From Bryum argenteum (Eukaryota; Streptophyta; Bryopsida; Bryales; Bryaceae), in NCBI GenBank assembly GCA_037043015.1, contig CM073321.1:8142001-8206000 (forward strand): DNA of 64,000 nt, read 5' to 3'. Shown piece after piece: positions 1 to 64,000 of this stretch. The notes below the pieces were generated by a model. That model was not told the DNA's origin, did no database searches, and was given only the letters and a program-made list of their open reading frames with translations. The stretch's first letter is position 1. Each line of letters starts with the position of its first letter. Both the position numbers and the translations under genes were made by a program.

Positions 1-1950
1 TTATAAATTTGTATTTCAGTTTGTGTTAATGTACCTTTACTTTTAGTTACAATACAACTTAGAGATCTTCAATAATATTTTTACTTTTCGAAAATGTATG
101 TTTTCATTTGTAAGCATCAAACTGCTTAATTCTACTTATTCAAACGTTGTAGATAGAAGAGTGATTGCATTGCAAAATGGGGTTTGCATATGTCGCGCTT
201 TTACAATAGCTAACATTTGAAATACCGAGAGTATAAGTCAAACGGAATTATACTAATTTTATATAGAAGTTGTTTAGCGGAAATTTCATTCAAACAACAG
301 ACTGAGTTTTAATATAACTTAGAAAAATCAGGTGTTATTTGATTTTGTCACAAATTTTAATCAAAATGTATTCGTATGGATATTAAAGTTGTCGTAAAAA
401 AGTTACCGTTACTGCTACGATAGAACCGACGCAGGTAGATAAGTATATATTAACATAATATTATCCCGTAAAATAAGTCGATCGTATAATACAAATGACA
501 TGTATATCTAACTTAATATAAAATAAATATTTATGTTGAAAATTGTGTTTACGTATTTTTTTTATTATTTATTTATGGAAATTTGATTTATCATTTATAT
601 TTGAATATTATAAAATTCTATAAAATTCAAGAATAATTTTACTCTATTAAAATATATTATAATTTGTTCTTAAATTTATTTAAATTAAAAGACCCTGATT
701 GTTTTATTTTTTTACTTCTGTTTTTTCGTTTGATTTTAATGATTTTATAGAAAAATTTATGCTCAATTTGATGATTTATAACTGGTTTATGTATTTATAA
801 TATACATTGAATTATAAGTATTATCTTCGTGAATAAATATGTTTTCGATAAATATAACATGCAAAATGTTACACCCATAAAAAATTTATATCAATTGATA
901 CGTAATAAGCTAAAGACTATATTAAAGTTTACAATATTAGATGAATTTATTTTCAGAAAATATTAATTTTTTCTCAAAAGTTATATGAATGATTTAGTTT
1001 TCAAAAAGTTATAAAAATAAATAGTTATACTTTATTTAAAGCCTCAATAATCGTTATATCCTAATAACTTTAGATATAATATTTGTTACATCATTTTTGG
1101 TATGAAAATAATATTAAATTATTTGCTTTTCGATTATAGATAATAGTTTGATCAAATTTAGAGTAAAGTATACTTAAGTTAGTATTTAGTAAATAAGTAT
1201 GAACTTATATTAACATAATTCTTACTAAATTCGGTGATGTAATATAAGTATAATTAGGATTCAAACATTTTATAAGTAGTATTCTAATTTTTGTGTTTAT
1301 TTATTTTAAGCGTTAAAATATTCTAATCTAAGTACTTGGAAAATAACGTTCAGTAACCTACATATATTAGTACTGATAATTTCTAATAGAGGTATTCTAG
1401 GATTAAAATTGTTGTAAGTGCAATATTCAAAGTTTATTACCTACGTACAATATGTTGTGTCTTGTTAATTTATTTATTTACTAGATTTGTTGTGGTATAC
1501 TAAAATAAATATTACGTAAATGAAGTTTGATATGATAGCTATAATATATAAGAATTTCATTAAAAGTTGGTTTATTAAGATTCGAATCTAGATATTGTAA
1601 AGGAAATATTCTAAGATTTTAATTGAGTTATTTGATGATCAATATTCGAAGTTTAGTAACTTGTACAGTATATGTACTATTCTAGGTATGGAATAATTTA
1701 GTTATTTTGAATGCGTTATTGTATGATTCGATTTGAATTATTTTTATTTATTTATTTTGAGATTGATCTAAAGTGAATAATTTAGCACAACGTTAGAAAG
1801 TGTGATAGAAAGAGTAATAAATAATTTATTAGCCTATGTATAATTAAAATCTTAATCAATGATTTCGAAACAAATAAGTTAGTTGCATTACGGAATTATG
1901 TCTTCATTTTTTAATTAATATATTTCGTAATTAATTTATTTTGATCATTG
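1..1950. other. AT-rich gene-free stretch
   Basis: Strongly AT-rich sequence with stops in every frame. I see no gene, no RNA gene and no ordered repeat. It ends abruptly where a very GC-rich segment begins at about 1955, so the compositional change may mark an element edge. Confidence 0.6.
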
Positions 1951-1954
1951 GATT

Positions 1955-2470
1955 TATCTGGGGCAGCGGGCACCCCGGGCACCTCCGGGCACCCCCGAGC
2001 ACCCTTGGGCACCCTAGGGCTTCCCGGGCAGCAGCCCCACGCCGCCACGTCGCGCAGGGCAGGCCGGGCAGCGGGCGCCATGAAGGCGCTGGGCAGCCCG
2101 CCGCCCGTTGGCGCGAGCTTCCCGCCCAATTTCGAATGGGCTTCCCGCCTCGCATTGCCAGCCAGGGCCCTAGCCGGCTCGCTCCGCCAGCCAGCCCCCA
2201 GCCAGCGCTCCGCCAGCCTTCGGCAGCGCTTAAGCATGCCAGCGCTCCGCTCACGAGCAAGCCAGCGCTCCGGTCCTTCTACCTAGCACTCCGCTCCTTC
2301 TAGCCAGTGCTCCGCTCCTTCTAGCCAGCGCTCTTTCTAGCCAGCTCTCCGTCATGCCAGCGCTCCGCTCCTCGTCGTTGCGCGCCCTCTCCTGATCGTT
2401 TTGCTGCTCCCACCACTTCGCACAGCTCGCGCTTGCATTTGCTCTAGGTCGCGCTTGCATTTGGTGTGTG
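1955..2470 (+). promoter_or_regulatory. GC-rich leader/promoter-like segment with CGGGCA repeats
   Basis: A sharp GC-rich island inside AT-rich DNA. It is built of repeated GGGCACC/CCGGGCA units followed by CCAGCGCTCCG repeats. It lies upstream of the DUF7869-type gene on the same strand and resembles the GC-rich segment at 22.76-23.05 kb that precedes the methyltransferase-like gene in the 16.8-kb element. Overlapping open frames here are a by-product of GC content and are not called as genes. A promoter or 5' leader role is inferred from position only. Confidence 0.35.
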
Positions 2471-2639
2471 TTCCACGGTGTTCGTCAGTAAGCTAGGGTT
2501 TGTTCGTGCTGTGTATCAGGTACGCCATTTCCATACGCAATTGCAATTCCATGCGCAATTGCATTGTTATTTCATCTTGCTCTTTGCGACCTCCCCGCGC
2601 GATTCATTTTACCTTACTAGAAATACTAGAATCACAGTG

Positions 2640-3690
2640 TGCATTTAGATCGATGCCTGTGCATTTAGGTCCCAAAATCAGGTATTTCCTATTTCACGAG
2701 CTAAACCCACAGCTTTTAGGTCGCAGCCTGCTAAACGCACAGCTTTTAGGTCGCAGCATGCTAAACGCACAGCTTTAGGTAGCTGCCTGCTAAACGCACA
2801 GATTTTAGGTCGCTACCCGCTAAACGCACGGTGTATACGTCGATGCTTGTTTAACACAGTGTTTAGGTCGCTACTTGATAAACGCACAGTGGTTAGGACT
2901 CTCCCGTCTTAACGCAGTGTTAGCTCGCTGTCTGCTAAACGCACATTGTATAGGTCAATGTCTGCTAAACACAATGTGTTTAGGTCGCTGTCTGCAAAAC
3001 GCACATTGTATATGGCAATGTCTTCTAAACGCACAGTCTGTTTAGGTCGCTGTCTACTAAACGCACATTGTTTAGGTCACTGTTTGCTAAACGCACATTG
3101 TATAGGTCAATGTCTGCTAAATGCAGTGTGTTTAGGTCGCTACCTGCTTAACGCACAGATACTAGGTCGGTGCCCGGTAAATACACGGTGTGTATGTCGA
3201 TGCCTATTTAACTTAGAGGTAAATACACGGTGTGTATGTCGATGCCTATTTAACTTCATGTCACCTCCAACCAAACGTAGTGTTCAGGTCGCTCTCTTAT
3301 AACGAACAGTTTTCAGGTCACTGCTTGCTATTCAATTAGTGACTAGGTCCCTGCCTGCTAAGCGCACTGTGTTGGTCTCTGCGTGTTTAACGCAGTGTTT
3401 AGGTCGCTGCCTCCTAAACGCACAGCTGTAAGTACTCTCGGATCTGAACGCAGTGTTAGGTCGCTTCTTGCTAAACGCATAGTGTTTAGGTCGCTGCCTG
3501 CTAAACAGGCAATTTTCAGGTCGATCCCAACTAGAGGCAGTGGTTAGGTCGCTGTCTGATAAACGCAGTGTTTAGGTCGATCCCAAATAGATGCAGTGGT
3601 TAGGTCGCTGTCTGCTAAATGCAGAGTGTTTAGATTGCTGCCTGGTAAACGCGATCTGTTTAGGTCGATGCCTCCTAAACGCACGGTATT
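2640..3690 (+). repeat. Degenerate ~30-bp minisatellite with TTTAGGTCG core
   Basis: About 30 imperfect head-to-tail units of roughly 30 bp. A typical unit is TTTAGGTCGCTGCCTG followed by CTAAACGCACAGTG. The core TTTAGGTCG returns downstream of the DUF7869-type gene as paired, inverted half-sites around 6913-6932 and as further copies near 7480-7515. The array lies between the GC-rich leader and the first exon, so it may be transcribed as 5' leader or intron. Confidence 0.8.
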
Positions 3691-3949
3691 TATTTAAGTT
3701 ATTGTTTCCAGCTATGTCCACAGTCTGATGGTTTAGATCGTTCCTATTTGATGTCAAATGATAATTTATAAGCTAGTATATTAGGTAGGAAATTAAATCC
3801 AGTCGAGCTAAATACTACTTCCATAGGTTTTTCTCAGCATGTTCTAAGGTTTCATCTTTGCGTGTTCATTTCCACTAAAGGTTATTTGAATCTTTTGTAA
3901 TGTTGTATAGCATATTCACGGAGCTATAATCAGGGTGTGACCGCTCTAC

Positions 3950-6885
3950 ATGGCGAGTAGTGCGTCCGATGACGACTGGGACAATCGAGGTCTTTCTTCA
4001 CAGGTATTATAATCTTCACGGCTTTGTTTCCATCAACGTCTATGGTGGTTCCTTGTTTAACATAATTGTTTTTTGGTTATTAGGATTTGGAAGATGTTGA
4101 GCTCGTTCTGCCGGATCGATTGAAGGATTGTCCTGGACTCCCGAGATGCAAATGGATAACCAAATTTGTGACACTATTGAATCCTGGACTGGCCATTGCT
4201 GCAGAGGGTATTTGTCAAAGTGTGGGGTCTGATTGTGTACTGGGCTCCGATGACGAGCCTTTGCGAGATGATCAAGTAGTTGTTCAGATCGTAAAGTGCT
4301 TGGATTTAGAGTTTCTGCCTTCTGATACAATATTTCAGTCATTAAAATGGGATCTCAGCCACACTATTCATGACGGTTGGTCTTTACTTGATCATTTGCA
4401 TCGGAAGCAATACAATATTGCGGTTTATGCTCGTGATCAACCGAAGAGGAAAGGGGTTTGACCGTATACTTTGGGAGAAAGACATCCTAAGATCCACAGA
4501 ACTAGGAGGGAAGAGCAACTATTGACCGTAGAGTCTGTCAATTTGGTTGCGAGTATGAAGTGTTGCAGTAAAAATTGCTGTCAGCCATTCCCTCGCCAAA
4601 AGATTCTGACATTGAGAAAGCAAATGTACGAGTCTTCAGATTTTAAGTTCAAGGCGCACTTTAAGATTGATGTACATCATCGATTTCATAAAACTGCTGA
4701 CGGAAGTATGATGGTTACAACGGAAGGTATTGATATTTGTGCTCGAGCTTGGCAGAATATTACTAGAGTTTCTTCTGCAACGTTTTACAGAAAGAAAGGA
4801 GAGGCGGCTGCTGGTTTACGGGCTCGACATCACGGGAATGTTGGCTCGAAGAAACCACGACTACATGTGAAGCAAGCTGCTGCAACGCTGAAAGTGTTAA
4901 TCGACAACGCAGCTGATCATATGCCGCACAAAGCAAAGATGCTGAGTAATGGACTCAAAGTAGTATCACGGTCATTGCCTTCCTCCTTCAAATGGAAAGA
5001 TACGATCCCTGATATCAATCTCATCAACGAGAGGTTGGGGCTGAAATTCATTGCGCAAAGTACTCTCAACAAGATTAGGCGAACAATATTCTTCGAGTAT
5101 TCGAAGAAAGCACCCAAAGACAATTTTGCGCAATGTGCAACGTGTGATAAACTTGAGACCATGATCAAGTCCATGGTGCCAGATTCAAGTGAAGAGAATA
5201 TGTGGATCAAAAAGCTTAAACTGCACTTGGACCATTAGCAAACACATCGTGAGTATTATTATACAAACTGCTCTTTATCTATTCAAAGGCCCAAAGATGT
5301 TCTCTGCATTATCCACGACAAAATGGATCATGCGAAAACGGCTTGTCCTTTGTTCTCTCACAAAACAAAAACAAATAATGCGCTTATGAAACTTCCTATT
5401 GCTGTGACGGGAATGATTGCTCACGGGCATTGCGATGTTCGTTATACTCACTATGGACTTGACATTTATCCGAGTGATTGCAATCACACTGTTGGATCTA
5501 TTTTGAAGCTTCTCCGAGATTTAGAAGGAATTCCGATATCACATTCCAAATCATTGTTTGCTAGATCTAGAACGCATCCTTTGTTTGAGGCATTGCTTGT
5601 CGGAAAAGATGCTTGTTTGAACTCTCTTTTGCCTGAGAGTGAGTCATCAGGTGCTACGGAATCCCTTCCTCCAGTTTTACATGTGCAACTTGACAACGCC
5701 GCCTCCGATAACAAGAATCGATTCATGTTTTGCTTTTGGTCCCTTCTGGTACATATGGGCGTTTTCCGTGAAATTTACGTCAATTTTCTTTTAGTTGGAC
5801 ATACTCATGAAGATATTGACGCTTTGTTTGGACGTTGGAGTATGATTTTAAAGGAGAACGACTATTTGACGATTCCTCTTCTGATGAAATCCTTCATGGA
5901 CGCTGAGGCACTTCCAGTTATTCCGCATCTGATTGAGGAGATTCCCGATTTCAAAGGATATATCAAGGATTTCATCGCTTCTAAAGACGAAGTTCTTGTT
6001 GGTCATTCGGAAGGGCAACAATTTAAATTTTTCAAACATGACAACGGGTGGCCCATGATGAAGTACAAGATGTTATGTTCTGACAATGAGTGGCTTCCAT
6101 CGACTAGTGAAGGAATAAAATTGTGGAAAGAGAATTCTATTACTGGTATGCCTCTATTGCCTACGGGAGAAATGAAGCCTCTAGCGTCAATTCCTATAAA
6201 GAATCTCGATGAAATTGTGAAAGGTATATCAGGTTTTATTAAGTTGTGGGAAACTTCATGTGCCCAAGACTTGTCAGGAGAGTTTCGTCGACGACATGAT
6301 TCCGTTTTACGATATTGGCGTGCAGTCAATGATTTATTGTTGGCGCCCATGGAGGTTTCTTCTACTTTGAAGAATGGATGTTGGCCTTTGTCTCGAGTAC
6401 CGTTGATTCGAGAATATCTGAACACTGGCGAATTACGCGAGGAATATGGGCAAGACCCCCATTATATTGGCCGCTTGTGTGATAAACCAAGGGAGTCATT
6501 TCGCGTTGGTCCAGATGTATTTGCCGACTACTTTTTGGCTTTACGTCCTGCAGATGGAGATGCTCGACCCTTTTGGATTGCGAGGGCTTTGACTGATTTT
6601 GATGTAGATCGCAACAATCCGGGATGTATTCAAATTCAATTTTTTAAACCTTTTAGCAAGCGTGCTCTTGTTCAAGATACCTATGTTGGCTGGGACACAC
6701 AGAAGAACTTTAAATGGGTCTTTGATGACAGCCATGACCCGGTCTGGCTTTATGCAGGTGCTATTTTTACAGCATGGAAATCGAGTGCCAAAGCTGGTTC
6801 TCAACGTCCAACAATCTCAATATCTGAGCAACAGGTTACTATCATCAAACAAAGTATTCTTTGTTTTGAGGGCAAGGAGGAATAA
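3950..6885 (+). pseudogene. DUF7869-type transposase-like gene, copy 1 (two in-frame stops)
   Basis: Probable first exon is ATG at 3950 to CAG at 4003, followed by an intron with acceptor TTATTAG at 4083. From 4084 to 6885 there is one continuous frame of about 930 codons, broken only by TGA (4459-4461) and TAG (5236-5238). Either could be a single C-to-T change from CGA and CAG. Conserved features shared with the copy at 16.6-19.5 kb are a cysteine cluster CCSKNCCQPFPR (about 4561-4596), a CATCDKL motif (about 5130), HDKMDHAKT (about 5314), QLDNAASDNKNR (about 5686) and GHTHEDIDALFGRW (about 5797). The spaced acidic residues look like a DDE/RNase H-type active site; this is inference. DUF7869 assignment is from family memory. 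A near-intact frame suggests recent loss of coding capacity. Confidence 0.75.
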
Positions 6886-7130
6886 GATTTTTGATCACTC
6901 AAGACATTGGTATTTAGGTCACGTCGACCTAAATAGTCAATCGCGGCTTTAGCTATTTTGAATATTTTGAAGGACAAAGTGGATAAGAGCAACAAAGTAT
7001 TATGGGTTTTGAGGAGGAGAAGGAATAAACATTTCGATCACTGAAGGCATTGGTATTTAGCTCACGTCAATCTAAATAGTCAATCGCGGCTTTAGCTAGT
7101 ATGGAGGACAAAGTGGGCAAGAGCTCGTCC
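6865..7130 (+). repeat. Two-copy tandem duplication (~141 bp) with inverted TTTAGGTC sites
   Basis: The 3' end of the DUF7869-type gene and its flank are duplicated in tandem. The unit GAGGAATAAG...GATCACT...AGACATTGGTATTTAGGTC...GTCAATCGCGGCTTTAGCT...GGACAAAGTGG occurs near 6870 and again near 7011. The first copy holds an inverted pair TATTTAGGTC / GACCTAAATA around a 5-bp spacer. The second copy has the same pair with two substitutions. Confidence 0.75.
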
Positions 7131-7849
7131 ATAATTTTTTCTCGAATTGGATTTAAGCTCAGTAACGTTGAAGTTGATTAGAGTTTTCTCGTTCTGGGCA
7201 GAATCAGATAAGTAGGCTGGTGTAATTTTTTTGTAGTAGAACTGTATTGTAACTGATATTTTAGATAGAATCGTATGTTTAGAACAATATGTAATATTTG
7301 ACATTGTTATGATTTCTCATTTTAATGTGTTTTCCGTTCTGATGTGCTATTCTTTTTAGATTAGATATGGAATGTGTTTTGACCATTCCAAATATATGTT
7401 CTCAATATAGTTGAGTTTCTTGTTTTAATGGGATGTTTTGCTTATATTAGAGAGTTTTGAGTTTCTTGTTTTGCGCTTTAGGTCGACCTGAAGTCCTTTT
7501 TGTGGGATTTAGGTCGACGATAATAGAAATATTCTCACTTTAACGAAATATGTTATTTGATTATATTTTGAATATTCCCATTATAATGAATTACGTGTTT
7601 TCTGAGAAAAAGACGCATGGATCATTTGTGACAGAAGCGTCCTCAAACTCTAGTAGAGTGGAGAACGAAGCTAATTCTCCCTTGGCAACAAGCTTTTATT
7701 TTAAGTACGTACGAAAAAAGAAAACATTGTAGATTGTGAAAATTGCATACGTTGTACAAAATTTATTAATATTGTGTAGCAAATTGAATGCATACGGGAA
7801 TAAAAGTCGCTTAATAGTGACTTTGCCCAGCAATCTTATGAATATGTGA
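7131..7849. other. Non-coding stretch after copy 1
   Basis: AT-rich with no supported gene. It contains further isolated TTTAGGTCGACCT-like sites at about 7478-7515, the last signs of the motif that marks the upstream gene. Confidence 0.5.
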
Positions 7850-10239
7850 GCTTTTAATGAACTTTGGACTTGCATTAGAAGCAAGATAGTTGCCGAATGC
7901 CTTCTCCCTTAAGAGCACCCTCCACTTCTTGACATACGCCGATGGCTTTAGGACAACACTACACCACTCAATGTTGAGGTTCTTGTTGTCAATCAGTTTC
8001 TGCAATTCACTTTGCAGTGATTGCTCGAGCTGTGTAAAAAGAAAACATGTTAGAAATTAAAAGTACCAGATGAACTCAAATATTGTAAACACGTAACAAA
8101 AATGCAAGTTACTTGTGCCCAAAAAGAAGCGCAATGTAGAAATGCAACCAAAAAATTTATCTTTTATTGGACGTTCTTCTGGGAAGTGAAAAGATTGTCG
8201 AGCTTCGTTTGGTGCACTCCACCATTGCAGCCACTTCCCCTTGAAATCAAAATGAATATTGGTAGTGGCTACCATGTGTAAGCGATTGAGCGTCATGTCG
8301 CGTTGAAGGTTTTGGCTTCAATGAAAATAAATCTGCACATAAGAGAGATTGACAATGTTGACATGAGTAATGGAACATATTGACTATTAGATTCAAGTCG
8401 AAACTAAAAGGAGAGCCATGTATACCTCTTTCGAAAATACTTTCTCGAGTTTGTTATTAGCAACGGCGACCATCTTGTCAAAATCCTTTCCACGAATTGA
8501 TTTGATTTCTGTTTTGATGGAGCTATCCATGGCACTCTATACTCTTGGTCCTGTTTGTTTATCTTTTGGAACAGTGGCGAAGTATGTGGTTTCAGCATCG
8601 TCTGATGCTTCCGCTAACCTCCTCTGTGAAGCAAACAAACTAAAGTGAGAATATGTGTAGTAGTAAATATTAGGTATAACATTTAAGTACACACATAGTG
8701 AATTCACCGCGTATAAAATTTTTACAAAGACGTCAATTATAACAGGATATTGAGTATCCTTTTTAGCTTTGGTGCTCTTGCAGATCCTGTAATCCTCCGG
8801 AGAAATGAGATCCTTAAAATCTTCAAGTTTCAATTTTATGAACTTCCTCATGCGTTGCAGTTTTGCACAAAAAGCTATCTTCAACATGTTCATGTTTGGA
8901 AGACCTACAAAGTATGATCAGAGTTGAGATTACTACAAATTAAAAGAGTATAAAATAAAATGGTCTGGAGAGATGAAATATTTACTTACCAGTTTATGTC
9001 GTTCATAGCATCAAGAAGCAGATTGTTCTCTCCACAAGCATCAAGTATGATGGAGTGAACCGAAATGTATCACGACGGATCTTTCTTGTGGTACCTTTCT
9101 ATGTGTCGCATCCATGCTATAACATGGTGGTTACCTTCGTACACATAGAAGTACTTGTCACTCAGGTGGTGGAGATCTGGATCGCATCGCACCGTCTTTT
9201 CAAACTCATCGTTTGCTTTCCTCCAAAGCGGGTTCGTCTAGAGTTCATCTCCTAAGTCAACAAGTTTTTCTCTGCCGTTCCTATCGAATGGGGAGACGTA
9301 CATAACCTGATCGCCTTCACAATAACCATTGTTGAACTCGTTCTCCAGTTTCCTAACGTCTTATTCTGAGATCGGAAGAACCTTCGGATAACAAACGAGG
9401 CAATACAGAGGAATAAGCATACAAGACTTCTTAACAGGTTTGTAACGTAACGTGTTAATGATTGCAATCGAATCACTCTTGTGAATCATGCGCATCTCGT
9501 TCGCCCTCCATTCTGGATCCTTGTTTTGAAAATGTGAGGGCATGTACACGATGCCGACGTTGACGCTTCCGGGCACTGTAGGTTCTTCGTCATCGCAAAG
9601 GGATTCGTGTTTACACTGAGTTTGGGTTGATTGGGGAGGATGTTCAGCTTCCGAGTGATGATCTGCATTGCACATGCCTCCCACATCTTCGCGTGGTGGA
9701 AGAAATCTTTCAACAACAAGGTTGAGTTCATCTTGAGCAGGAGCTGGAACCGTTTTGTCGATAACATGAAGTTTGGTCTCTTGTTCTTTGTGCAGGGATG
9801 GGTCTTGGGAGATTCTCATCTGACAAATCAGAGTACCAAATTCAACAACGCACCAAAAGAATAAGAATATATCAAAAAGTAAATAAAATACAAAGAGACT
9901 TAAAAAGCCGTTTTATAATCAAAATATATAAATGTATCATATAATCTTAGTGTCTACCTACTTCGTTTTAGATTTGGCTGCAAGTCGCGGAGAGCGTCGA
10001 GGTGCGATTCTGGCTAAAGACTTTGCTTCAAGACAACGAGCTTTCTCTTAAACGTAATACTGTCTCATGTAATTCGCTCTTGCAATCCGATCAGCGTCAT
10101 CTTTGAGAGTGTGAAAGAGAGGAGATGCATCAGAGGCGATTAAAGGGACAGCGGACAACCCTATGCCTAATCGACGGGACTCCACGAGAGCCATGACTCG
10201 AGCTCTCATGGCGGATAAGTCACTATCAGCATAAGACAC
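7850..10239 (-). pseudogene. Decayed ParB/sulfiredoxin-fold-like gene, multi-exon
   Basis: Read on the minus strand from 10239 down to about 7850. Coding pieces follow one another across GT-AG-type junctions. They are an N-terminal piece ending in a basic APRRSPRLAAKSK stretch (10239-9961), a 9819-8995 piece, an 8893-8410 piece, a WLQWWSAPNEARQ piece (8290-8130) and a final piece rich in KKWRVLLREKAFG (8035-7850). The diagnostic segment is YFYVYEGNHHVIAWMRH (about 9150-9106). It resembles the ParB/Srx-like G-x-H-R nucleotide-binding motif, with His in place of Arg. At least four in-frame stops interrupt otherwise continuous coding, for example after DEL, after DPS and after PRV. One of them falls where a Trp would fit. 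The gene converges on the DUF7869-type gene. A second ParB-like gene sits beside the second DUF7869 copy at 26 kb. Confidence 0.5.
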
Positions 10240-12060
10240 CTCATCTCGGTCGACGTCAACTTCCTTAAATGGGTCCTACAAAACCACTCATAAGGATCAA
10301 TAAGCCAAATATCAACAAGGTTTGAAAGCAAGGAACAAAAAAGCTAAATAGTATCAATTCAAACAATCAGGTCATGTACTTGGTTGTAAGGTGAACCCAT
10401 TTTGAGTAGAAAATTCAAAATTCAAAGCATCATACTAGCGAATCAAAAAATAAACGACCAACTCGAAGCATTAGACTAGCGAATCAAAATATAAACGACC
10501 AACATCAATCCAAATTAGAACAACTATGAACACCGTCTATCCACACTCAGGTCATCAGCCATGAATCACACTCTACACATCATTATCCCATGATGAATTT
10601 GACCACGACATAATATTCCCCTCAGTTCCAACGACCTGAGCGAGACCTCGAACTGCTGCAGTGCAACCTCCATGACAAGAATTCAAATGAAAACAACCAC
10701 CTGCTTCCAACCCCGCAAATAACTTCTAATCCGACTCCGATACGAATAGAAGAATCAAGCCAATAAGTGCATCAGCACAGGGGATTGGCGTCAATTCCAA
10801 GGAGCTCAATCATCAAGAATTCACACATAACCGGACGAGAAGTCACACAAAACCGGACAAGATGTCACACAAAACCGGACAAGAAGTCACATAACACAGC
10901 CTTGTGCTTGCATCTCCGCCAGACTTGCGTCAACGCAACTCTAGAGAGTCGACGATGGCACATGGAAAACGATAACAAACACCCAATAGAAGCTGCAACC
11001 CGGCAAATTACCTCCCACCAGCCCCACCTACATCGACAACAATCAATCCGGAAGGTGCAGCAATGTGGAGACTGGCGTGACTTCGGAGTGCAAGACCATT
11101 ACGAATTCCGCCATCATCGACAACAAGGGCGACCTTGAATTGCTGCGAGGCAACCTCCATGGCAAAAATTCACACGAACCAGAAAAGAATTCACACAAAC
11201 CAGCCAAAAGCTAGGATCTCCGTCAGACTTGCGTCCACGCAAGTCTACACACTCGAGGAAGAATCAGAGTAAAACGATGACAAGAAATCACTACAAGCTG
11301 CATCACGGCACTTCCAATCAGAGCCCCATAAGCAAATTTCCATACGCAGTCAGGAATCACGCCGATGGGTGCAGGAGCAGCAGAGCAGATTGCTATGAAG
11401 TTCGTGTGACAAACCATCACCAAGCTTGCCATTTGCCACTCCAGCGCGACCTCGTACTAAGGGTTTTTGGCAATTAAGCGGCCACACATTATAAACACAG
11501 ATTCATTTTAGGATAGGCATGCTCGACGATACATAGACCCTTAGCCACCAACTGAAGGTGTGATGAAGGAGTTTTTCTTGTTATACATATCTTGAAGCAC
11601 GATGAGTAGAACAATTCTAGCTCAGCCCGCGTCTTCACAGCTTCGCGTGGGGCATATCGATGGGCCATGTAGAATGCAGAGAAAAAAGTGGAGTCTCTTG
11701 ATTGGGAACTCACATTCTCCAGATTCTCTTCGACGTGCTTCTCTCCTCGCAGTAGTGGTAGCTCTTCTTGGACCTTGTTTGCCATCGTTTCTTCTTCTTC
11801 GAAGATTGGATTTCTCTCCTAAAATATTTATGAAACACAGATTACATAGACTAAATATCCTTTCGGTTTCGGTGCTAAACACGCTTGTGGGTCAAAATCC
11901 TTTTCATCTAAGCCCTGCATTCTAGCTTTCGCCATTATACTCTTGTCAACGCAAATCTTTGACACTCTAAAACTAAAACTTTGCCCAGCGTTTCGACTCC
12001 CCATTGAGGCGGCGTAATTGTTCAAGTATTTTAGGGTTCAAAACTATCTCATAAGATTCC
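10240..12060. repeat. Non-coding region with degenerate duplicated segments
   Basis: No convincing gene. Within 10620-11440 a module is repeated at about 470-bp distance. It includes an AACTGCTGC(A/G)..GCAACCTCCATG block (10651 and 11135), a block of ACACAAAACCGGACAAGA-like short tandem units (10818-10895) and a TCTCCG(C/T)CAGACTTGCGTC block (10912 and 11218). The rest has only short unsupported frames. Confidence 0.45.
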
Positions 12061-12185
12061 GCTCCTTCGAACACATGCGATAGAACAGCGATGAGCCCCG
12101 GTCCGCCGAGCAAACGCCGCTGGTCGAGAGTTTCGAAGCCCGTCAGACTCCGCCGCCCTCAGTACAGCTCACGGTGCATCAGCCC

Positions 12186-12256
12186 TACCCGGATTGAGCT
12201 TTTCCCATCCATGGTAGATACCCGGATCGGCCTTATACCCATCCACGGTAGATAGG
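12186..12256 (+). repeat. 34-bp direct tandem duplication
   Basis: Two adjacent imperfect copies of ACCCGGAT...CCCATCCA(T/C)GGTAGAT in a short GC-richer patch. No coding is supported around it. Confidence 0.6.
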
Positions 12257-12914
12257 TTCCGATCTCTACTCGGGGCCGGCACTCGCTTCATGACACTTTT
12301 TTATTTATACCCACGACCTAATTCGGGTCTATACCCTTGCACTCTACTTATTTCTATGTCGGGGGCTCTTTTATGTTTGAATCTCTACCCTGAATGTTTA
12401 CATAAATCTATATTACCAATTTTGAACAGATTATTACCACTCAAAGTTTCTATATACTATTTGTTATTGTTGTAACGTACTATTGTAGATCCTGTATTCA
12501 TCTTTGACATTGTAACTAAAGAAGCAACATTATTCATCACGTAATAAGTTGATATAAGACTACCTCAACCTTGATTTGCTAAGCATTGGCCACTACTTCT
12601 TCACTCAGAAACTATTCAAATACTTTTGTTTGACTACTGTATTATAGACTTGTCAATTGTACACTCTGTAATAATCTTATCCACACCGTGTTTAGTACTT
12701 ACATGCATCAGTAACACCTTACTTAGTCACTACAATCAATACTAAAAAAATTTATATGTATAAAAACAAATTAGACATACATTCAATAGTTGGTCATATT
12801 CTTCTTAGTACACCAATACTAAATCTAAATCTACCTTTTCCAATACTACCTTTTCCTTGATGAAAACATAATCGCATTTTTAATCTACGGGGGTGATGCT
12901 AAAATATGCCCTGT

Positions 12915-13674
12915 CTCATTCATGCCACTAAAAAAAAAGGACATATCATCCACCTCCTCCTCTACAATGCGATCATTGGTGTCTTCATTGTCTTCAACGT
13001 CCTTCAACTTTTTCATTGGATCCATAGACTTCTCGTTTTCAAAACATTTCTTCAAATCCTTCTCCTCATCGCCAAAACTTAAAGCTTCAACGTTATTGTC
13101 TTCGAGATCCCCCTCGGCATCACCCTAATTTTCAAATACAGAAATCATTAAACTTAAACTCTAATCACTTGGTGGCAAAAAAGCTCGAATACTTCCGTAC
13201 CTGTCTCTCAAAATTCTCAGTAGCCTCATCACCTCCTATGTAATAACACAGGGATTCGGTCGACATTGATGAACTTCTACCACGCTCCTGCTCTTTGACA
13301 AATATCCTGAATTTGTTTACATCTTGTGTTGTATCTCTCTCGGCAGTCTTGAAAACTGTGTCAAGATTGATCTACCGCATTTGAAGATACCGCCTATACG
13401 GTAGCCCCACTTCATCATCGTTCACATCAAACTCAGCAAGGCATCCCTCATCTCCACTTGACCGAGACGCACCCACCTTTCTCAATGCGCTTTGCTTGCG
13501 CGCCTTTGTATTACTAAAACGTGTCCCACCCTTCTTCTTCTTCTTCTTAGGCATAACGTCGTTGGATTTCTCAGTCCCGTTGCTCACCGCATCCATAACG
13601 TCAAGTCTCTCTTCAAGCGGACACAAATCAAGCCGCCTAAAATTCTTAACCCACACCAACTAAACAAACAATGA
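12915..13674 (-). pseudogene. Acidic/basic low-complexity hypothetical gene, partial
   Basis: Minus-strand coding pieces are 13659-13375, which contain a poly-lysine patch PKKKKKKGGTRF, continuing in the same frame after one TAG to about 13201. An intron with donor GTACGG and acceptor AAAATTAG follows, then a highly acidic piece (13128-12930, rich in Asp and Glu, ending DDMSFFF before a stop). The mixture of acidic runs and a nuclear-localisation-like lysine run is typical of accessory nuclear proteins. I do not recognise a family. One nonsense codon at 13372-13374 suggests decay. Confidence 0.35.
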
Positions 13675-14061
13675 AAAGGACCATACCGTCGTCAAACTCC
13701 TATTTAAACACAATCTCCGAGCCGCCTCATGACCTAATTAGCGCATTTGATCATCAATTGTAACAACTACTATGACGGCTCATGGGCTGCCAAATATGAC
13801 AGTCTCTGACATGGAATGCTAATATAATTTTTGAATATAGATACAAATGTTCTGACAATGACGGCCGCCGTCACTTTTCCAAAATTGAGACATTCAACTA
13901 CATGCACATTAATGATACCATCTACCATCTACCATCCCATTTGCATTTTCGCGGATCTTCATAAAGTAGTAGAGATCACACCCTCATGGCTTGGAATTCG
14001 CATTGGGTACGAAGCATCTTCTTTGTAGTTAGAGAGCGAAGTTATTGATCTTGTTACTAAT
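13675..14061. other. Gap without a recognised gene
   Basis: Between the acidic minus-strand gene and the MULE-like transposase. Only short frames; nothing supported. Confidence 0.5.
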
Positions 14062-15774
14062 CAGGTTCAGTTTTCTATAGTTGTAGATCCTATCATTTTA
14101 GAGAATAATACTACAATCTGGAAGCTAAGACCCGGAAACTATCGCGTCTATGGCTTGACAGAGTCCATCATGAACGCATCAACAATTCTCCTGACCCCAC
14201 ATAGTTCTTCTACTATCTCTACGGTTGCTCCAGCACTTGCCCGTGTTAAGGTCGATCCAGGTCTTCAAGTCACTAATGACATATCCAATTCATTAGAAGA
14301 CAAGAGAAAGTCATCTTAGGAGCGATGTCGTCCATCGTCACATATTCCATTGCCGTCTTCTATTAGAGACAATTATCTCAGATCCACCCCTTCTTCTCTT
14401 CTTTCTCCGCAAATCAAAATCTGAAAAATAATTCTTCCCTCTCAGCGCAATCTTGCTAGTATGCCCAGTAGCAAGACCCTCCTCAAAAAAATTCATTTCA
14501 ATACCATTCGCACTGTCAATGTATCTTTCTTGCCTCCGTCATTCAATGGCGATGTTCTCTTCATCATTCCGCATGCTCTTCCGTCTGCAACTCACAAGGT
14601 CGCAAAGTCCATGGAGGGGATGGATAAACGGTACGATGGACATGTGTGGACTAGGACCATGACAACCAACATCAACAACACCCAAGGATTGTCTTTTCGG
14701 TACTCAAACTGTGTAGGTCACCTAAAGTGCCATAACCCAAACTGCGACTTCTTGCAACGGCCTGATCAAGTCGCTGGGGTGAACAACGTGGAGTTTGAAG
14801 GCATTACCAAAGACCACTTTCTAGTAGGCGGAGTGCAACCGCCCACCTCCACGTTGGTCTGTAAGCTTTGCAAAGAACCTCATGTTTATGTTGCGCCTTG
14901 TTTAGCCAAAATCTTTTACGTAGTTGGTGAAAAATGTCAAGAGCGTGCATGTGTCCATGTAGGAACCCACAAACACCCCGTCAAAGTCGGAGATTATAGA
15001 TGTGTACGGAAAAAGATAGAAGAGTTACTAGAAGAGCATGTTGACCGTAACCCTCAAGCAAACGTTTCCAAAATAGTTATGGAAACCAGCAAAGACTTGC
15101 TAATTAACTTACTTCTTCATGACGAAGGTGACCCCGAAACCGGCAATCTTTCTCTCCAGCAGCTAGAACATGTCTTTGAACAATGCAAAGAGCTAAACTC
15201 TCTGAGCATGCGGCATCGTATCTACACTTTCAAGTACTTGCGTAGGTATGGCATTCTCAATGATATCACAAAGCTCAGAGGTCTCAGCAACTAGGCATAT
15301 GTGCAACGCAACATGTTTCCTAGCCAAGGAAACGTATCCAAAAAAGTCTTCATCTTCAAGATGTCCGGCCTCGGCAGCGGTGTTCACCTTGTTTGCCATA
15401 TGCAGCCTGGAGGAAGTCTCTCCACGCATGGATGATGTTTGACTATGTCAAACACGTTACGGATTGGACCACCATGGCCTGCCACGATTACGACTCACGT
15501 TATCAACGCATTCTAACCATTGCATGCTGTGATTTCCAATCAGAGGACAAAGGAAACTCAACTTGTCTTCTGGAAGAACCTCAACCACGTCATGGCAAGG
15601 AACGGAGTACCCAAGCCACAGTTTTAAGGATTTATGGCTGATAGTGCTTAAGCCAACTAGACCGCTGCGCGCATCATCTACAGCTCTGGAAACCCTGTTG
15701 TCCCCATGGAAGGCCACGAACGGACATGTTACTTCCATTGGACGCAGTACCTTGAAAAACATACAAAACAATAC
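14062..15774 (+). pseudogene. MULE-like transposase, N-terminal half (split by 16.8-kb insertion)
   Basis: After a probable acceptor at about 14061 a frame runs through PIILENNTTIWKLRPG into the longest open part (14461-15291). That part holds GLSFRYSNCVGHLKCHNPNC, a Cys-rich zinc-ribbon-like segment, and C-K-L-C-K (about 14860). Coding continues past stops through FKMSGLGSGVHLV, DWTTMACHDYDSRYQ, IACCDFQSED, VFWKNLNHVMARNGVP and GFMADSA (about 15628) to RTCYFHWTQYLEKHTKQY. The GFMADSA segment has the look of a catalytic Asp region of MULE-type DDE transposases. Several nonsense codons and at least two frame changes mark decay; two stops sit where Gln and Trp would be expected. Reading stops exactly at the 26-bp repeat at 15775 and resumes at 32590 in the other half. 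Confidence 0.75.
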
Positions 15775-15800
15775 AAACACCATATTCATTATTTTGAGAG
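15775..15800 (+). repeat. Left terminal inverted repeat of the 16.8-kb element
   Basis: Starts AAACACCATATTC and ends ATTTTGAGAG; the exact reverse complement lies at 32564-32589. Just inside, CCTCTCAAAAT and GAAATTGAGAGG repeat the inner ATTTTGAGAG motif in both orientations, a subterminal arrangement also seen at the right end. Confidence 0.9.
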
Positions 15801-15984
15801 TTAATAATCCTCTCAAAATGAAATTGAGAGGTTTTAGAATGATGTTTTGTTGTACACAAATAACTTAGAAAGTTAAGAATCTTAAAGTTTCCATTCAAAT
15901 TATAGTATAATATGGGGGAAAGTTTGTGCACCGTGGCGTTTCTAAGCGGGACTTCCAATTGATTAATATAAAGACCGGAGTTAT

Positions 15985-16250
15985 TTTGAAATGGACACCA
16001 AGTCATGAGCTCAGTGGTTGGATGAGAAGGAGTCTATGTACAATGTAGGTGGTCCGAGTTCGATTCCGGTCGGACTCGTTTGAGCAGCTGAAATGTACAC
16101 ATGACTTGGTACTGCTAAGTGAGCTTCAGCGGGCAGGAAAATATTTGCTACCAACCAACCACGTACCCTTAATTGTGACATGCATGACACACACAAACAT
16201 CAGTGGTGCTAACCACTACTACCTTTTATAACAAATTAAATACATGTTAT
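15985..16250 (+). mobile_element. tRNA-derived SINE-like unit
   Basis: An A-box-like TGAGCTCAGTGG (16006-16017) and a B-box-like GAGTTCGATTCC (16056-16067) are spaced about 40 bp apart, as in RNA polymerase III internal promoters. An 11-bp inverted pair ACCAAGTCATG / CATGACTTGGT encloses this head. The body continues with an unrelated tail ending in an A/T-rich stretch. A functional tRNA is unlikely because the stem next to the T-loop does not pair in the standard way. It lies about 210 bp inside the left end of the 16.8-kb element. Confidence 0.5.
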
Positions 16251-16627
16251 AATTTTTTTTTCACATAAATCAATCGACAAAAGTACTAATTGGAAAGACC
16301 AAATCAATACTATAATATAGTATAGAAATATATTTTCATAAATGCATACAATGTATTATTGATTTCAAATGAAACCCAGTACCACAAACAAAGTGTTGCT
16401 CGAAGTGAGCTAAGTGACTTGAAAATAGTCCATGGTCCATTGATACTACCAACATCCTAAACCACACATCCTTGTAGATCATTTGGTCTAACATATCTTC
16501 TATATTTATAAATGCCTATAACCTTTTGAATTAGAAACAAAAGATTATTATTTCTAAGTCGGAAGACAAAGCCATGACTATGTAGTTGTTACAATACACA
16601 AACACGATTGCAATACATATAAGACCT

Positions 16628-19462
16628 TCAAGCATTAGAAAATTCAACTATAGTATCGTGAATGACTTTAATTTGATCCACCGGAATTTTTAAAGTGCAC
16701 TCGGTTGTATCCTTCTTGACCTTTGACTTCCATGAAGTCATCAATGAAGCTGTATTCTCCCACAGAGGAGGTTGAGTATCGTCAACCTTCCAACGCAATC
16801 CTTTGACCGAATCCCATCCATTGTAGGTCTCTTGCACATCTCGATCCCTTGATGTAGGCCGAAAGAATTGAATAAGGATGCAATTTGGCTGCTCGGGGTT
16901 TATGTTCGGATCTGACAACGCTCGAGCGATCCACACCGGTCGTGAGTCACCATCTGCAGGCCGAATAGCAAGAAAGTATCCTTCATAAACATCACGAGCT
17001 ACACGAAAAGATGGTTGAGGGCGATCTCGGATCTCTCCAACAAATGCCTCATCTTCCCCAAACTCCTCACGAAGTTCGCCATCTTCAGCAAATTGGTCCT
17101 CCAAAGTCGCATCTATCCTGGATAATGGCCAAAATCCGTCCCGAAGAACATTTGATGGTTCAATGGGAACCTCTAGTGTTGCCTTCACAGCGCGCCAATA
17201 GAACACAAGATGTTCATAGCGTCTTCTATACTCTCCAGTTCTATCTTCATTAGACATTGCCTCCCAGTACTTGATAAATCCAGAAATGCCCTCACAATGT
17301 CCTCCACACCCCTCATTGCACGATGCGTCGTAGGAGTTGGATCACCAAGTGGCCACAAAGAACGACCTTCCGAGTCTTCTCTCCACAACTTAATTCCGGT
17401 TGTATCATTTGGCAACCAATCTTCTGCTGTGCACGAAGCCTTGTACTTCATCACGGGACAACCTGTAGAATCCAAAAAGAACTTGAATTGTTGTGCCTTC
17501 GTATGACCAACAAGTGCTTCCCCTCCATCCCTGATAAACCCATCGATAAATCCTTTACAATCCGGCACCTCTTCAACAAGGTGGGGGATGGCTGGAATAG
17601 ATTCCACGTCCATGAAAGATTTCATGAGTAACGGAATAGTGGGGAAATTGTCTTTCCTCAACAAAGATGCTCCACCTTCCAAACATTGCATCGATGTCAT
17701 CATGGGTATGCCCAACCAACATGAAATTCACATATACCTCGCGGAAGATCTTCTTCGCGACAAGGAAAGACCACAAACAGAATACATATCTATTCTTGTT
17801 GTCCCCTGCTGCATTGTCCATCTGAACATTGAGAATTGGCGGAAGAGAAATCCCTCGAAGTGGAACAATTTGGTCTTTGGACGGAGTGACGATACGCAAG
17901 TCTCCGCACCTTGGAGAACAGCATCAAAGATAGGTGCCGACCTCGACCGAAGAAAAAGCTCCCTCGAAGAATACTTTGGTGGCAACTCTATATCTCGGAG
18001 GAGCTTAGCAAAAGAGCCTACCGTGTAATTTGAATCGTGTGCGAAAATATCTAGACCGTAATGTGCGTAGCGTACATCTCCGTGGCCATGAGCGATCATT
18101 CCCGTGACGGATCTTCGTAGCTTCATGAGACCATCGAGCTCCTTACTCTTGTGAGAAAAGACAGGGGAAGCAGTTTTCGCATGATCCATTTTGTCATGCA
18201 TAATGGTCAAACACTCATGCGGGTAGGTTTTCGACCTATACTGTTTGCATAATATAACTCCCGATGAGCACGGGCTGCAGGCCAAGTGTACCTCGAGCTT
18301 CTTTGCCCAAAGTAGTGCTTGTTGCGACCCGGGAATAGAGCCACGACGAAGTGTGTGCAACCGATCACATTTGGAGCACCGAGCGAAGTTATCCCCGGGT
18401 TTCTTCGCATCAAATTCAGGAAAGTGTAACTTCCGAATTCTACTCAGAGAAGATGGTGAGACCATCTTCAAACCGAAGCCTTCGTTTGCGGCGTTGATTT
18501 CCGGGATGGTACTCTTCCATTTCCATGTAGCGGGAAGAATCATGGATACAACCTTCTCTCCAGATTTTAGTGTCCTCGTTCGGTGCGGCATGTGATCGGC
18601 AGAGTTCTCCAGGATGCAACGCAGGGTTGCAGTTGCCTGCGACGTGTGCTTGCACGGTTTGAGCAAAGACGAATTTCCATGGGGATGCGCCATGACGCCA
18701 TCGGCCACGTACGTTTGAAACCGATGAAAGGTCGCCTCGGACACTCCAGCAATATGTCTCCACGCAGGCAAGCAAACATCGATTCCCTCAACAGTAACTA
18801 CCCTCTTCCCGCCAGCATTTCGATGAACCTGCCTGTGAACGTCAAGCTTCATGTGAAACCTGAATTGGTAGGTTGTACCACTATACATCCGCTCTCGGAA
18901 ACATCGGATCTTTTCCCTCGGGAAGGGCTGAACGCAGCTTCCCGGTGTGCAACAAACTTTGCCGAGTCGAATTGATGGACTCCTGAGTTAATAAGCCTTT
19001 GGACTTGACGGATGTTTCAGGAGGCGGGTTCCTAGATGTATTGTTGTAACTCCGGCTACGCGATGACTGAGGTCTAGCAAGACGTGCAACACGAGAGTCA
19101 TGATCGTGTCGTATCTCATGGTCTCTGAGACTAGCCCCATTATAGAAGACTTTATCGATCGGCCACGCCCGGCGAATATCTCCACTCATCCGCACCACCG
19201 TGGCATCAAGGGTCTTCGAGATTTGAACTGCGACTCGGGAGTGCCCAAGTGGACCATTGCTTCCGAGACGAGATCGTAATCGATCTTTGTGACAAAGGCC
19301 CTCCGCTACGGGCGACCCTCGTCACCGTAAAGGGTAACGAACTTTGTAGCCCAAAGACGCCGAGGATACCTTCACACATTGGAACGTCTTACGAACTTGG
19401 TCGCTCCACAACCTCCTCATCGAGGAGAAATCACCAAGCAATTGAACATCTTGATCGGCCAT
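16628..19462 (-). pseudogene. DUF7869-type transposase-like gene, copy 2
   Basis: Runs on the minus strand from a candidate ATG at 19462 (MADQDVQLLGDF) to a stop near 16628. The core is 18888-17810, then shifted frames at about 17840-17640, 17700-17250 and 17257-16628. The order of conserved blocks matches copy 1: CC..SCVQPFPREKI (about 18955-18915), GIDVCLPAWRHIAGVS, CSKCDRL (about 18385), HDKMDHAKT (about 18200), QMDNAAGDNKNR (about 17825), GHTHDDIDAMFGRW (about 17715) and RPADGDSRPVWIARAL near the C terminus. At least three frame changes break it. It is clearly diverged from copy 1, so the two belong to separate lineages. It is the leftmost gene of the 16.8-kb element and is transcribed towards the left end, the usual place and direction for a gene encoding the mobilising protein. 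Confidence 0.75.
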
Positions 19463-19519
19463 GGTAGAGTCTCAAATTGATCACGAACGCGACTTGAGGA
19501 AATGAAGAATATGTGGCGG

Positions 19520-20238
19520 TTCAACTCGACTCGAGTTGAATACAATAATGACATAAATCGACTAGAATTATTTACACGTAGACAAGATAATGGAATAAAA
19601 TCTCTTCCAAACTAAGAAGTCTATGAATTCAACTCGAATCGAGTTGAATACCCACGATAATTGAAGATAACCTACTTCATGGAAACGCATATCTTAAAAT
19701 ATGTGCTAATTCTCGATTTAACTCGGATCGAGTTAATCCCGTAAAATAGATAACAACTTTACGTATATGAGCCATATATCGAAACGATATGTGATATCGG
19801 AACCACAACATTCCACGAGACTACCGTAATGAACCTGTATAGTTTGGTGATAACCATTTTAACTCGAGTCGAGTTGAATGTGAATATCCTTTAATACAAC
19901 ATATCGGATTCTATGAAATTCATTTAGGCATATAGATGGTATCTCCTATCCACATTTAACTCGATTCGAGTTGAATCCAATTTTGCAATTGGAATCTGTC
20001 TGATATCTAGATAGTGATTCAACTCGACCCGAGTTGAATATCCGTACCGTACAGGAAAGTACTCCCCATAAAATCGGATAACTGCCATTTCAACTCGACT
20101 CGAGTTGAATATCACCACCTATATGTCTAAAATGCTAATTACGTAATCAGGACTGAATTATAATTTAACTCGACTCGAGTTGAAATTGGACAGACCTATA
20201 TACACCGGCACAATTATTTCAACTCGAGTCGAGTTAAA
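19520..20238. repeat. Palindrome block A: nine copies of a 21-bp site
   Basis: Nine copies of TTCAACTCGA, one free base, TCGAGTTGAA, at about 19520, 19628, 19717, 19858, 19954, 20018, 20089, 20164 and 20218, spaced 55-140 bp. Variation is mainly at the centre (C, A, G or T) and the outer base. They lie immediately upstream of the minus-strand DUF7869-type gene, in its promoter or 5' leader. Confidence 0.95.
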
Positions 20239-20900
20239 TGATTTAAATATGGAGCCCTGTGATGAACACATTCACCCGGAAATACCGGCGGAATTCCCGG
20301 AACTCGTAATCAGCTCAAAATCAAAATTCAGTAACTGCTGAAACACTGAGGAATTCCGAAGAACGCTCACCTGCGAATTGCAGATTTCGCGAGGAATACT
20401 AGGGCTCGCAACTGAAAAAAGCACGCACAACAATCAGCAATTCGTATTCGGAAGACAAACAATACAGCACGAGCAACTTCGATAACCTGAAACACAATCA
20501 AAGTATAAGAGGATGCGCCTCTTCTACAATACTAGAACCTCAAAATGTGAAGCTACTTTAAACTCCGTCAGCACAAACTCAATACAATCTAAACTGACAC
20601 GCAACTTTGAACAAGGACAGCGGAACGAAATCATGGTAAGCGCACCTTCAAAGCACGGACGAGAGTGAGAGAAATCGAAATGAAACATGAGGGATTGCGA
20701 TAGCACCCCAACCCGACCTCAACGGTTGAATCGGTCGAGTATCCTCGACTCCCGATATCGTGCAAAAAGCCGACCTCTTTTTGTCGCCACCTGCATGTTA
20801 TCTTGATTGGGCTTCGAAATAGGAATCTACTTTTTAATTCTGAATTTTGAAAATATTTGGCGGCAAAGTTGTTTCGGCGGGAAACTGATTTTGGAGGGAA
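20239..20900. other. Spacer, no gene recognised
   Basis: Follows palindrome block A. A minus-strand open frame of 91 codons (20906-20634) has no recognisable features. Probably 5' leader or promoter of the minus-strand DUF7869-type gene. Confidence 0.4.
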
Positions 20901-22740
20901 ACCCATTCGTAAGTATGCAATTTTAATTTTTTACAAAGAAATGTGTTTTCATGTTTTCTCCATAAAATTAAACATTCAATACACATGTATGAGTTGTGGA
21001 AAAAAGTACAAATTCGTACACGTAAATTTATTGAATACGATATAATATTTACAAAATTAGAGTAACTAGAGTAATTGAGAACATTGCATTGACAATACTT
21101 TACCTAGTAACTCAAAATCAATGGAATCATATATATGGTACCCTACTAATAAAAAATACCAAAAAAAAACATAAAATACTAACATAGAATAACATCACTA
21201 CAAGTAAATGGATCAATGAATACATTTACATATACATCAATATATACATAATATATTAAATACATAATATGTTAAATACATAGTATGATAAATACATAAT
21301 ATTTTAATTCATGTATATACGAGTACAAATGTATATGAATAGATAAATAAGTACGTATATGTACATAGATACGGGTATAGATGTTAAATACATAATATTT
21401 CAAGTTAATGATGAATGATTATAAGATAAATTTGACTACGTATTGAGCATTTATTGTACTATCTTAATATAGAACAATGAAAGCGCGTTTATATGACCAT
21501 ACGAGTTAAAATTGGTATACATGCAGATATACCCGAGTAAAAATGAATATTAACTTATATAAATAAGTACGTATATGTACATAGATACGGGTATAGTTGT
21601 TAAATACATAATATTTCAACCCAGTCAGCTAATATGTTATAAGATGAATTTGAATATATGTTGAGCATTTATTGTGCTATCTTAATTTAGAGAAGGGAGG
21701 CCCAGTCATATACGCTTACGAATTCAAATATGTATATACATGAATATATAAATAAATTAATATACGTATATGGAGATATACAGACAAGTAAAATTGAATA
21801 TGAAGACCAAAATAAGTACGTATGTATATACATAGACATTGGTACATAAGTTAACTTCCTAGAATCTTAATTCAATTATGTTCAATATTAACATATATTT
21901 GAATATACGTTGAGCATTTATTTTGCTATCTTAATTTAGAGAAGGAAAGCCCAATTATATGCCCATACGAGTTCAAATATGTATATACATGAATATATAA
22001 TTAAATTAACATACGTATATAGAGATATATATAAGGTTTGTAGTCAGTAATCTACTTCTCAAACATAAAACTCTTGGACGATCTTTTGGTATGTATGATG
22101 TATGGCTATGGTATGAATGATGTACGTCGATGATATTTGTGATGTATGGCCATGATATGTGTGGTGCATGTCTATAGTATACATGATGTTTGTTAAAGAT
22201 ATCTTCTATATATATACTCTCATAGTCTTATTTATATTGTCCAATTCGTTCTCTCAAACCTTCCTATTTGATTATATAGCTATCCACTAATATTTTTAAT
22301 TTGTAGCAGTTTATATTATTAATAAAATTTTATGAGTTGACAACATCTTAGAAATTAATAGAGAGGGGATAATTTTTCAGCTTCCTTTATGAGTGAATGA
22401 TGACCTTATTGGATTGGAGAACGATAACTAATTGGGAAGTTGGATATGACATAATCAAAGTTGAATTAGTGCTTGGGTATTGCCAATTGAATAATGTATT
22501 TTTCCAAGTTTGTATCTTCTTTCAATATAAAACTACACACAAATTTTTAGTAATTAAAACATGGTATTTTCGCAGACACGTTATATCTAATACTACACAT
22601 ACTACTGTAAAGTGTTGTGGAGTCTAAAATTTTACGATTACAATACATATAGTGTTAGAATAGGCATTTAATGAACTTATCTTCTTTTCAAAAATATTAA
22701 CTAGAAAAAATATTTAGATGTAAATAAAACATATAATGGA
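20901..22740. repeat. AT-rich spacer with a three-copy tandem repeat
   Basis: The segment 21.34-22.04 kb holds three diverged tandem copies at distances of about 217 and 250 bp. Each has AAATAAGTACGTAT..GTACATAGA and TTGAGCATTTATT.T.CTATCTTAAT (about 21443, 21660 and 21910). Short GATGTATGGC.ATGATATG-like units follow at 22085-22190. No gene is supported. Confidence 0.6.
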
Positions 22741-22754
22741 ATTTAGTGTAGTGT

Positions 22755-23400
22755 AGAGACGGGCAGACATGAAAAGGGCAAAAAATTGCTGCCCGAGGCA
22801 ATATACGGTGGGGGCGTGTGTAAGCGGCCCGGGTAGGCACGGGCGCAAAAGGCGGCACGGGTAGGCACGGGCAGTGCAAAAGGCGGCCCGGGCAATATTG
22901 CGGGCAGCCCGCTCTAAATTTGGCCGGGAACGGAGAGTGGGGGGGCTAGGGTTTGGCCCCCATTGTTTTCCTCCTCTTCCATGTTTTCTGCGCTCCGCTT
23001 GTTTTCGTCGTTCTCGCATTCTTGCAGTAGCTCGTGTTTTCTTGCATACTCGCTATCGCGTAGTTCTGGCCTCGACAGTCGCTAGCTCGTAGCCTCGAAA
23101 GTAGCTATCTCCTTGCCTCGAAGGTCGTGTTTGTTCATGTTTATATAGTCTCTTTTGTATCTACTCTTTTTTTGCTTCTTTTCTTGCTTCTTGCTCTGCT
23201 CCAGACGCTTTTCGCTTCTCTTAGCTTTGCGCCTCGACCCTGTTAGCTTAGAGTCTGCTTTTCGAGATAAGCGCGGCATCAAGTGCGTGGCTGGTTCGAC
23301 GGCGCTTGCGTGGCTGGTTTGAGGGCGCTTTTGCAGCTTTCGCAGCGATCATCGAAGTTCCTGGACTTCAGAACCTCTCTGTAAGTTAAGTTAACCGACA
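22755..23400 (+). promoter_or_regulatory. GC-rich leader/promoter-like segment upstream of the ParB/methyltransferase-like gene
   Basis: A GC island in AT-rich DNA with repeated CGGGCA, GGTAGGCACGGGC and GGCGGC(C/A)CGGG units, followed by a pyrimidine-rich stretch full of TTCTTGC and TCGTTCTCGC. It lies on the plus side of the divergent centre of the 16.8-kb element, about 1 kb upstream of the candidate start codon at 24102. Composition and position resemble the island at 1.96-2.47 kb. A promoter role is inferred. Confidence 0.35.
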
Positions 23401-24101
23401 GTGTTTGCTATGGAATTTCATTCTGTGGTTTAGCAAGTTTAGGTCAATTCTCTCAGTTTTCTAGACTTTGAGAGTTGAATTGTACTATCTTCCAGGAGCC
23501 TTGAAATTCGAGTGATTACATTGGAAAAGATGAGGACGAATTTTAAGTGTAGATGTCTGATTTAGGAAAGCAGAGAAAACTCGCCTAGTGGAGCTGGTTC
23601 ATAAAATTTATGAATCCGGATTTTTAAGAGCAGATCTGGAATGTGAATGTTGAAACAAATGAGTTGGCTGTTTTTGAGCTGTTTAGGGTTGATTCGAGGA
23701 AGTTAATGAATTTCGAATTGGTGAGAGTTGTCAATGAGGTTTTTCAGAGTGATTTTAGATCATTAGAATGCTTGTGTTCACTTCCAGAGCATCGGTTTGT
23801 GAATCAATTGCAATTGAATTGGTCTACTATATGATCTTCAATATTGTTCGCTGATTCTGGATCAGCTAACCTGGATTTTTGTTTTTCTTACCATGTTCAA
23901 TTGTAAATGGTCGCATATGAGGTGAATTTAGGAATTTTTTGCATGGATTGTTGATGCTGTTCTACTGGTTGCAGCGAATTTTGTTTTAATGCAGTATTGA
24001 TCACATTTGTATACAATTTTGTTCCTACAGGATCAGGGCAAAGCTGAGCCTTGTTGAATTGCGTGCGGTATTCACATAGTAGAAGAGAAGCAGATCTATC
24101 A

Positions 24102-25292
24102 ATGGGTGAGTGAACAGTATATTTTACTCGATCAATCTAAAGTTGTTTTAGCGAATCGTTCATAGCTTCAACTAGTCCCTAGTTGAATCTCACACAGAGC
24201 AGAGAGAATTCAAGTAGACCCGAGTTGAATCTTTATTCTAGTAAATTTTTAATATCAAAGTAGCATAACAAGTAGTGACGTGTGACTAATATATTTCCAA
24301 ATAGGATAAAATTAGGACACATTACCAATTCAACTCGAGTCGAGTTGAATTATAGTAGAGCCTCACGTTACAATGTGTCATACTAATTCAACTCGAGTCG
24401 AGTTGAAACAGACCGACTCTACAAAGTTCTCAGTGCAATAACAGAAGTTAATCAAAATTCAACTCGAATCGAGCTAAAATGAACTACGGTTATACTATTA
24501 ACATGTAGTCAACTCATTCTAGCATGCATATTCAACTCGACCCGAGTTAAATCATAAAGGCAACATGAATGACTTCCAAAGAACTATTCAACTCGGATCG
24601 AGTTGAATCTTGGGCACAACTTAAACTAGACAAGAAGTCCAGTATTTAAATAGCCTACAGTAAGTCTAGGAGATCTACTCAACTAAAATTACGATAACTC
24701 AGCATACCTCCATGGACGAGGTCAGTCAGGTAGAATTCAACTCGAGTCGAGTTGAAACGGATTAGACTAGGTTTGTTGGTTCGAAGAAATTGCAGAAGTC
24801 CAGAAATATTAACTCGACTCGAGTTAAAGAGAATAGCGAGGTAATGATGTTAGTCGGACTCAGTAACCTATAGATAACAAATTTAACTCGATTCGAGTTG
24901 AACCAGAGTACAGCGAACGTCACGACGTCTACAACCACCGAAACCTATTCAAGATGAATAGGTTACAATCTGATCTGCTATTCAAACAGATCAGACATAT
25001 GCACTAGATTTAACTCGACTCGAGTTGAATATCATTACAGTAAATATAATCTGGAATCGATGATAATATTGCATATGTAGTAACCATAGGTAGCAACTAT
25101 AGTAACTATATGTAGAGACCACCTTACGCCGTCATGAAAGAATTCAACTCGAATCGAGTTGAGTCCAGTTTCCTTACTAAGAAAGATGAACATAATTGAG
25201 AAGTAGAGAATGCAATTTCAACTCGACTCGAGTTGAATACTAATCCTTGCAATTCGAGTACATAAATACTAAATTTGCTTCTCTTTCTCAGC
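24102..25292 (+). other. Probable first exon (ATGG) and 1.2-kb palindrome-filled intron
   Basis: ATG at 24102 plus one base is followed by a consensus donor GTGAGT (24106). The acceptor CTCTTTCTCAGCAG ends at 25294. Joining gives M-G-E-N-P-K-E-R in frame with the next long exon. The intron is packed with copies of the 21-bp palindrome. Confidence 0.5.
24205..25237. repeat. Palindrome block B: eleven or more copies in intron 1
   Basis: Copies of the same 21-bp palindrome lie at about 24329, 24387, 24458, 24531, 24587, 24736, 24809, 24882, 25009, 25142 and 25217, plus a degenerate one at 24207. Centre base and half-site ends vary as in block A. All fall in the inferred first intron of the ParB/methyltransferase-like gene. 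Confidence 0.95.
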
Positions 25293-25294
25293 AG

Positions 25295-26720
25295 GAGAAA
25301 ATCCCAAGGAGAGGCTCTCAGCCTTCTTCGATCTCTATGTTCCTGAAAATGATAGCGAGGTCGCAGATCCCAAAATATTTGGGGACATGTGGGTGCACAG
25401 GGAGCCTGCGGATGTCGAATGGTGGAGTATGCTCCTCACACCGCACACGGACAAGCTGGCTGTCGTCACCAAGTACACGGGTGCGGAGTGCAACCTTCCT
25501 GTGAATTTGGAAGAGAACATCATCGACGTTGTAGTCCACAACACGAATTGGATATGCGTGACGTGCATCGTGGACGACCCCAACGACGACACGGCTGTGG
25601 ACCAAGACTACAGGTTCACTTACATGATCGACACAACAAAGATGGATTTCGACATCTTGGCACATGTCGACAGCATAAAAAATACACCTTACGAACCTTT
25701 GGCGAAGAATGTCGAGCAACACATTCGTGAATTTCGATTCACAAAAGATGGCGGTGAACAGCATCCACCAAGTATTCTCGCGCCTCGTCTCCGATCACTC
25801 GTCACTGCCATGGTGAACTTCAAGGCGAAGCTGCAACGCAAGAAGATGCAAATGACGCCTCTTCGTCTGACGCAGGAAGTTAGCATGCAAAGCGGCAGCC
25901 ACGAGTCTATCCTATACTAGACTCCTGAGGCGACGGGATCGAAGAAGCGCAAGGCGAATCCGTCCACAGCTCAGCGGGGGCCGACACAGAAGAAGCTCAA
26001 ATCAGTCACGACGAAGAAGTCGACCCCGGCCGACCCCACCAAGATTGAACAAAGAGCTTAGTGTCGGCTTTGACGGAGGTACCCATCGACAATGTAGACA
26101 AAGTTGTCGATTACAAGGAGTCCATGAATGTCTTCAAGAACTACTGGGGGCTCTGCCAGAGCTCATACATCTTTGGCTCACATGTGACTTTCGAGATTCC
26201 AATCGAGCGACTCTTTACCCCCCCTGCGGACCTCAACATCCGAAACCTCGAGCAGGAGAAAGTCAAGAACACGAGGCATTTCCTGATTGAGATGTCCGAT
26301 AAGAGCAAGAAGAACACCCTCTGCGTCTACCCAAAGAATCAGCTTGTGAAACCCCGATCATGGGAGGACATAAAGGACGGGGAGTTCTACATGGTCAACG
26401 GACAACATTGCGTCGAGGCATCCAAGCAGTTGCAGCTCATGCCTGATGTAGACCAAAGCATCAAGGATGAATTCAAGACATGGGACTGCTTCGTGGTATG
26501 GAACGAAGAAAAGCCCATCATTCGAAGAATCTCCGCGTTCTACAACAGGGTCAACCACTTCATGAATACGAATCCGACGTGGGCGACAAACATCATCGGG
26601 GCGCGGGAGCTGTGGATAAGCCTCGGTAGACCGGAGAGTCCGAAGGAGGCTCTTGAGGTTGGCGGTCGTCGCTCACCAAAGGCCCGGCAAGGGCAAGAAG
26701 CCTGCAAAGGACAATTTCAA
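25295..26720 (+). pseudogene. ParB-like N-terminal part of ParB/methyltransferase-like gene
   Basis: Reads from ENPKERLSAFFDLYVP through MWVHREPADVEWWSM to SHESILY, then meets TAG (25918-25920). The frame continues with a basic, nuclear-signal-like TGSKKRK...TQKKLKS stretch. After a frame change near 26055 it goes on as VSALTEVPIDNVDKVV and YWGLCQSSYIFGSH. The segment FYMVNGQHCVEASKQL (about 26385-26430) matches the pattern of the ParB/sulfiredoxin fold, which has V-x-G-x-H-R followed by an Ala-rich helix, with Cys in place of Arg. A likely splice donor GTATGT is at 26721, followed by two palindromes. The ParB assignment is motif-level inference and the Arg-to-Cys change argues against normal catalysis. 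At least two breaks. Confidence 0.5.
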
Positions 26721-26849
26721 CGTATGTGTACCTACATTCAACTCGAATCGAGTTGAATAATGTCCTACACTTCTAACGATAATTTTTGAATATCTATTTC
26801 GTTGTATCCTATTTCAACTCGATTCGAGTTAAATATCTAACTCAATACC

Positions 26850-27418
26850 GTACTCGGATGATACGAGAGTTCATGGAAGTCGTCAGACAAGATTTGCTCT
26901 CATCGACGTCAAGAACGCCCAGAGAGTCGACAACAACAAGCAAGGTCGCCAGAGAGAAGCTCAACATCGCAAATGAGCTAAAAATCATCACACTCCGGAT
27001 GATTTCTACGATGTTTGGGCTGAGCTAATCTCAGCCGCATCCCAAGGGGAGCTCATCGACCCCGAAACAGGAAGGAAGCTGAAGGAGTTGGGGAAGTGGA
27101 AGCCTGACCATGGACACCTCACCAGGGAGTTCTTCAAATGGATCGGAATCGTAGCTACGCCCGGCTCAAAACGATTAGCCGAGCATATCTTTGAATGCAG
27201 ACCGAACCCAAAACGGCGCCACTCATACCCCAAAGTCACATTGAAGCAGATGAAGGGTGTGCTTGTAGATTGCTACAGCTCTTACGACTGGCTGGAGCGT
27301 TGCAAGAGGAAGACTACCGTGAAGCGCGTGATTCATAGCATGCGCCCTGACTTAATCTTTGTTCGGCGACAAGTGGGGACTTCGGAAGGAGAGCCGGAAG
27401 AAATTCAAGAGGGATTTT
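26850..27418 (+). pseudogene. Middle part of ParB/methyltransferase-like gene
   Basis: After the palindrome-bearing intron, coding resumes near 26860 (TMIREFMEVVRQD). It changes frame near 26995 to DDFYDVWAELISAAS and runs on through GKWKPDHGHLTREFFKWIG, TLKQMKGVLVDCYSSYDWLE and RPDLIFVRRQVG to a stop at 27418. No known domain is recognised. Its continuity of style with the flanking parts and the same orientation place it in the same gene. Confidence 0.45.
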
Positions 27419-27484
27419 AAGATCACTCCAGCTACACCGAACGTTCTCCTCACGAATCCCGGGAAGATTTCTTCACGCCGCGAA

Positions 27485-28232
27485 ATTCCCAAAGAACAAG
27501 AACAAGTCCTTTGAGCAACTCTCGCCGTATGCAACAGAGTTCTTCAGGTGCTTCCTCGCCAACAAGGGGAAGTTCCAGGTGCCGAAGGGCGAAACAAACT
27601 TCAGGGCCTACAACCTGGAGGACGATGTTCTAGGGGAATGGCACGAGAACTCGTGGAATGAGCAGTCTGCTAAGCGAATCAAGGTCGGAATTATGGACTT
27701 CCGAAATCTCCCCGGAGCAAATGAGGAATCAGCGTCTTCGAGCTCGTCAGCAGGCTCCTACTTCTACAACGTCCTCCAAGTCCTGAAGTCTATCACGGAC
27801 CCCGTGGTAACTGAAATCCCAGTTTGGGTTTGGATCTGTGGAAGTAAGGATGCTGAGGCGAAGATCAAGAATCACCTCAACAGTTGCGAGTTCGGAGCAA
27901 ACTACAAGATAGAGTATGCTGAGTACGTTCCGGCTCCTTACGAGCGACTCGAGGACCAAAACTCGTCGAAGAAAGGGGCCAAGGATCATGTCCAGATCCT
28001 TTTCTTGTTTCGAAAAAATCAGAAGTTGAGGATTTCGAATCTTCCTAAGTTCTTCCAGGCCCCCGACACTCCACAGTTCAAGATCTGCGGGAGATACAAC
28101 GAGCTCGAGTACCGTATCTATAATACGGAATTGAGGATGGAGTTCTACCTGAAGCTGCTTGACATCTTCTGCAAGGAAGGGGATGCGATCCTCAGTGTGT
28201 TTGGAGGCGGGAAGCTCTACTGTGCGGCCTGG
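27485..28232 (+). pseudogene. Amino-methyltransferase-like part
   Basis: The frame runs KNKSFEQLSPYATEFFRCFL, KRIKVGIMDFRNLPG and DPVVTEIPVWVWICGS, and ends KLLDIFCKEGDAILSVFGGGKLYCAAW (about 28150-28232). The last segment matches the pattern of motif I of DNA N6-adenine/N4-cytosine methyltransferases: a Leu-rich helix, G-D-x-(V/I)-L, then F-x-G-G-G and an Ala-rich helix. A C-terminal motif I is expected for the beta class, in which the catalytic motif comes first. The catalytic D/S-P-P-Y is not visible; its expected place has MDFRN. So this is at best an inactive relative or a different use of the fold. A consensus donor GTAAGG follows at 28233. Confidence 0.5.
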
Positions 28233-28640
28233 GTAAGGATGTCCTTTGTATTTCAACTCGATTCGAGTTGAATAGTTCGCCATGACTCTGTTGCTTGCAG
28301 TGCTTGTTGTATTTAAGTCGAGTCAAGTTCACTGCGCACCTCAGTGACCAGGGATCGTTTTTCACTAACTTAAAGTCTATTCAACTCGACTCGAGTTGAA
28401 TGGAGTACTAAATATGCTAAGAAACCTTGTTCATGCATGTGTTATTAGATTTAACTCGACTCGAGTTAAATTTGGTGTTTCATGGAACTTAGAGTGTAAA
28501 GTTGGTATTCAACTCGACTCGAGTTGAATGCACACAGAAGAGTAGTCTTGGCTTTCTCTCATCGTTCACCTTCATTTCAACTCGACTCGAGTTAAATAAT
28601 CTTATGATCGACGTTGCATCTCTTGATGTGTGTACTTGCA

Positions 28641-29610
28641 GATGTGTTCCCTGATGAACTACACGATCAGCTCCAGCGAAGAGCACGACGAGGTTGTGAG
28701 ACTTTCCTTGGATGTCTTCAACTTGGATCGTCGTGATTTCGAAGAAGGGTACCCGATCGATGAGCCTTCCTTATCCAGGGAGAGACTGGAAGCACCGCCA
28801 CCCCCCACGAAGTCTGAGAAGGGGAAGGGGAAGAAGAAGGTCAGGGGTGTACAGTTACCACTTGACTTGCATGACCCAAGACCGATCGCAATCGGGTCAA
28901 GTGATGACGATGACGATCCTATCCAGGATGTTGAGGCCTACGGTTCCCAACACCCGGTAACACCCCAGACTGGACGAGGCTCATCTTCTCATCTTCCCCT
29001 GGAACAAGGCTACTCGGATACCTCTCTTTGGGCTTCTACGCCATCGCCACAGAAGAGGAAAAGGGAGTCACTATCCGTTGAAACCCTTATGGAGAAGCTC
29101 GCCAAAATGCAGGAGGATGCGCAGACTCGACATAGGATCGAAGTTGAAGCAATGCTTGCTCGAGAGCGCGAGGAACGCGCAGTCCAGAGACAGGAGGATG
29201 AGAAACGATGGAAGTTCATGTTCACAGAGGCCATCGCGAGAATGCCTGATATGGTAGTCCAAGCAATCTCGCACCTGAATGCAAAGCCTCTCTTCTCCCT
29301 CGAACCAGGTCAGAGTGAACCTCTCCTCCTAACCCACGGGCCTACTCAGTCTTCCGACAGCGGTGCAGCTCGACATGCATCTCCCCGACGTTCCCTCCAC
29401 GGGACGCCTCCTCAGTCGACTGCAGCTCCCTCACCTGCGGGAACCAACTCTCCAGTTGTTTCTACGGATCAAGGCCCATCAAGTCGCTCCACACCATCGG
29501 ACCCAGTCGAGTCGCAACGGAAGGCCGTGGATGAGGAAGAGCAGATAGGAACACAGGATCAGACTCCCGATCCCAACATTTACCGAATCAGGTTGAACTC
29601 CATGATCTAG
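28641..29610 (+). CDS. C-terminal exon with coiled coil of ParB/methyltransferase-like gene
   Basis: Begins after acceptor GTGTACTTGCAG (ends 28640), in phase with the donor at 28233. It encodes SSSEEHDEVVRLSLDVFNLD, a Pro-rich then basic KSEKGKGKKKVRGVQL stretch, an acidic SSDDDDDP patch, a PQKRKRES nuclear-signal-like motif and a charged helix (about residues 155-205, rich in E, R, M and A) that looks like a coiled coil. A Ser/Pro-rich tail ends at TAG 29608. It is open over its full length. Function is unknown; the arrangement suggests a nuclear protein with an oligomerisation helix. Confidence 0.55.
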
Positions 29611-29847
29611 TCTTTCAATTAACTCGACTCGAGTTGAATTTCTCCTTCGGTTAATGGAAGTTCGCCTGTAGAAGCCTTCGGCAGTTGTTGATAGACTAGT
29701 ATATATATTCCCGTAGGGCAGTTTTGTTAGATTGGACTCGGTGTTCATCGTGTAAATACTTTCTGTATATGACGCTCAATTTTGAACGCAGAGTTTGGAA
29801 TACAATCATATTTTCTTACACATTTTCTCCCTCTGATATCTATGCAG

Positions 29848-31038
29848 GCTCGATTGATTTGCGAAGTGTTCCGAATGTTTGTGTGTCTCATGACGTCCCC
29901 CCTATGGAAGACAACAGTCCTATGAGTCCGTTTCATGGTGAGCCAAGTAACACGGCGCAAGATGATCACAATGAAGGTCACATTCCTGATTCCATACTGC
30001 TCGAGGTTCACATTCCTCTTCCATCATCGACCGCTGTACGAGATGCACAAACAGCTGAAACTCAATCATATACACCGGTAAGCTGCTCCTTCTCCAAGAT
30101 TTATTCAATCCTTTCCATATTGGTTCGGTGTGATCGCATTGTTTGGATTCAAAATTTCTTAGTGTTATAGAAAGGGTCAGTCTCGAAATGTGGCAGTGCA
30201 GTACTTAACTGTATACACATTTGTCTGCCCCCCTTCTGAACAGGGGATGAGTCATTCGCACAGTCCGGTAGTTGCAGCCGTGGAGGATATCCCTCGTTCT
30301 ATTCCGTCAAGGGTGCCATGCAAGTGGCTCAATGTCATCCTGGACTTGAACGGTATCCTCTGTGTCTGCAAGGAGAAGAGATTCATGCCAAAGGACCAAG
30401 TTTACAACATGGTCACGAGTGCACATTCCTCTGTCCTGCCCGCTCCGATTGGTCCCAAGGCTGTTTTCGTTCGGCCCTTCTGCCATGATTTCCTTCGTAA
30501 GTTGAGTGAAGTTGCATACGTCTCCGTATGGAGTTCGATGGTTCATGCGACCACGAAGTCCATATGTGACTACTTGTTCCGGGGTGTGCCATACCCGTGC
30601 CTTGTTTGGGGGCAGAACTCTTGTGAGGTTGTCAAGGTTCGTGGACCGCGGAATAAGTTGTCCAACTTCAAGTTGAAGGGGACTAATAAGGATCTCTTCC
30701 TCAAACCACTGGATATGCTTTTCAGTGGTCTAAACTTAAAGTTTAATGAGCATGACACGATCATCATCGACGATAGCCGTGAGAAGCACGTCGTGAATGA
30801 ACCGGAGAATGTCGTACTCCCAGTCTCGTGGTCAGAGCATGATGTATCTGACAGATTCTTGGTGGACGAGCTCCTCCCTTGGATACGACGTCTACATGAA
30901 AGCCGCGGTCAGGGCTTGTTGTCTTTCCGTAGGGAAGACAACATTGGGCGTAGAATGCTCTCTGAAGAACTTGATACTTCAGAATACGAATTGCTTATTA
31001 ACGCCGTAGAGGCTTCTAGGAAGCTAGTGCATGATTAG
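29848..31038 (+). CDS. FCP1-homology (HAD-like) protein with D-L-N-G motif
   Basis: Two exons join in frame: 29848-30075 (acceptor TATGCAG, donor CCGGTAAGC) and 30244-31038 (acceptor TCTGAACAG). The 5'-most exon is not located. The catalytic region reads NVILDLNGILC (D codon about 30343), then a motif II-like SVWSSM (about 30526), a lysine-rich middle and IIIDDSREKH (about 30762). In active FCP1/SCP phosphatases motif I is D-x-D-x-(T/V). Here the second Asp, the acid/base, is Asn, as in a plant subfamily of HAD-like proteins known from memory. It is therefore probably a weak or non-phosphatase member. It is open throughout and is the best-preserved gene of the 16.8-kb element. Confidence 0.7.
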
Positions 31039-31301
31039 GCTAGTTAACCATGATTGGCCTCACCAGACAAGATTCAAATTTGTCATGTATATTGTGTAGA
31101 TTATAATAAATGATTCAATATTAATGTCTCCTCCTGGACTGATGTCATTTTAGAGCGGGCTTGTGTCCGACCCTTTATTTTATTGTAGTGTTTGATGATG
31201 CTAGTTCTCTCAGCATTGGTTTAAGTGGCGGGGTGATTTGGTTATATCATATTGCATATCATCCTTGTTGATGATTCCTTTTAAATGAATTCGTATCCAG
31301 G

Positions 31302-32177
31302 TGTCCAATTCCGTCACGGTTTCGGACAATGATTTTGATTTCCGTTGCGCTGCTTCTGCTGATTCGATTTTGGACTACGGACAATACTCAATTTCGCAGA
31401 GTGGAATGGGCCACATAATGTACTCAGCAGCTACTGCACAATCAACTATGGACTACTCGACAATGGCAATTGATGATGGTGTTGTGGATAGTCCTCCTTT
31501 TGGCGGTAAGCGACCACACTCTGCATGTTCTCCTTCCCCGCTGAAGACCCGTACCCTAATTGACGAATCAAGTCGAGGTGGCGCTCCGCAAAGAAAGCTG
31601 TACGATGATTCTGAGTTAGTTGATGATGCACTTCTCGTACAGGTATGACATACTTGAAGCAGTTCATTTATGAGTTTTTCCTAGTTTTTAACTACCATCG
31701 TAGTTTGATTTACTTACATTTCTCTATGTCTTTTCATGCACTTAGTCGACAACTGCAGCAGTCGTGCCCATACCGGTCATTTTCGAATCTCCGGCTCTTC
31801 GTTTATCACCTCATAAGGCATCGTCACTGAAAATATCTCGTGGTGCGTCGACCCATTCTCTCTCTACGCCTTGTCCATTGAATTCTTTGGAGCCAGCAAC
31901 AGAACTTGGAGACTGCCGGACGGAACTAACGGGGCCACCTAATCCGTCTGTTGCCCATGCTGTTGATACCTCGCGTTTGCGTTTCCGTACTATCGCCCGC
32001 CATTACACGAGGTCACCGCCGACTCGATCACGATGGATTTCAGTCGAGTTAGGATTCCTCCTGTTCGCGATGCATTGGGCGGCGAATTTTGAAGCTTCAA
32101 ATGACGTGAAAATTCAAGTTCGCGTTCGTCACCATACACAGGGTATAGTCGTGGACCAGAAGTGTGGAAGGCACTAG
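31302..32177 (+). CDS. Hypothetical two-exon gene at right end of 16.8-kb element
   Basis: Exon 31302-31642 follows a CGTATCCAG acceptor and ends at a GTATGA donor. Exon 31746-32177 follows a CACTTAG acceptor. Phase 0 is kept across the junction. The product is Ser/Thr/Pro-rich with no recognised domain; segments include DNDFDFRCAASADSILDYG, FGGKRPHSACSPSP and a C-terminal RHYTRSPPTRSRW basic region. It is the last gene before the right inverted repeat. Upstream exon(s) are not seen, and it may be the tail of a longer transcript. Confidence 0.4.
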
Positions 32178-32563
32178 CTGAAATTCGAAGCCGTTCGCAC
32201 TTGTGATACGGCAACAGTCTTGATATGATTTAGAGTAAATTGATCGGTATGGTTCTCCAGGGATAGCCCACATTCAACACCATACTGTATTGTTCTATTG
32301 GTATAGAAATATTGTATTTACCATCGTACATTCGTATCATTCATATGTAACCAGAGCTCACATTTTTATCTGGATGAGCATATTTCCTTTGACGTAGTCA
32401 ATTCTTGTATACAATGTCTATAAATAAACATACATTCATGTATATTCTAGTCTGGCATACAATTATTCATCCATCTATATCTGCTTGATACCATTTTTTA
32501 CAGACTATTTGTACTTTTATCATTACTTTTGGGCCTCAACAATACTCTCATTCTTGAGGAATA

Positions 32564-32589
32564 CTCTCAAAATAATGAATATGGTGTTT
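32564..32589 (-). repeat. Right terminal inverted repeat of the 16.8-kb element
   Basis: Exact reverse complement of 15775-15800 over 26 bp. Inside it, TACTCTCATTCTTGAGG echoes the subterminal CTCTCAAAAT motifs of the left end. Confidence 0.9.
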
Positions 32590-34458
32590 ACATCGTGCAC
32601 GAATTGCAAGACCAACACTGCATTCTCTCTAAGCCGTTCAAAGATGCGCACAATGGAAGAGGCTGAGATGCGTTATTGGGCTATTAGAGCATGGTAATCA
32701 TCCTCGAAGGCCACCTCCAAAGTTGGTTTAGAACACTTAGGTCATTGGCTTGCGTACTGGCACTTCAGATATAGACAATGAGGTGGATTTATAGAACTAG
32801 TAAGTGTACAATTTCTCTGCGAAGTCTTTGTTGATTACATGCACTACGATAGCTTCTATAATGTTATGACAGTAGCGAAGAATTTATCAATTAATGTTTT
32901 AATCATATAGATAATTAGTTGTTTTTTATGTGGATGTTTATATTTTGGATCTATATTAAATTCAAATCAAAAATCTAAAATAACTTCTCATAAGTTTCTA
33001 CATTTGAGGAAAAAAAATATTCGACTGAAGAACTTGCAGAGATGCCTTCATGTAACCTTGCAGAGTCAATCTATAACAAATGGCTGCAAGCGTCTGGCAA
33101 TAAGGGTAGGGATTTCTACGTTGCAGCCGTTGACGATTACGTTCGTGCCTTCCTCCAAGTGGTCGGCTACCATCAATTCAACAGAGGCGGAGCAAGTCGT
33201 TCTGAACCATCCGTAGAAGAACTGCGTGAGCGTCTTTACACCGCCGAACGTCGGGCTAATCGATCCGGCAATCCATCTTGTCTCAACAAGGCAGTTATGG
33301 ACTTCTCAGAATAGAAGCTTTTGGTACGCGTGACGCCCACTTAGAGGGGGCAGAGGTTTTTGGTTCCAGGAAACGTAAGGCAGATGTTCCTTTTGGTGCT
33401 GAAGATGAAACTCATTGACCTGACATCGTGAGCTACTTACGTCCTCGAATAGGGAGAATGGTTACACGAGCTCGTGTTGAGAATCTCAGTACTATCTACG
33501 AAGAAGATGAAGTTCAGGAGCAACCGCTGGAACCATCCAATTCAGTTGGGCCCAATATTCAACGCATCATCGCTGTTCAAGAGACAAAAGTGAATGAGAG
33601 GCTATAGTATATTGCGTGGTTGAAGGAGTCCTCATCCAAGGCTTGTTGGGTATAATGGCTAAGACTAGGAAGAAATGCGAATTCCGCATTGTCCAAAACG
33701 GGAAGGCTACCACAGCTCCAACTTACACAGGAATATGGCAGCCTCCTCAACGTGGTTACAAAATAGAAGACCAGTTCTTCTATTGTCGAGACGATATTGA
33801 GTGTTGTGTGAAGAGTAATCGTCGTAAAAGGATTGAGCCGTTCTCTCAGAAACAAGGTTGGCCTCCTATTTTCCTAGTTTGGCCCGTGAAGATTGGAACT
33901 AATCTGACACGTAACAAGATGGAGGCGTTGGAGAATGCGGGCTTTCAGCTCCAACAATAGAAATGGCTTCTACTCAACCGCACATTCAATACTGTTGCCC
34001 TACCGAGAGACTTGTCACATATTCCACTGCCGGACATAGCTGTTGTGTACCCAAAATCACGAAAGTCTAAACTTCTTCGGCACATAAAGGCTGTGACTCC
34101 GAAGTACATGAAGAACATTGATTCAGCTCGTGCCATGGAGGCAAAAATACTCGAGGTGACCATGATACCACAACCTTGTTTTAGATGTATCGTTGCTTTG
34201 GAGTCGGATTCAGAGTCTATCTATAAACTATCTCTTAGAAAGAACCCTAAGTGTTCTTGCCCGGTGTTCAAAAAATCCACTACTAAGTTAGGACGAAAAG
34301 GCAAACCGTATAGACATTGCAAGCACCTATACTTCGTATTGGTATTGGTATACAAATTTGATACAGATAGAGACCTCTTCATCCACGCGCCCATGCTCAC
34401 TTTCAACGAGGTGAAAATGATTCTAGAGAGGGGAATCCTAGACCAAGTTTCAGAGTAG
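32590..34458 (+). pseudogene. MULE-like transposase, C-terminal half with SWIM zinc finger
   Basis: Coding resumes right after the inverted repeat as YIVHELQDQHCILSKPFKDA, continuing the frame left at 15774. It then shifts to RTMEEAEMRYWAIRAW, followed by LEHLGHWLAYWHFRYRQ. Later parts are PSCNLAESIYNKWLQASG (33042), VDDYVRAFLQVVGY, GIWQPPQRGYKIEDQF (about 33730) and a SWIM-type finger, K-C-S-C-P (about 34249) with H-C-K-H-L (about 34314), ending at 34458. Frame changes and stops are spread along it; two stops replace expected Trp codons. SWIM fingers are characteristic of MULE-type transposases and their FAR1-like relatives. Confidence 0.75.
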
Positions 34459-34921
34459 ACTACATAAAGGTCATACTACTTAAACCAACATCGACATCTA
34501 CGCGTTCTATATGTTATCCTTGTAATCGTGTATTTCACACGTAATTTATCATGATTTCAACGCTTTACGGAAGTCAGTAAATGTATTCTTGTTTACAACA
34601 ACTAATGAATGTCTATACAGCTTCGACTTATGATTTCACAATTATAAGGTACTAATCTCCGCAAAATTCTTAAACGTCTTGTAATGTTTGCCGCACGTGG
34701 TTTAAGTCCACCCAATTTCAGAATTTTTAGCCTCATCTCCACGGCTTTAGAAGCACTAAAGTATGGTAATAAGTCAAGAATATTGGAATATTCTTAAAAA
34801 TATTTGGAAAAAAAATAGTAAAATATTATTTTTAGAAATTATTTTATTTAAAATACCAATTCATCGCTCAAATTGTTGAAATTTGATAGCTCAACGCTCA
34901 CTGCTCACCGCTCTCTACCCA
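34459..34921. other. Gap between MULE-like pseudogene and outer CACTA element
   Basis: AT-rich, with no supported gene. A short A/T-rich stretch occurs at 34780-34860. Confidence 0.5.
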
Positions 34922-35350
34922 CACTATAGCTATGTCTTTAGTTTAGATGCTCCCGTTGCCTTTGATGTGTCGTCCTTTGCTGGTTTGGATAATCCTGCAG
35001 GCTTTGGCAGTTTGGACGGTGTTGACGATTTGTTTCCGGGCTTCAAATGGCGCCTCACATATCCCAGAGGTGGATCGGGTGTTTCAAAAGTGTCCTGACC
35101 ATAAAATAATTTGAAAATGAAGCACCATTAGAATATATAACATTCAGTATATTTAACATGATTCCACCATGAATCAAGGTCAATTTTCTGTTCACAACAT
35201 ATCTTATACTAACAAAATATACTTGTATTGTTAAATACTTAACATCGCGTTTACTTGTCAAAAATAGTCACAATATATCTACTCTAATTTTACTTGCTCA
35301 GAGTACACAGGTTCAGGCAACCCCGCTCGAGACACTGCAGTTATGGCCTC

Positions 35351-36960
35351 CTAAAACTCCTGAACTACTTCAGCGGCTGCTGTGATCAGTGCCATTCCAT
35401 CTCCCTCTCTAGAGCCCCCTCTTTTTGCCTGCTGCATCAGCATGCCTCCCTTCTTGGCCTTCAAATCGCCTATATTGACATCGTCTCTACTGCTATGATT
35501 GGACACGCTAGATGATCCATGGTTTGGAGATGGTGGCCTAGTGTTCTCCGTGGTGGCTGTCGGCGTTGGATTGACTTGCAATAACACGGGTATCGCAGGA
35601 ACCGGCATATCCATTGCATGCTGCACAGTCGAGTCAGTCTGTGAGGCCTTCATTGCTATCAGCTGTCGAAACATTGCCTCCAACCGCTCGTTTGAGTTAT
35701 CAATCTTAGACTCCATGCATGTGTTGGAGGCTTCGATCTTCTTGTCTAGACGCTCATTGGATGCCTCTATCTTCGCCTCCAGGTCTTCCATCCTTGTGTA
35801 AAATCCCCAAAATCATCGCCATCACTGTCCTTCTCGGCCTATATTCGGTGGTACTGCTCCTACATCTCCTCGTTGATCTCAGTCTCGAAAGGTTCCCACT
35901 GAAGAATGATACTCTACAACAATACAATCCAACATCACTTAAAAGAATACATACTTTTGCAAAAACATTTGTGCAGACATTTCAAAAGACATTGACTATG
36001 ACTTTTTTTAAGACATCTGTAGAGTCATTAGCCAAGACATTTGTACAAACATCTCCATAGACGTCTGCAAAGACATTCACAAAGACAATTGTAAAGACGT
36101 CTTTATAGACATCTTCCTAGACGTTTGGTAAGACATTTGAATTCACATCAATGACATCTACAAAGACAGTGGCAAAGACGTCTGAATAGACATGTTCATA
36201 GACATGTGCACTGAAAATTTTGCCCTAACATCTTCATGAAACATTAGTACAAACCTCTGTAAAAATAACTATATAAACGTCTGAACATGATATGAGACAA
36301 ACAATATCATACACATCTTCACATGCTTCTTCATAAATATCCAACAAAGTCTAAATTTCCACCCAAAACATAAAACTGCTTTGGCACGGCGCATCGGTTT
36401 TTGAATCTCTCTTACATCTTCAGAGCTGTCATCGTTGTCTCTGTGTTCATCGTCATTATTCTCATCGTCCTCGACATCTTCCGATGTTTCAAATCCCCGG
36501 CTGTACAACAAAAAACCCCGCCTCAGTAATTGTTAAAAAGGAAAATCATTCCACATTTTGTAGAGAGGACTAAATGTAAGTGTAGGGGAAATTTGCAATG
36601 AAGTGGACCTCGAAGTACTTATGATTCACATAGAACGAAAATCCTAAGAACAAATATCATAATATGTTCACTTAGCGACAGTCTTGCTGCAGTTGCACCT
36701 CTTTTATCCGCTTAGTGGAGATGGATTGCACTTTTTGCAGCTTTCCTTTACCTTTGGCGTTGGTCAGTACCTTCAAGTCTTGGCGATGCTTCGACCGGCG
36801 CTCCTAAATTTGCCAACCAGAAGCATCATCTCCGTCACTGCTCTGCTCAACCTTGTGAGGCGAGCGTTTGCGCTTAGGAACACTCTTCTTTATCATCCTC
36901 ACACGCCGTGCTCGCCACACCGCAAAAGCCTCCAAGTTCTTACCCTAAAACCACACACAT
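35351..36960 (-). pseudogene. TnpA-like accessory gene of outer CACTA (coiled coil)
   Basis: Minus-strand pieces, from upstream: 36955-36668, basic, with PKRKRSPHKVEQ and one TAG; 36505-36370, acidic, with FETSEDVEDDENNDDEHRD; and 35791-35351. The last begins MEDLEAKIEASNERLDK and repeats the EASNERLD(K/A) pattern, a coiled coil, before a Pro/Ser-rich tail. The layout of basic, acidic and coiled-coil parts on the strand opposite tnp2 matches the minus-strand gene of the inner element. No direct DNA-binding motif is recognised. Confidence 0.45.
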
Positions 36961-37520
36961 TCATTAAGACATGCATCTACACATTTCTGAAAATATAACA
37001 TTAAACATCAACTAAAACATTTACGTTTATTTTTGAGGCAATGATCATAGGAATTTAGAAAAGAACCTGCCTATTTAGGCAAATCCAAGGATAATTGCAA
37101 CACACTGAAAAGCATCACCTACCTCTTTATTACATTGAATTCATTTAAGCAAAACCTACATCATTAAACAATTGAGAAGCCGTACTGTATCTAAAGAATG
37201 TCTAATGTTTTCATAAAGCATCACAATCTTAAACATCATTTCACACATCTTAAAAGACATTTTAGACATGTTTGTCGACATCCCCTTAGACATCGACTAA
37301 GACATCTGTGAACAATCATCAGACAAACACTCTAATAAGTTCATACCATTAAATACTTTACAGACGCCCTATTACAAGGAATGACACAGTTGAAAACAAG
37401 TTGCTACCTCCTTTGTTAAAGTACACTAAAACAGTCTAAGCCATCATGAATTTGCAAATTACATCCAATTTTTTTATATTCCAACTCCTACTTAGACATC
37501 CCTACATACATCTTTTAAGA
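35938..37520. repeat. GACATCT-type motif clusters, left part of outer CACTA
   Basis: Dense variants of AGACATCTGT/AAAGACATTTG at 35938-36250 and 37235-37520, in introns and flank of the minus-strand gene. The same motif recurs at 38850-38935, 40440-40530, 57700-57810, 58340-58400, 59190-59300 and 60310-60420, and is absent from the inner element. In CACTA elements subterminal motifs of this kind are binding sites for the TnpA-type protein; that role is inferred here. Confidence 0.7.
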
Positions 37521-37865
37521 CATGTTTGTGGAAATTTGTAAGAATGAATGTAAGAACTTCACAAAAAGCAAACCACGCAGTCAATAAAGTAGTTGAATCC
37601 AACATCTAATTAGCAAAAATTCTATTTAGCATTCAAGCAAATAAACTGAAGAAAATTACAAACTTTCAAGAAGCATCACAAGCCAGAGAGAATTTTCAGC
37701 ATGAGAGGAAGTAAAGAAGTACAAATCTCCATAATTGCAGACCCTGCAATGACCACATGCAACCTCGAACGTGATGTGAAGAAGATGAGCGAGGGGTTTC
37801 AGGAGTGAGCAGACTTCAAGGATTGCTTCAGACTGCGAGGATGACGGCAGCAAGAAGAGAAGGAA

Positions 37866-38000
37866 GACGGTAGTAGTAGGGGGTCAAAGACGGCAGTAGG
37901 TGGGGGAGGAAGACGGCAGTAGGTGGGGGAGGAAGACGGCAGCAGGAGGGGGAGGTAGACGGCAGCAGGAAGGGGAGGTAGACGGCAGCAGGAGGGCTGA
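37866..38000 (+). repeat. 23-bp minisatellite
   Basis: About five and a half units of GACGGCAG(T/C)AGG(T/A)GGGGGAGG, followed by a GC-rich segment to about 38220 with CCGCCCG runs. It lies upstream of the minus-strand accessory gene, the same position that GC-rich islands take beside other element genes in this window. Confidence 0.85.
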
Positions 38001-38299
38001 TGCTAGTACATGAGCGGCTCTCACCGTCGGCCGCATTAAAGAGGGACCGTCCTGGCAGACCCCTTTACTGCCCGCCCGCCCGCCCGCCCCACGACGAACC
38101 GCAGGGCCCTAAAGCCGTACAATGGACCCCATTACCACCCGCCTCCTGCAGACCCCATTCCCGCCCGCCCGCCTGCAGACTTTGGAGCTGCCCGCGGAGT
38201 CGAGATGCCGCCTCAAGGTCTGAGATGAAGTGCTTTCGGAGCCCCACTTTGAAATTTTTTGAGGGCGCATTCACATTTGTAGAGCTTTTATTGTAGTAT

Positions 38300-40600
38300 G
38301 ATTCGAAAACGAAAAAATTATGAAGTTTTGACGTGGAATTTAGTGTTCCAGATGCATACTTTGTGAGCATTCCATGTACTAGCAGGAGTTGTCAAGAATG
38401 ATGTGAGGGGAGGTACTTGAGTTTCTTGAAGTGAATCCAAGTGTTGCAAAAACCTAGCGCTCCGCTGCAATTGGGTAGTGCAATTAACTTGCACTTTTCT
38501 TCTTCATTGTTGGTGGAGGGGGAGTGACTCTTGATATTTGTTCAACAAAGTTCTTGAAAACGTGGAGAGTTGCGTGCGTAACCTCGGCTCTTTGCACTAT
38601 CTACAGTACACAATCTCTACATACTATACCTCTATCATAATCAAAGAATTGTGTAGTGCCTTCCATGTTTGAATGTAATGAAGTGCACTAGTTTAGGGTT
38701 TCATACTACCTTAAGAAGAAAGTGGGGGTCCAACGTAATGAAGAAATATTTGTCTACGGTGGTAGAGTGTGACCTAAAAATGTTGAGCCACGTCGACTAC
38801 GAGTTTGTGTAACTTAACTTTAGACCATATTGTTCACAGCCATTCATTCAGACACCTACTAAGACATTTTTTTCTACATCTTTTTAGACATCTTCAAAGA
38901 CATTTGTCTAGACATCTTTGTTTCAGTAGAGTTGACAAATGGTAACAACAAGATGTTGTTACTGAGATGTACGAATATTCAGTAAAGGGAAGGTGAACCC
39001 CTTTAGTCGAGAACCGTGAGAATTACCGAGAAGTTACGAAGTATCAAACTATCAAAGTAAAATGATAATGTTTAATTATGCAATATAAGTGACGTACGTA
39101 ACTGTAACATAGTTAAGCCTTACAATTCATTTTCTGTATTATATGAAAAAATCATGAAAAACGCAGCGTTTAAAAGATGAAGAATATATCATATGATTTT
39201 TACATTTTTCTATAATATAGTAGATAGCTAGATAGATAGAAACTCCAATCCCTATGTAAGGGGCCGTTGTGAATGAAGTGATGCTAATGACCCATTTGTA
39301 ATGCTAATGACCCGATGTCATAATGTAACCATAAGATCTAATATCGAACTTGCATCTTCATGTGACGAAAATAATTAAGAGAAAATTGACCATTAGATTC
39401 TTTGATTTTAAGGATCGAAGTAGAAAAATGAAATAATAAGGTGTTCTATACGATTAAAATTTTGAAGCGTAGAAATTATTATCTTATGTTTGAATGGGTT
39501 AGAATTTGATTGAAGGGCAAGGCCATGTTAACAATTGAGTTTAGTCTTCACATAAGCTCATACTAATTTACTTTTATTTTTACATCTTTACTTCTATGTT
39601 GTGTGTCCATGGCCTCTTAGTCGTGACTCTTACATGTACATGGCGTTAAACGGGGAAGCATGGTCTGATTTGAAATCTGTGGGAGAGTGTTACCATTAAT
39701 ATGAGCTGTATCCATTCGAAGAGTATGAGGTACAACACGCGAATTACTTGCAATGCCTCCTATTCAAACATCTTGAAGATATGTATTTATTTGAGCGTGG
39801 TATGTTGAACACCGAAGCTTTTATTCTAGATATCGAAGATAATTTTTACTACAAGAACATGTACACTATCTCATGGTTCTATGACGGATATTATCTGTTT
39901 GAGAATTGGGAGGACAACTATGAGCAGTTCCTATATGAGAGAGTAGTATTGCAATGACAGAGGAATAGTATGTAGGTTCACCTTACAAGAATACTATGTC
40001 TTATACAATACAATAAATTAAATTACTGAGAGCTTGTGCTTATAGATTTTTATGTACGGACAATATGTATGAAGGATGATTATGTCCATTGTCCAATTGA
40101 ACTTGTATATGTGTATATATTAGAAGTTGTTGATACTTGAGTTGTCGTTATTAGTAGAGAGGTTTTCTTAATTTCAGATTGTACGCATTTACATGTACAC
40201 GCTTAATGAATGTATGGGGGTGTTTTGTAGCATTACCAAATGCATAAGTCAAATAATATTTATGGTGTACCGGCAGAGACAGCTACATGTAGAGTTGGGA
40301 TTCTGATCATTATTTGTGCTGAACGTTTCAGAGATTTTAAGAAGAAAAATTTGCTGGTGACGGAGAAACTGTATTCATCCAACTACATTGCCATTGACGG
40401 CTGTACAGAACAAGACAATACATAGTGGTAAGTGACCTACACATGCACAGGAGAATATATGTCTGTAGAGATGTCATGAACGATGTCTGTAGAAACGTTT
40501 GTGCGTCCGCATGGATATAGTCATGGACATCTAAGAGAGGCATGAAGAAATTTGACATTTTGCAATAATGTGGACATAATCCCTATGGTATTTCATTAAG
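38300..40600. other. Long intergenic part of outer CACTA
   Basis: No supported gene. It contains one GACATCT cluster (38850-38935) and one Tyr/Glu-rich open frame (39748-39954) without recognisable features. Confidence 0.45.
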
Positions 40601-40829
40601 ATGAGAATTGCTCACGTGCTAATTTCTGTTTGGCAATTTTTGTCAGCAAACTTGTTCCAAGGAGTACTCACCAGGTTCGCAAGGGCGCAAGAATCCGAAT
40701 TGATGCTAATGGACAAACTATGCGTCACATACCACTTAGTGACGTTTTCTCCAGACAGAGCTACGTGTGGCTACAACAAAGAACATTACATCATACTACT
40801 GTCCATGCCGCAATTGTCATGGAGTTCGA

Positions 40830-41700
40830 CGACAACGAATCATAGTAATTTAAGAGCATCACGCGTCTGTTGGCAGGAACCGATATTTCACAAAGTCAAT
40901 CAAAGGAGGTGATCCACGTGACGGATATCCACCGGACGGTATTTTGGTGGAGGATATTGTATACGACAACGATGTCGTAGATGATGCTCATGACCTTCCC
41001 GCTGGTGACGTCCACGAAGACGTCCCAAGTCATGCAGATATCAGTGAGGACGCAACTCCGCTAGATGAGTTTTACGACGTCCAGCGACAGATCATGGATG
41101 CTTTTGATTGTGGTGATGCACTCTACATAGATGCAGTAGAGCAACCAATTGTGCTTGAGAACGATGACTTGGACAACAATACAATGGATGCCATGCAGCG
41201 CTTGTATGCGGAAGCCACAACACCGTTGTATCTGGGATCAAAAACTAGCGTTATATCAACTACAATCGTTCTCATGAACATGTGCATTGTCTTTGGAGTG
41301 AGCAACAATTTCAGAACTGAGTTGTTGCGTTACTTGGCTGAGGACTTACTACCGGATAGCAACAAGTTGCCAAGAAGTCATTATGCTGCTGCGAAGAGCA
41401 TCCGACAATTGGAGTTGGAGTACAACAGCATACATGCATGTACTGATAGATGTGTATTGTACGACGATGATCATGCGGAGTTGCAGAGTTGCCCGAAGTG
41501 TGCGAAGTCCCGATGGTTGGACTGCACAAATTCCATTCTAGCAAAGGTGATCCGTTACTTTCCTCTAATTCCGCGCCTAAAATGGATGTGGAGATCGCCT
41601 GAAATTGCTAGCATGTTGACGGATCACACTAATCATATCCAGGAGGACGGCATCATGCGATCAGTGGTTGATAGTAGTTCATGGAAGCACATCAATACAA
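40830..41700 (+). pseudogene. tnp2: Outer CACTA tnp2 transposase, N-terminal part
   Basis: From about 40890 the frame reads RYFTKSIKGGDPRDGYPPDG, then an acidic region. The Transposase_21-type core follows: LYAEATTPLYLGSK, VLMNMCIVFGVSNNF, NSIHACTDRCVLYDDDH with the paired C-P-K-C, and RYFPLIPRLKWMW to WKHINT at 41700. Each block has a clear counterpart in the inner element's gene. Reading stops exactly at the CACTAG end of the inner element. The N-terminal zinc-finger region upstream of 40890 is not readable in one frame. Confidence 0.8.
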
Positions 41701-42660
41701 CACTAGTACAGAGCAGCGTCAAAAGCGACGCGGTTTAACGCAGATTTTTTGGACACTGAAAAGTGACATTTGTGTCACTAAGGCTTTTTGCTTAAACGCG
41801 GTTTTTAACGTCTGCGTTATCTAGAAAACACAACATGTTAAACCACGTTTATGTACAATTGAGTTGACACCAAAAAGTTACCTGGGTCAGTAAATGCTTG
41901 GAGTTACTTACTTGACACATTGGCATTTTCTTAAGTTTTTTAGTCCACGTAGGCGCTTAGGTGGATATTGCACATTCCACGTCAGAAAATACGTGTATAA
42001 GGATCAGTCCATGTGATGGATGAAAAAATTGCTTATATGGCAAGTAATTCTGATGTGGTATTTTGGTTTTGGATGGTTCAGATGGTGACACGTGGCATGG
42101 TGATTGATTTTGCAGTCTCGAATGGGACGATTAAGTAAACATGTAACGCTTTCAATGACGGTAGTTTGGAAGGTTAATGTTAACGTGTACGAACGTTTAT
42201 GTTAAACGTGTATAACGTTTCGTTTAATGTATTCTTTATTTCTTGTAACGTCTGTGCACATTTTTTGTATCATGTACGACGTTATATTTAACACATAGGA
42301 CTAATATTGTAACGCAGACGACGTTGAATTTAATGCGATGTTTGACGTCTGTATAGACGTTTAAGACGTTTAATGTAACGGTTTTATTGATTTTCCAAGC
42401 TTACTGAAACGCGAAGTGATGTTAATCCGGACGCAAACGTCATGGCCATGAAAGCGGAAACAAACAACATGGAACGACAAGGTTGACGTTTAGTAACCCG
42501 AGAAAACGTCATGCAAAAACGTTTAAAAAACGTCAATTAAAACAAAAATATACGCGTTATAACGTCTTCTACCACAAAAAAAACCTGTTCTAACACACAA
42601 GTAAACGCATCATAAAGTCCTATGCATACGTGCACGTCACGTTCAAAAATACGCTATTTA
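41701..42660. repeat. Left subterminal ACGT-rich repeats of inner CACTA
   Basis: After the TIR, many variants of AACGTC, AAACGT and TTTAACG(C/T) in both orientations over nearly 1 kb, with no gene. The same motif family fills 47.70-47.90, 48.48-48.66, 52.05-52.25, 52.95-53.13, 54.74-54.90 and 55.84-56.92 kb. This is the expected form of TnpA binding regions in CACTA elements. Confidence 0.75.
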
Positions 42661-42959
42661 ACATCAAAAACTATGAAGCCGATTTCTGGACTCCAGTTCA
42701 GTGAGCGCGGTTTAGGGCTGCTTCGAGAAGCGGTTGGCATGTACAGGCGTCAGCAGGCCTAAGTCGTAGACGCTCACGTAGTCGTAGTCTTCTTCGTCTA
42801 CACATGGACGTGATGAAGGCATCAAAGAGTTTATAGCAAAAAAGCAGGCAAACAACCCCATCTAAAGGGTTTACTAGGAATGGAGCTCTCACCGGTTTCA
42901 AGTTTTTCTCGGACGCTACCGCTTTCTGATCCGGCAAATTCTCCGAAGCCCCAACTTCT

Positions 42960-43708
42960 TCATGTATACACAATTGAGTCATCATCAGGGTAGAGGATTT
43001 TATTGGCCTGTGCCACCGCCTTGATATGGGATCTATTATTCTGTTCGATGCGTGCTTGGCGAGGGAGAGACCTTGGACTCAAAAGCCGCCCCTGCATATT
43101 AGAATACACCGCTCTTGATTTTGTAACGCCCTCAATGTACAACTTCTTCAAGGGTGGCATACTTGTTCAACCGCATGAAACCACATCAAATCACACGAAT
43201 CGTACAAAAGAAATGTATTGAGAGTGTTAACCTCTGCTGCAGGGTTGAATGCCACTTTCTTCGACTTCTTGGTATCCTCCTTTGTCCTCTTCTTGATAGG
43301 AGATCTGGACTTCTGCTTCTCTGGAGATTTGCCTTTCTTCGCACCAGCTCGTGTTGTTGCCCTCCCCTCACGTGTTGTCGCAACTGCAGCGTTGGTATCG
43401 CGAGTGGCATCTGTTTCATTAATAGTGGCCCCCACTGGCCCCCGTGCTCGCTGGACTTCCGAAGACAGACCTCTCAAGTCTGTAGCAGGCCATCAAATGA
43501 TCCAACCTATGGCCTGGCTCAAAGTGAACAGATTTTCATCTGATACTGGAAACTGAAGTTCGTGCTCGTCCATGAAACTATCCTTCACGTGGACAGAGAA
43601 TTCGTCATCTTCTAATGGAACGCAATGGTGTAAGTCTCCGGGTATTCCATGTAGCAATGCAGTTCCAACAACTTTGGTGGAGGCATCGTCACGAGGTATA
43701 CTGAGCAA
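42960..43708 (-). pseudogene. TnpA-like gene of inner CACTA: DUF8039-like and basic C-terminal part
   Basis: Minus-strand 43708-43148 reads GTALLHGIPGDLHHCVPLED, ELQFPVSDENLFTLSQAIG and, after a stop, WPATDLRGLSSEVQ. This is the pattern of the domain (DUF8039-type, from memory) common in the second ORF of plant CACTA elements. A Lys/Arg-rich GAKKGKSPEKQKSRSPIKKR tail follows, then 43160-42960 (YIEGVTKSRAVYSNMQ). It is the 3' end of the gene that starts at 47410. Confidence 0.6.
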
Positions 43709-43835
43709 CTAGACCTCCATTTCTTTTGCAAACTCACCCTGCAATACAAGAAACACATAACGCAAAATTGGCGCAATTCAGTACATGACAGAAGGAAACA
43801 AGTCACATGAAACGGGAGGTTACATTATGTAGTGT

Positions 43836-43975
43836 CATTCGAAACGTCAACTATTGTCATTGCAAACGATAATAGAAGTCAATTTAAACACGGCGTCGTG
43901 TCAATGTAAACAGTAAGTTACGTCATTGGAAACGTGATGGGACGTCACATGAAACGTGTTGTAACGTCTTCAACA
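43836..43975. repeat. Inverted duplicate of an intron segment (partner 52965-53105)
   Basis: The segment CATTCGAAACGTCAACTA, through CAAACGATAA and AAACAGTAAGT, to GATGGGACGTCAC matches the reverse complement of 52965-53105 at most positions. One copy is in an intron of the minus-strand TnpA-like gene, the other in an intron of the plus-strand tnp2 gene. Confidence 0.75.
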
Positions 43976-44078
43976 ACGTGTTGTAAATAAACTGCGGCAA
44001 CCGATCGGTCTTCTTCACACCAAGTTAGTGACAATGCTAATGCAATCAATGAAGAGTCATGTGAAAGAAGAATGCATC

Positions 44079-44825
44079 TCATACGTCATCTAAAGCGCTC
44101 TTCTCAGCCGACAGCTTTGCCATCATCTCGACAACCTGTAGCTCGTCAGCTGTTTCAGAGGTGACCTTATCACCTTCGGAGGCGTCCACTGCTTCCTCTG
44201 TTCCGCCGGTCGCGTCGACTACTTGTGCATGCTCGGCCTCCTCAACTTCTGTCTCCATGGCTGCATTTGGGGCATCTTTGCATGCCGTGGCATCTTCCGC
44301 CTCTTCGAATCCGACCGCAAGTTCCATGTCTGCTTCTTCTAAAGCCTCATCCGCCTCCATGTCATCTTTTGCTGTCTCGTTGGGCTCCTTTGCTAGTCGT
44401 AATGCCTCCTCAGTCTCTATGGCTACATCTGGTGTGTCTTACTTCTCAGTGTCTACTATGGTGACTTGTTGTTCTCCTTTCCGAGAGTCACGCTTTGGCT
44501 TCACTCAGGATGAAGACCTCTTCATGCCCTTCTGTTCAGGATCTTGTGGCATTACAGATGTGGAGGGCCCGAACCTGGCGTCGAATCATTTACATAAGTT
44601 GGCGACAAGGTCCTCCATCTTCTTCAACCTCGTGTCTTGCGATGCAACCAGCGCTTCAATCGTGTCCAGACTCTCTCGATCAGGACCTTCGGCTGCATTG
44701 GACTTGGATGCTGCAATGCGTTCTTCTCTCTCACGTCTCCTCATAGCCTTAACCTCAGCTGCAATTTCAGCTTCAGTTGGCTTCCTTCCAAGCTTTATAC
44801 TCTGCGTACAAGTCCCACATTGCAT
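44079..44825 (-). pseudogene. TnpA-like gene of inner CACTA: coiled-coil and acidic part
   Basis: One frame from IKLGRKPTEAEIAAEVKAM through RLKKMEDLVANLCK into an acidic stretch (EADEALEEADMELAVGFEE) ending at a GTATGAG donor. Three nonsense codons interrupt it at about 44586, 44510 and 44440. The charged helix KAMRRREREERIAASKS followed by a heptad segment is a likely coiled coil. Confidence 0.6.
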
Positions 44826-45028
44826 TCATTTAGCACACAGTGGCATTTCTTTAGAAATAAATACAAAATTGATTGTTCATTATTTGGCGTCAATGCTAAC
44901 GTTGAGCCGTTCATATGCGTTTATATTGACAGAAGACCATGTTCATAAAAACATCAAGAGACACAAATTTCTCTCATAGTAAACGTGTGGAAACACGATC
45001 ATACATCTTCCGAAATGTAGGATCAGCG

Positions 45029-45829
45029 TCAAAGGTAACAGATATAACTTTCCGTCAATGAACTTACGAGCGTTGACACCGCGTCCATGGATTGTGTCCA
45101 GGCTTTACCACTCTTGGCCGGCCTTCCAAGCGAAATACTCAACATCATTCTCAATTTCTCTTGCACTACTGGGTCGCCTTCGAGTTCCAAAAATTTATTC
45201 CAATGATCCACAGCAATGTCCGCAGGCTTCGCACCTCCCTCCTTGATTAGCTTATTTAGTTGGTACTTCACCCGCGTAATGCACCTCGACATCTTGGCTT
45301 TGAACCAACTCTCACTCAGTTCAGTCGTATCGCCATAGAATTGAAATTCTGACCTTAAGCTTTTAATGAAGGCCTTTTTGGCTGCATCCGTCTGCCTGAT
45401 CCAGCACGGATCAGCTGTCGGATCTAATCGCCTCAAAAATTTCTGAAGCTCCTTGCCGAGTAGTGGGTTGTGACTGCCCATAGGCATGCCGTGTCAATCC
45501 AGTCGTATGCGCATCGGCTCACTACATGGATCTTTGACTTGGACATCCTTTTCGTTGGATTCTCCTCTATCATCTTCCTCCTCTATGTATTCGTATTCGA
45601 ATTCTTCTTCATCTGCATCTTCTGCATGTTCGAAAGAGGAAGAAAAGGGGTTAGCCCCCTGTGAGCCACGCTTCTCAGTCACAGGCCCTGTCCTTCTTAG
45701 TCCCTTTCCTTTAGAGGACTGCATGGCCTTCCCCGAAGAGGTGTCAGTGTCACCAGCGCGAGATGGTGGCGTCAGGTCTTCGCTGTTCTCGTATGAACGT
45801 CTCGCAGGTAGAGTCGGTATCCTCTTCAC
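45029..45829 (-). pseudogene. TnpA-like gene of inner CACTA: En/Spm second-ORF domain
   Basis: An acidic segment (EDADEEEFEYEYIEEEDD) precedes one stop and then a folded domain. The domain includes RQTDAAKKAFIKSLRSEFQF, WFKAKMSRCITRVKYQLNK, VDHWNKFLELEGDPVVQEK and LRMMLSISLGRPAKSGK. This order (Trp-rich start, then QEK-R-M near the end) is that of the plant Ptta/En/Spm transposase domain (Transposase_24). It continues into the 44.8-kb part through a splice junction near 45060. Confidence 0.65.
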
Positions 45830-46389
45830 AACCCCTGCACATTATTATAGAATACATGTTAACAACTACAAAGTTTGCAGTATCATGGTACATGCACAAC
45901 CAACACTGTACAATAAATCTCGTGTACTAAACTTCTTGGATCACACGACACATTAGAATTGACTTTGAGTCACGTTTCATTTGATGTTATGAATCGTTCA
46001 AATGAGGATACATGTTCTTCAGAATAACTTATCAGCATGATTAGGGATTGCAAAGCTTTGTAACTTCTCCTAGAGTTGTTGTTTCCGAACAGGGCTTGAT
46101 AACTGGAATCTTACTACTCCTTCGAAACTTTCCAAAAATCACACATTCTGTGGGTTCGAAAGGCCAGCAGGATTGTGCACAAGCAACCAATTTAATTTTT
46201 CAAGACTCGAGCATTCACACTCATGCCCACCGACATCGAACAGACACAGATGTGATGCAGTAACATACTGCACCCAAATTTAGAGGACCAGTCGCACGGG
46301 AAGTGTTTAAACTGCTTTAAATGTGCACTGTCGGTGTTATCATTCAGGGCTATTTAGCAAGATGTGGATTATCGGCAATCCTTTTGTGC

Positions 46390-47410
46390 ATATTCATCTA
46401 GAGAAACTTACCTGCAGGTTGACGACGTTGAGGTGGTGGTGAAGCCGTGCCACCTGCGTTGTGGGAGTGTTTCCGATGTTTAGGGCTTGGTGGCGCCTGT
46501 AGGTCCATCCAATTTGTATCCACTCCGCGCTCTGTGTTCCTTTGCCTCTTCTAGGACTTGTTCTCGTCATCATTCCAGTCCTCCATCTCAAAATCGGTAA
46601 AGCCTTCTTCTGGCAGTGCTGCTCGAAGCGCTCGCAGTGATGTCAAGTTTCTTCTAACCTGTAACTTTGAAACTCGTTGCGGCCAGTCGTGAAATAATTC
46701 CTTTCTAAGACGGAGTTTCTGTTACCATGAAGCGACAAGTGCATCTAGTGTTATGAACCTCGTCAAATCCAAACACTGTGAAGGTAATCAAAAGTTTACA
46801 GTCTCTAGTTTGGACGTTGGTGCGACGTTATTAACGGTTCAAGGTTGACAGCAAAACTAAACCCTAAACCAAAGAAAAGCTAGTTTGAGGGAAATAGTTC
46901 ACAGAAACCGAGGCCATGTGACATAAAAGCAAATCAGATCGATACCCTAGATGTGGAGAGGTACTAATTAGTTCAACAAACTATGGTGGCTGTTGCATGG
47001 TTTAGGTTTACCTCTACACGCAACTCCAATACACCTGGAAGTTTTTGAAAAAAAAAACGACTTAAATAGCCGCCTGAATCGCTTACGTAAACTTTGGCGT
47101 TTCCAATAGGTTGGGAAGCTTCTTCAGGCTCGTAATACGCTCGCCTTTGTGGCTGCCGTGTGCTTTGCCTTGGCACGAAATCTAATTCGTGTGACGCCGA
47201 TCGCCTTCTCCTCCGATCTCTGTTTACCGCTGCAGCAGTGGAGGATTTTATCGATGAAGCCGCACGCGATGTTTCAAACAACAGATTGCTGGAGTCCTCA
47301 AATTCTGCCTCTTTCAAACACTGCGCAATCTCACTTCTATTTCTCTCGACAATGTCATCACAAAGAAGCTCATACTGAGGTTTAACAGCCGCCGCATCCA
47401 TATCTCCCAT
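46390..47410 (-). pseudogene. TnpA-like gene of inner CACTA: N-terminal exons
   Basis: Starts MGDMDAAAVKPQYELLCDDI (47410) and runs through a basic NRDRRRRRSASHELDFVPR segment to about 46990. A second piece, EMEDWNDDENKS to APPSPKHRKHSHNAGG (about 46590-46410), follows. Assignment to the same gene rests on strand, order and style. No domain is recognised in this part. Confidence 0.45.
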
Positions 47411-48954
47411 GATCCGAGTACTAAGTGGGAAATCTGGCAGCCATCAGTGAGGTGGAGTAGTGACCTCTAAACGCGTGGCTATTCCATCATGCGGTGGTGA
47501 CCAGGTACGTCTGACCTGTTACCGTGACTTTTCTCAATCTCCCTTGCAATACTACAGTAAAGAAAATGCTATCATGTACTCTCTATTATTTGTATGATTT
47601 CATGTCCTTCTTGCTGTAGTGAAAGTCAATGTCAAATATTAAAAAGCGGCAGAGGCACCTTATTACGTTCTTTCGAAACCTGTACTGAATTTGGTCCAAC
47701 GCTATTTCTAAGAAGCTAAGTGTTATTTGATGTCTTCCGAAACGACATAAACCATAAAATGAAACGCGATTTCCGTCATTTATGACGCTATAGGACGTCA
47801 TCTGAAAAGCAATTTCCCGTCATTTCACGTCACGTACCGTCAAATTGAACATGATGTCGCATCAATCATGACGGTATATGACGTCATGTAACGTCAAATA
47901 AAACTATTGCATATCCTAGTTTTGGGGACCAATAATTTAAAAGAAGCAGTACTTCCAAAACCCTATAGAACCATGTGGCCAAAAAACCTACTGCACATGA
48001 ATAGTCTAAGGACAGTGACTATGTTTAGCTTCCAGCATACCTCATACAGTTTTATTCTAAGAGAAATTTATTAGTTAAAGAGGATTATGTAATTAGAAGC
48101 TACTACTTGTTATTCATGGTGATCACGGAGAGGTTTTGTCAGTAATAGCTTAAGAGGATGGGGCCAAGTGTGTTGTATAGGGGAGGCTCCCAATGTGGTT
48201 ATAGGACATTTCCACAACCTTGGATGAGTCAGAAGTGAAATCACATCAAAAATAGAGAGGCCTCTCTTAGCGAGCAGAAGAAAACTAAATAATTTGGGCT
48301 CGTGTTTGGCGATGCTTAAGTCTTTTTCTCAGTGCTCCATAATTCAAACCACACTCTTATTTCCATGTATAGTAGTGGTGCATGAATGCTTCACACAAAG
48401 ATAATCTAGCATGAGAAATATCCCTTGACTGCATGATGTGACGTCGAGAAAGTGTATTTATGAAATTGTAGTTACCGTCTTCCGAAACAACAAGAACCAT
48501 CAAATAAAACGCGATGTAGCGTCATTTTTGACGGGATCTCATGTCATGTAAAGTCATATGGAAGACAGTGTACCGTAAATTATGACGGCCTCAAACGTCA
48601 TCTTCTACACATACACGTTTTTGGAAACGCCAGTGCTCGTCATTCATAAACGTAGTGATACGTTTTTAAGAAATCGCTTCTTACACGGGTACAACTGTAA
48701 CCAGGTTGATACAATTGGTGCAACTAAAGTACATTAGATTTGAGTGTTCGCATGTGCAAACATGTTGTACATTTCTTCTTATTCATATGTTTTTGCTTGG
48801 CAACAGTGTATTGAAGTCATCATCTCTATAGAATAACATGATGGCCTAACGTGGTAATCATTTCTTTGTCCATAAATCGTCCATCACATATATGCATTTT
48901 TTAATTCAAAGACGATGGTTAGACTGATTTGTCTGCTCGTGTTGTGATTCTCAG
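47411..48954. other. Divergent centre of inner CACTA, left part
   Basis: Between the start of the minus-strand gene and the captured exons. It holds two clusters of ACGTCA/TGACGT motifs (47.70-47.90 and 48.48-48.66 kb). No gene is supported. Confidence 0.5.
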
Positions 48955-49757
48955 ATATTTGCAATGGTTGGTTCAAGAGGATGGACCAGATGCCCCTCTG
49001 TATCACACAGAGCTAGCCCTGTCTCTCGCTAAAGCAACACTGGGCAGTCTCCCTCCAAGCTTCGAAGGGGTCGATGATGAATTTATTGAGTTTCCAATGA
49101 GTGATCATTCACTTACAAGAGGATTGTCTATGAACCACAATGAAGTACGAGCCATGTTTCAGGAATTTTTGGCTGCATCGGATTAGTATAAATTTGATGA
49201 AGTTTTGTCATTGATAGAGGGGTCCGAACTCTGGAAAGAGCAAGTACGTTACCAACCTTATGAAACATCGACACTCTTTACAGTTCTTGTTGTAGGCATC
49301 AAAGTATTCCTTGACATCAAGTGATGTTCATAGATTGCCATTTCTTTCAAATTCAGTACTTTAATTCTCCTTGTTTGTATTTGCGGCGCGCTGACATGTT
49401 TCTATTCCTGTGCAGGTAATTTTGTACCAGAAGTTGGGAGATGAAACTGCCGCACTTCAGATTCTAGCCTTGTATGTGTCTTTCCCTTTGCATCATTTTG
49501 GTTGTTAGAGCTTTTTGACCGTGTCTTTGGATCGGCAACAAGTGAGGTTTCAGATCAGCTTATTTGCTACTCTTTTCAATTTACATCTTATCTGAATTAG
49601 AGTTAAGCTTTGGACGCTATAATGTCACTTGTCATATCATTTTTCTGAAAGTTACTGAACTCAAATGGTTCGTATGTATGCTTCAGAAAAACTAGAGGAT
49701 TGTAAAAGAGCCAGGAGCTACTGTGCGAAGTTAGGCAGACCCAAGGTTTACTTGCAG
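48955..49757 (+). pseudogene. VPS3-like: Captured VPS3/TGFBRAP1-like host gene fragment with introns
   Basis: Three exons with splice signals. 48955-49241 (acceptor TTCTCAG, donor GTACGT) encodes RYLQWLVQEDGPDAPLYHTE, LALSLAKATL and FDEVLSLIEGSELWKEQ, with one TAG at 49184. 49416-49471 encodes VILYQKLGDETAALQILA. 49687-49757 encodes KLEDCKRARSYCAKLGRP and KVYLQ before a GTATGT donor. This order is that of the C-terminal Vps39-like domain of the CORVET tethering subunit VPS3/TGFBRAP1 (I-L-Y-x-K-L-G, then A-L-x-I-L, then A-x-x-Y-C). CORVET acts in endosome-vacuole fusion and has nothing to do with transposition. The fragment has no start, no stop and lacks the rest of the gene, so it is a transduplicated piece carried by the inner CACTA. 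Confidence 0.85.
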
Positions 49758-50172
49758 TATGTGCCCCATCTTACTCGGTTGGAATGTTTTTATCTACTAC
49801 CACCTTTCAATCGATGGCGTTTAGTGTCTCTGTACTTTGGCTAGGGGTTTCAAAAAGTTATGTAGCAGCTTCACGACATGTACCGTTTAACAAAATCTTC
49901 TCGAAGCCTTTGTAACACCCTGCTGTAACCGTGCAAAATGTTAGAAAGATTAGAATCATAGGAAGTATCAGCATTACCAATGCTTAGCTCCCATTAAAGT
50001 AAGCTATGTAACCAATTTTAGGGTGACAGAACGTTATGTAGCGTCGTTGGAAACGTGCCCCCCACATCATGTTAAAGGTGTTGCACTGTAATCTATAATA
50101 ATATATAATGTCTAATGAGACGCATATGAACATCAGTAATTTCAGCGTGCAAAATTCCAATGTAAGATTGCA
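49758..50172. other. Spacer between captured exons and tnp2
   Basis: Possibly the remaining captured intron, then the tnp2 leader. A few ACGT motifs lie near 50020-50060. No gene. Confidence 0.45.
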
Positions 50173-51915
50173 ATGCGTGCAGTAATGGCATCAAGACGCA
50201 AATGGAGATCTAGGGACGAGATTATCCATCGACATGAAGTTCAATTTGCTGCAACTAGGGATTTCCCTATAACAATGTGGTCATGCCCATGCAGGTACTG
50301 TCATGGAGGCCGATGTTTGCCTACGCGCGCTATTACAAGACATCTCACAGCTTATGGATGAGATCAATTTCTCAACTGCTCCATGATTGGAGGGGATCCT
50401 CCAGGGGGGTACCCGGAGAATGGAGCATGGTACTACAGTGACGAGGAGTGGACGGTAGACAGCGGCAGCGTTTTGGAAGAAGAGTTCGTGGAATTTCCCC
50501 TCGACGACACACACTGTGAAGCAGAAGGACACCACAACGTTCAGATTCAGTTTGAGGACGCACTTCGAACCGCAGAAGGGTTACAACAGATGAGAGAAGA
50601 TTATGGGAATATGCAAGAAGTTGAAGTACAGGACTCCGAGTTACCAGATTGTACAATTCCCCCTTTCGAGTTACTGTATGCAAAGGCCTCACACCCAGTC
50701 TATCCAAGTAGTTCAGTTAGCCTCATTTCAGCAGTGGTTGTATTGATGACATTGTGCACCACGCATGGGGTCAGCAACGACTTCGTAAATGAGCTACTTC
50801 AGTATCTCTCCGTCGAGCTGCTACCAAAAGGAAATGTGTTGCCAACAACGTTGTACAGAGCAAAGATGATGCTGCAAGCACTTGGATTAGCATACAATGT
50901 GATACATGCGTGTCCATCAGGATGTGTCCTATTTCGAGGAGACCATGCGGATCTAGAATCGTGTCCCATCTGTGGCAAAAGAAGATATAAAGAAGGTACG
51001 AAATCTGCGCCTATGAAGGTTGTAAGACACTTTCCTCTCATTCCAAGATTGAGGCGCATGTACAGCTCGTCTAAAATTGCTAAGCTGATGAAATGGCATT
51101 TGGAACGGGAGATTAGCGTGAATGACAATGGAGAAAGCGTCATGAAGACCGTCATGGACAGTCCAGCTTGGAAGCATGTCAATGTCATAGACCCCACATT
51201 CGAGGCAGAAAATCGGAACGTGCGCATGGCATTGTCATTGGATGGCCTTAATCCTTCCTCCGTTTGGAGTACTTCACACTCAACATGGCCTGTCTTATTG
51301 CTTATGTACACCCTCCCACCATGGCTGGTGACAAAACGCTTTTTCATAGTGATGGGCATTTTAATTTCTGGGAAGGAATCACCAACAGACAAGAACATCG
51401 ATGTTTACATTGCGCCATTGGTGGAAGAATTACAAGAGCTATGGGTTGGAGTTGAAGCTGTAGACGCTTCAGTTGAAGGCGTGGAAAGAAGATTTATTCT
51501 TCGTGGAATCCTTTTGTGGACAATTTCTAATTTTCCACCTTCTGGTTTGATTTCAGGACAACAAACAAAAGGATACAAAGTCTGCCCCGTATGTCGTCCA
51601 AACATAGTTTCTAGAAGCGCCAAAGGCCCCAAGAAGGACAAAGTTGTATATGTAGGTGCAAGGCAACGTCTTCCACGGAACCATCCTTTTCGTCAAGACC
51701 TACGCATCAACGGGCTTCCAGAGTTAGAGGCTTCCATTTCCAGGATGAGTGGTGAAGATGTTTGCCAATTTGCACAAGATAGAGAGTCATTCCTTGCATC
51801 CGGAGGAAGGGCAAAAGGACCAAACGATCCTGCGAGGACGCACGGAGTGAAGAGGCTTTCAATACTTTTTGGTCTTCTGTATTGGACGGTGATTGCTCTC
51901 AATTGCTATAATTAA
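50173..51915 (+). CDS. tnp2: Inner CACTA tnp2 transposase, main exon (Transposase_21)
   Basis: One frame from MRAVMASRRKWRSRDE, through an N-terminal finger WSCPCRYCHGGRCLPTRAIT...HL, to the core. A single TGA at 50359 interrupts the first part; the rest from ATG 50383 is open for 510 codons. Core blocks are SGCVLFRGDHADLESCPICG, VVRHFPLIPRLRRMYSS, WKHVNVIDPTFEAENRNVRM, ALSLDGLNPSS, FFIVMGILISGKESPTDKNI and LRGILLWTISNFPPSGLIS with the C-P-V-C pair. These are diagnostic of the CACTA tnp2 (Transposase_21) family, which cuts element ends. It ends at an intron near 51900. Confidence 0.92.
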
Positions 51916-52370
51916 TGTTTCATTGGGGTTTTCTTCTTATTTCCTTCATCCCAACAAACATCTAGTGCACAGTGGTAAATATGTATGAGAGACCGCTTAA
52001 GAGAATCATGTTCAAGTGGGTAGAACTGATAAAATTTATCGTATAAATGTGAAGTATGAATACATAGCGCGATTCAGCATCAACTGAAACGCTAACTAAC
52101 GTACCATAACGTCTTCTGTAACGTGATCTTACGTCAAAAACATGATAAATCAATACAATAGACGCGATAGACTATGATATACCGTCATCACAAACGTGTT
52201 GTGAAGTTATGTATCGTAATGAAAAACATGATTGTACGTTTTATTTTGTACTCCTTTTGTAGACAATAAATGAATTATGCATTCATAAATTAATGCATTC
52301 ATAAACCGTTGTACGTTTGCAAACGTTCATGTTTGTTCATTAATGTTTTGGAATTGTAATTAATCTCCAG
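51916..52370. other. tnp2 intron with ACGT motifs
   Basis: No coding sequence. Clusters of AACGTC, ACGTCA and TACGTT between 52050 and 52345. The acceptor CTCCAG lies just before 52371. Confidence 0.55.
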
Positions 52371-53711
52371 GTGGGTATACGTTTCAAGTTATCTTTGGAT
52401 ATATGGAGGAGAAGAATTCAGACTTGCTCGTTGATTGTGGTGCAGGACTTGCTTATCAGACACACACTTGACGTCATGCACTGCGAGAAAAACCTTTGTG
52501 AAAATATCATAAAGACGTTGTTTGGGGAGACAGATTTTCCACGAGGACGGTTGGACTACAAAGATATGGGAGTGAGGTCTGATCTATGGTTGAGAGAGAC
52601 AAAAGTAAGAAACGGGCGGCTGCTCATGCCGCATGCGCCTTATGTCCTTCTTCCTCAAGCAAAGACGGACATGCTTGCTGTGATAGGATCTACGAAGTTT
52701 CCCAAAAATTATGCTGGAGCAATTCACAAACGGGTTTCAGAAGGAAGACTAAGATTTTTGAAATCCCATGACTTTCACGTCCTCATGCAGCAGGTATTCC
52801 TCATTTCCAAGTCCATGTTAAATTAAAGAGAATTTCCTTATCACAACAATGTTAAGTGTTGAAGTGGCGTAACGGTGTGCCATTTTCTGCGTCTGGTATT
52901 GTAACAAGTATCCTACATAATCAAATAATGTTTTAGTTCCGGGAAAGTCATCTTTTACGTTACAGCTCACAATACGTTTCACGTGACGTCCCATCGCGTT
53001 TCCGATCACGTAACGTAGTGTTTACAATGACATGACTTACTGTTTCAAATTATTTGTCTTATCGTTTGTAGTGACGGTAGTTGACGTTTCGAATGACGTT
53101 GGATGACGTACCCTCACGTTTCATTTGACGTGTATCCTTATCTGTTGTACTGAATATGCAGATGCTGCCCTTATCATTGCGCAATGTGGAAATGAATGCA
53201 GGAGTCCGATTTTGTGTTATGAGAGTAAGCAGAGTATTTAGACGCTTGTTCAGTGGCGTGGTGGATGCATCTAAAGAAAAAGAGTATGTCGAAGACGCTT
53301 TCGTGACACTTTGCATGATTGAGAGAGAGTTCCCTTTAGGATCCATGGTCATCATGACGCACTTGCTTGTGCATCTCATGAGTTGTTTCTATGCGGCCCA
53401 GTTCAAAGCCGCTAAATGTACCCACTGGAGCATTACATGAAGACACTTAAGGATTACGTGCGTAATGTTGCTAAGCCAGAAGGTTCCATGGCAGAGGCAT
53501 ATTCTATGGAAGAAACACTTGGATTTTGTTCTGAGTATATCGAACGATACGACGGTACGTCGCGAAGAGTGTGGGATGCAAATGAAGACCAGGCAATGCA
53601 CGACGAAATGGTGGAGGGAAAGGGAGTAAAGCGCCCCATGTCCCGCACTCTTTGTGATTGGATTCACAACTTTGTGGTCAAAAACGCTGCCACACTTGAG
53701 CACTACAGAAG
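52371..53711 (+). pseudogene. Inner CACTA tnp2 gene, DUF4218 part
   Basis: Exon 52371-52793 encodes HTLDVMHCEKNLCENIIKTL, RLLMPHAPYVLLPQAK and a terminal HDFHVLMQQ before a GTATTCC donor. Exon 53160-53711 encodes MLPLSLRNVEMNAGVRFC, FVTLCMIEREFPLGSM, then, after a small frame change and a stop near 53390-53410, MYPLEHYMKTLKDYVRN, GFCSEYIERYDGTSRR and NFVVKNAATLEHYR. HxLMQQ, P-x-x-L-R and the MYPxE-YMKTLK block define DUF4218, the usual partner of Transposase_21 in plant CACTA. The 366-bp intron carries the inverted duplicate of 43.84 kb. Confidence 0.85.
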
Positions 53712-53772
53712 GTATGTACATTCCCATGGCCATGATCAATGCATTTTCTGAACTTTATTCATTATAGTATAA

Positions 53773-54697
53773 CCCCTAAAAATCCAGGGGTTTCCTCGAC
53801 CTCCAGAACCAAAAACTGCCATTTTTCACCTTCGTTGGGAAATGGGGAAATGGAGAAACTTTTTTTTTCCGGTTTTAGACTTTGAACCGTAAGATCTTGT
53901 ACCTAACTTGTCAAAGGACTGGTCAAAATTTCAACCGTTGGATGTTTGTCATTTGTGAGATCATAACAATCAAAGTTTGACCAACACTTTTTTTTGCCGC
54001 TGCGTGAGAGGCCTTGTCTAAATGGTGCCAAGGGCAACTTGATGATTGTTATTCCAAATATTTTTCCCTCATTTTTTTTCATGTAGGTAATCAAGTTGGG
54101 TATGCTCATGCAAAATTTTAGAGACCAATTCCACTTGTTGACCTTAACGTAAAATATTTTATGAAAGAAGGTCTAAAAACAACCATATAGTAAAACAAGC
54201 ACCACGTATGATATATTTAGTTTGAGAAAAATCTCGACGGTGAGAAGGTGCATTTATGATAATGTGAATTTTGAAAAAAAAATCTTGGAAAAAATCCAAA
54301 ATCTCGAATTTTGGCAATTTTTGAAAGAAAAAATTGTAAAATTACTAGAAATTGTGAAGATTGTTTTTGAAAGTTTTGGAGGCTACCCTTGTAAAATTGG
54401 TAAACTTTTTGACTTCGGATACTTTGGAATTTGAATAGTAATTTGGTAATGAACATATTTCTAAAAAAAAAAAAAATTAAAAAAAATTATTTTAAACTGC
54501 CCGTTTAGGACTTGAAACCTAAAATTTCTAGGTGAAGGTTATAAAATTAAAATTTGACTTTGAAAATTTTACCACATACACATTACTGTATGGGGAGCAC
54601 CCAATAAAAATCTTAGGCAAAAATATCAATTTAAATGCTTAAAATGAGCTGCCCGAAATCTCAGAAAACCGAATCGGTTTTCCTGGATTTTTAGGGG
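53773..54697. mobile_element. 925-bp MITE in a tnp2 intron
   Basis: The ends are perfect 16-bp inverted repeats, CCCCTAAAAATCCAGG at 53773 and its complement ending at 54697. They are flanked by ATAA on both sides (53769-53772 and 54698-54701), a 4-bp target duplication. The inside is AT-rich with no coding gene. It sits in the intron between the DUF4218 and DUF4216 exons. The superfamily is not certain. Confidence 0.85.
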
Positions 54698-54937
54698 ATA
54701 ATGTCTTGAAACGGGGCAGACATGTCTAGCAGAGAAGTCACGTCATAAGCGACATGATGTATTGTCATGCAGAACGGTAAAAGCGTTGCGGATGTCAGAT
54801 TCGAAGTTATGTAACGTCCTGAAAAACTTAACGTAACGTCATTATAGACGCAATTGACTGTCTATGCAACCGTCTTGTAACGCTGTATAAAACGCGATTG
54901 TTAGAGGTGTACCAGAATTGAACTTGTACACTACTAC

Positions 54938-55770
54938 TTGCAGCATCTACTAAAGATGATTGCACACAGCAGGGTGTATGAAGTGGAGAAGATTTCCAGG
55001 ATCACTGAACGTTGGCAGAGTCACTTTGCACGACGTGGGCGAAGGAGACATAAGTCCTCAAACATTCCGGAGAGATTGCAAGCTTTGCAACCATTTCCAG
55101 GTTGGTTGACAACCGCCGTTGAAGCGGATTGGAGGACAGGCTCACGACGCGTCGATCAAACGACATTTGATTTGTCCAGACCTCCATCGGAAATTGCAAC
55201 TGCTTATTGCTCAATAAAGGCTTATGGTATGCACTTCCGTTGCCGCTCAGCAGACGCTTCGAGAACCACTATGGACAGTGGAGTGCATGCAACCTTCACC
55301 GATGATGCTGGGGGAGAGACACAGGAGTATGTCGGGTGGATTGAAGAGATTTTGGAATTGGAGTATAGGCGCACATGCGTTGTTGTCCTCCTATGTTCAT
55401 GGGTTAGAGGAATTATAAGAGGTGCTTCACCAACAATGAAGCGTGATCAGCATGGGTTTCTCTCCATGAATTTTGCAGATCATTGCATACTACCTTTGGG
55501 TCCGCACTCTTTCGCATTCCCCATTCACACACACCAAGTGTTTTTTGCGGATGACGTGGGGCCTTGGAAAGTCATCTGCACGGCAAACCTTCACCATCAG
55601 CAATTGATACAGGAGTTGGCACAATACAGCCTCGAGATTCAGACTTCATAGTTAACGGGTCTTTCGTGGATGGCCAAGAAGATGGGTCAATTGCAGCGGA
55701 GGCAGGTGACGAGGACTACGATCGCATTCTTGGCAAATCCTCTGATAGTGAGGCATCATCAGTAGATTAG
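54938..55770 (+). CDS. Inner CACTA tnp2 gene, DUF4216 part
   Basis: The frame 54938-55648 encodes LLKMIAHSRVYEVEKIS, AYGMHFRCRSADASRT (about 55220), EEILELEYRRTCVVVLLCSW, GFLSMNFADHC and THQVFFADDVGPWKVI. That is the DUF4216 pattern: Y-G-x-x-x near the start, a middle CVVVLLCxW block and Q-V-F-F near the end. A short acidic tail in another frame (DEDYDRILGKSSDSEASS, to 55768) follows, probably by splicing or a frame change. This is the 3' end of the inner tnp2 transcript. Confidence 0.8.
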
Positions 55771-55990
55771 GCTTCGTACAGCTTCGACATGAATTCAACA
55801 AGGATGTGTATTACTAAACACGAACATTGACATGTTTTTAACAGTTTTTGACGCCGCATTGGTTACTAGTAACACGCTTCCTGTTATAAGAAACGAGGGC
55901 GTCAATGATAATAGCCTCCTACAGTCCCTATCCATTCATTGCATGTTTGAATACTTAATAACTTTTTATTGCATGTTTGAGTTATTATTA

Positions 55991-56530
55991 ACGTTTTTTT
56001 CGACGCACCCTAAACGCATTCCACGTCACCAGAAACGCGGGCGTCAATGGTGACAGCCCCCTAGACTACAGAATATGGTTTGATTGGCCAAATCCCACAC
56101 TCCACGTCAGTCTACCAATTTACAATGAAGTCCACTTCATCAGATATATTCCACGTCATCACGTTTATGTACGTTTTTTTTAACGCACCGAAAACGTAAT
56201 CCATGTCAGAAGAGACGCATGCGTCAATGTTGACAGGCCGCTAGGTTCTTAATTATGGTTTGACCGGTCAAGCCCTAGGCTCCACATGACCCTACTAATG
56301 TACAATGAAGTCCACGTCAGCAGATTTATTCCACATCATCACGTTTACGTACGTTTCTTTTAACGCACCAAAAACGCACACCATGTCCCAAGAGACGCAG
56401 GCGTCAATGTTGACAGGACCCTACATTCTGAATTATGCTTTGACCGGTCAAGCCCTAGGCTCCCCATCAGCCTACCAATGTACAATGAAGTCCACGTCAG
56501 CAGATTTATTCCACGTCATCAATGTCCTAA
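55991..56530 (+). repeat. Three tandem 180-bp subterminal repeats
   Basis: Units begin with ACGTTTTTTT/ACGTTTCTTT at 55991, 56171 and 56351, an exact 180-bp period. Each contains AACGCA, GACGC(A/G)(T/G)GCGTCAATG, TGACAG, a TTTGA(C/T)(T/C)GG block and ATGAAGTCCAC. Units two and three are closer to each other than to the first. They lie about 390 bp inside the right end of the inner CACTA and are rich in its ACGTC motif. Confidence 0.9.
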
Positions 56531-56923
56531 CGTTAATGTTAACATAATTAAACGTGGAACACGTTACATGCAACGCTTTCCACGTTAAAAGAAACGCGCT
56601 GACCTGGGGTCTTTCTACTTTTATCCAGAACTTTTCTACCTTTTGGTAAAAAAAGTTAAGAAAAAGTTACTGCCCTAAAACGCGCTTACGTTTAGTTTAA
56701 CGTGCCACTGTTCATTTAAACGTACAACCTTTATCACACGTTTACCCAATATCTTGTTTGACGCGGTCTGATTTCACCGCGTTTTTTATGACGTATCCAC
56801 GTTAAATGTTTAACGCATCAATACGTTCATTTGGTTATGTTTACTAAACTATTTCCATATAGTGTCGTTTGCGTTAAAAGTAACGCGTGAAAACGTCCCT
56901 TTAGACGCTGCTCTGTGCTAGTG

Positions 56924-57615
56924 CAAACGCTGCGTTTGACATCTTCAGACGTGAAGACCAAAACATGCGGTTGACCTTAGCACTGGACGGAGTGAATCCC
57001 TTCAAGTTGAGCACCACGAATTGGTCGACATGGCCGATGCTCGTATTGATATACAATTTGGAGCCATGGTTTGTCACAAAGAAGTTTTTTATTTCATTGT
57101 CCATATTGATATGAGGGAAGAAGTCGCCACCTGCAACAAACATTGAGGTATATCTCAGTCTTCTAGTGAACGAGCTACATCAACTTTGGCGAGGTGTACC
57201 AGCAAAAGATTTCAGCCAACCAGTGGGGTCTCGAGGATTCATACTACGCGGATTGCTCATGTGGACTATTTCGGATTATCCAGCATATGGCCTAATCTCT
57301 CGCCTCTCATGTAAGGGATATAGAAGTTGTCTATGTTGTGGTCCTGAGACGGATGCTCGTATGGCAACGACCGGGGATTTGCGGGTAGACCGTACGACGA
57401 GGGGTTTGAAGATTGTGTATAGAAGAGTCCGTCAATATCTCAGTCGTCAATATCTATATCGGAGATATACTCGGTTTAATGGTAAGCGTGAGACTCAAAC
57501 GGCGCCTCGAACTGTCTCTGGATTAGACGTTATCCATTACGCAGCGTGGCGGCAATCGTACCTAGACTTTGGTGGCCGCGAAGGGGCTGCAAGTGACCTT
57601 GTTCACAGCACATGA
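56924..57615 (+). pseudogene. tnp2: Outer CACTA tnp2 transposase, C-terminal part of core
   Basis: Resumes right after the inner element as NAAFDIFRREDQNMRL, TLALDGVNPFK, STWPMLVLIYNLEPWF and KKFFISLSILI. After a stop and frame change it continues with ELHQLWRGVPAKDFSQP, SRGFILRGLLMWTISD and GYRSCLCCGPETDAR to ASDLVHST and a stop at 57613. Each block pairs with one in the inner gene at 51.2-51.85 kb. Confidence 0.85.
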
Positions 57616-57904
57616 GTGTAGTGTTTGAGTGCTTTCTTCAAACTACCGTATTGGCCAATAGAAATGTGATTTATATGAGGTTTAACAGTTGCCTTATGCA
57701 CTATGAGGACCTCTTTGAAGACATGCAAATAATTACAATTTAGACTTTGGATGTCTCTTTAGAAATGGAAAATGTCTTCGTAGACGTTCGTGTAGACATT
57801 AATGCAAACATATAGAAATTGCTGTTAGGAAATGAATTTTTTGCCATATTGACCTTTCATACAACAAGTCTAATATTTTGAAGTGGTATGTTCTAACAGC
57901 ATCT

Positions 57905-59067
57905 CAAGGTTCGACACCTCTTGGACATCATGCACTGCGAGAAAAATCTATGCGAAAACATTCTTAAAACTTTGTTTGGAATGAACAACAGCCTAGGAAG
58001 TCGTCAAGATGTGTAGGACTTGAACGTATGGCAGAAGCTCTGGTTGCAGCCCGCACGGCGCCGAGGTGACAAATACTACATGCCGCAAGCTCCATACATT
58101 TTGAAGCCTAACGAGAAAGAAGAGTTTATTCGCATAGTTTCCAGTATACGCACTCCAACAAAGTATGTGGGAGCAATTCACAAGCGGCTGCAAGACGAGA
58201 AATTGCAATATATGAAGAGGCACAACTACCATGTCCTCATGCAGCAGGTACGCATTAGATGCGGAGATGCACTATGATTTAGAAGAAGTCGTTTGAAGAG
58301 TTGTTTTCGATCAATCAAACCGAATGTCTTGTATGCAAGAACTTTGATGTCTACAAAGACATCTTCATGTGAATCCAGACATGATAGATGTCTTTGTAGA
58401 CATCAGAAGATAGAAGTTTAAAAGCTCATCCTTTTTTCCAGTTTTGCCGTTTCCAATGTCATAAGTTTTTCAGTTTTAAAAGTGAAATTCGTGATTGAAT
58501 TATCTGCTGTAGATACTTCTTGTTGCCATTCGGAACATGCTCGACGAAGAGATGCGGGCTGCGATCATTAAAATGTGCAGAGTTTTCCAACGTACATGTA
58601 CTAAGAACGTACGAGAAGACACCCATGAATGTCTTATGCGGGACGTGGTGATGGCAGCATGTGTGGTGGAGAAGGTGTTTTAATCGATGTTCTTGAACGT
58701 AATGACGTACCTCCCGGTGCATCTTGTAGAGCAATTGTTCATATGTGGACCAATCCACTGCAAATGGATGTACATGATCGAAAGGTACATGAAGACGTTG
58801 AAAGATTACGTACGCACATACGCACATCTTGAAGGGAGCATAGCGGAAGGGTATCGCCTGGATGAAACGCTTGGGTTTTGTACTGAGTACATGAAACGAC
58901 ATAGAACAACAACATACCGTGTACGGGATGCCAACGAAGATGCCACCATGAATGACGAAATCTTAGGACAGAATGACTTCAGCAAGCGCTGGATGTCCGA
59001 TGAGCTACAAGGATACACACATGCATTCGTCCTCGACAATGCACCGTGTTTGGAACCGTGGCGAGAG
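57905..59067 (+). pseudogene. Outer CACTA tnp2 gene, DUF4218 part
   Basis: LLDIMHCEKNLCENILKTLF (57920), then after a stop WQKLWLQPARRRGDKYYMP and YVGAIHKRLQDEK to HNYHVLMQQ (58247). The intron carries GACATCT motifs. It continues at 58513 with ILLVAIRNMLDEEMRAA. After frame changes there follow EQLFICGPIHCKWMYMIERY, MKTLKDYVRTYAH, GFCTEYMKRHRTTTYR and HAFVLDNAPCLEPWRE. It is colinear with the inner element's DUF4218 exons. Confidence 0.8.
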
Positions 59068-59389
59068 TGAGTTTCTATACATTATTTTGGAATGTGAGGT
59101 TGCCATTCTAGTTATTAGCTGTACTAGCGGACATTGTAAATATAAATGATTCATTAAAACTTGGCGACAAATGAAAATAATATCAAATGTCCTTAAAGAC
59201 ATCTCTTTAAACATTCAAAAATTCTGTAGATGTCTTCGTGACTTAATTGCACATGTCTTAGACATTGTCTAGATGGACAGTATAATGTCTTCATAGATGT
59301 GTCGGAACAGAAGTCAACAAGTAACGCATATGCACTACATTATTATCATCCTTTTGATTTGTCTAACGACAAAAGGTGGGACTATTGTA

Positions 59390-60235
59390 TAGAGAATACA
59401 TCATCGCAAAAGGAAGTCGATGGCAAGTGAGAGAGGCATTTCGAGTATAGTCAAGACGTCATCGAGCGTCTGCACATGTGACATACCCACCCGAGTTGAG
59501 GGATTTGCCATGCTTTGCAGATTGGCTGAAGGTACAAGTTCTGCAAGCATAACAGGCTGGTGATTATTTGCATGAGGACGTGGTACAATACTCACGTCCT
59601 TCGGAGTGCTTTGCAAACTTACATCAACAAATGAATGCATTCGGGATGCATCTGCGTGTTCGGAAGTCTGAGGGGGACCCTGTTACACGAGACTCATGTG
59701 TAGTAGCCACGTATACACAACAACTACGTTAGGGGATTCAGGATGGGAGGCCCATCGACCATACCGCTGAGCATGTGGGATATATGCAGGAGATACTGGA
59801 GTCCGATTACCGTAATCACTGCACCACGGTTTTTCTATGCGATTGGGTAAGAGCCTCACGGGATGTGCGAGTGCGCAGCATTGAGCTTGACAAGTACGGA
59901 TTCAGCGTGGCAAATTTCAACTACATGGACAATAGGGTGCATCCAGATTCATTTGCATTCTTTCTGCACTGTCAGCAGGTTTTTTGTTGTAGATTACACC
60001 ACGAGACGTGGATGGAAGATCATTTGCCAAACAGACGTTAAAGGAAGGCGTACAACAATACAACATCGGCACCCAATGTTGTAATCGAATTGCAATTGGT
60101 AACGACGAGGACTTTCAAGGCTTACAACCAGAGATATTGGAGATAGAGCCAATTCGGAGAGCAGAGGCCACGGGGGGGTTCTATGTTACAGCCGCAACAG
60201 ACACAGTCAATGATGGTCAAATGGAAGAGGAGTAG
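59390..60235 (+). pseudogene. Outer CACTA tnp2 gene, DUF4216 part
   Basis: Pieces include GMHLRVRKSEGDPVTRDS (about 59650), VGYMQEILESDYRNHCTTVF, LCDWVRASRDV, KYGFSVANFNYMDN and HCQQVFCCR. A C-terminal acidic segment IGNDEDFQGLQPEILEIEP follows, ending at 60233. Several stops and shifts break it. It is the 3' end of the outer element's transposase transcript, about 190 bp before the proposed right end. Confidence 0.75.
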
Positions 60236-60429
60236 TGACCAATGTACTTCGTATTACAGTCAGTATTGTATTGTATAGGCCCTTTGCAGTAGCAGACGTA
60301 CAGAAAGATGACTTGCAAGACGTTTTTCCGGACATCTCTTTAGATGTCTTTCGAGACATCTCAGCGTTTTTAAATAGACATTCTTTCGGATGTCTACAGA
60401 GACATTAAACTAGACATGGTATGACGTGT

Positions 60430-61320
60430 CAGATTGTCTGACGTGTAATTTTATTTTGCATGTACATAAATAGCTCTAGATTCTTGAATTACCTATATGT
60501 CCACGTGTAGTTTCGAATTAAAGTATAAGAAAATTGCATTTCTGATACAAAAATGCTAGTTTCTTCAAAACTACTATTTTATTTAGCTAATATTATTTAA
60601 AGAATATTATATTACTAAATCAGATGTTTTAGTTAATTAAAAATTAAATTAAAAATTTTTAGATTTATTTTATGAAAAAGATATTTAATTACTCATATAA
60701 ATATACATTTAATTATTTTAAATTCAGATTAATATATTTTACATTTTAAAAATTTAACCAATAACAAACTTTAGAATACATGCATTATTTAAGTATATAT
60801 GGACTTTGACGTGATTTATGGACAGAGAATGGTGTGTAGGGATCGGGAGATAGCTCCATCATCAACACAGAATATGAAAAAAGAAGTAATTGCAGACGAA
60901 AAGTACATGAAAAATACAAAATTCACGAAGAAAAACGGAATGTCATGGTCTACGTATTGATTTGTTTAGAGCATCCTCCGATGCTAATTTTGTGATAGTA
61001 GTATACAATCTAAAGCAATGATGATTGAATGAGATGAGCAAAGCATGTAGAACAATAGAGAATCCGAGGGAATTCAACAAGAGTGATAACCTCAATAGAC
61101 CCGGGTGAGTAATTATGAATTGGAATTTTGAACGACTGTGTGAATTCCACCCAGTGTGGAATTGAAGGGCAATGATCTATACAAGTTCAGAACATTCTCG
61201 AATACATTCATGTAATCGAAGAAGTATCAATGGGGAGATCCACCGATGCAACCCTCGACGGCAATGTGGTCGTCAAAGGACTGCGAAGATCTTAACTTCT
61301 ATCTACTCTTGTACAGTACA
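60430..61320. other. AT-rich gap
   Basis: No gene, RNA gene or ordered repeat is supported between the outer CACTA element and the first minus-strand FCP1-like gene. Confidence 0.5.
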
Positions 61321-61328
61321 GTTGCTGT

Positions 61329-61914
61329 CTAAGCTCGCAAAAGCCGGCGACGATACTTTCCATCCATCTCAGAGTTGGCGAGAAACTTGCTAACACTTTG
61401 ATAAGAAGAAAGAGGCAAAATGAAGGGCAACAGCGCCGTGGAGATATTAGGGATGATGTTCCGAGAATTAGGAAAGTCCATCTCCCCCTTCCAAGACTTC
61501 GGGAAGTAACAGCACAAATCACCGTTCCGCCTATTCCTCCATTGGCAGTCATCAACCATTAGTATGCGATCGGGACGGCAAACTCTCCAAGACGGGTGAT
61601 CTTTCGTTAAGCGGAGCATAAGTTTTTGGCAGTAAGGGTACCAGTCTGGATTGTGGCACTTATTCCGTCCATAGACGAATAATAGCTTCGCTTGAATGTC
61701 ATGGGGAAGCAAATAGTCAATAACAAGACGTAGTCGACCTATAGGCATAGAGGACCAGATGCCAACATGAAAGTGCTTTAGGAGAATCCGAAGAAAAGAA
61801 TGCAGCCCGGGCCGTCGACGGATTCTCTTTAAGTTGAACTGAGATGGGTGACTTCCTCCATAATCTTCGAAGCAAAGGACACCGTTGACTGAGAACACAA
61901 TCACGTTCTGCATA
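61329..61914 (-). CDS. FCP1-homology-like protein, partial; motif I lost
   Basis: Exon on the minus strand begins after acceptor TTTATGCAG (about 61915) and ends at TGA near 61329. It reads NVIVFSVNGVLCFEDYGG, then RRPGLHSFLRILLKHFHVGI, WSSM (motif II-like), LLFVYGRNKCHNPDW and ILMVDDCQWRN (about 61560). The motif I region is S-V-N-G instead of D-x-D-G, so both catalytic Asp residues are gone. This marks a pseudo-enzyme or a decayed copy. Upstream exons are not seen. It is open over about 195 codons and is arranged in tandem with the gene at 62.5-64 kb. Confidence 0.6.
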
Positions 61915-61944
61915 AATACGACACATTCAGAAAATGTTAGCAAA

Positions 61945-62455
61945 AGAGATTAGGGTTACAAGTAGAGGAAGAATATCGGGGAGATTCGTCTCGCTGTAAG
62001 GACAGACAATCCGGGTAGACCACCCTCAACAATTAGAAAAGGATGATGTCGAACAAAGTGAAACGTTTTGTATGATGTTTGAAGGTTCTAAGTAAACATA
62101 CATGGATATGGATAACCAAGTGGCATACGAAATGAATGACCAAGTGTAATTAGAGAAAACTACTGATAATGCCACTTACAAGCATTAGTGTCAAATGATA
62201 TGGTCCAATCTACTCATCGGGGGATCGCCCCATGTAACAATGCGGATGCTGCTTATGGAGAATCGCTCCATAAAACAATTCCGGCTGCTAGTTGGAACTG
62301 ACGATCAGCGTACTTGGGAACCAGAATGAAAGCAATGAAAGGTATGGGGCGGTCGACCCATGGATGTCCCAATAGTGGTCATTTAGAAGTAGTATAGCAC
62401 AAAATAGAATCTGTACAGGAGACATATGCGAAGTTCGGAACCTATTGAGTTATTT
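61945..62455. other. Spacer between tandem FCP1-like genes
   Basis: No supported gene. It contains a GGGGATCGCCCCATG-type short motif pair at 62219 and 62265 (CGGGGGATCGCCCCAT, GGAGAATCGCTCCAT). Confidence 0.4.
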
Positions 62456-64000
62456 TTTACGTAACATGTTGAGGACTTTACGAGCGTCCTCTTCAGACGC
62501 TGGCGGTAGACCACCCTCAAGTGGGTTGTTCATGACAAATTCTGAAACTGTTAGACCCGAATGAAAAAGTCTTTGTAGTCAGGGCTTCAGGATGGAAAGT
62601 AAGAAGGTGTCCTGACTTCCTGCCCAAGAACGAGGGTGTATCGCCGAGTGATTGGCATTCAAGATGCACTTCAGCGGAGTGTCATCAATTAAGAGAATAC
62701 GATTCGTGGAACTTAAAGAAAGACAACTCTGGACGACACGTAAATCCTTAAGCAAGAGGGGCTTATTAGCTGCCACCATGTAGGTCGAAGGCGTGCAATC
62801 CTCTTGGGACAGCATGAAAATCGCATCTGGTCGGAACGAGCAACCTTTTGTGATTTTGCTGACCATGTCTTTCACATTCTTCATGGTGGCGGAACTCCAA
62901 ATGACCATAGATGCATTCGTATGAACAAAATTCAGAAGCTCTGTACAACCCGGTCTTGGAAATGCAGGCCTCCCTCCCTTTTTAGAAAATTCGCCCCTCC
63001 AACAGAGCAACCCATTCAGGTCAAACACAACTACGTATCGCGGTGGTAGTACCTTGGCTTTTTCTTCGACTGTCTTGGGCTTCTCGAGCGCCGTTGAGAG
63101 CCTCCCTGCAATGACTCATCTATTAAGTTAGAGGAAGAAATGTGGTTTGGCTTATACCGGAATTAACGAAGGAAGGACAGATTAGTATGTAGAGCATGTT
63201 GAGCGAAGAAAAATATATCTAACTAGAATAGAGGTAAGCAAAAATAACCTACGTACCCTTATTATCATGAAACTCTTTATCTCGCTCCACAGGACTAACC
63301 ACACTTGGTCCAGCGCATGATACCGGGCGATCAAGCGATGGCACACTTACATGTGGACCTTGCTCGACCTGGTATCCAGTATTAGTTAATTGCAGAAGCA
63401 GACGTTCAAATGCCTTAGGAAGTACAATACATTTAGAGACATCATGTTTAGAACAGAAATACAAAGAGGGACGCTACAAAAGGCTCTTGAAATCATTACC
63501 TCTTGAATAGCCTGTCTTGTAGACTTCCGCATGACCTTTGACGCCACCAATTCCGTAGATACGTTCTCGGAAGGACATCTCAGCTTCTCTCTAGCTTCAC
63601 CTTCCATATCCATTTCAGTCGGCGTTCTCTTTGGTACGTCCACAGTCGATTGTTTGGTAGAACAGGCAACCATCGACAGAATCTGTAAAGGATCCTCACG
63701 AGGCCTGTCGTATGGATCCGGGACAGGTGGCACAACTGTAACTGAAGCATCGACCACAAGTACACCAACATCTATACCTGAACATTCGAGAAGTACCGGA
63801 GACTCGTTATCGGTATCCGCATCAAGAACAACAGGGGAAACCCATACTTCAGGTGGATATTCTAAGCATTGAACCTTGTCCACTGAACTCATCGGGCGAC
63901 CCCCCAATGATAGATGTGAACTCCCCGAGCCGAGTACATCCGAGTAATCAGAAAGGTTGCTGCGACCCACCTCCAGAAGACGGTCCGGCACGGTCGCCTC
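62456..64000 (-). pseudogene. FCP1-homology-like gene with D-L-N-G motif (runs off window)
   Basis: Minus-strand exons are 63991-63502 (Ser/Pro/Val-rich, donor GTAATGA), about 63440-63258 (ERLLLQLTNTGYQVEQG to DKEFHDNKG, donor GTACGT), and about 63107-62456 (acceptor CATTGCAG). The last encodes RYVVVFDLNGLLCWRGEF, MVIWSSATMKNVKDMV and NRILLIDDTPLKC. An in-frame TGA at 62577 (possibly from CGA) is followed by 40 more codons in the same frame, ending VLNMLRKK and TAA. The second motif I Asp is Asn, as in the gene at 30.3 kb. The 5' end lies at or beyond the window edge. Confidence 0.65.

Follow-up and report, generated by a model that had tools for sequence, protein, structure and literature searches.

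A 16.8-kb terminal-inverted-repeat element with a DUF7869 gene and a private array of dyad motifs

A transposase-like gene in this DNA, which looks like that of a plant, is split by 16.8 kb of sequence. What is the intervening segment, which protein could have moved it, and what role might its many short palindromes play?

Boundaries of the element and its target

In the window (the whole 64-kb stretch analysed), a perfect inverted pair is formed by a 26-mer with exactly two occurrences, at 15775-15800 (+) and 32564-32589 (-). No third copy is found in the window when up to 3 mismatches are allowed (0 expected, from 100 shuffles), and an extra 3-mismatch match to a 17-base part of the repeat, at 7583, is at chance level (0.40 expected). 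An earlier note on this locus had described perfect 26-bp inverted repeats at both ends of the segment, and these hold up well, both as a unique pair in the window and by length: in 20 simulated 64-kb sequences (Markov-1), the longest perfect inverted repeat is 15–18 bp, never more than 18 bp.

Two symmetric parses of the ends are seen. In one, terminal inverted repeats (TIRs) of 25 bp (15776-15800, + strand, and its perfect match at 32564-32588, - strand) are flanked by the target duplication TACA (15772-15775 and 32589-32592). In the other, the TIRs are 26 bp, the left one starting at 15775, and the duplication is AC (15773-15774 and 32590-32591). Depending on the parse, the element ends in AACACC or AAACACC. 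Matching pairs occur only at duplication lengths of 2 and 4; at length 9 there is no pair at all. When the 16,815-bp element is removed and a single TACA or AC is kept, the flanks join in an open frame (...FHWTQYLEKHTKQY/IVHELQDQHCILSKPFKDA...) in the target pseudogene, which bears out the proposal that removal of the interval restores the target frame. The empty site, known from one filled locus, is thus recoverable in the sequence. The 16.8-kb interval is best read as a single TIR DNA transposon, inserted once, with a short target duplication, into a transposase-like gene; its mobility would be read from this one insertion. It is extremely improbable that the inverted pair instead arose from two small independent insertions or is an artefact of assembly or rearrangement. 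The view of a single locus would suit such an origin, which fits poorly, though, with just two TIR copies in the window, both facing out, and with a duplication and target frame that match across the whole interval.

The target gene consists of a left part with in-frame stops (14425-15771, +) and a right part with frame changes (32593-34458, +), the latter ending in a SWIM-like CxC..CxH stretch. A motif in it suggests that it may be MULE-like. In Pfam, neither the left piece nor the joined piece matches MULE, while the right flank matches SWIM at E=0.4 and a 35-aa right piece matches Transposase_23 (En/Spm) at E=0.17. The interrupted open frame reported previously stands; its MULE identity is weak.

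Genes inside the element

The TIRs enclose the unusual gene set that had been claimed for them: a DUF7869 gene, an intron-bearing companion gene and a NIF/FCP1-like gene. The DUF7869 gene, which encodes a putative transposase, lies at 16631-19462 (-), with a candidate ATG at 19462 (by eye), and consists of four frame pieces separated by three frame changes. Three of the four pieces were scanned against profiles; two match DUF7869 at E=1.3e-5 and 0.0074 (25.3 and 16.3 bits) and the third gives no match, all falling below the curated 26-bit cut-off of the Pfam family (PF25273). A second DUF7869 gene lies in the same window, outside the 16.8-kb element (element 2; 3950-6885, +), and matches PF25273 with 146.5 bits (E=9.4e-43). 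It has an exon at 3950-4003 (by eye), an intron at 4004-4083, and a main exon interrupted by two stop codons in frame (TGA 4459, TAG 5236) but by no frame change. Compared over all four pieces of the element's gene, the two share 46-66% identity by piece. Across 769 codon pairs, codon positions 1, 2 and 3 differ at 38%, 31% and 63%, and 71% of 154 four-fold sites differ, third positions being near-saturated. Together with a pN of 0.34 versus a pS of 0.81, the codon-position differences imply long purifying selection on DUF7869. A DUF7869-type gene is thus present in the element by its profile matches and its identity to the second copy, but in broken form and with scores below the cut-off. Because this gene is frame-broken, the present copy of the element is probably non-autonomous.

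Among the nine interior ORFs that were profile-scanned, DUF7869 is the sole clear transposase candidate. This, along with the constrained second copy, makes it plausible on sequence grounds that DUF7869 is the mobilising protein, as the earlier note proposed, with a catalytic role that is presumptive. The predicted structure has a mean pLDDT of 32.4 and the fold was not obtained; no solved relative was found, and a search of 5.39 million open-licence papers finds no occurrence of the word DUF7869. It has also to be considered that the DUF7869, companion and NIF-like genes are passengers, and that a different transposase, knowing only the TIRs, moved the element in trans. The three frame changes in the element's DUF7869 gene would suit such a history. 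So would two further NIF-like ORFs that lie in the window outside the element, which make the NIF-like gene not exclusive to it. We nevertheless regard a passenger origin as unlikely, given that no other interior ORF scanned is a clear transposase (one has weak IS66-type matches) and that the window holds a second, constrained DUF7869 copy.

The companion gene (25292-29610, +) had been described as ParB plus methyltransferase. Three exons are read, at about 25292-26721, about 26862-28232 (bounds by eye) and 28642-29610, and the intron at 28233-28641 (+) is canonical GT-AG and phase 0. The gene is broken by several frame changes and a single in-frame stop, as read by eye. No ParB or methylase profile in Pfam, PHROGs or NCBIfam matches it, and a PDB comparison gives no match of note. 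With a limit of E=10 and filters that drop most matches above 0.1, the methylase-like piece, as spliced, matches nothing and the ParB-like piece matches Pam16 alone, at 0.13. The ParB/methylase look comes only from two boxes read by eye, GQHCVEAS and VFGGGKLYCAAW. With ParB and N6/N4 methylase profiles unmatched, a ParB-methyltransferase fusion lacks profile support; no domain for binding or modifying DNA can be recognised in the gene, and no family profile matches it significantly. Separately, the stretch 26977-27417 shows weak IS66/transposase-type matches (Pfam E=0.22, PHROGs 0.0036, NCBIfam 0.0072), possibly by chance.

The FCP1-like gene is confirmed as an open frame of 291 aa (30163-31038, +) that matches PF03031 at E=2.3e-15. 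Its motif I reads DLNG, with Asn replacing the second Asp of DxDx. Two ORFs that follow on the same strand, 31289-31648 (119 aa) and 31746-32177 (143 aa), are perhaps 3′ exons of this gene.

The dyad motif and its possible roles

The element contains 28 strong copies of a dyad motif, TTYAACTCGANTCGAGTTRAA, a 21-bp palindrome. The palindrome pattern has 30 matches in the window versus 0.07 expected, 29 in the element and one weak match outside (3793), in agreement with the roughly 30 private palindromes noticed earlier. The one match in the element that is not strong, at 28313, is degenerate. An additional degenerate palindrome, at 24207, was picked up in one scan only.

Nine motifs lie directly upstream of the element's DUF7869 gene (19521-20237) and 11 shortly before the first exon read in the companion gene (24330-25236), where these 11 of the 28 may occupy a promoter or first intron. 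Two are in a companion intron whose bounds were set by eye (26738-26832), five strong copies and the degenerate one lie inside the intron at 28233-28641 (28253-28595), and one sits just 3′ of the companion gene's stop (29619-29637). None of the 28 strong copies falls in coding sequence, which on a map partly drawn by eye amounts to 6,997 of the 16,815 bp, and the palindrome closest to an element end is 2,951 bp away. Among 58 half-sites, variation at the seven core positions is limited to 3 of 406 cells, while the Y position is other than C in 19 (T in 18 of these). This implies that variation depends on position, in the manner of a site bound by a protein. The second DUF7869 gene also has a private array directly upstream, composed of ~30-bp repeats TTTAGGTCG..CTAAACGCAC (2685-3714, +), the half-site of which recurs in the palindrome TTTAGGTCACGTCGACCTAAA at 6913-6933. 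Its motif differs from the dyad of the 16.8-kb element, with no resemblance beyond chance (5767 of 20000 shuffles). New here are the second DUF7869 gene and the finding that the dyads avoid exons and ends, in a VANC-like layout.

With moderate confidence, we propose that the element is a decayed, formerly autonomous transposon whose DUF7869 lineage seems not to have been described and which carries a VANC-like motif for self-recognition. The DUF7869 protein would be a DDE-type transposase that cut and joined at the TIRs, and insertion into the transposase-like gene would have made the 4-bp (TACA) or 2-bp (AC) target duplication. The 28 dyads would form a self-recognition array rather than transposase end sites. 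By analogy with VANC, the element may encode a nuclear protein, most likely the companion product or alternatively the DUF7869 protein, that binds the dyads as a dimer, both ahead of the transposase gene and within or beside the companion gene, and so activates these genes or shields them from silencing. Only tentatively do we suggest that a non-MuDR lineage independently evolved a VANC-like system, in which a dimeric element protein would read the 21-bp dyad and keep silencing off its own family alone. DUF7869 elements related to it would change to new motifs, a switch hinted at by the unlike array that precedes the second gene. CpG observed/expected is 0.99 in the element and 0.90 for the window outside it; the former value implies no mutational footprint of methylation to escape, which counts against an anti-silencing reading. 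Also against the proposal are the want of a recognisable domain in the companion gene, the lack of resemblance between the motifs of the two DUF7869 genes, and the dispersal of the dyads where VANDAL21 has tandem repeats.

It is also possible, though doubtful, that the dyads serve conventional transcriptional control unrelated to silencing, for instance as binding sites for a host factor or in autoregulation by DUF7869. Their location, ahead of the DUF7869 gene and within or beside the companion gene, suits this role, and half-sites of dimer type with a single degenerate base could serve any dimeric factor. However, sites for a host factor would be expected outside as well, whereas exact half-sites number 47 inside the element and 0 in the remaining 47 kb, and 28 copies are many for a promoter. 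In DNA transposons, transposase-binding sites commonly show up as private repeats of one motif, the subterminal repeats of En/Spm being an example. The dyads fit that pattern in being private and repeated, but no copy comes closer than 2.95 kb to an end and they are therefore not subterminal, making a function of this kind in transposition improbable. Very unlikely, finally, is a parasitic mini-element multiplied inside the transposon: the palindromes are near-identical in unrelated flanks, yet no flank duplications of at least 4 bp surround the 28 copies, which are therefore not little insertions, their variation is limited to set positions, and they are confined to one element in the window and absent from exons as read.

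Should DUF7869 indeed be a transposase, an uncharacterised protein family gains a function, and very large elements with host-like cargo become recognisable as a group. If the dyad layout reflects self-recognition, then anti-silencing through a private noncoding motif, shown for VANDAL, would be convergent in an unrelated transposon. Motif layout would in that case be predictable, including arrays upstream of other DUF7869 genes.

Comparison with known transposons

EnSpm/CACTA transposons resemble the element in their short target duplication, but its ends, AACACC or AAACACC, are not CACTA-type, and none of the nine interior ORFs scanned matches Transposase_21; we reject membership on these grounds. 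A neighbouring element in the window does have Transposase_21. Sola transposons make 4-bp target duplications. The TACA parse is compatible with that length, by which alone the two were compared; Sola is listed in Repbase as a superfamily of DNA transposons (PMC4455052). Certain fungal DNA transposons, as portions of PMC12730594 describe, carry a TET/JBP dioxygenase alongside hAT, IS3EU, PHIS, EnSpm or KDZ transposases. What they share with the present element is the idea of a carried gene that acts against epigenetic silencing; no TET/JBP profile matches the ORFs scanned, and the word DUF7869 is absent from that paper.

A fuller comparison can be made with VANDAL, of the MuDR superfamily. MuDR elements make 9-bp target duplications, as opposed to 2 or 4 bp here. 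DUF7869 is found instead of a MuDR transposase and the gene set is unrelated; no MULE or MuDR profile matches the nine interior ORFs scanned, and no VANC was found in the element. Lacking a MuDR-type transposase profile and a 9-bp duplication pair, it is not, in our assessment, a VANDAL/MuDR element. In Arabidopsis, VANDAL elements encode the VANC anti-silencing proteins (sections of PMC5735166 and PMC10398659). Sections of PMC5735166 place the VANC21 motifs, which show Y-type degeneracy, ahead of the transposase gene VANA21 and within the VANC21 and VANB21 introns, and VANC6 targets carry different motifs (sections of PMC5735166 and PMC10398659). The 9-base motif of VANDAL21 forms same-orientation tandem repeats, whereas the 21-bp dyads here are dispersed. 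To the extent that these sections describe them, the two systems nevertheless have in common a short motif of their own that has a Y-type degenerate base and lies mainly in noncoding DNA; a placement of motifs ahead of the transposase gene and within companion introns (11 of the 28 here being in a promoter or intron); and related elements that bear different motifs.

Element ends and the interrupted gene

The 16.8-kb element (15775-32589) is bounded by 26-bp inverted repeats (TIRs) that are real and perfect, as the earlier note had claimed, and that form the sole such pair in the window. For comparison, the longest perfect inverted repeat in 20 simulated sequences with the same dinucleotide habit was at most 18 bp. 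When TIR pairs are sought whose flanking letters agree, this pair is recovered at target duplications (TSDs) of 2 and 4 bp; among the matches listed, the other rows are mostly pairs of dyad motifs (the element's private palindromes), of one DUF7869 gene with the other, and weak imperfect pairs. Two parses are symmetric: a TACA TSD with a 25-bp TIR (AACACC...), or an AC TSD with a 26-bp TIR. Repeats of TTTTGAGAG lie near the element ends at 15792, 15810 and 32564, with one more elsewhere in the window; these prove little, because two of the three belong to the TIR itself. Of the TTTTGAGAG/CTCTCAAAA repeats at the left end (15792-15830), one is part of the TIR and a second, in inverted orientation, follows immediately internal to the TIR at 15810; a shorter version, TTGAGAG, is at 15824.

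With the element removed and its flanks joined, the sequence reads open through the junction, in agreement with the proposed insertion inside one gene, which itself bears stops and frame changes. Motifs of MULE-like appearance, together with a SWIM match that is weak (E=0.4), suggest that this target gene may be MULE-like, as had been proposed, but no MULE profile matches. One short right-hand piece of the gene gives an En/Spm-type match (E=0.17).

Several other features of the window were recorded. Two related EnSpm/CACTA-type gene sets stand in tandem at 50362-59070 (Transposase_21, E=5.2e-59, in the first), and a third ORF related to them lies at 40854-41738. The earlier note's view of the host as a non-seed plant is consistent with this neighbouring Transposase_21 element. 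A 180-bp unit occurs in three head-to-tail copies, 76-77% alike, at 55985-56524. The segment 1-1960 is very A+T-rich (23% G+C in 1-2000) and ends abruptly at a G+C-rich low-complexity region. Inside the element, 21200-22200 is A+T-rich and noncoding and contains direct repeats, about 40-140 bp long, that have diverged from each other.

Two DUF7869 genes

The DUF7869-type gene described inside the element is present on the minus strand (18987-16631, with a candidate ATG upstream at 19462), but it reads in four frame pieces, broken by three frame changes. This copy of the element is therefore probably dead or non-autonomous, unless the frame changes are sequencing errors. The second DUF7869 gene (3950-6885, plus strand), which lies outside the element, has two in-frame stops and no frame change. 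Over 769 comparable codons, protein identity between the two genes is 46-66% by piece, third positions are 63% different, and four-fold sites are 71% different. This divergence pattern (pN 0.34, pS 0.81) points to two old lineages that purifying selection has maintained for most of their history, which is what one expects of genes that need function to spread.

We infer that the DUF7869 protein may be a DDE transposase. A PDB sequence search with the DUF7869 profile returned no match, a DUF4144 match for one piece (E=0.03) is taken as chance or unexplained, and a structure model of a DUF7869 piece is too poor to use (mean pLDDT 32.4). The term DUF7869 and four of its motif strings are absent from the open-licence literature searched. 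For the second gene, no TIRs were detected in the window (14 bases, at most one mismatch, exact first 6; TSD 2, 3, 4, 5, 8 or 9 bp). A nearby site, 7583-7599 on the minus strand, matches 17 bases of the element's TIR with 3 mismatches, which is chance level (0.40 expected).

A minus-strand gene (7870-10300) lies downstream of this second DUF7869 gene. It contains stops, the piece YFYVYEGNHHVIAWMRHIERY and, as read by eye, the basic stretch SPRLAAKSK, and it has no profile match. Its candidacy as a companion homologue was rejected, with no support from Pfam, blastp or single-sequence hhalign.

The companion and NIF-like genes

The element's companion gene, read on the plus strand from about 25292 to 29610, has by eye an in-frame stop and several frame changes. 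It had been named ParB plus methyltransferase, and neither part of that call is backed by a Pfam, PHROGs or NCBIfam profile or by a PDB sequence. The last intron (28233-28641) is canonical GT-AG, phase 0, and joins ...ILSVFGGGKLYCAAW to MCSLMNYTISSSEEHDEVV...; we take the spliced ILSVFGGGKLYCAAW/MCSLMNYTISSSEEHDEVV to resemble methylase motif I then its acidic partner, and YMVNGQHCVEAS to resemble a ParB box, both by eye. PDB sequence searches gave no match for the methylase-like pieces and only two non-significant VIN3-like matches for the ParB-like piece (E=0.32 and 0.57), whose structure model is too poor to use (mean pLDDT 32.7). Weak IS66/transposase-type matches at 26977-27417 (E=0.22, 0.0036 and 0.0072 in three libraries) are unexplained, possibly chance. 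Matches to Saf4_Yju2 (28627-29607, E=0.014), Pam16 (26049-26753, E=0.2) and a helicase loader (25273-25917, E=0.011) are likewise taken as chance or unexplained. Because ParB and methylase lack profile or PDB support, we keep to the label companion gene, with a putative nuclear-type product suggested by a basic KKRK stretch (by eye).

The gene previously called FCP1-like fares better: its NIF-like ORF (30163-31035) is open, with a profile match at E=2.3e-15. Motif I reads DLNG in this ORF and in a copy at 62582-63115, and SVNG in a copy at 61332-61949, residues that make phosphatase activity doubtful. These two further NIF-like ORFs (61332-63115, minus strand) are about 25% identical to that of the element, with NG.LC common in motif I. 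No plant transposon with FCP1 was found in the open-licence literature, and the PDB sequence search with the NIF-like ORF gave no match.

Searches of viral_contigs yielded no relative of the NIF-like ORF or the TIR, and neither viral_contigs nor genome_contigs held a relative of the palindrome. Companion exons gave 1 and 2 stretches in viral_contigs and DUF7869 patterns 2 and 94, none confirmed; one companion exon had no relative in phages. These negatives are weak, because the collections searched comprise viruses and prokaryotes, with no eukaryote genomes as such.

The private palindrome and its layout

The roughly 30 private palindromes reported earlier are borne out. The 21-bp dyad motif has 30 matches in the window against 0.07 expected, 29 of them inside the element; the sole match outside, at 3793, is weak (3 mismatches). 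Of these 29, 28 are strong and that at 28313 is degenerate; a further degenerate dyad, not counted among the 29, lies at 24207. All 47 exact half-sites (single arms of the dyad) fall within the element. In the 58 half-sites of the 29 dyads, 3 of 406 cells at the seven core positions deviate, while a base other than C occupies the Y position in 19 of 58 (Fisher p = 4e-16); the dyad centre can be any base. Such variation has the look of a putative dimer-binding site, not of a recent copy burst.

Of the element's 16,815 bp, 6,997 were read as coding, and all 28 strong dyads lie outside them, an outcome with a chance of about 3e-7 for independent sites. The one closest to an element end is 2,951 bp away from it. 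The stretch of about 0.8 kb upstream of the candidate ATG of the element's DUF7869 gene holds nine of the 28, and another 11 closely precede the first companion exon read, in either promoter or first intron. Two companion introns contain two and five, respectively, and the remaining dyad follows closely on the companion stop. The 23 short spacings between palindromes show no helical phasing.

The second DUF7869 gene has a private array of its own, with repeats of about 30 bp directly upstream (2685-3714) and a motif that differs from the element's dyad. A common half-site, TTYAnnTCG, for the motifs of both genes was rejected, as 5767 of 20000 shuffled units match equally well. Just after the stop of the second gene is a palindrome (6913-6933) whose half-site is common with the array, and a degenerate copy of it lies about 143 bp further on.

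Given this second private array and a layout like that of VANDAL21, we judge element-private self-recognition, via activation or anti-silencing, to be the most likely function of the dyads. The main rival is that plain autoregulation explains them. Two observations count against self-recognition: the CpG ratio is 0.99 in the element versus 0.90 elsewhere in the window, with no methylation footprint, and no known DNA-binding domain was recognised in the element's proteins.

In the open-licence literature searched, the element's lineage is apparently undescribed. The comparison system is VANDAL, Arabidopsis transposons whose VANC protein counters silencing through private motifs. The VANC21-binding motif YAGTATTAY of VANDAL21 is reported to lie mainly in noncoding DNA: it occurs ahead of VANA21, the transposase gene, and within introns of both VANC21 and VANB21 (PMC5735166). 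VANC6 targets are reported to have different motifs (PMC5735166; PMC10398659). The layout of the element's dyads is much the same as that reported for VANDAL21, although the gene set is unrelated, and the element's dyads are dispersed, whereas the VANDAL21 motifs are same-orientation tandem repeats.
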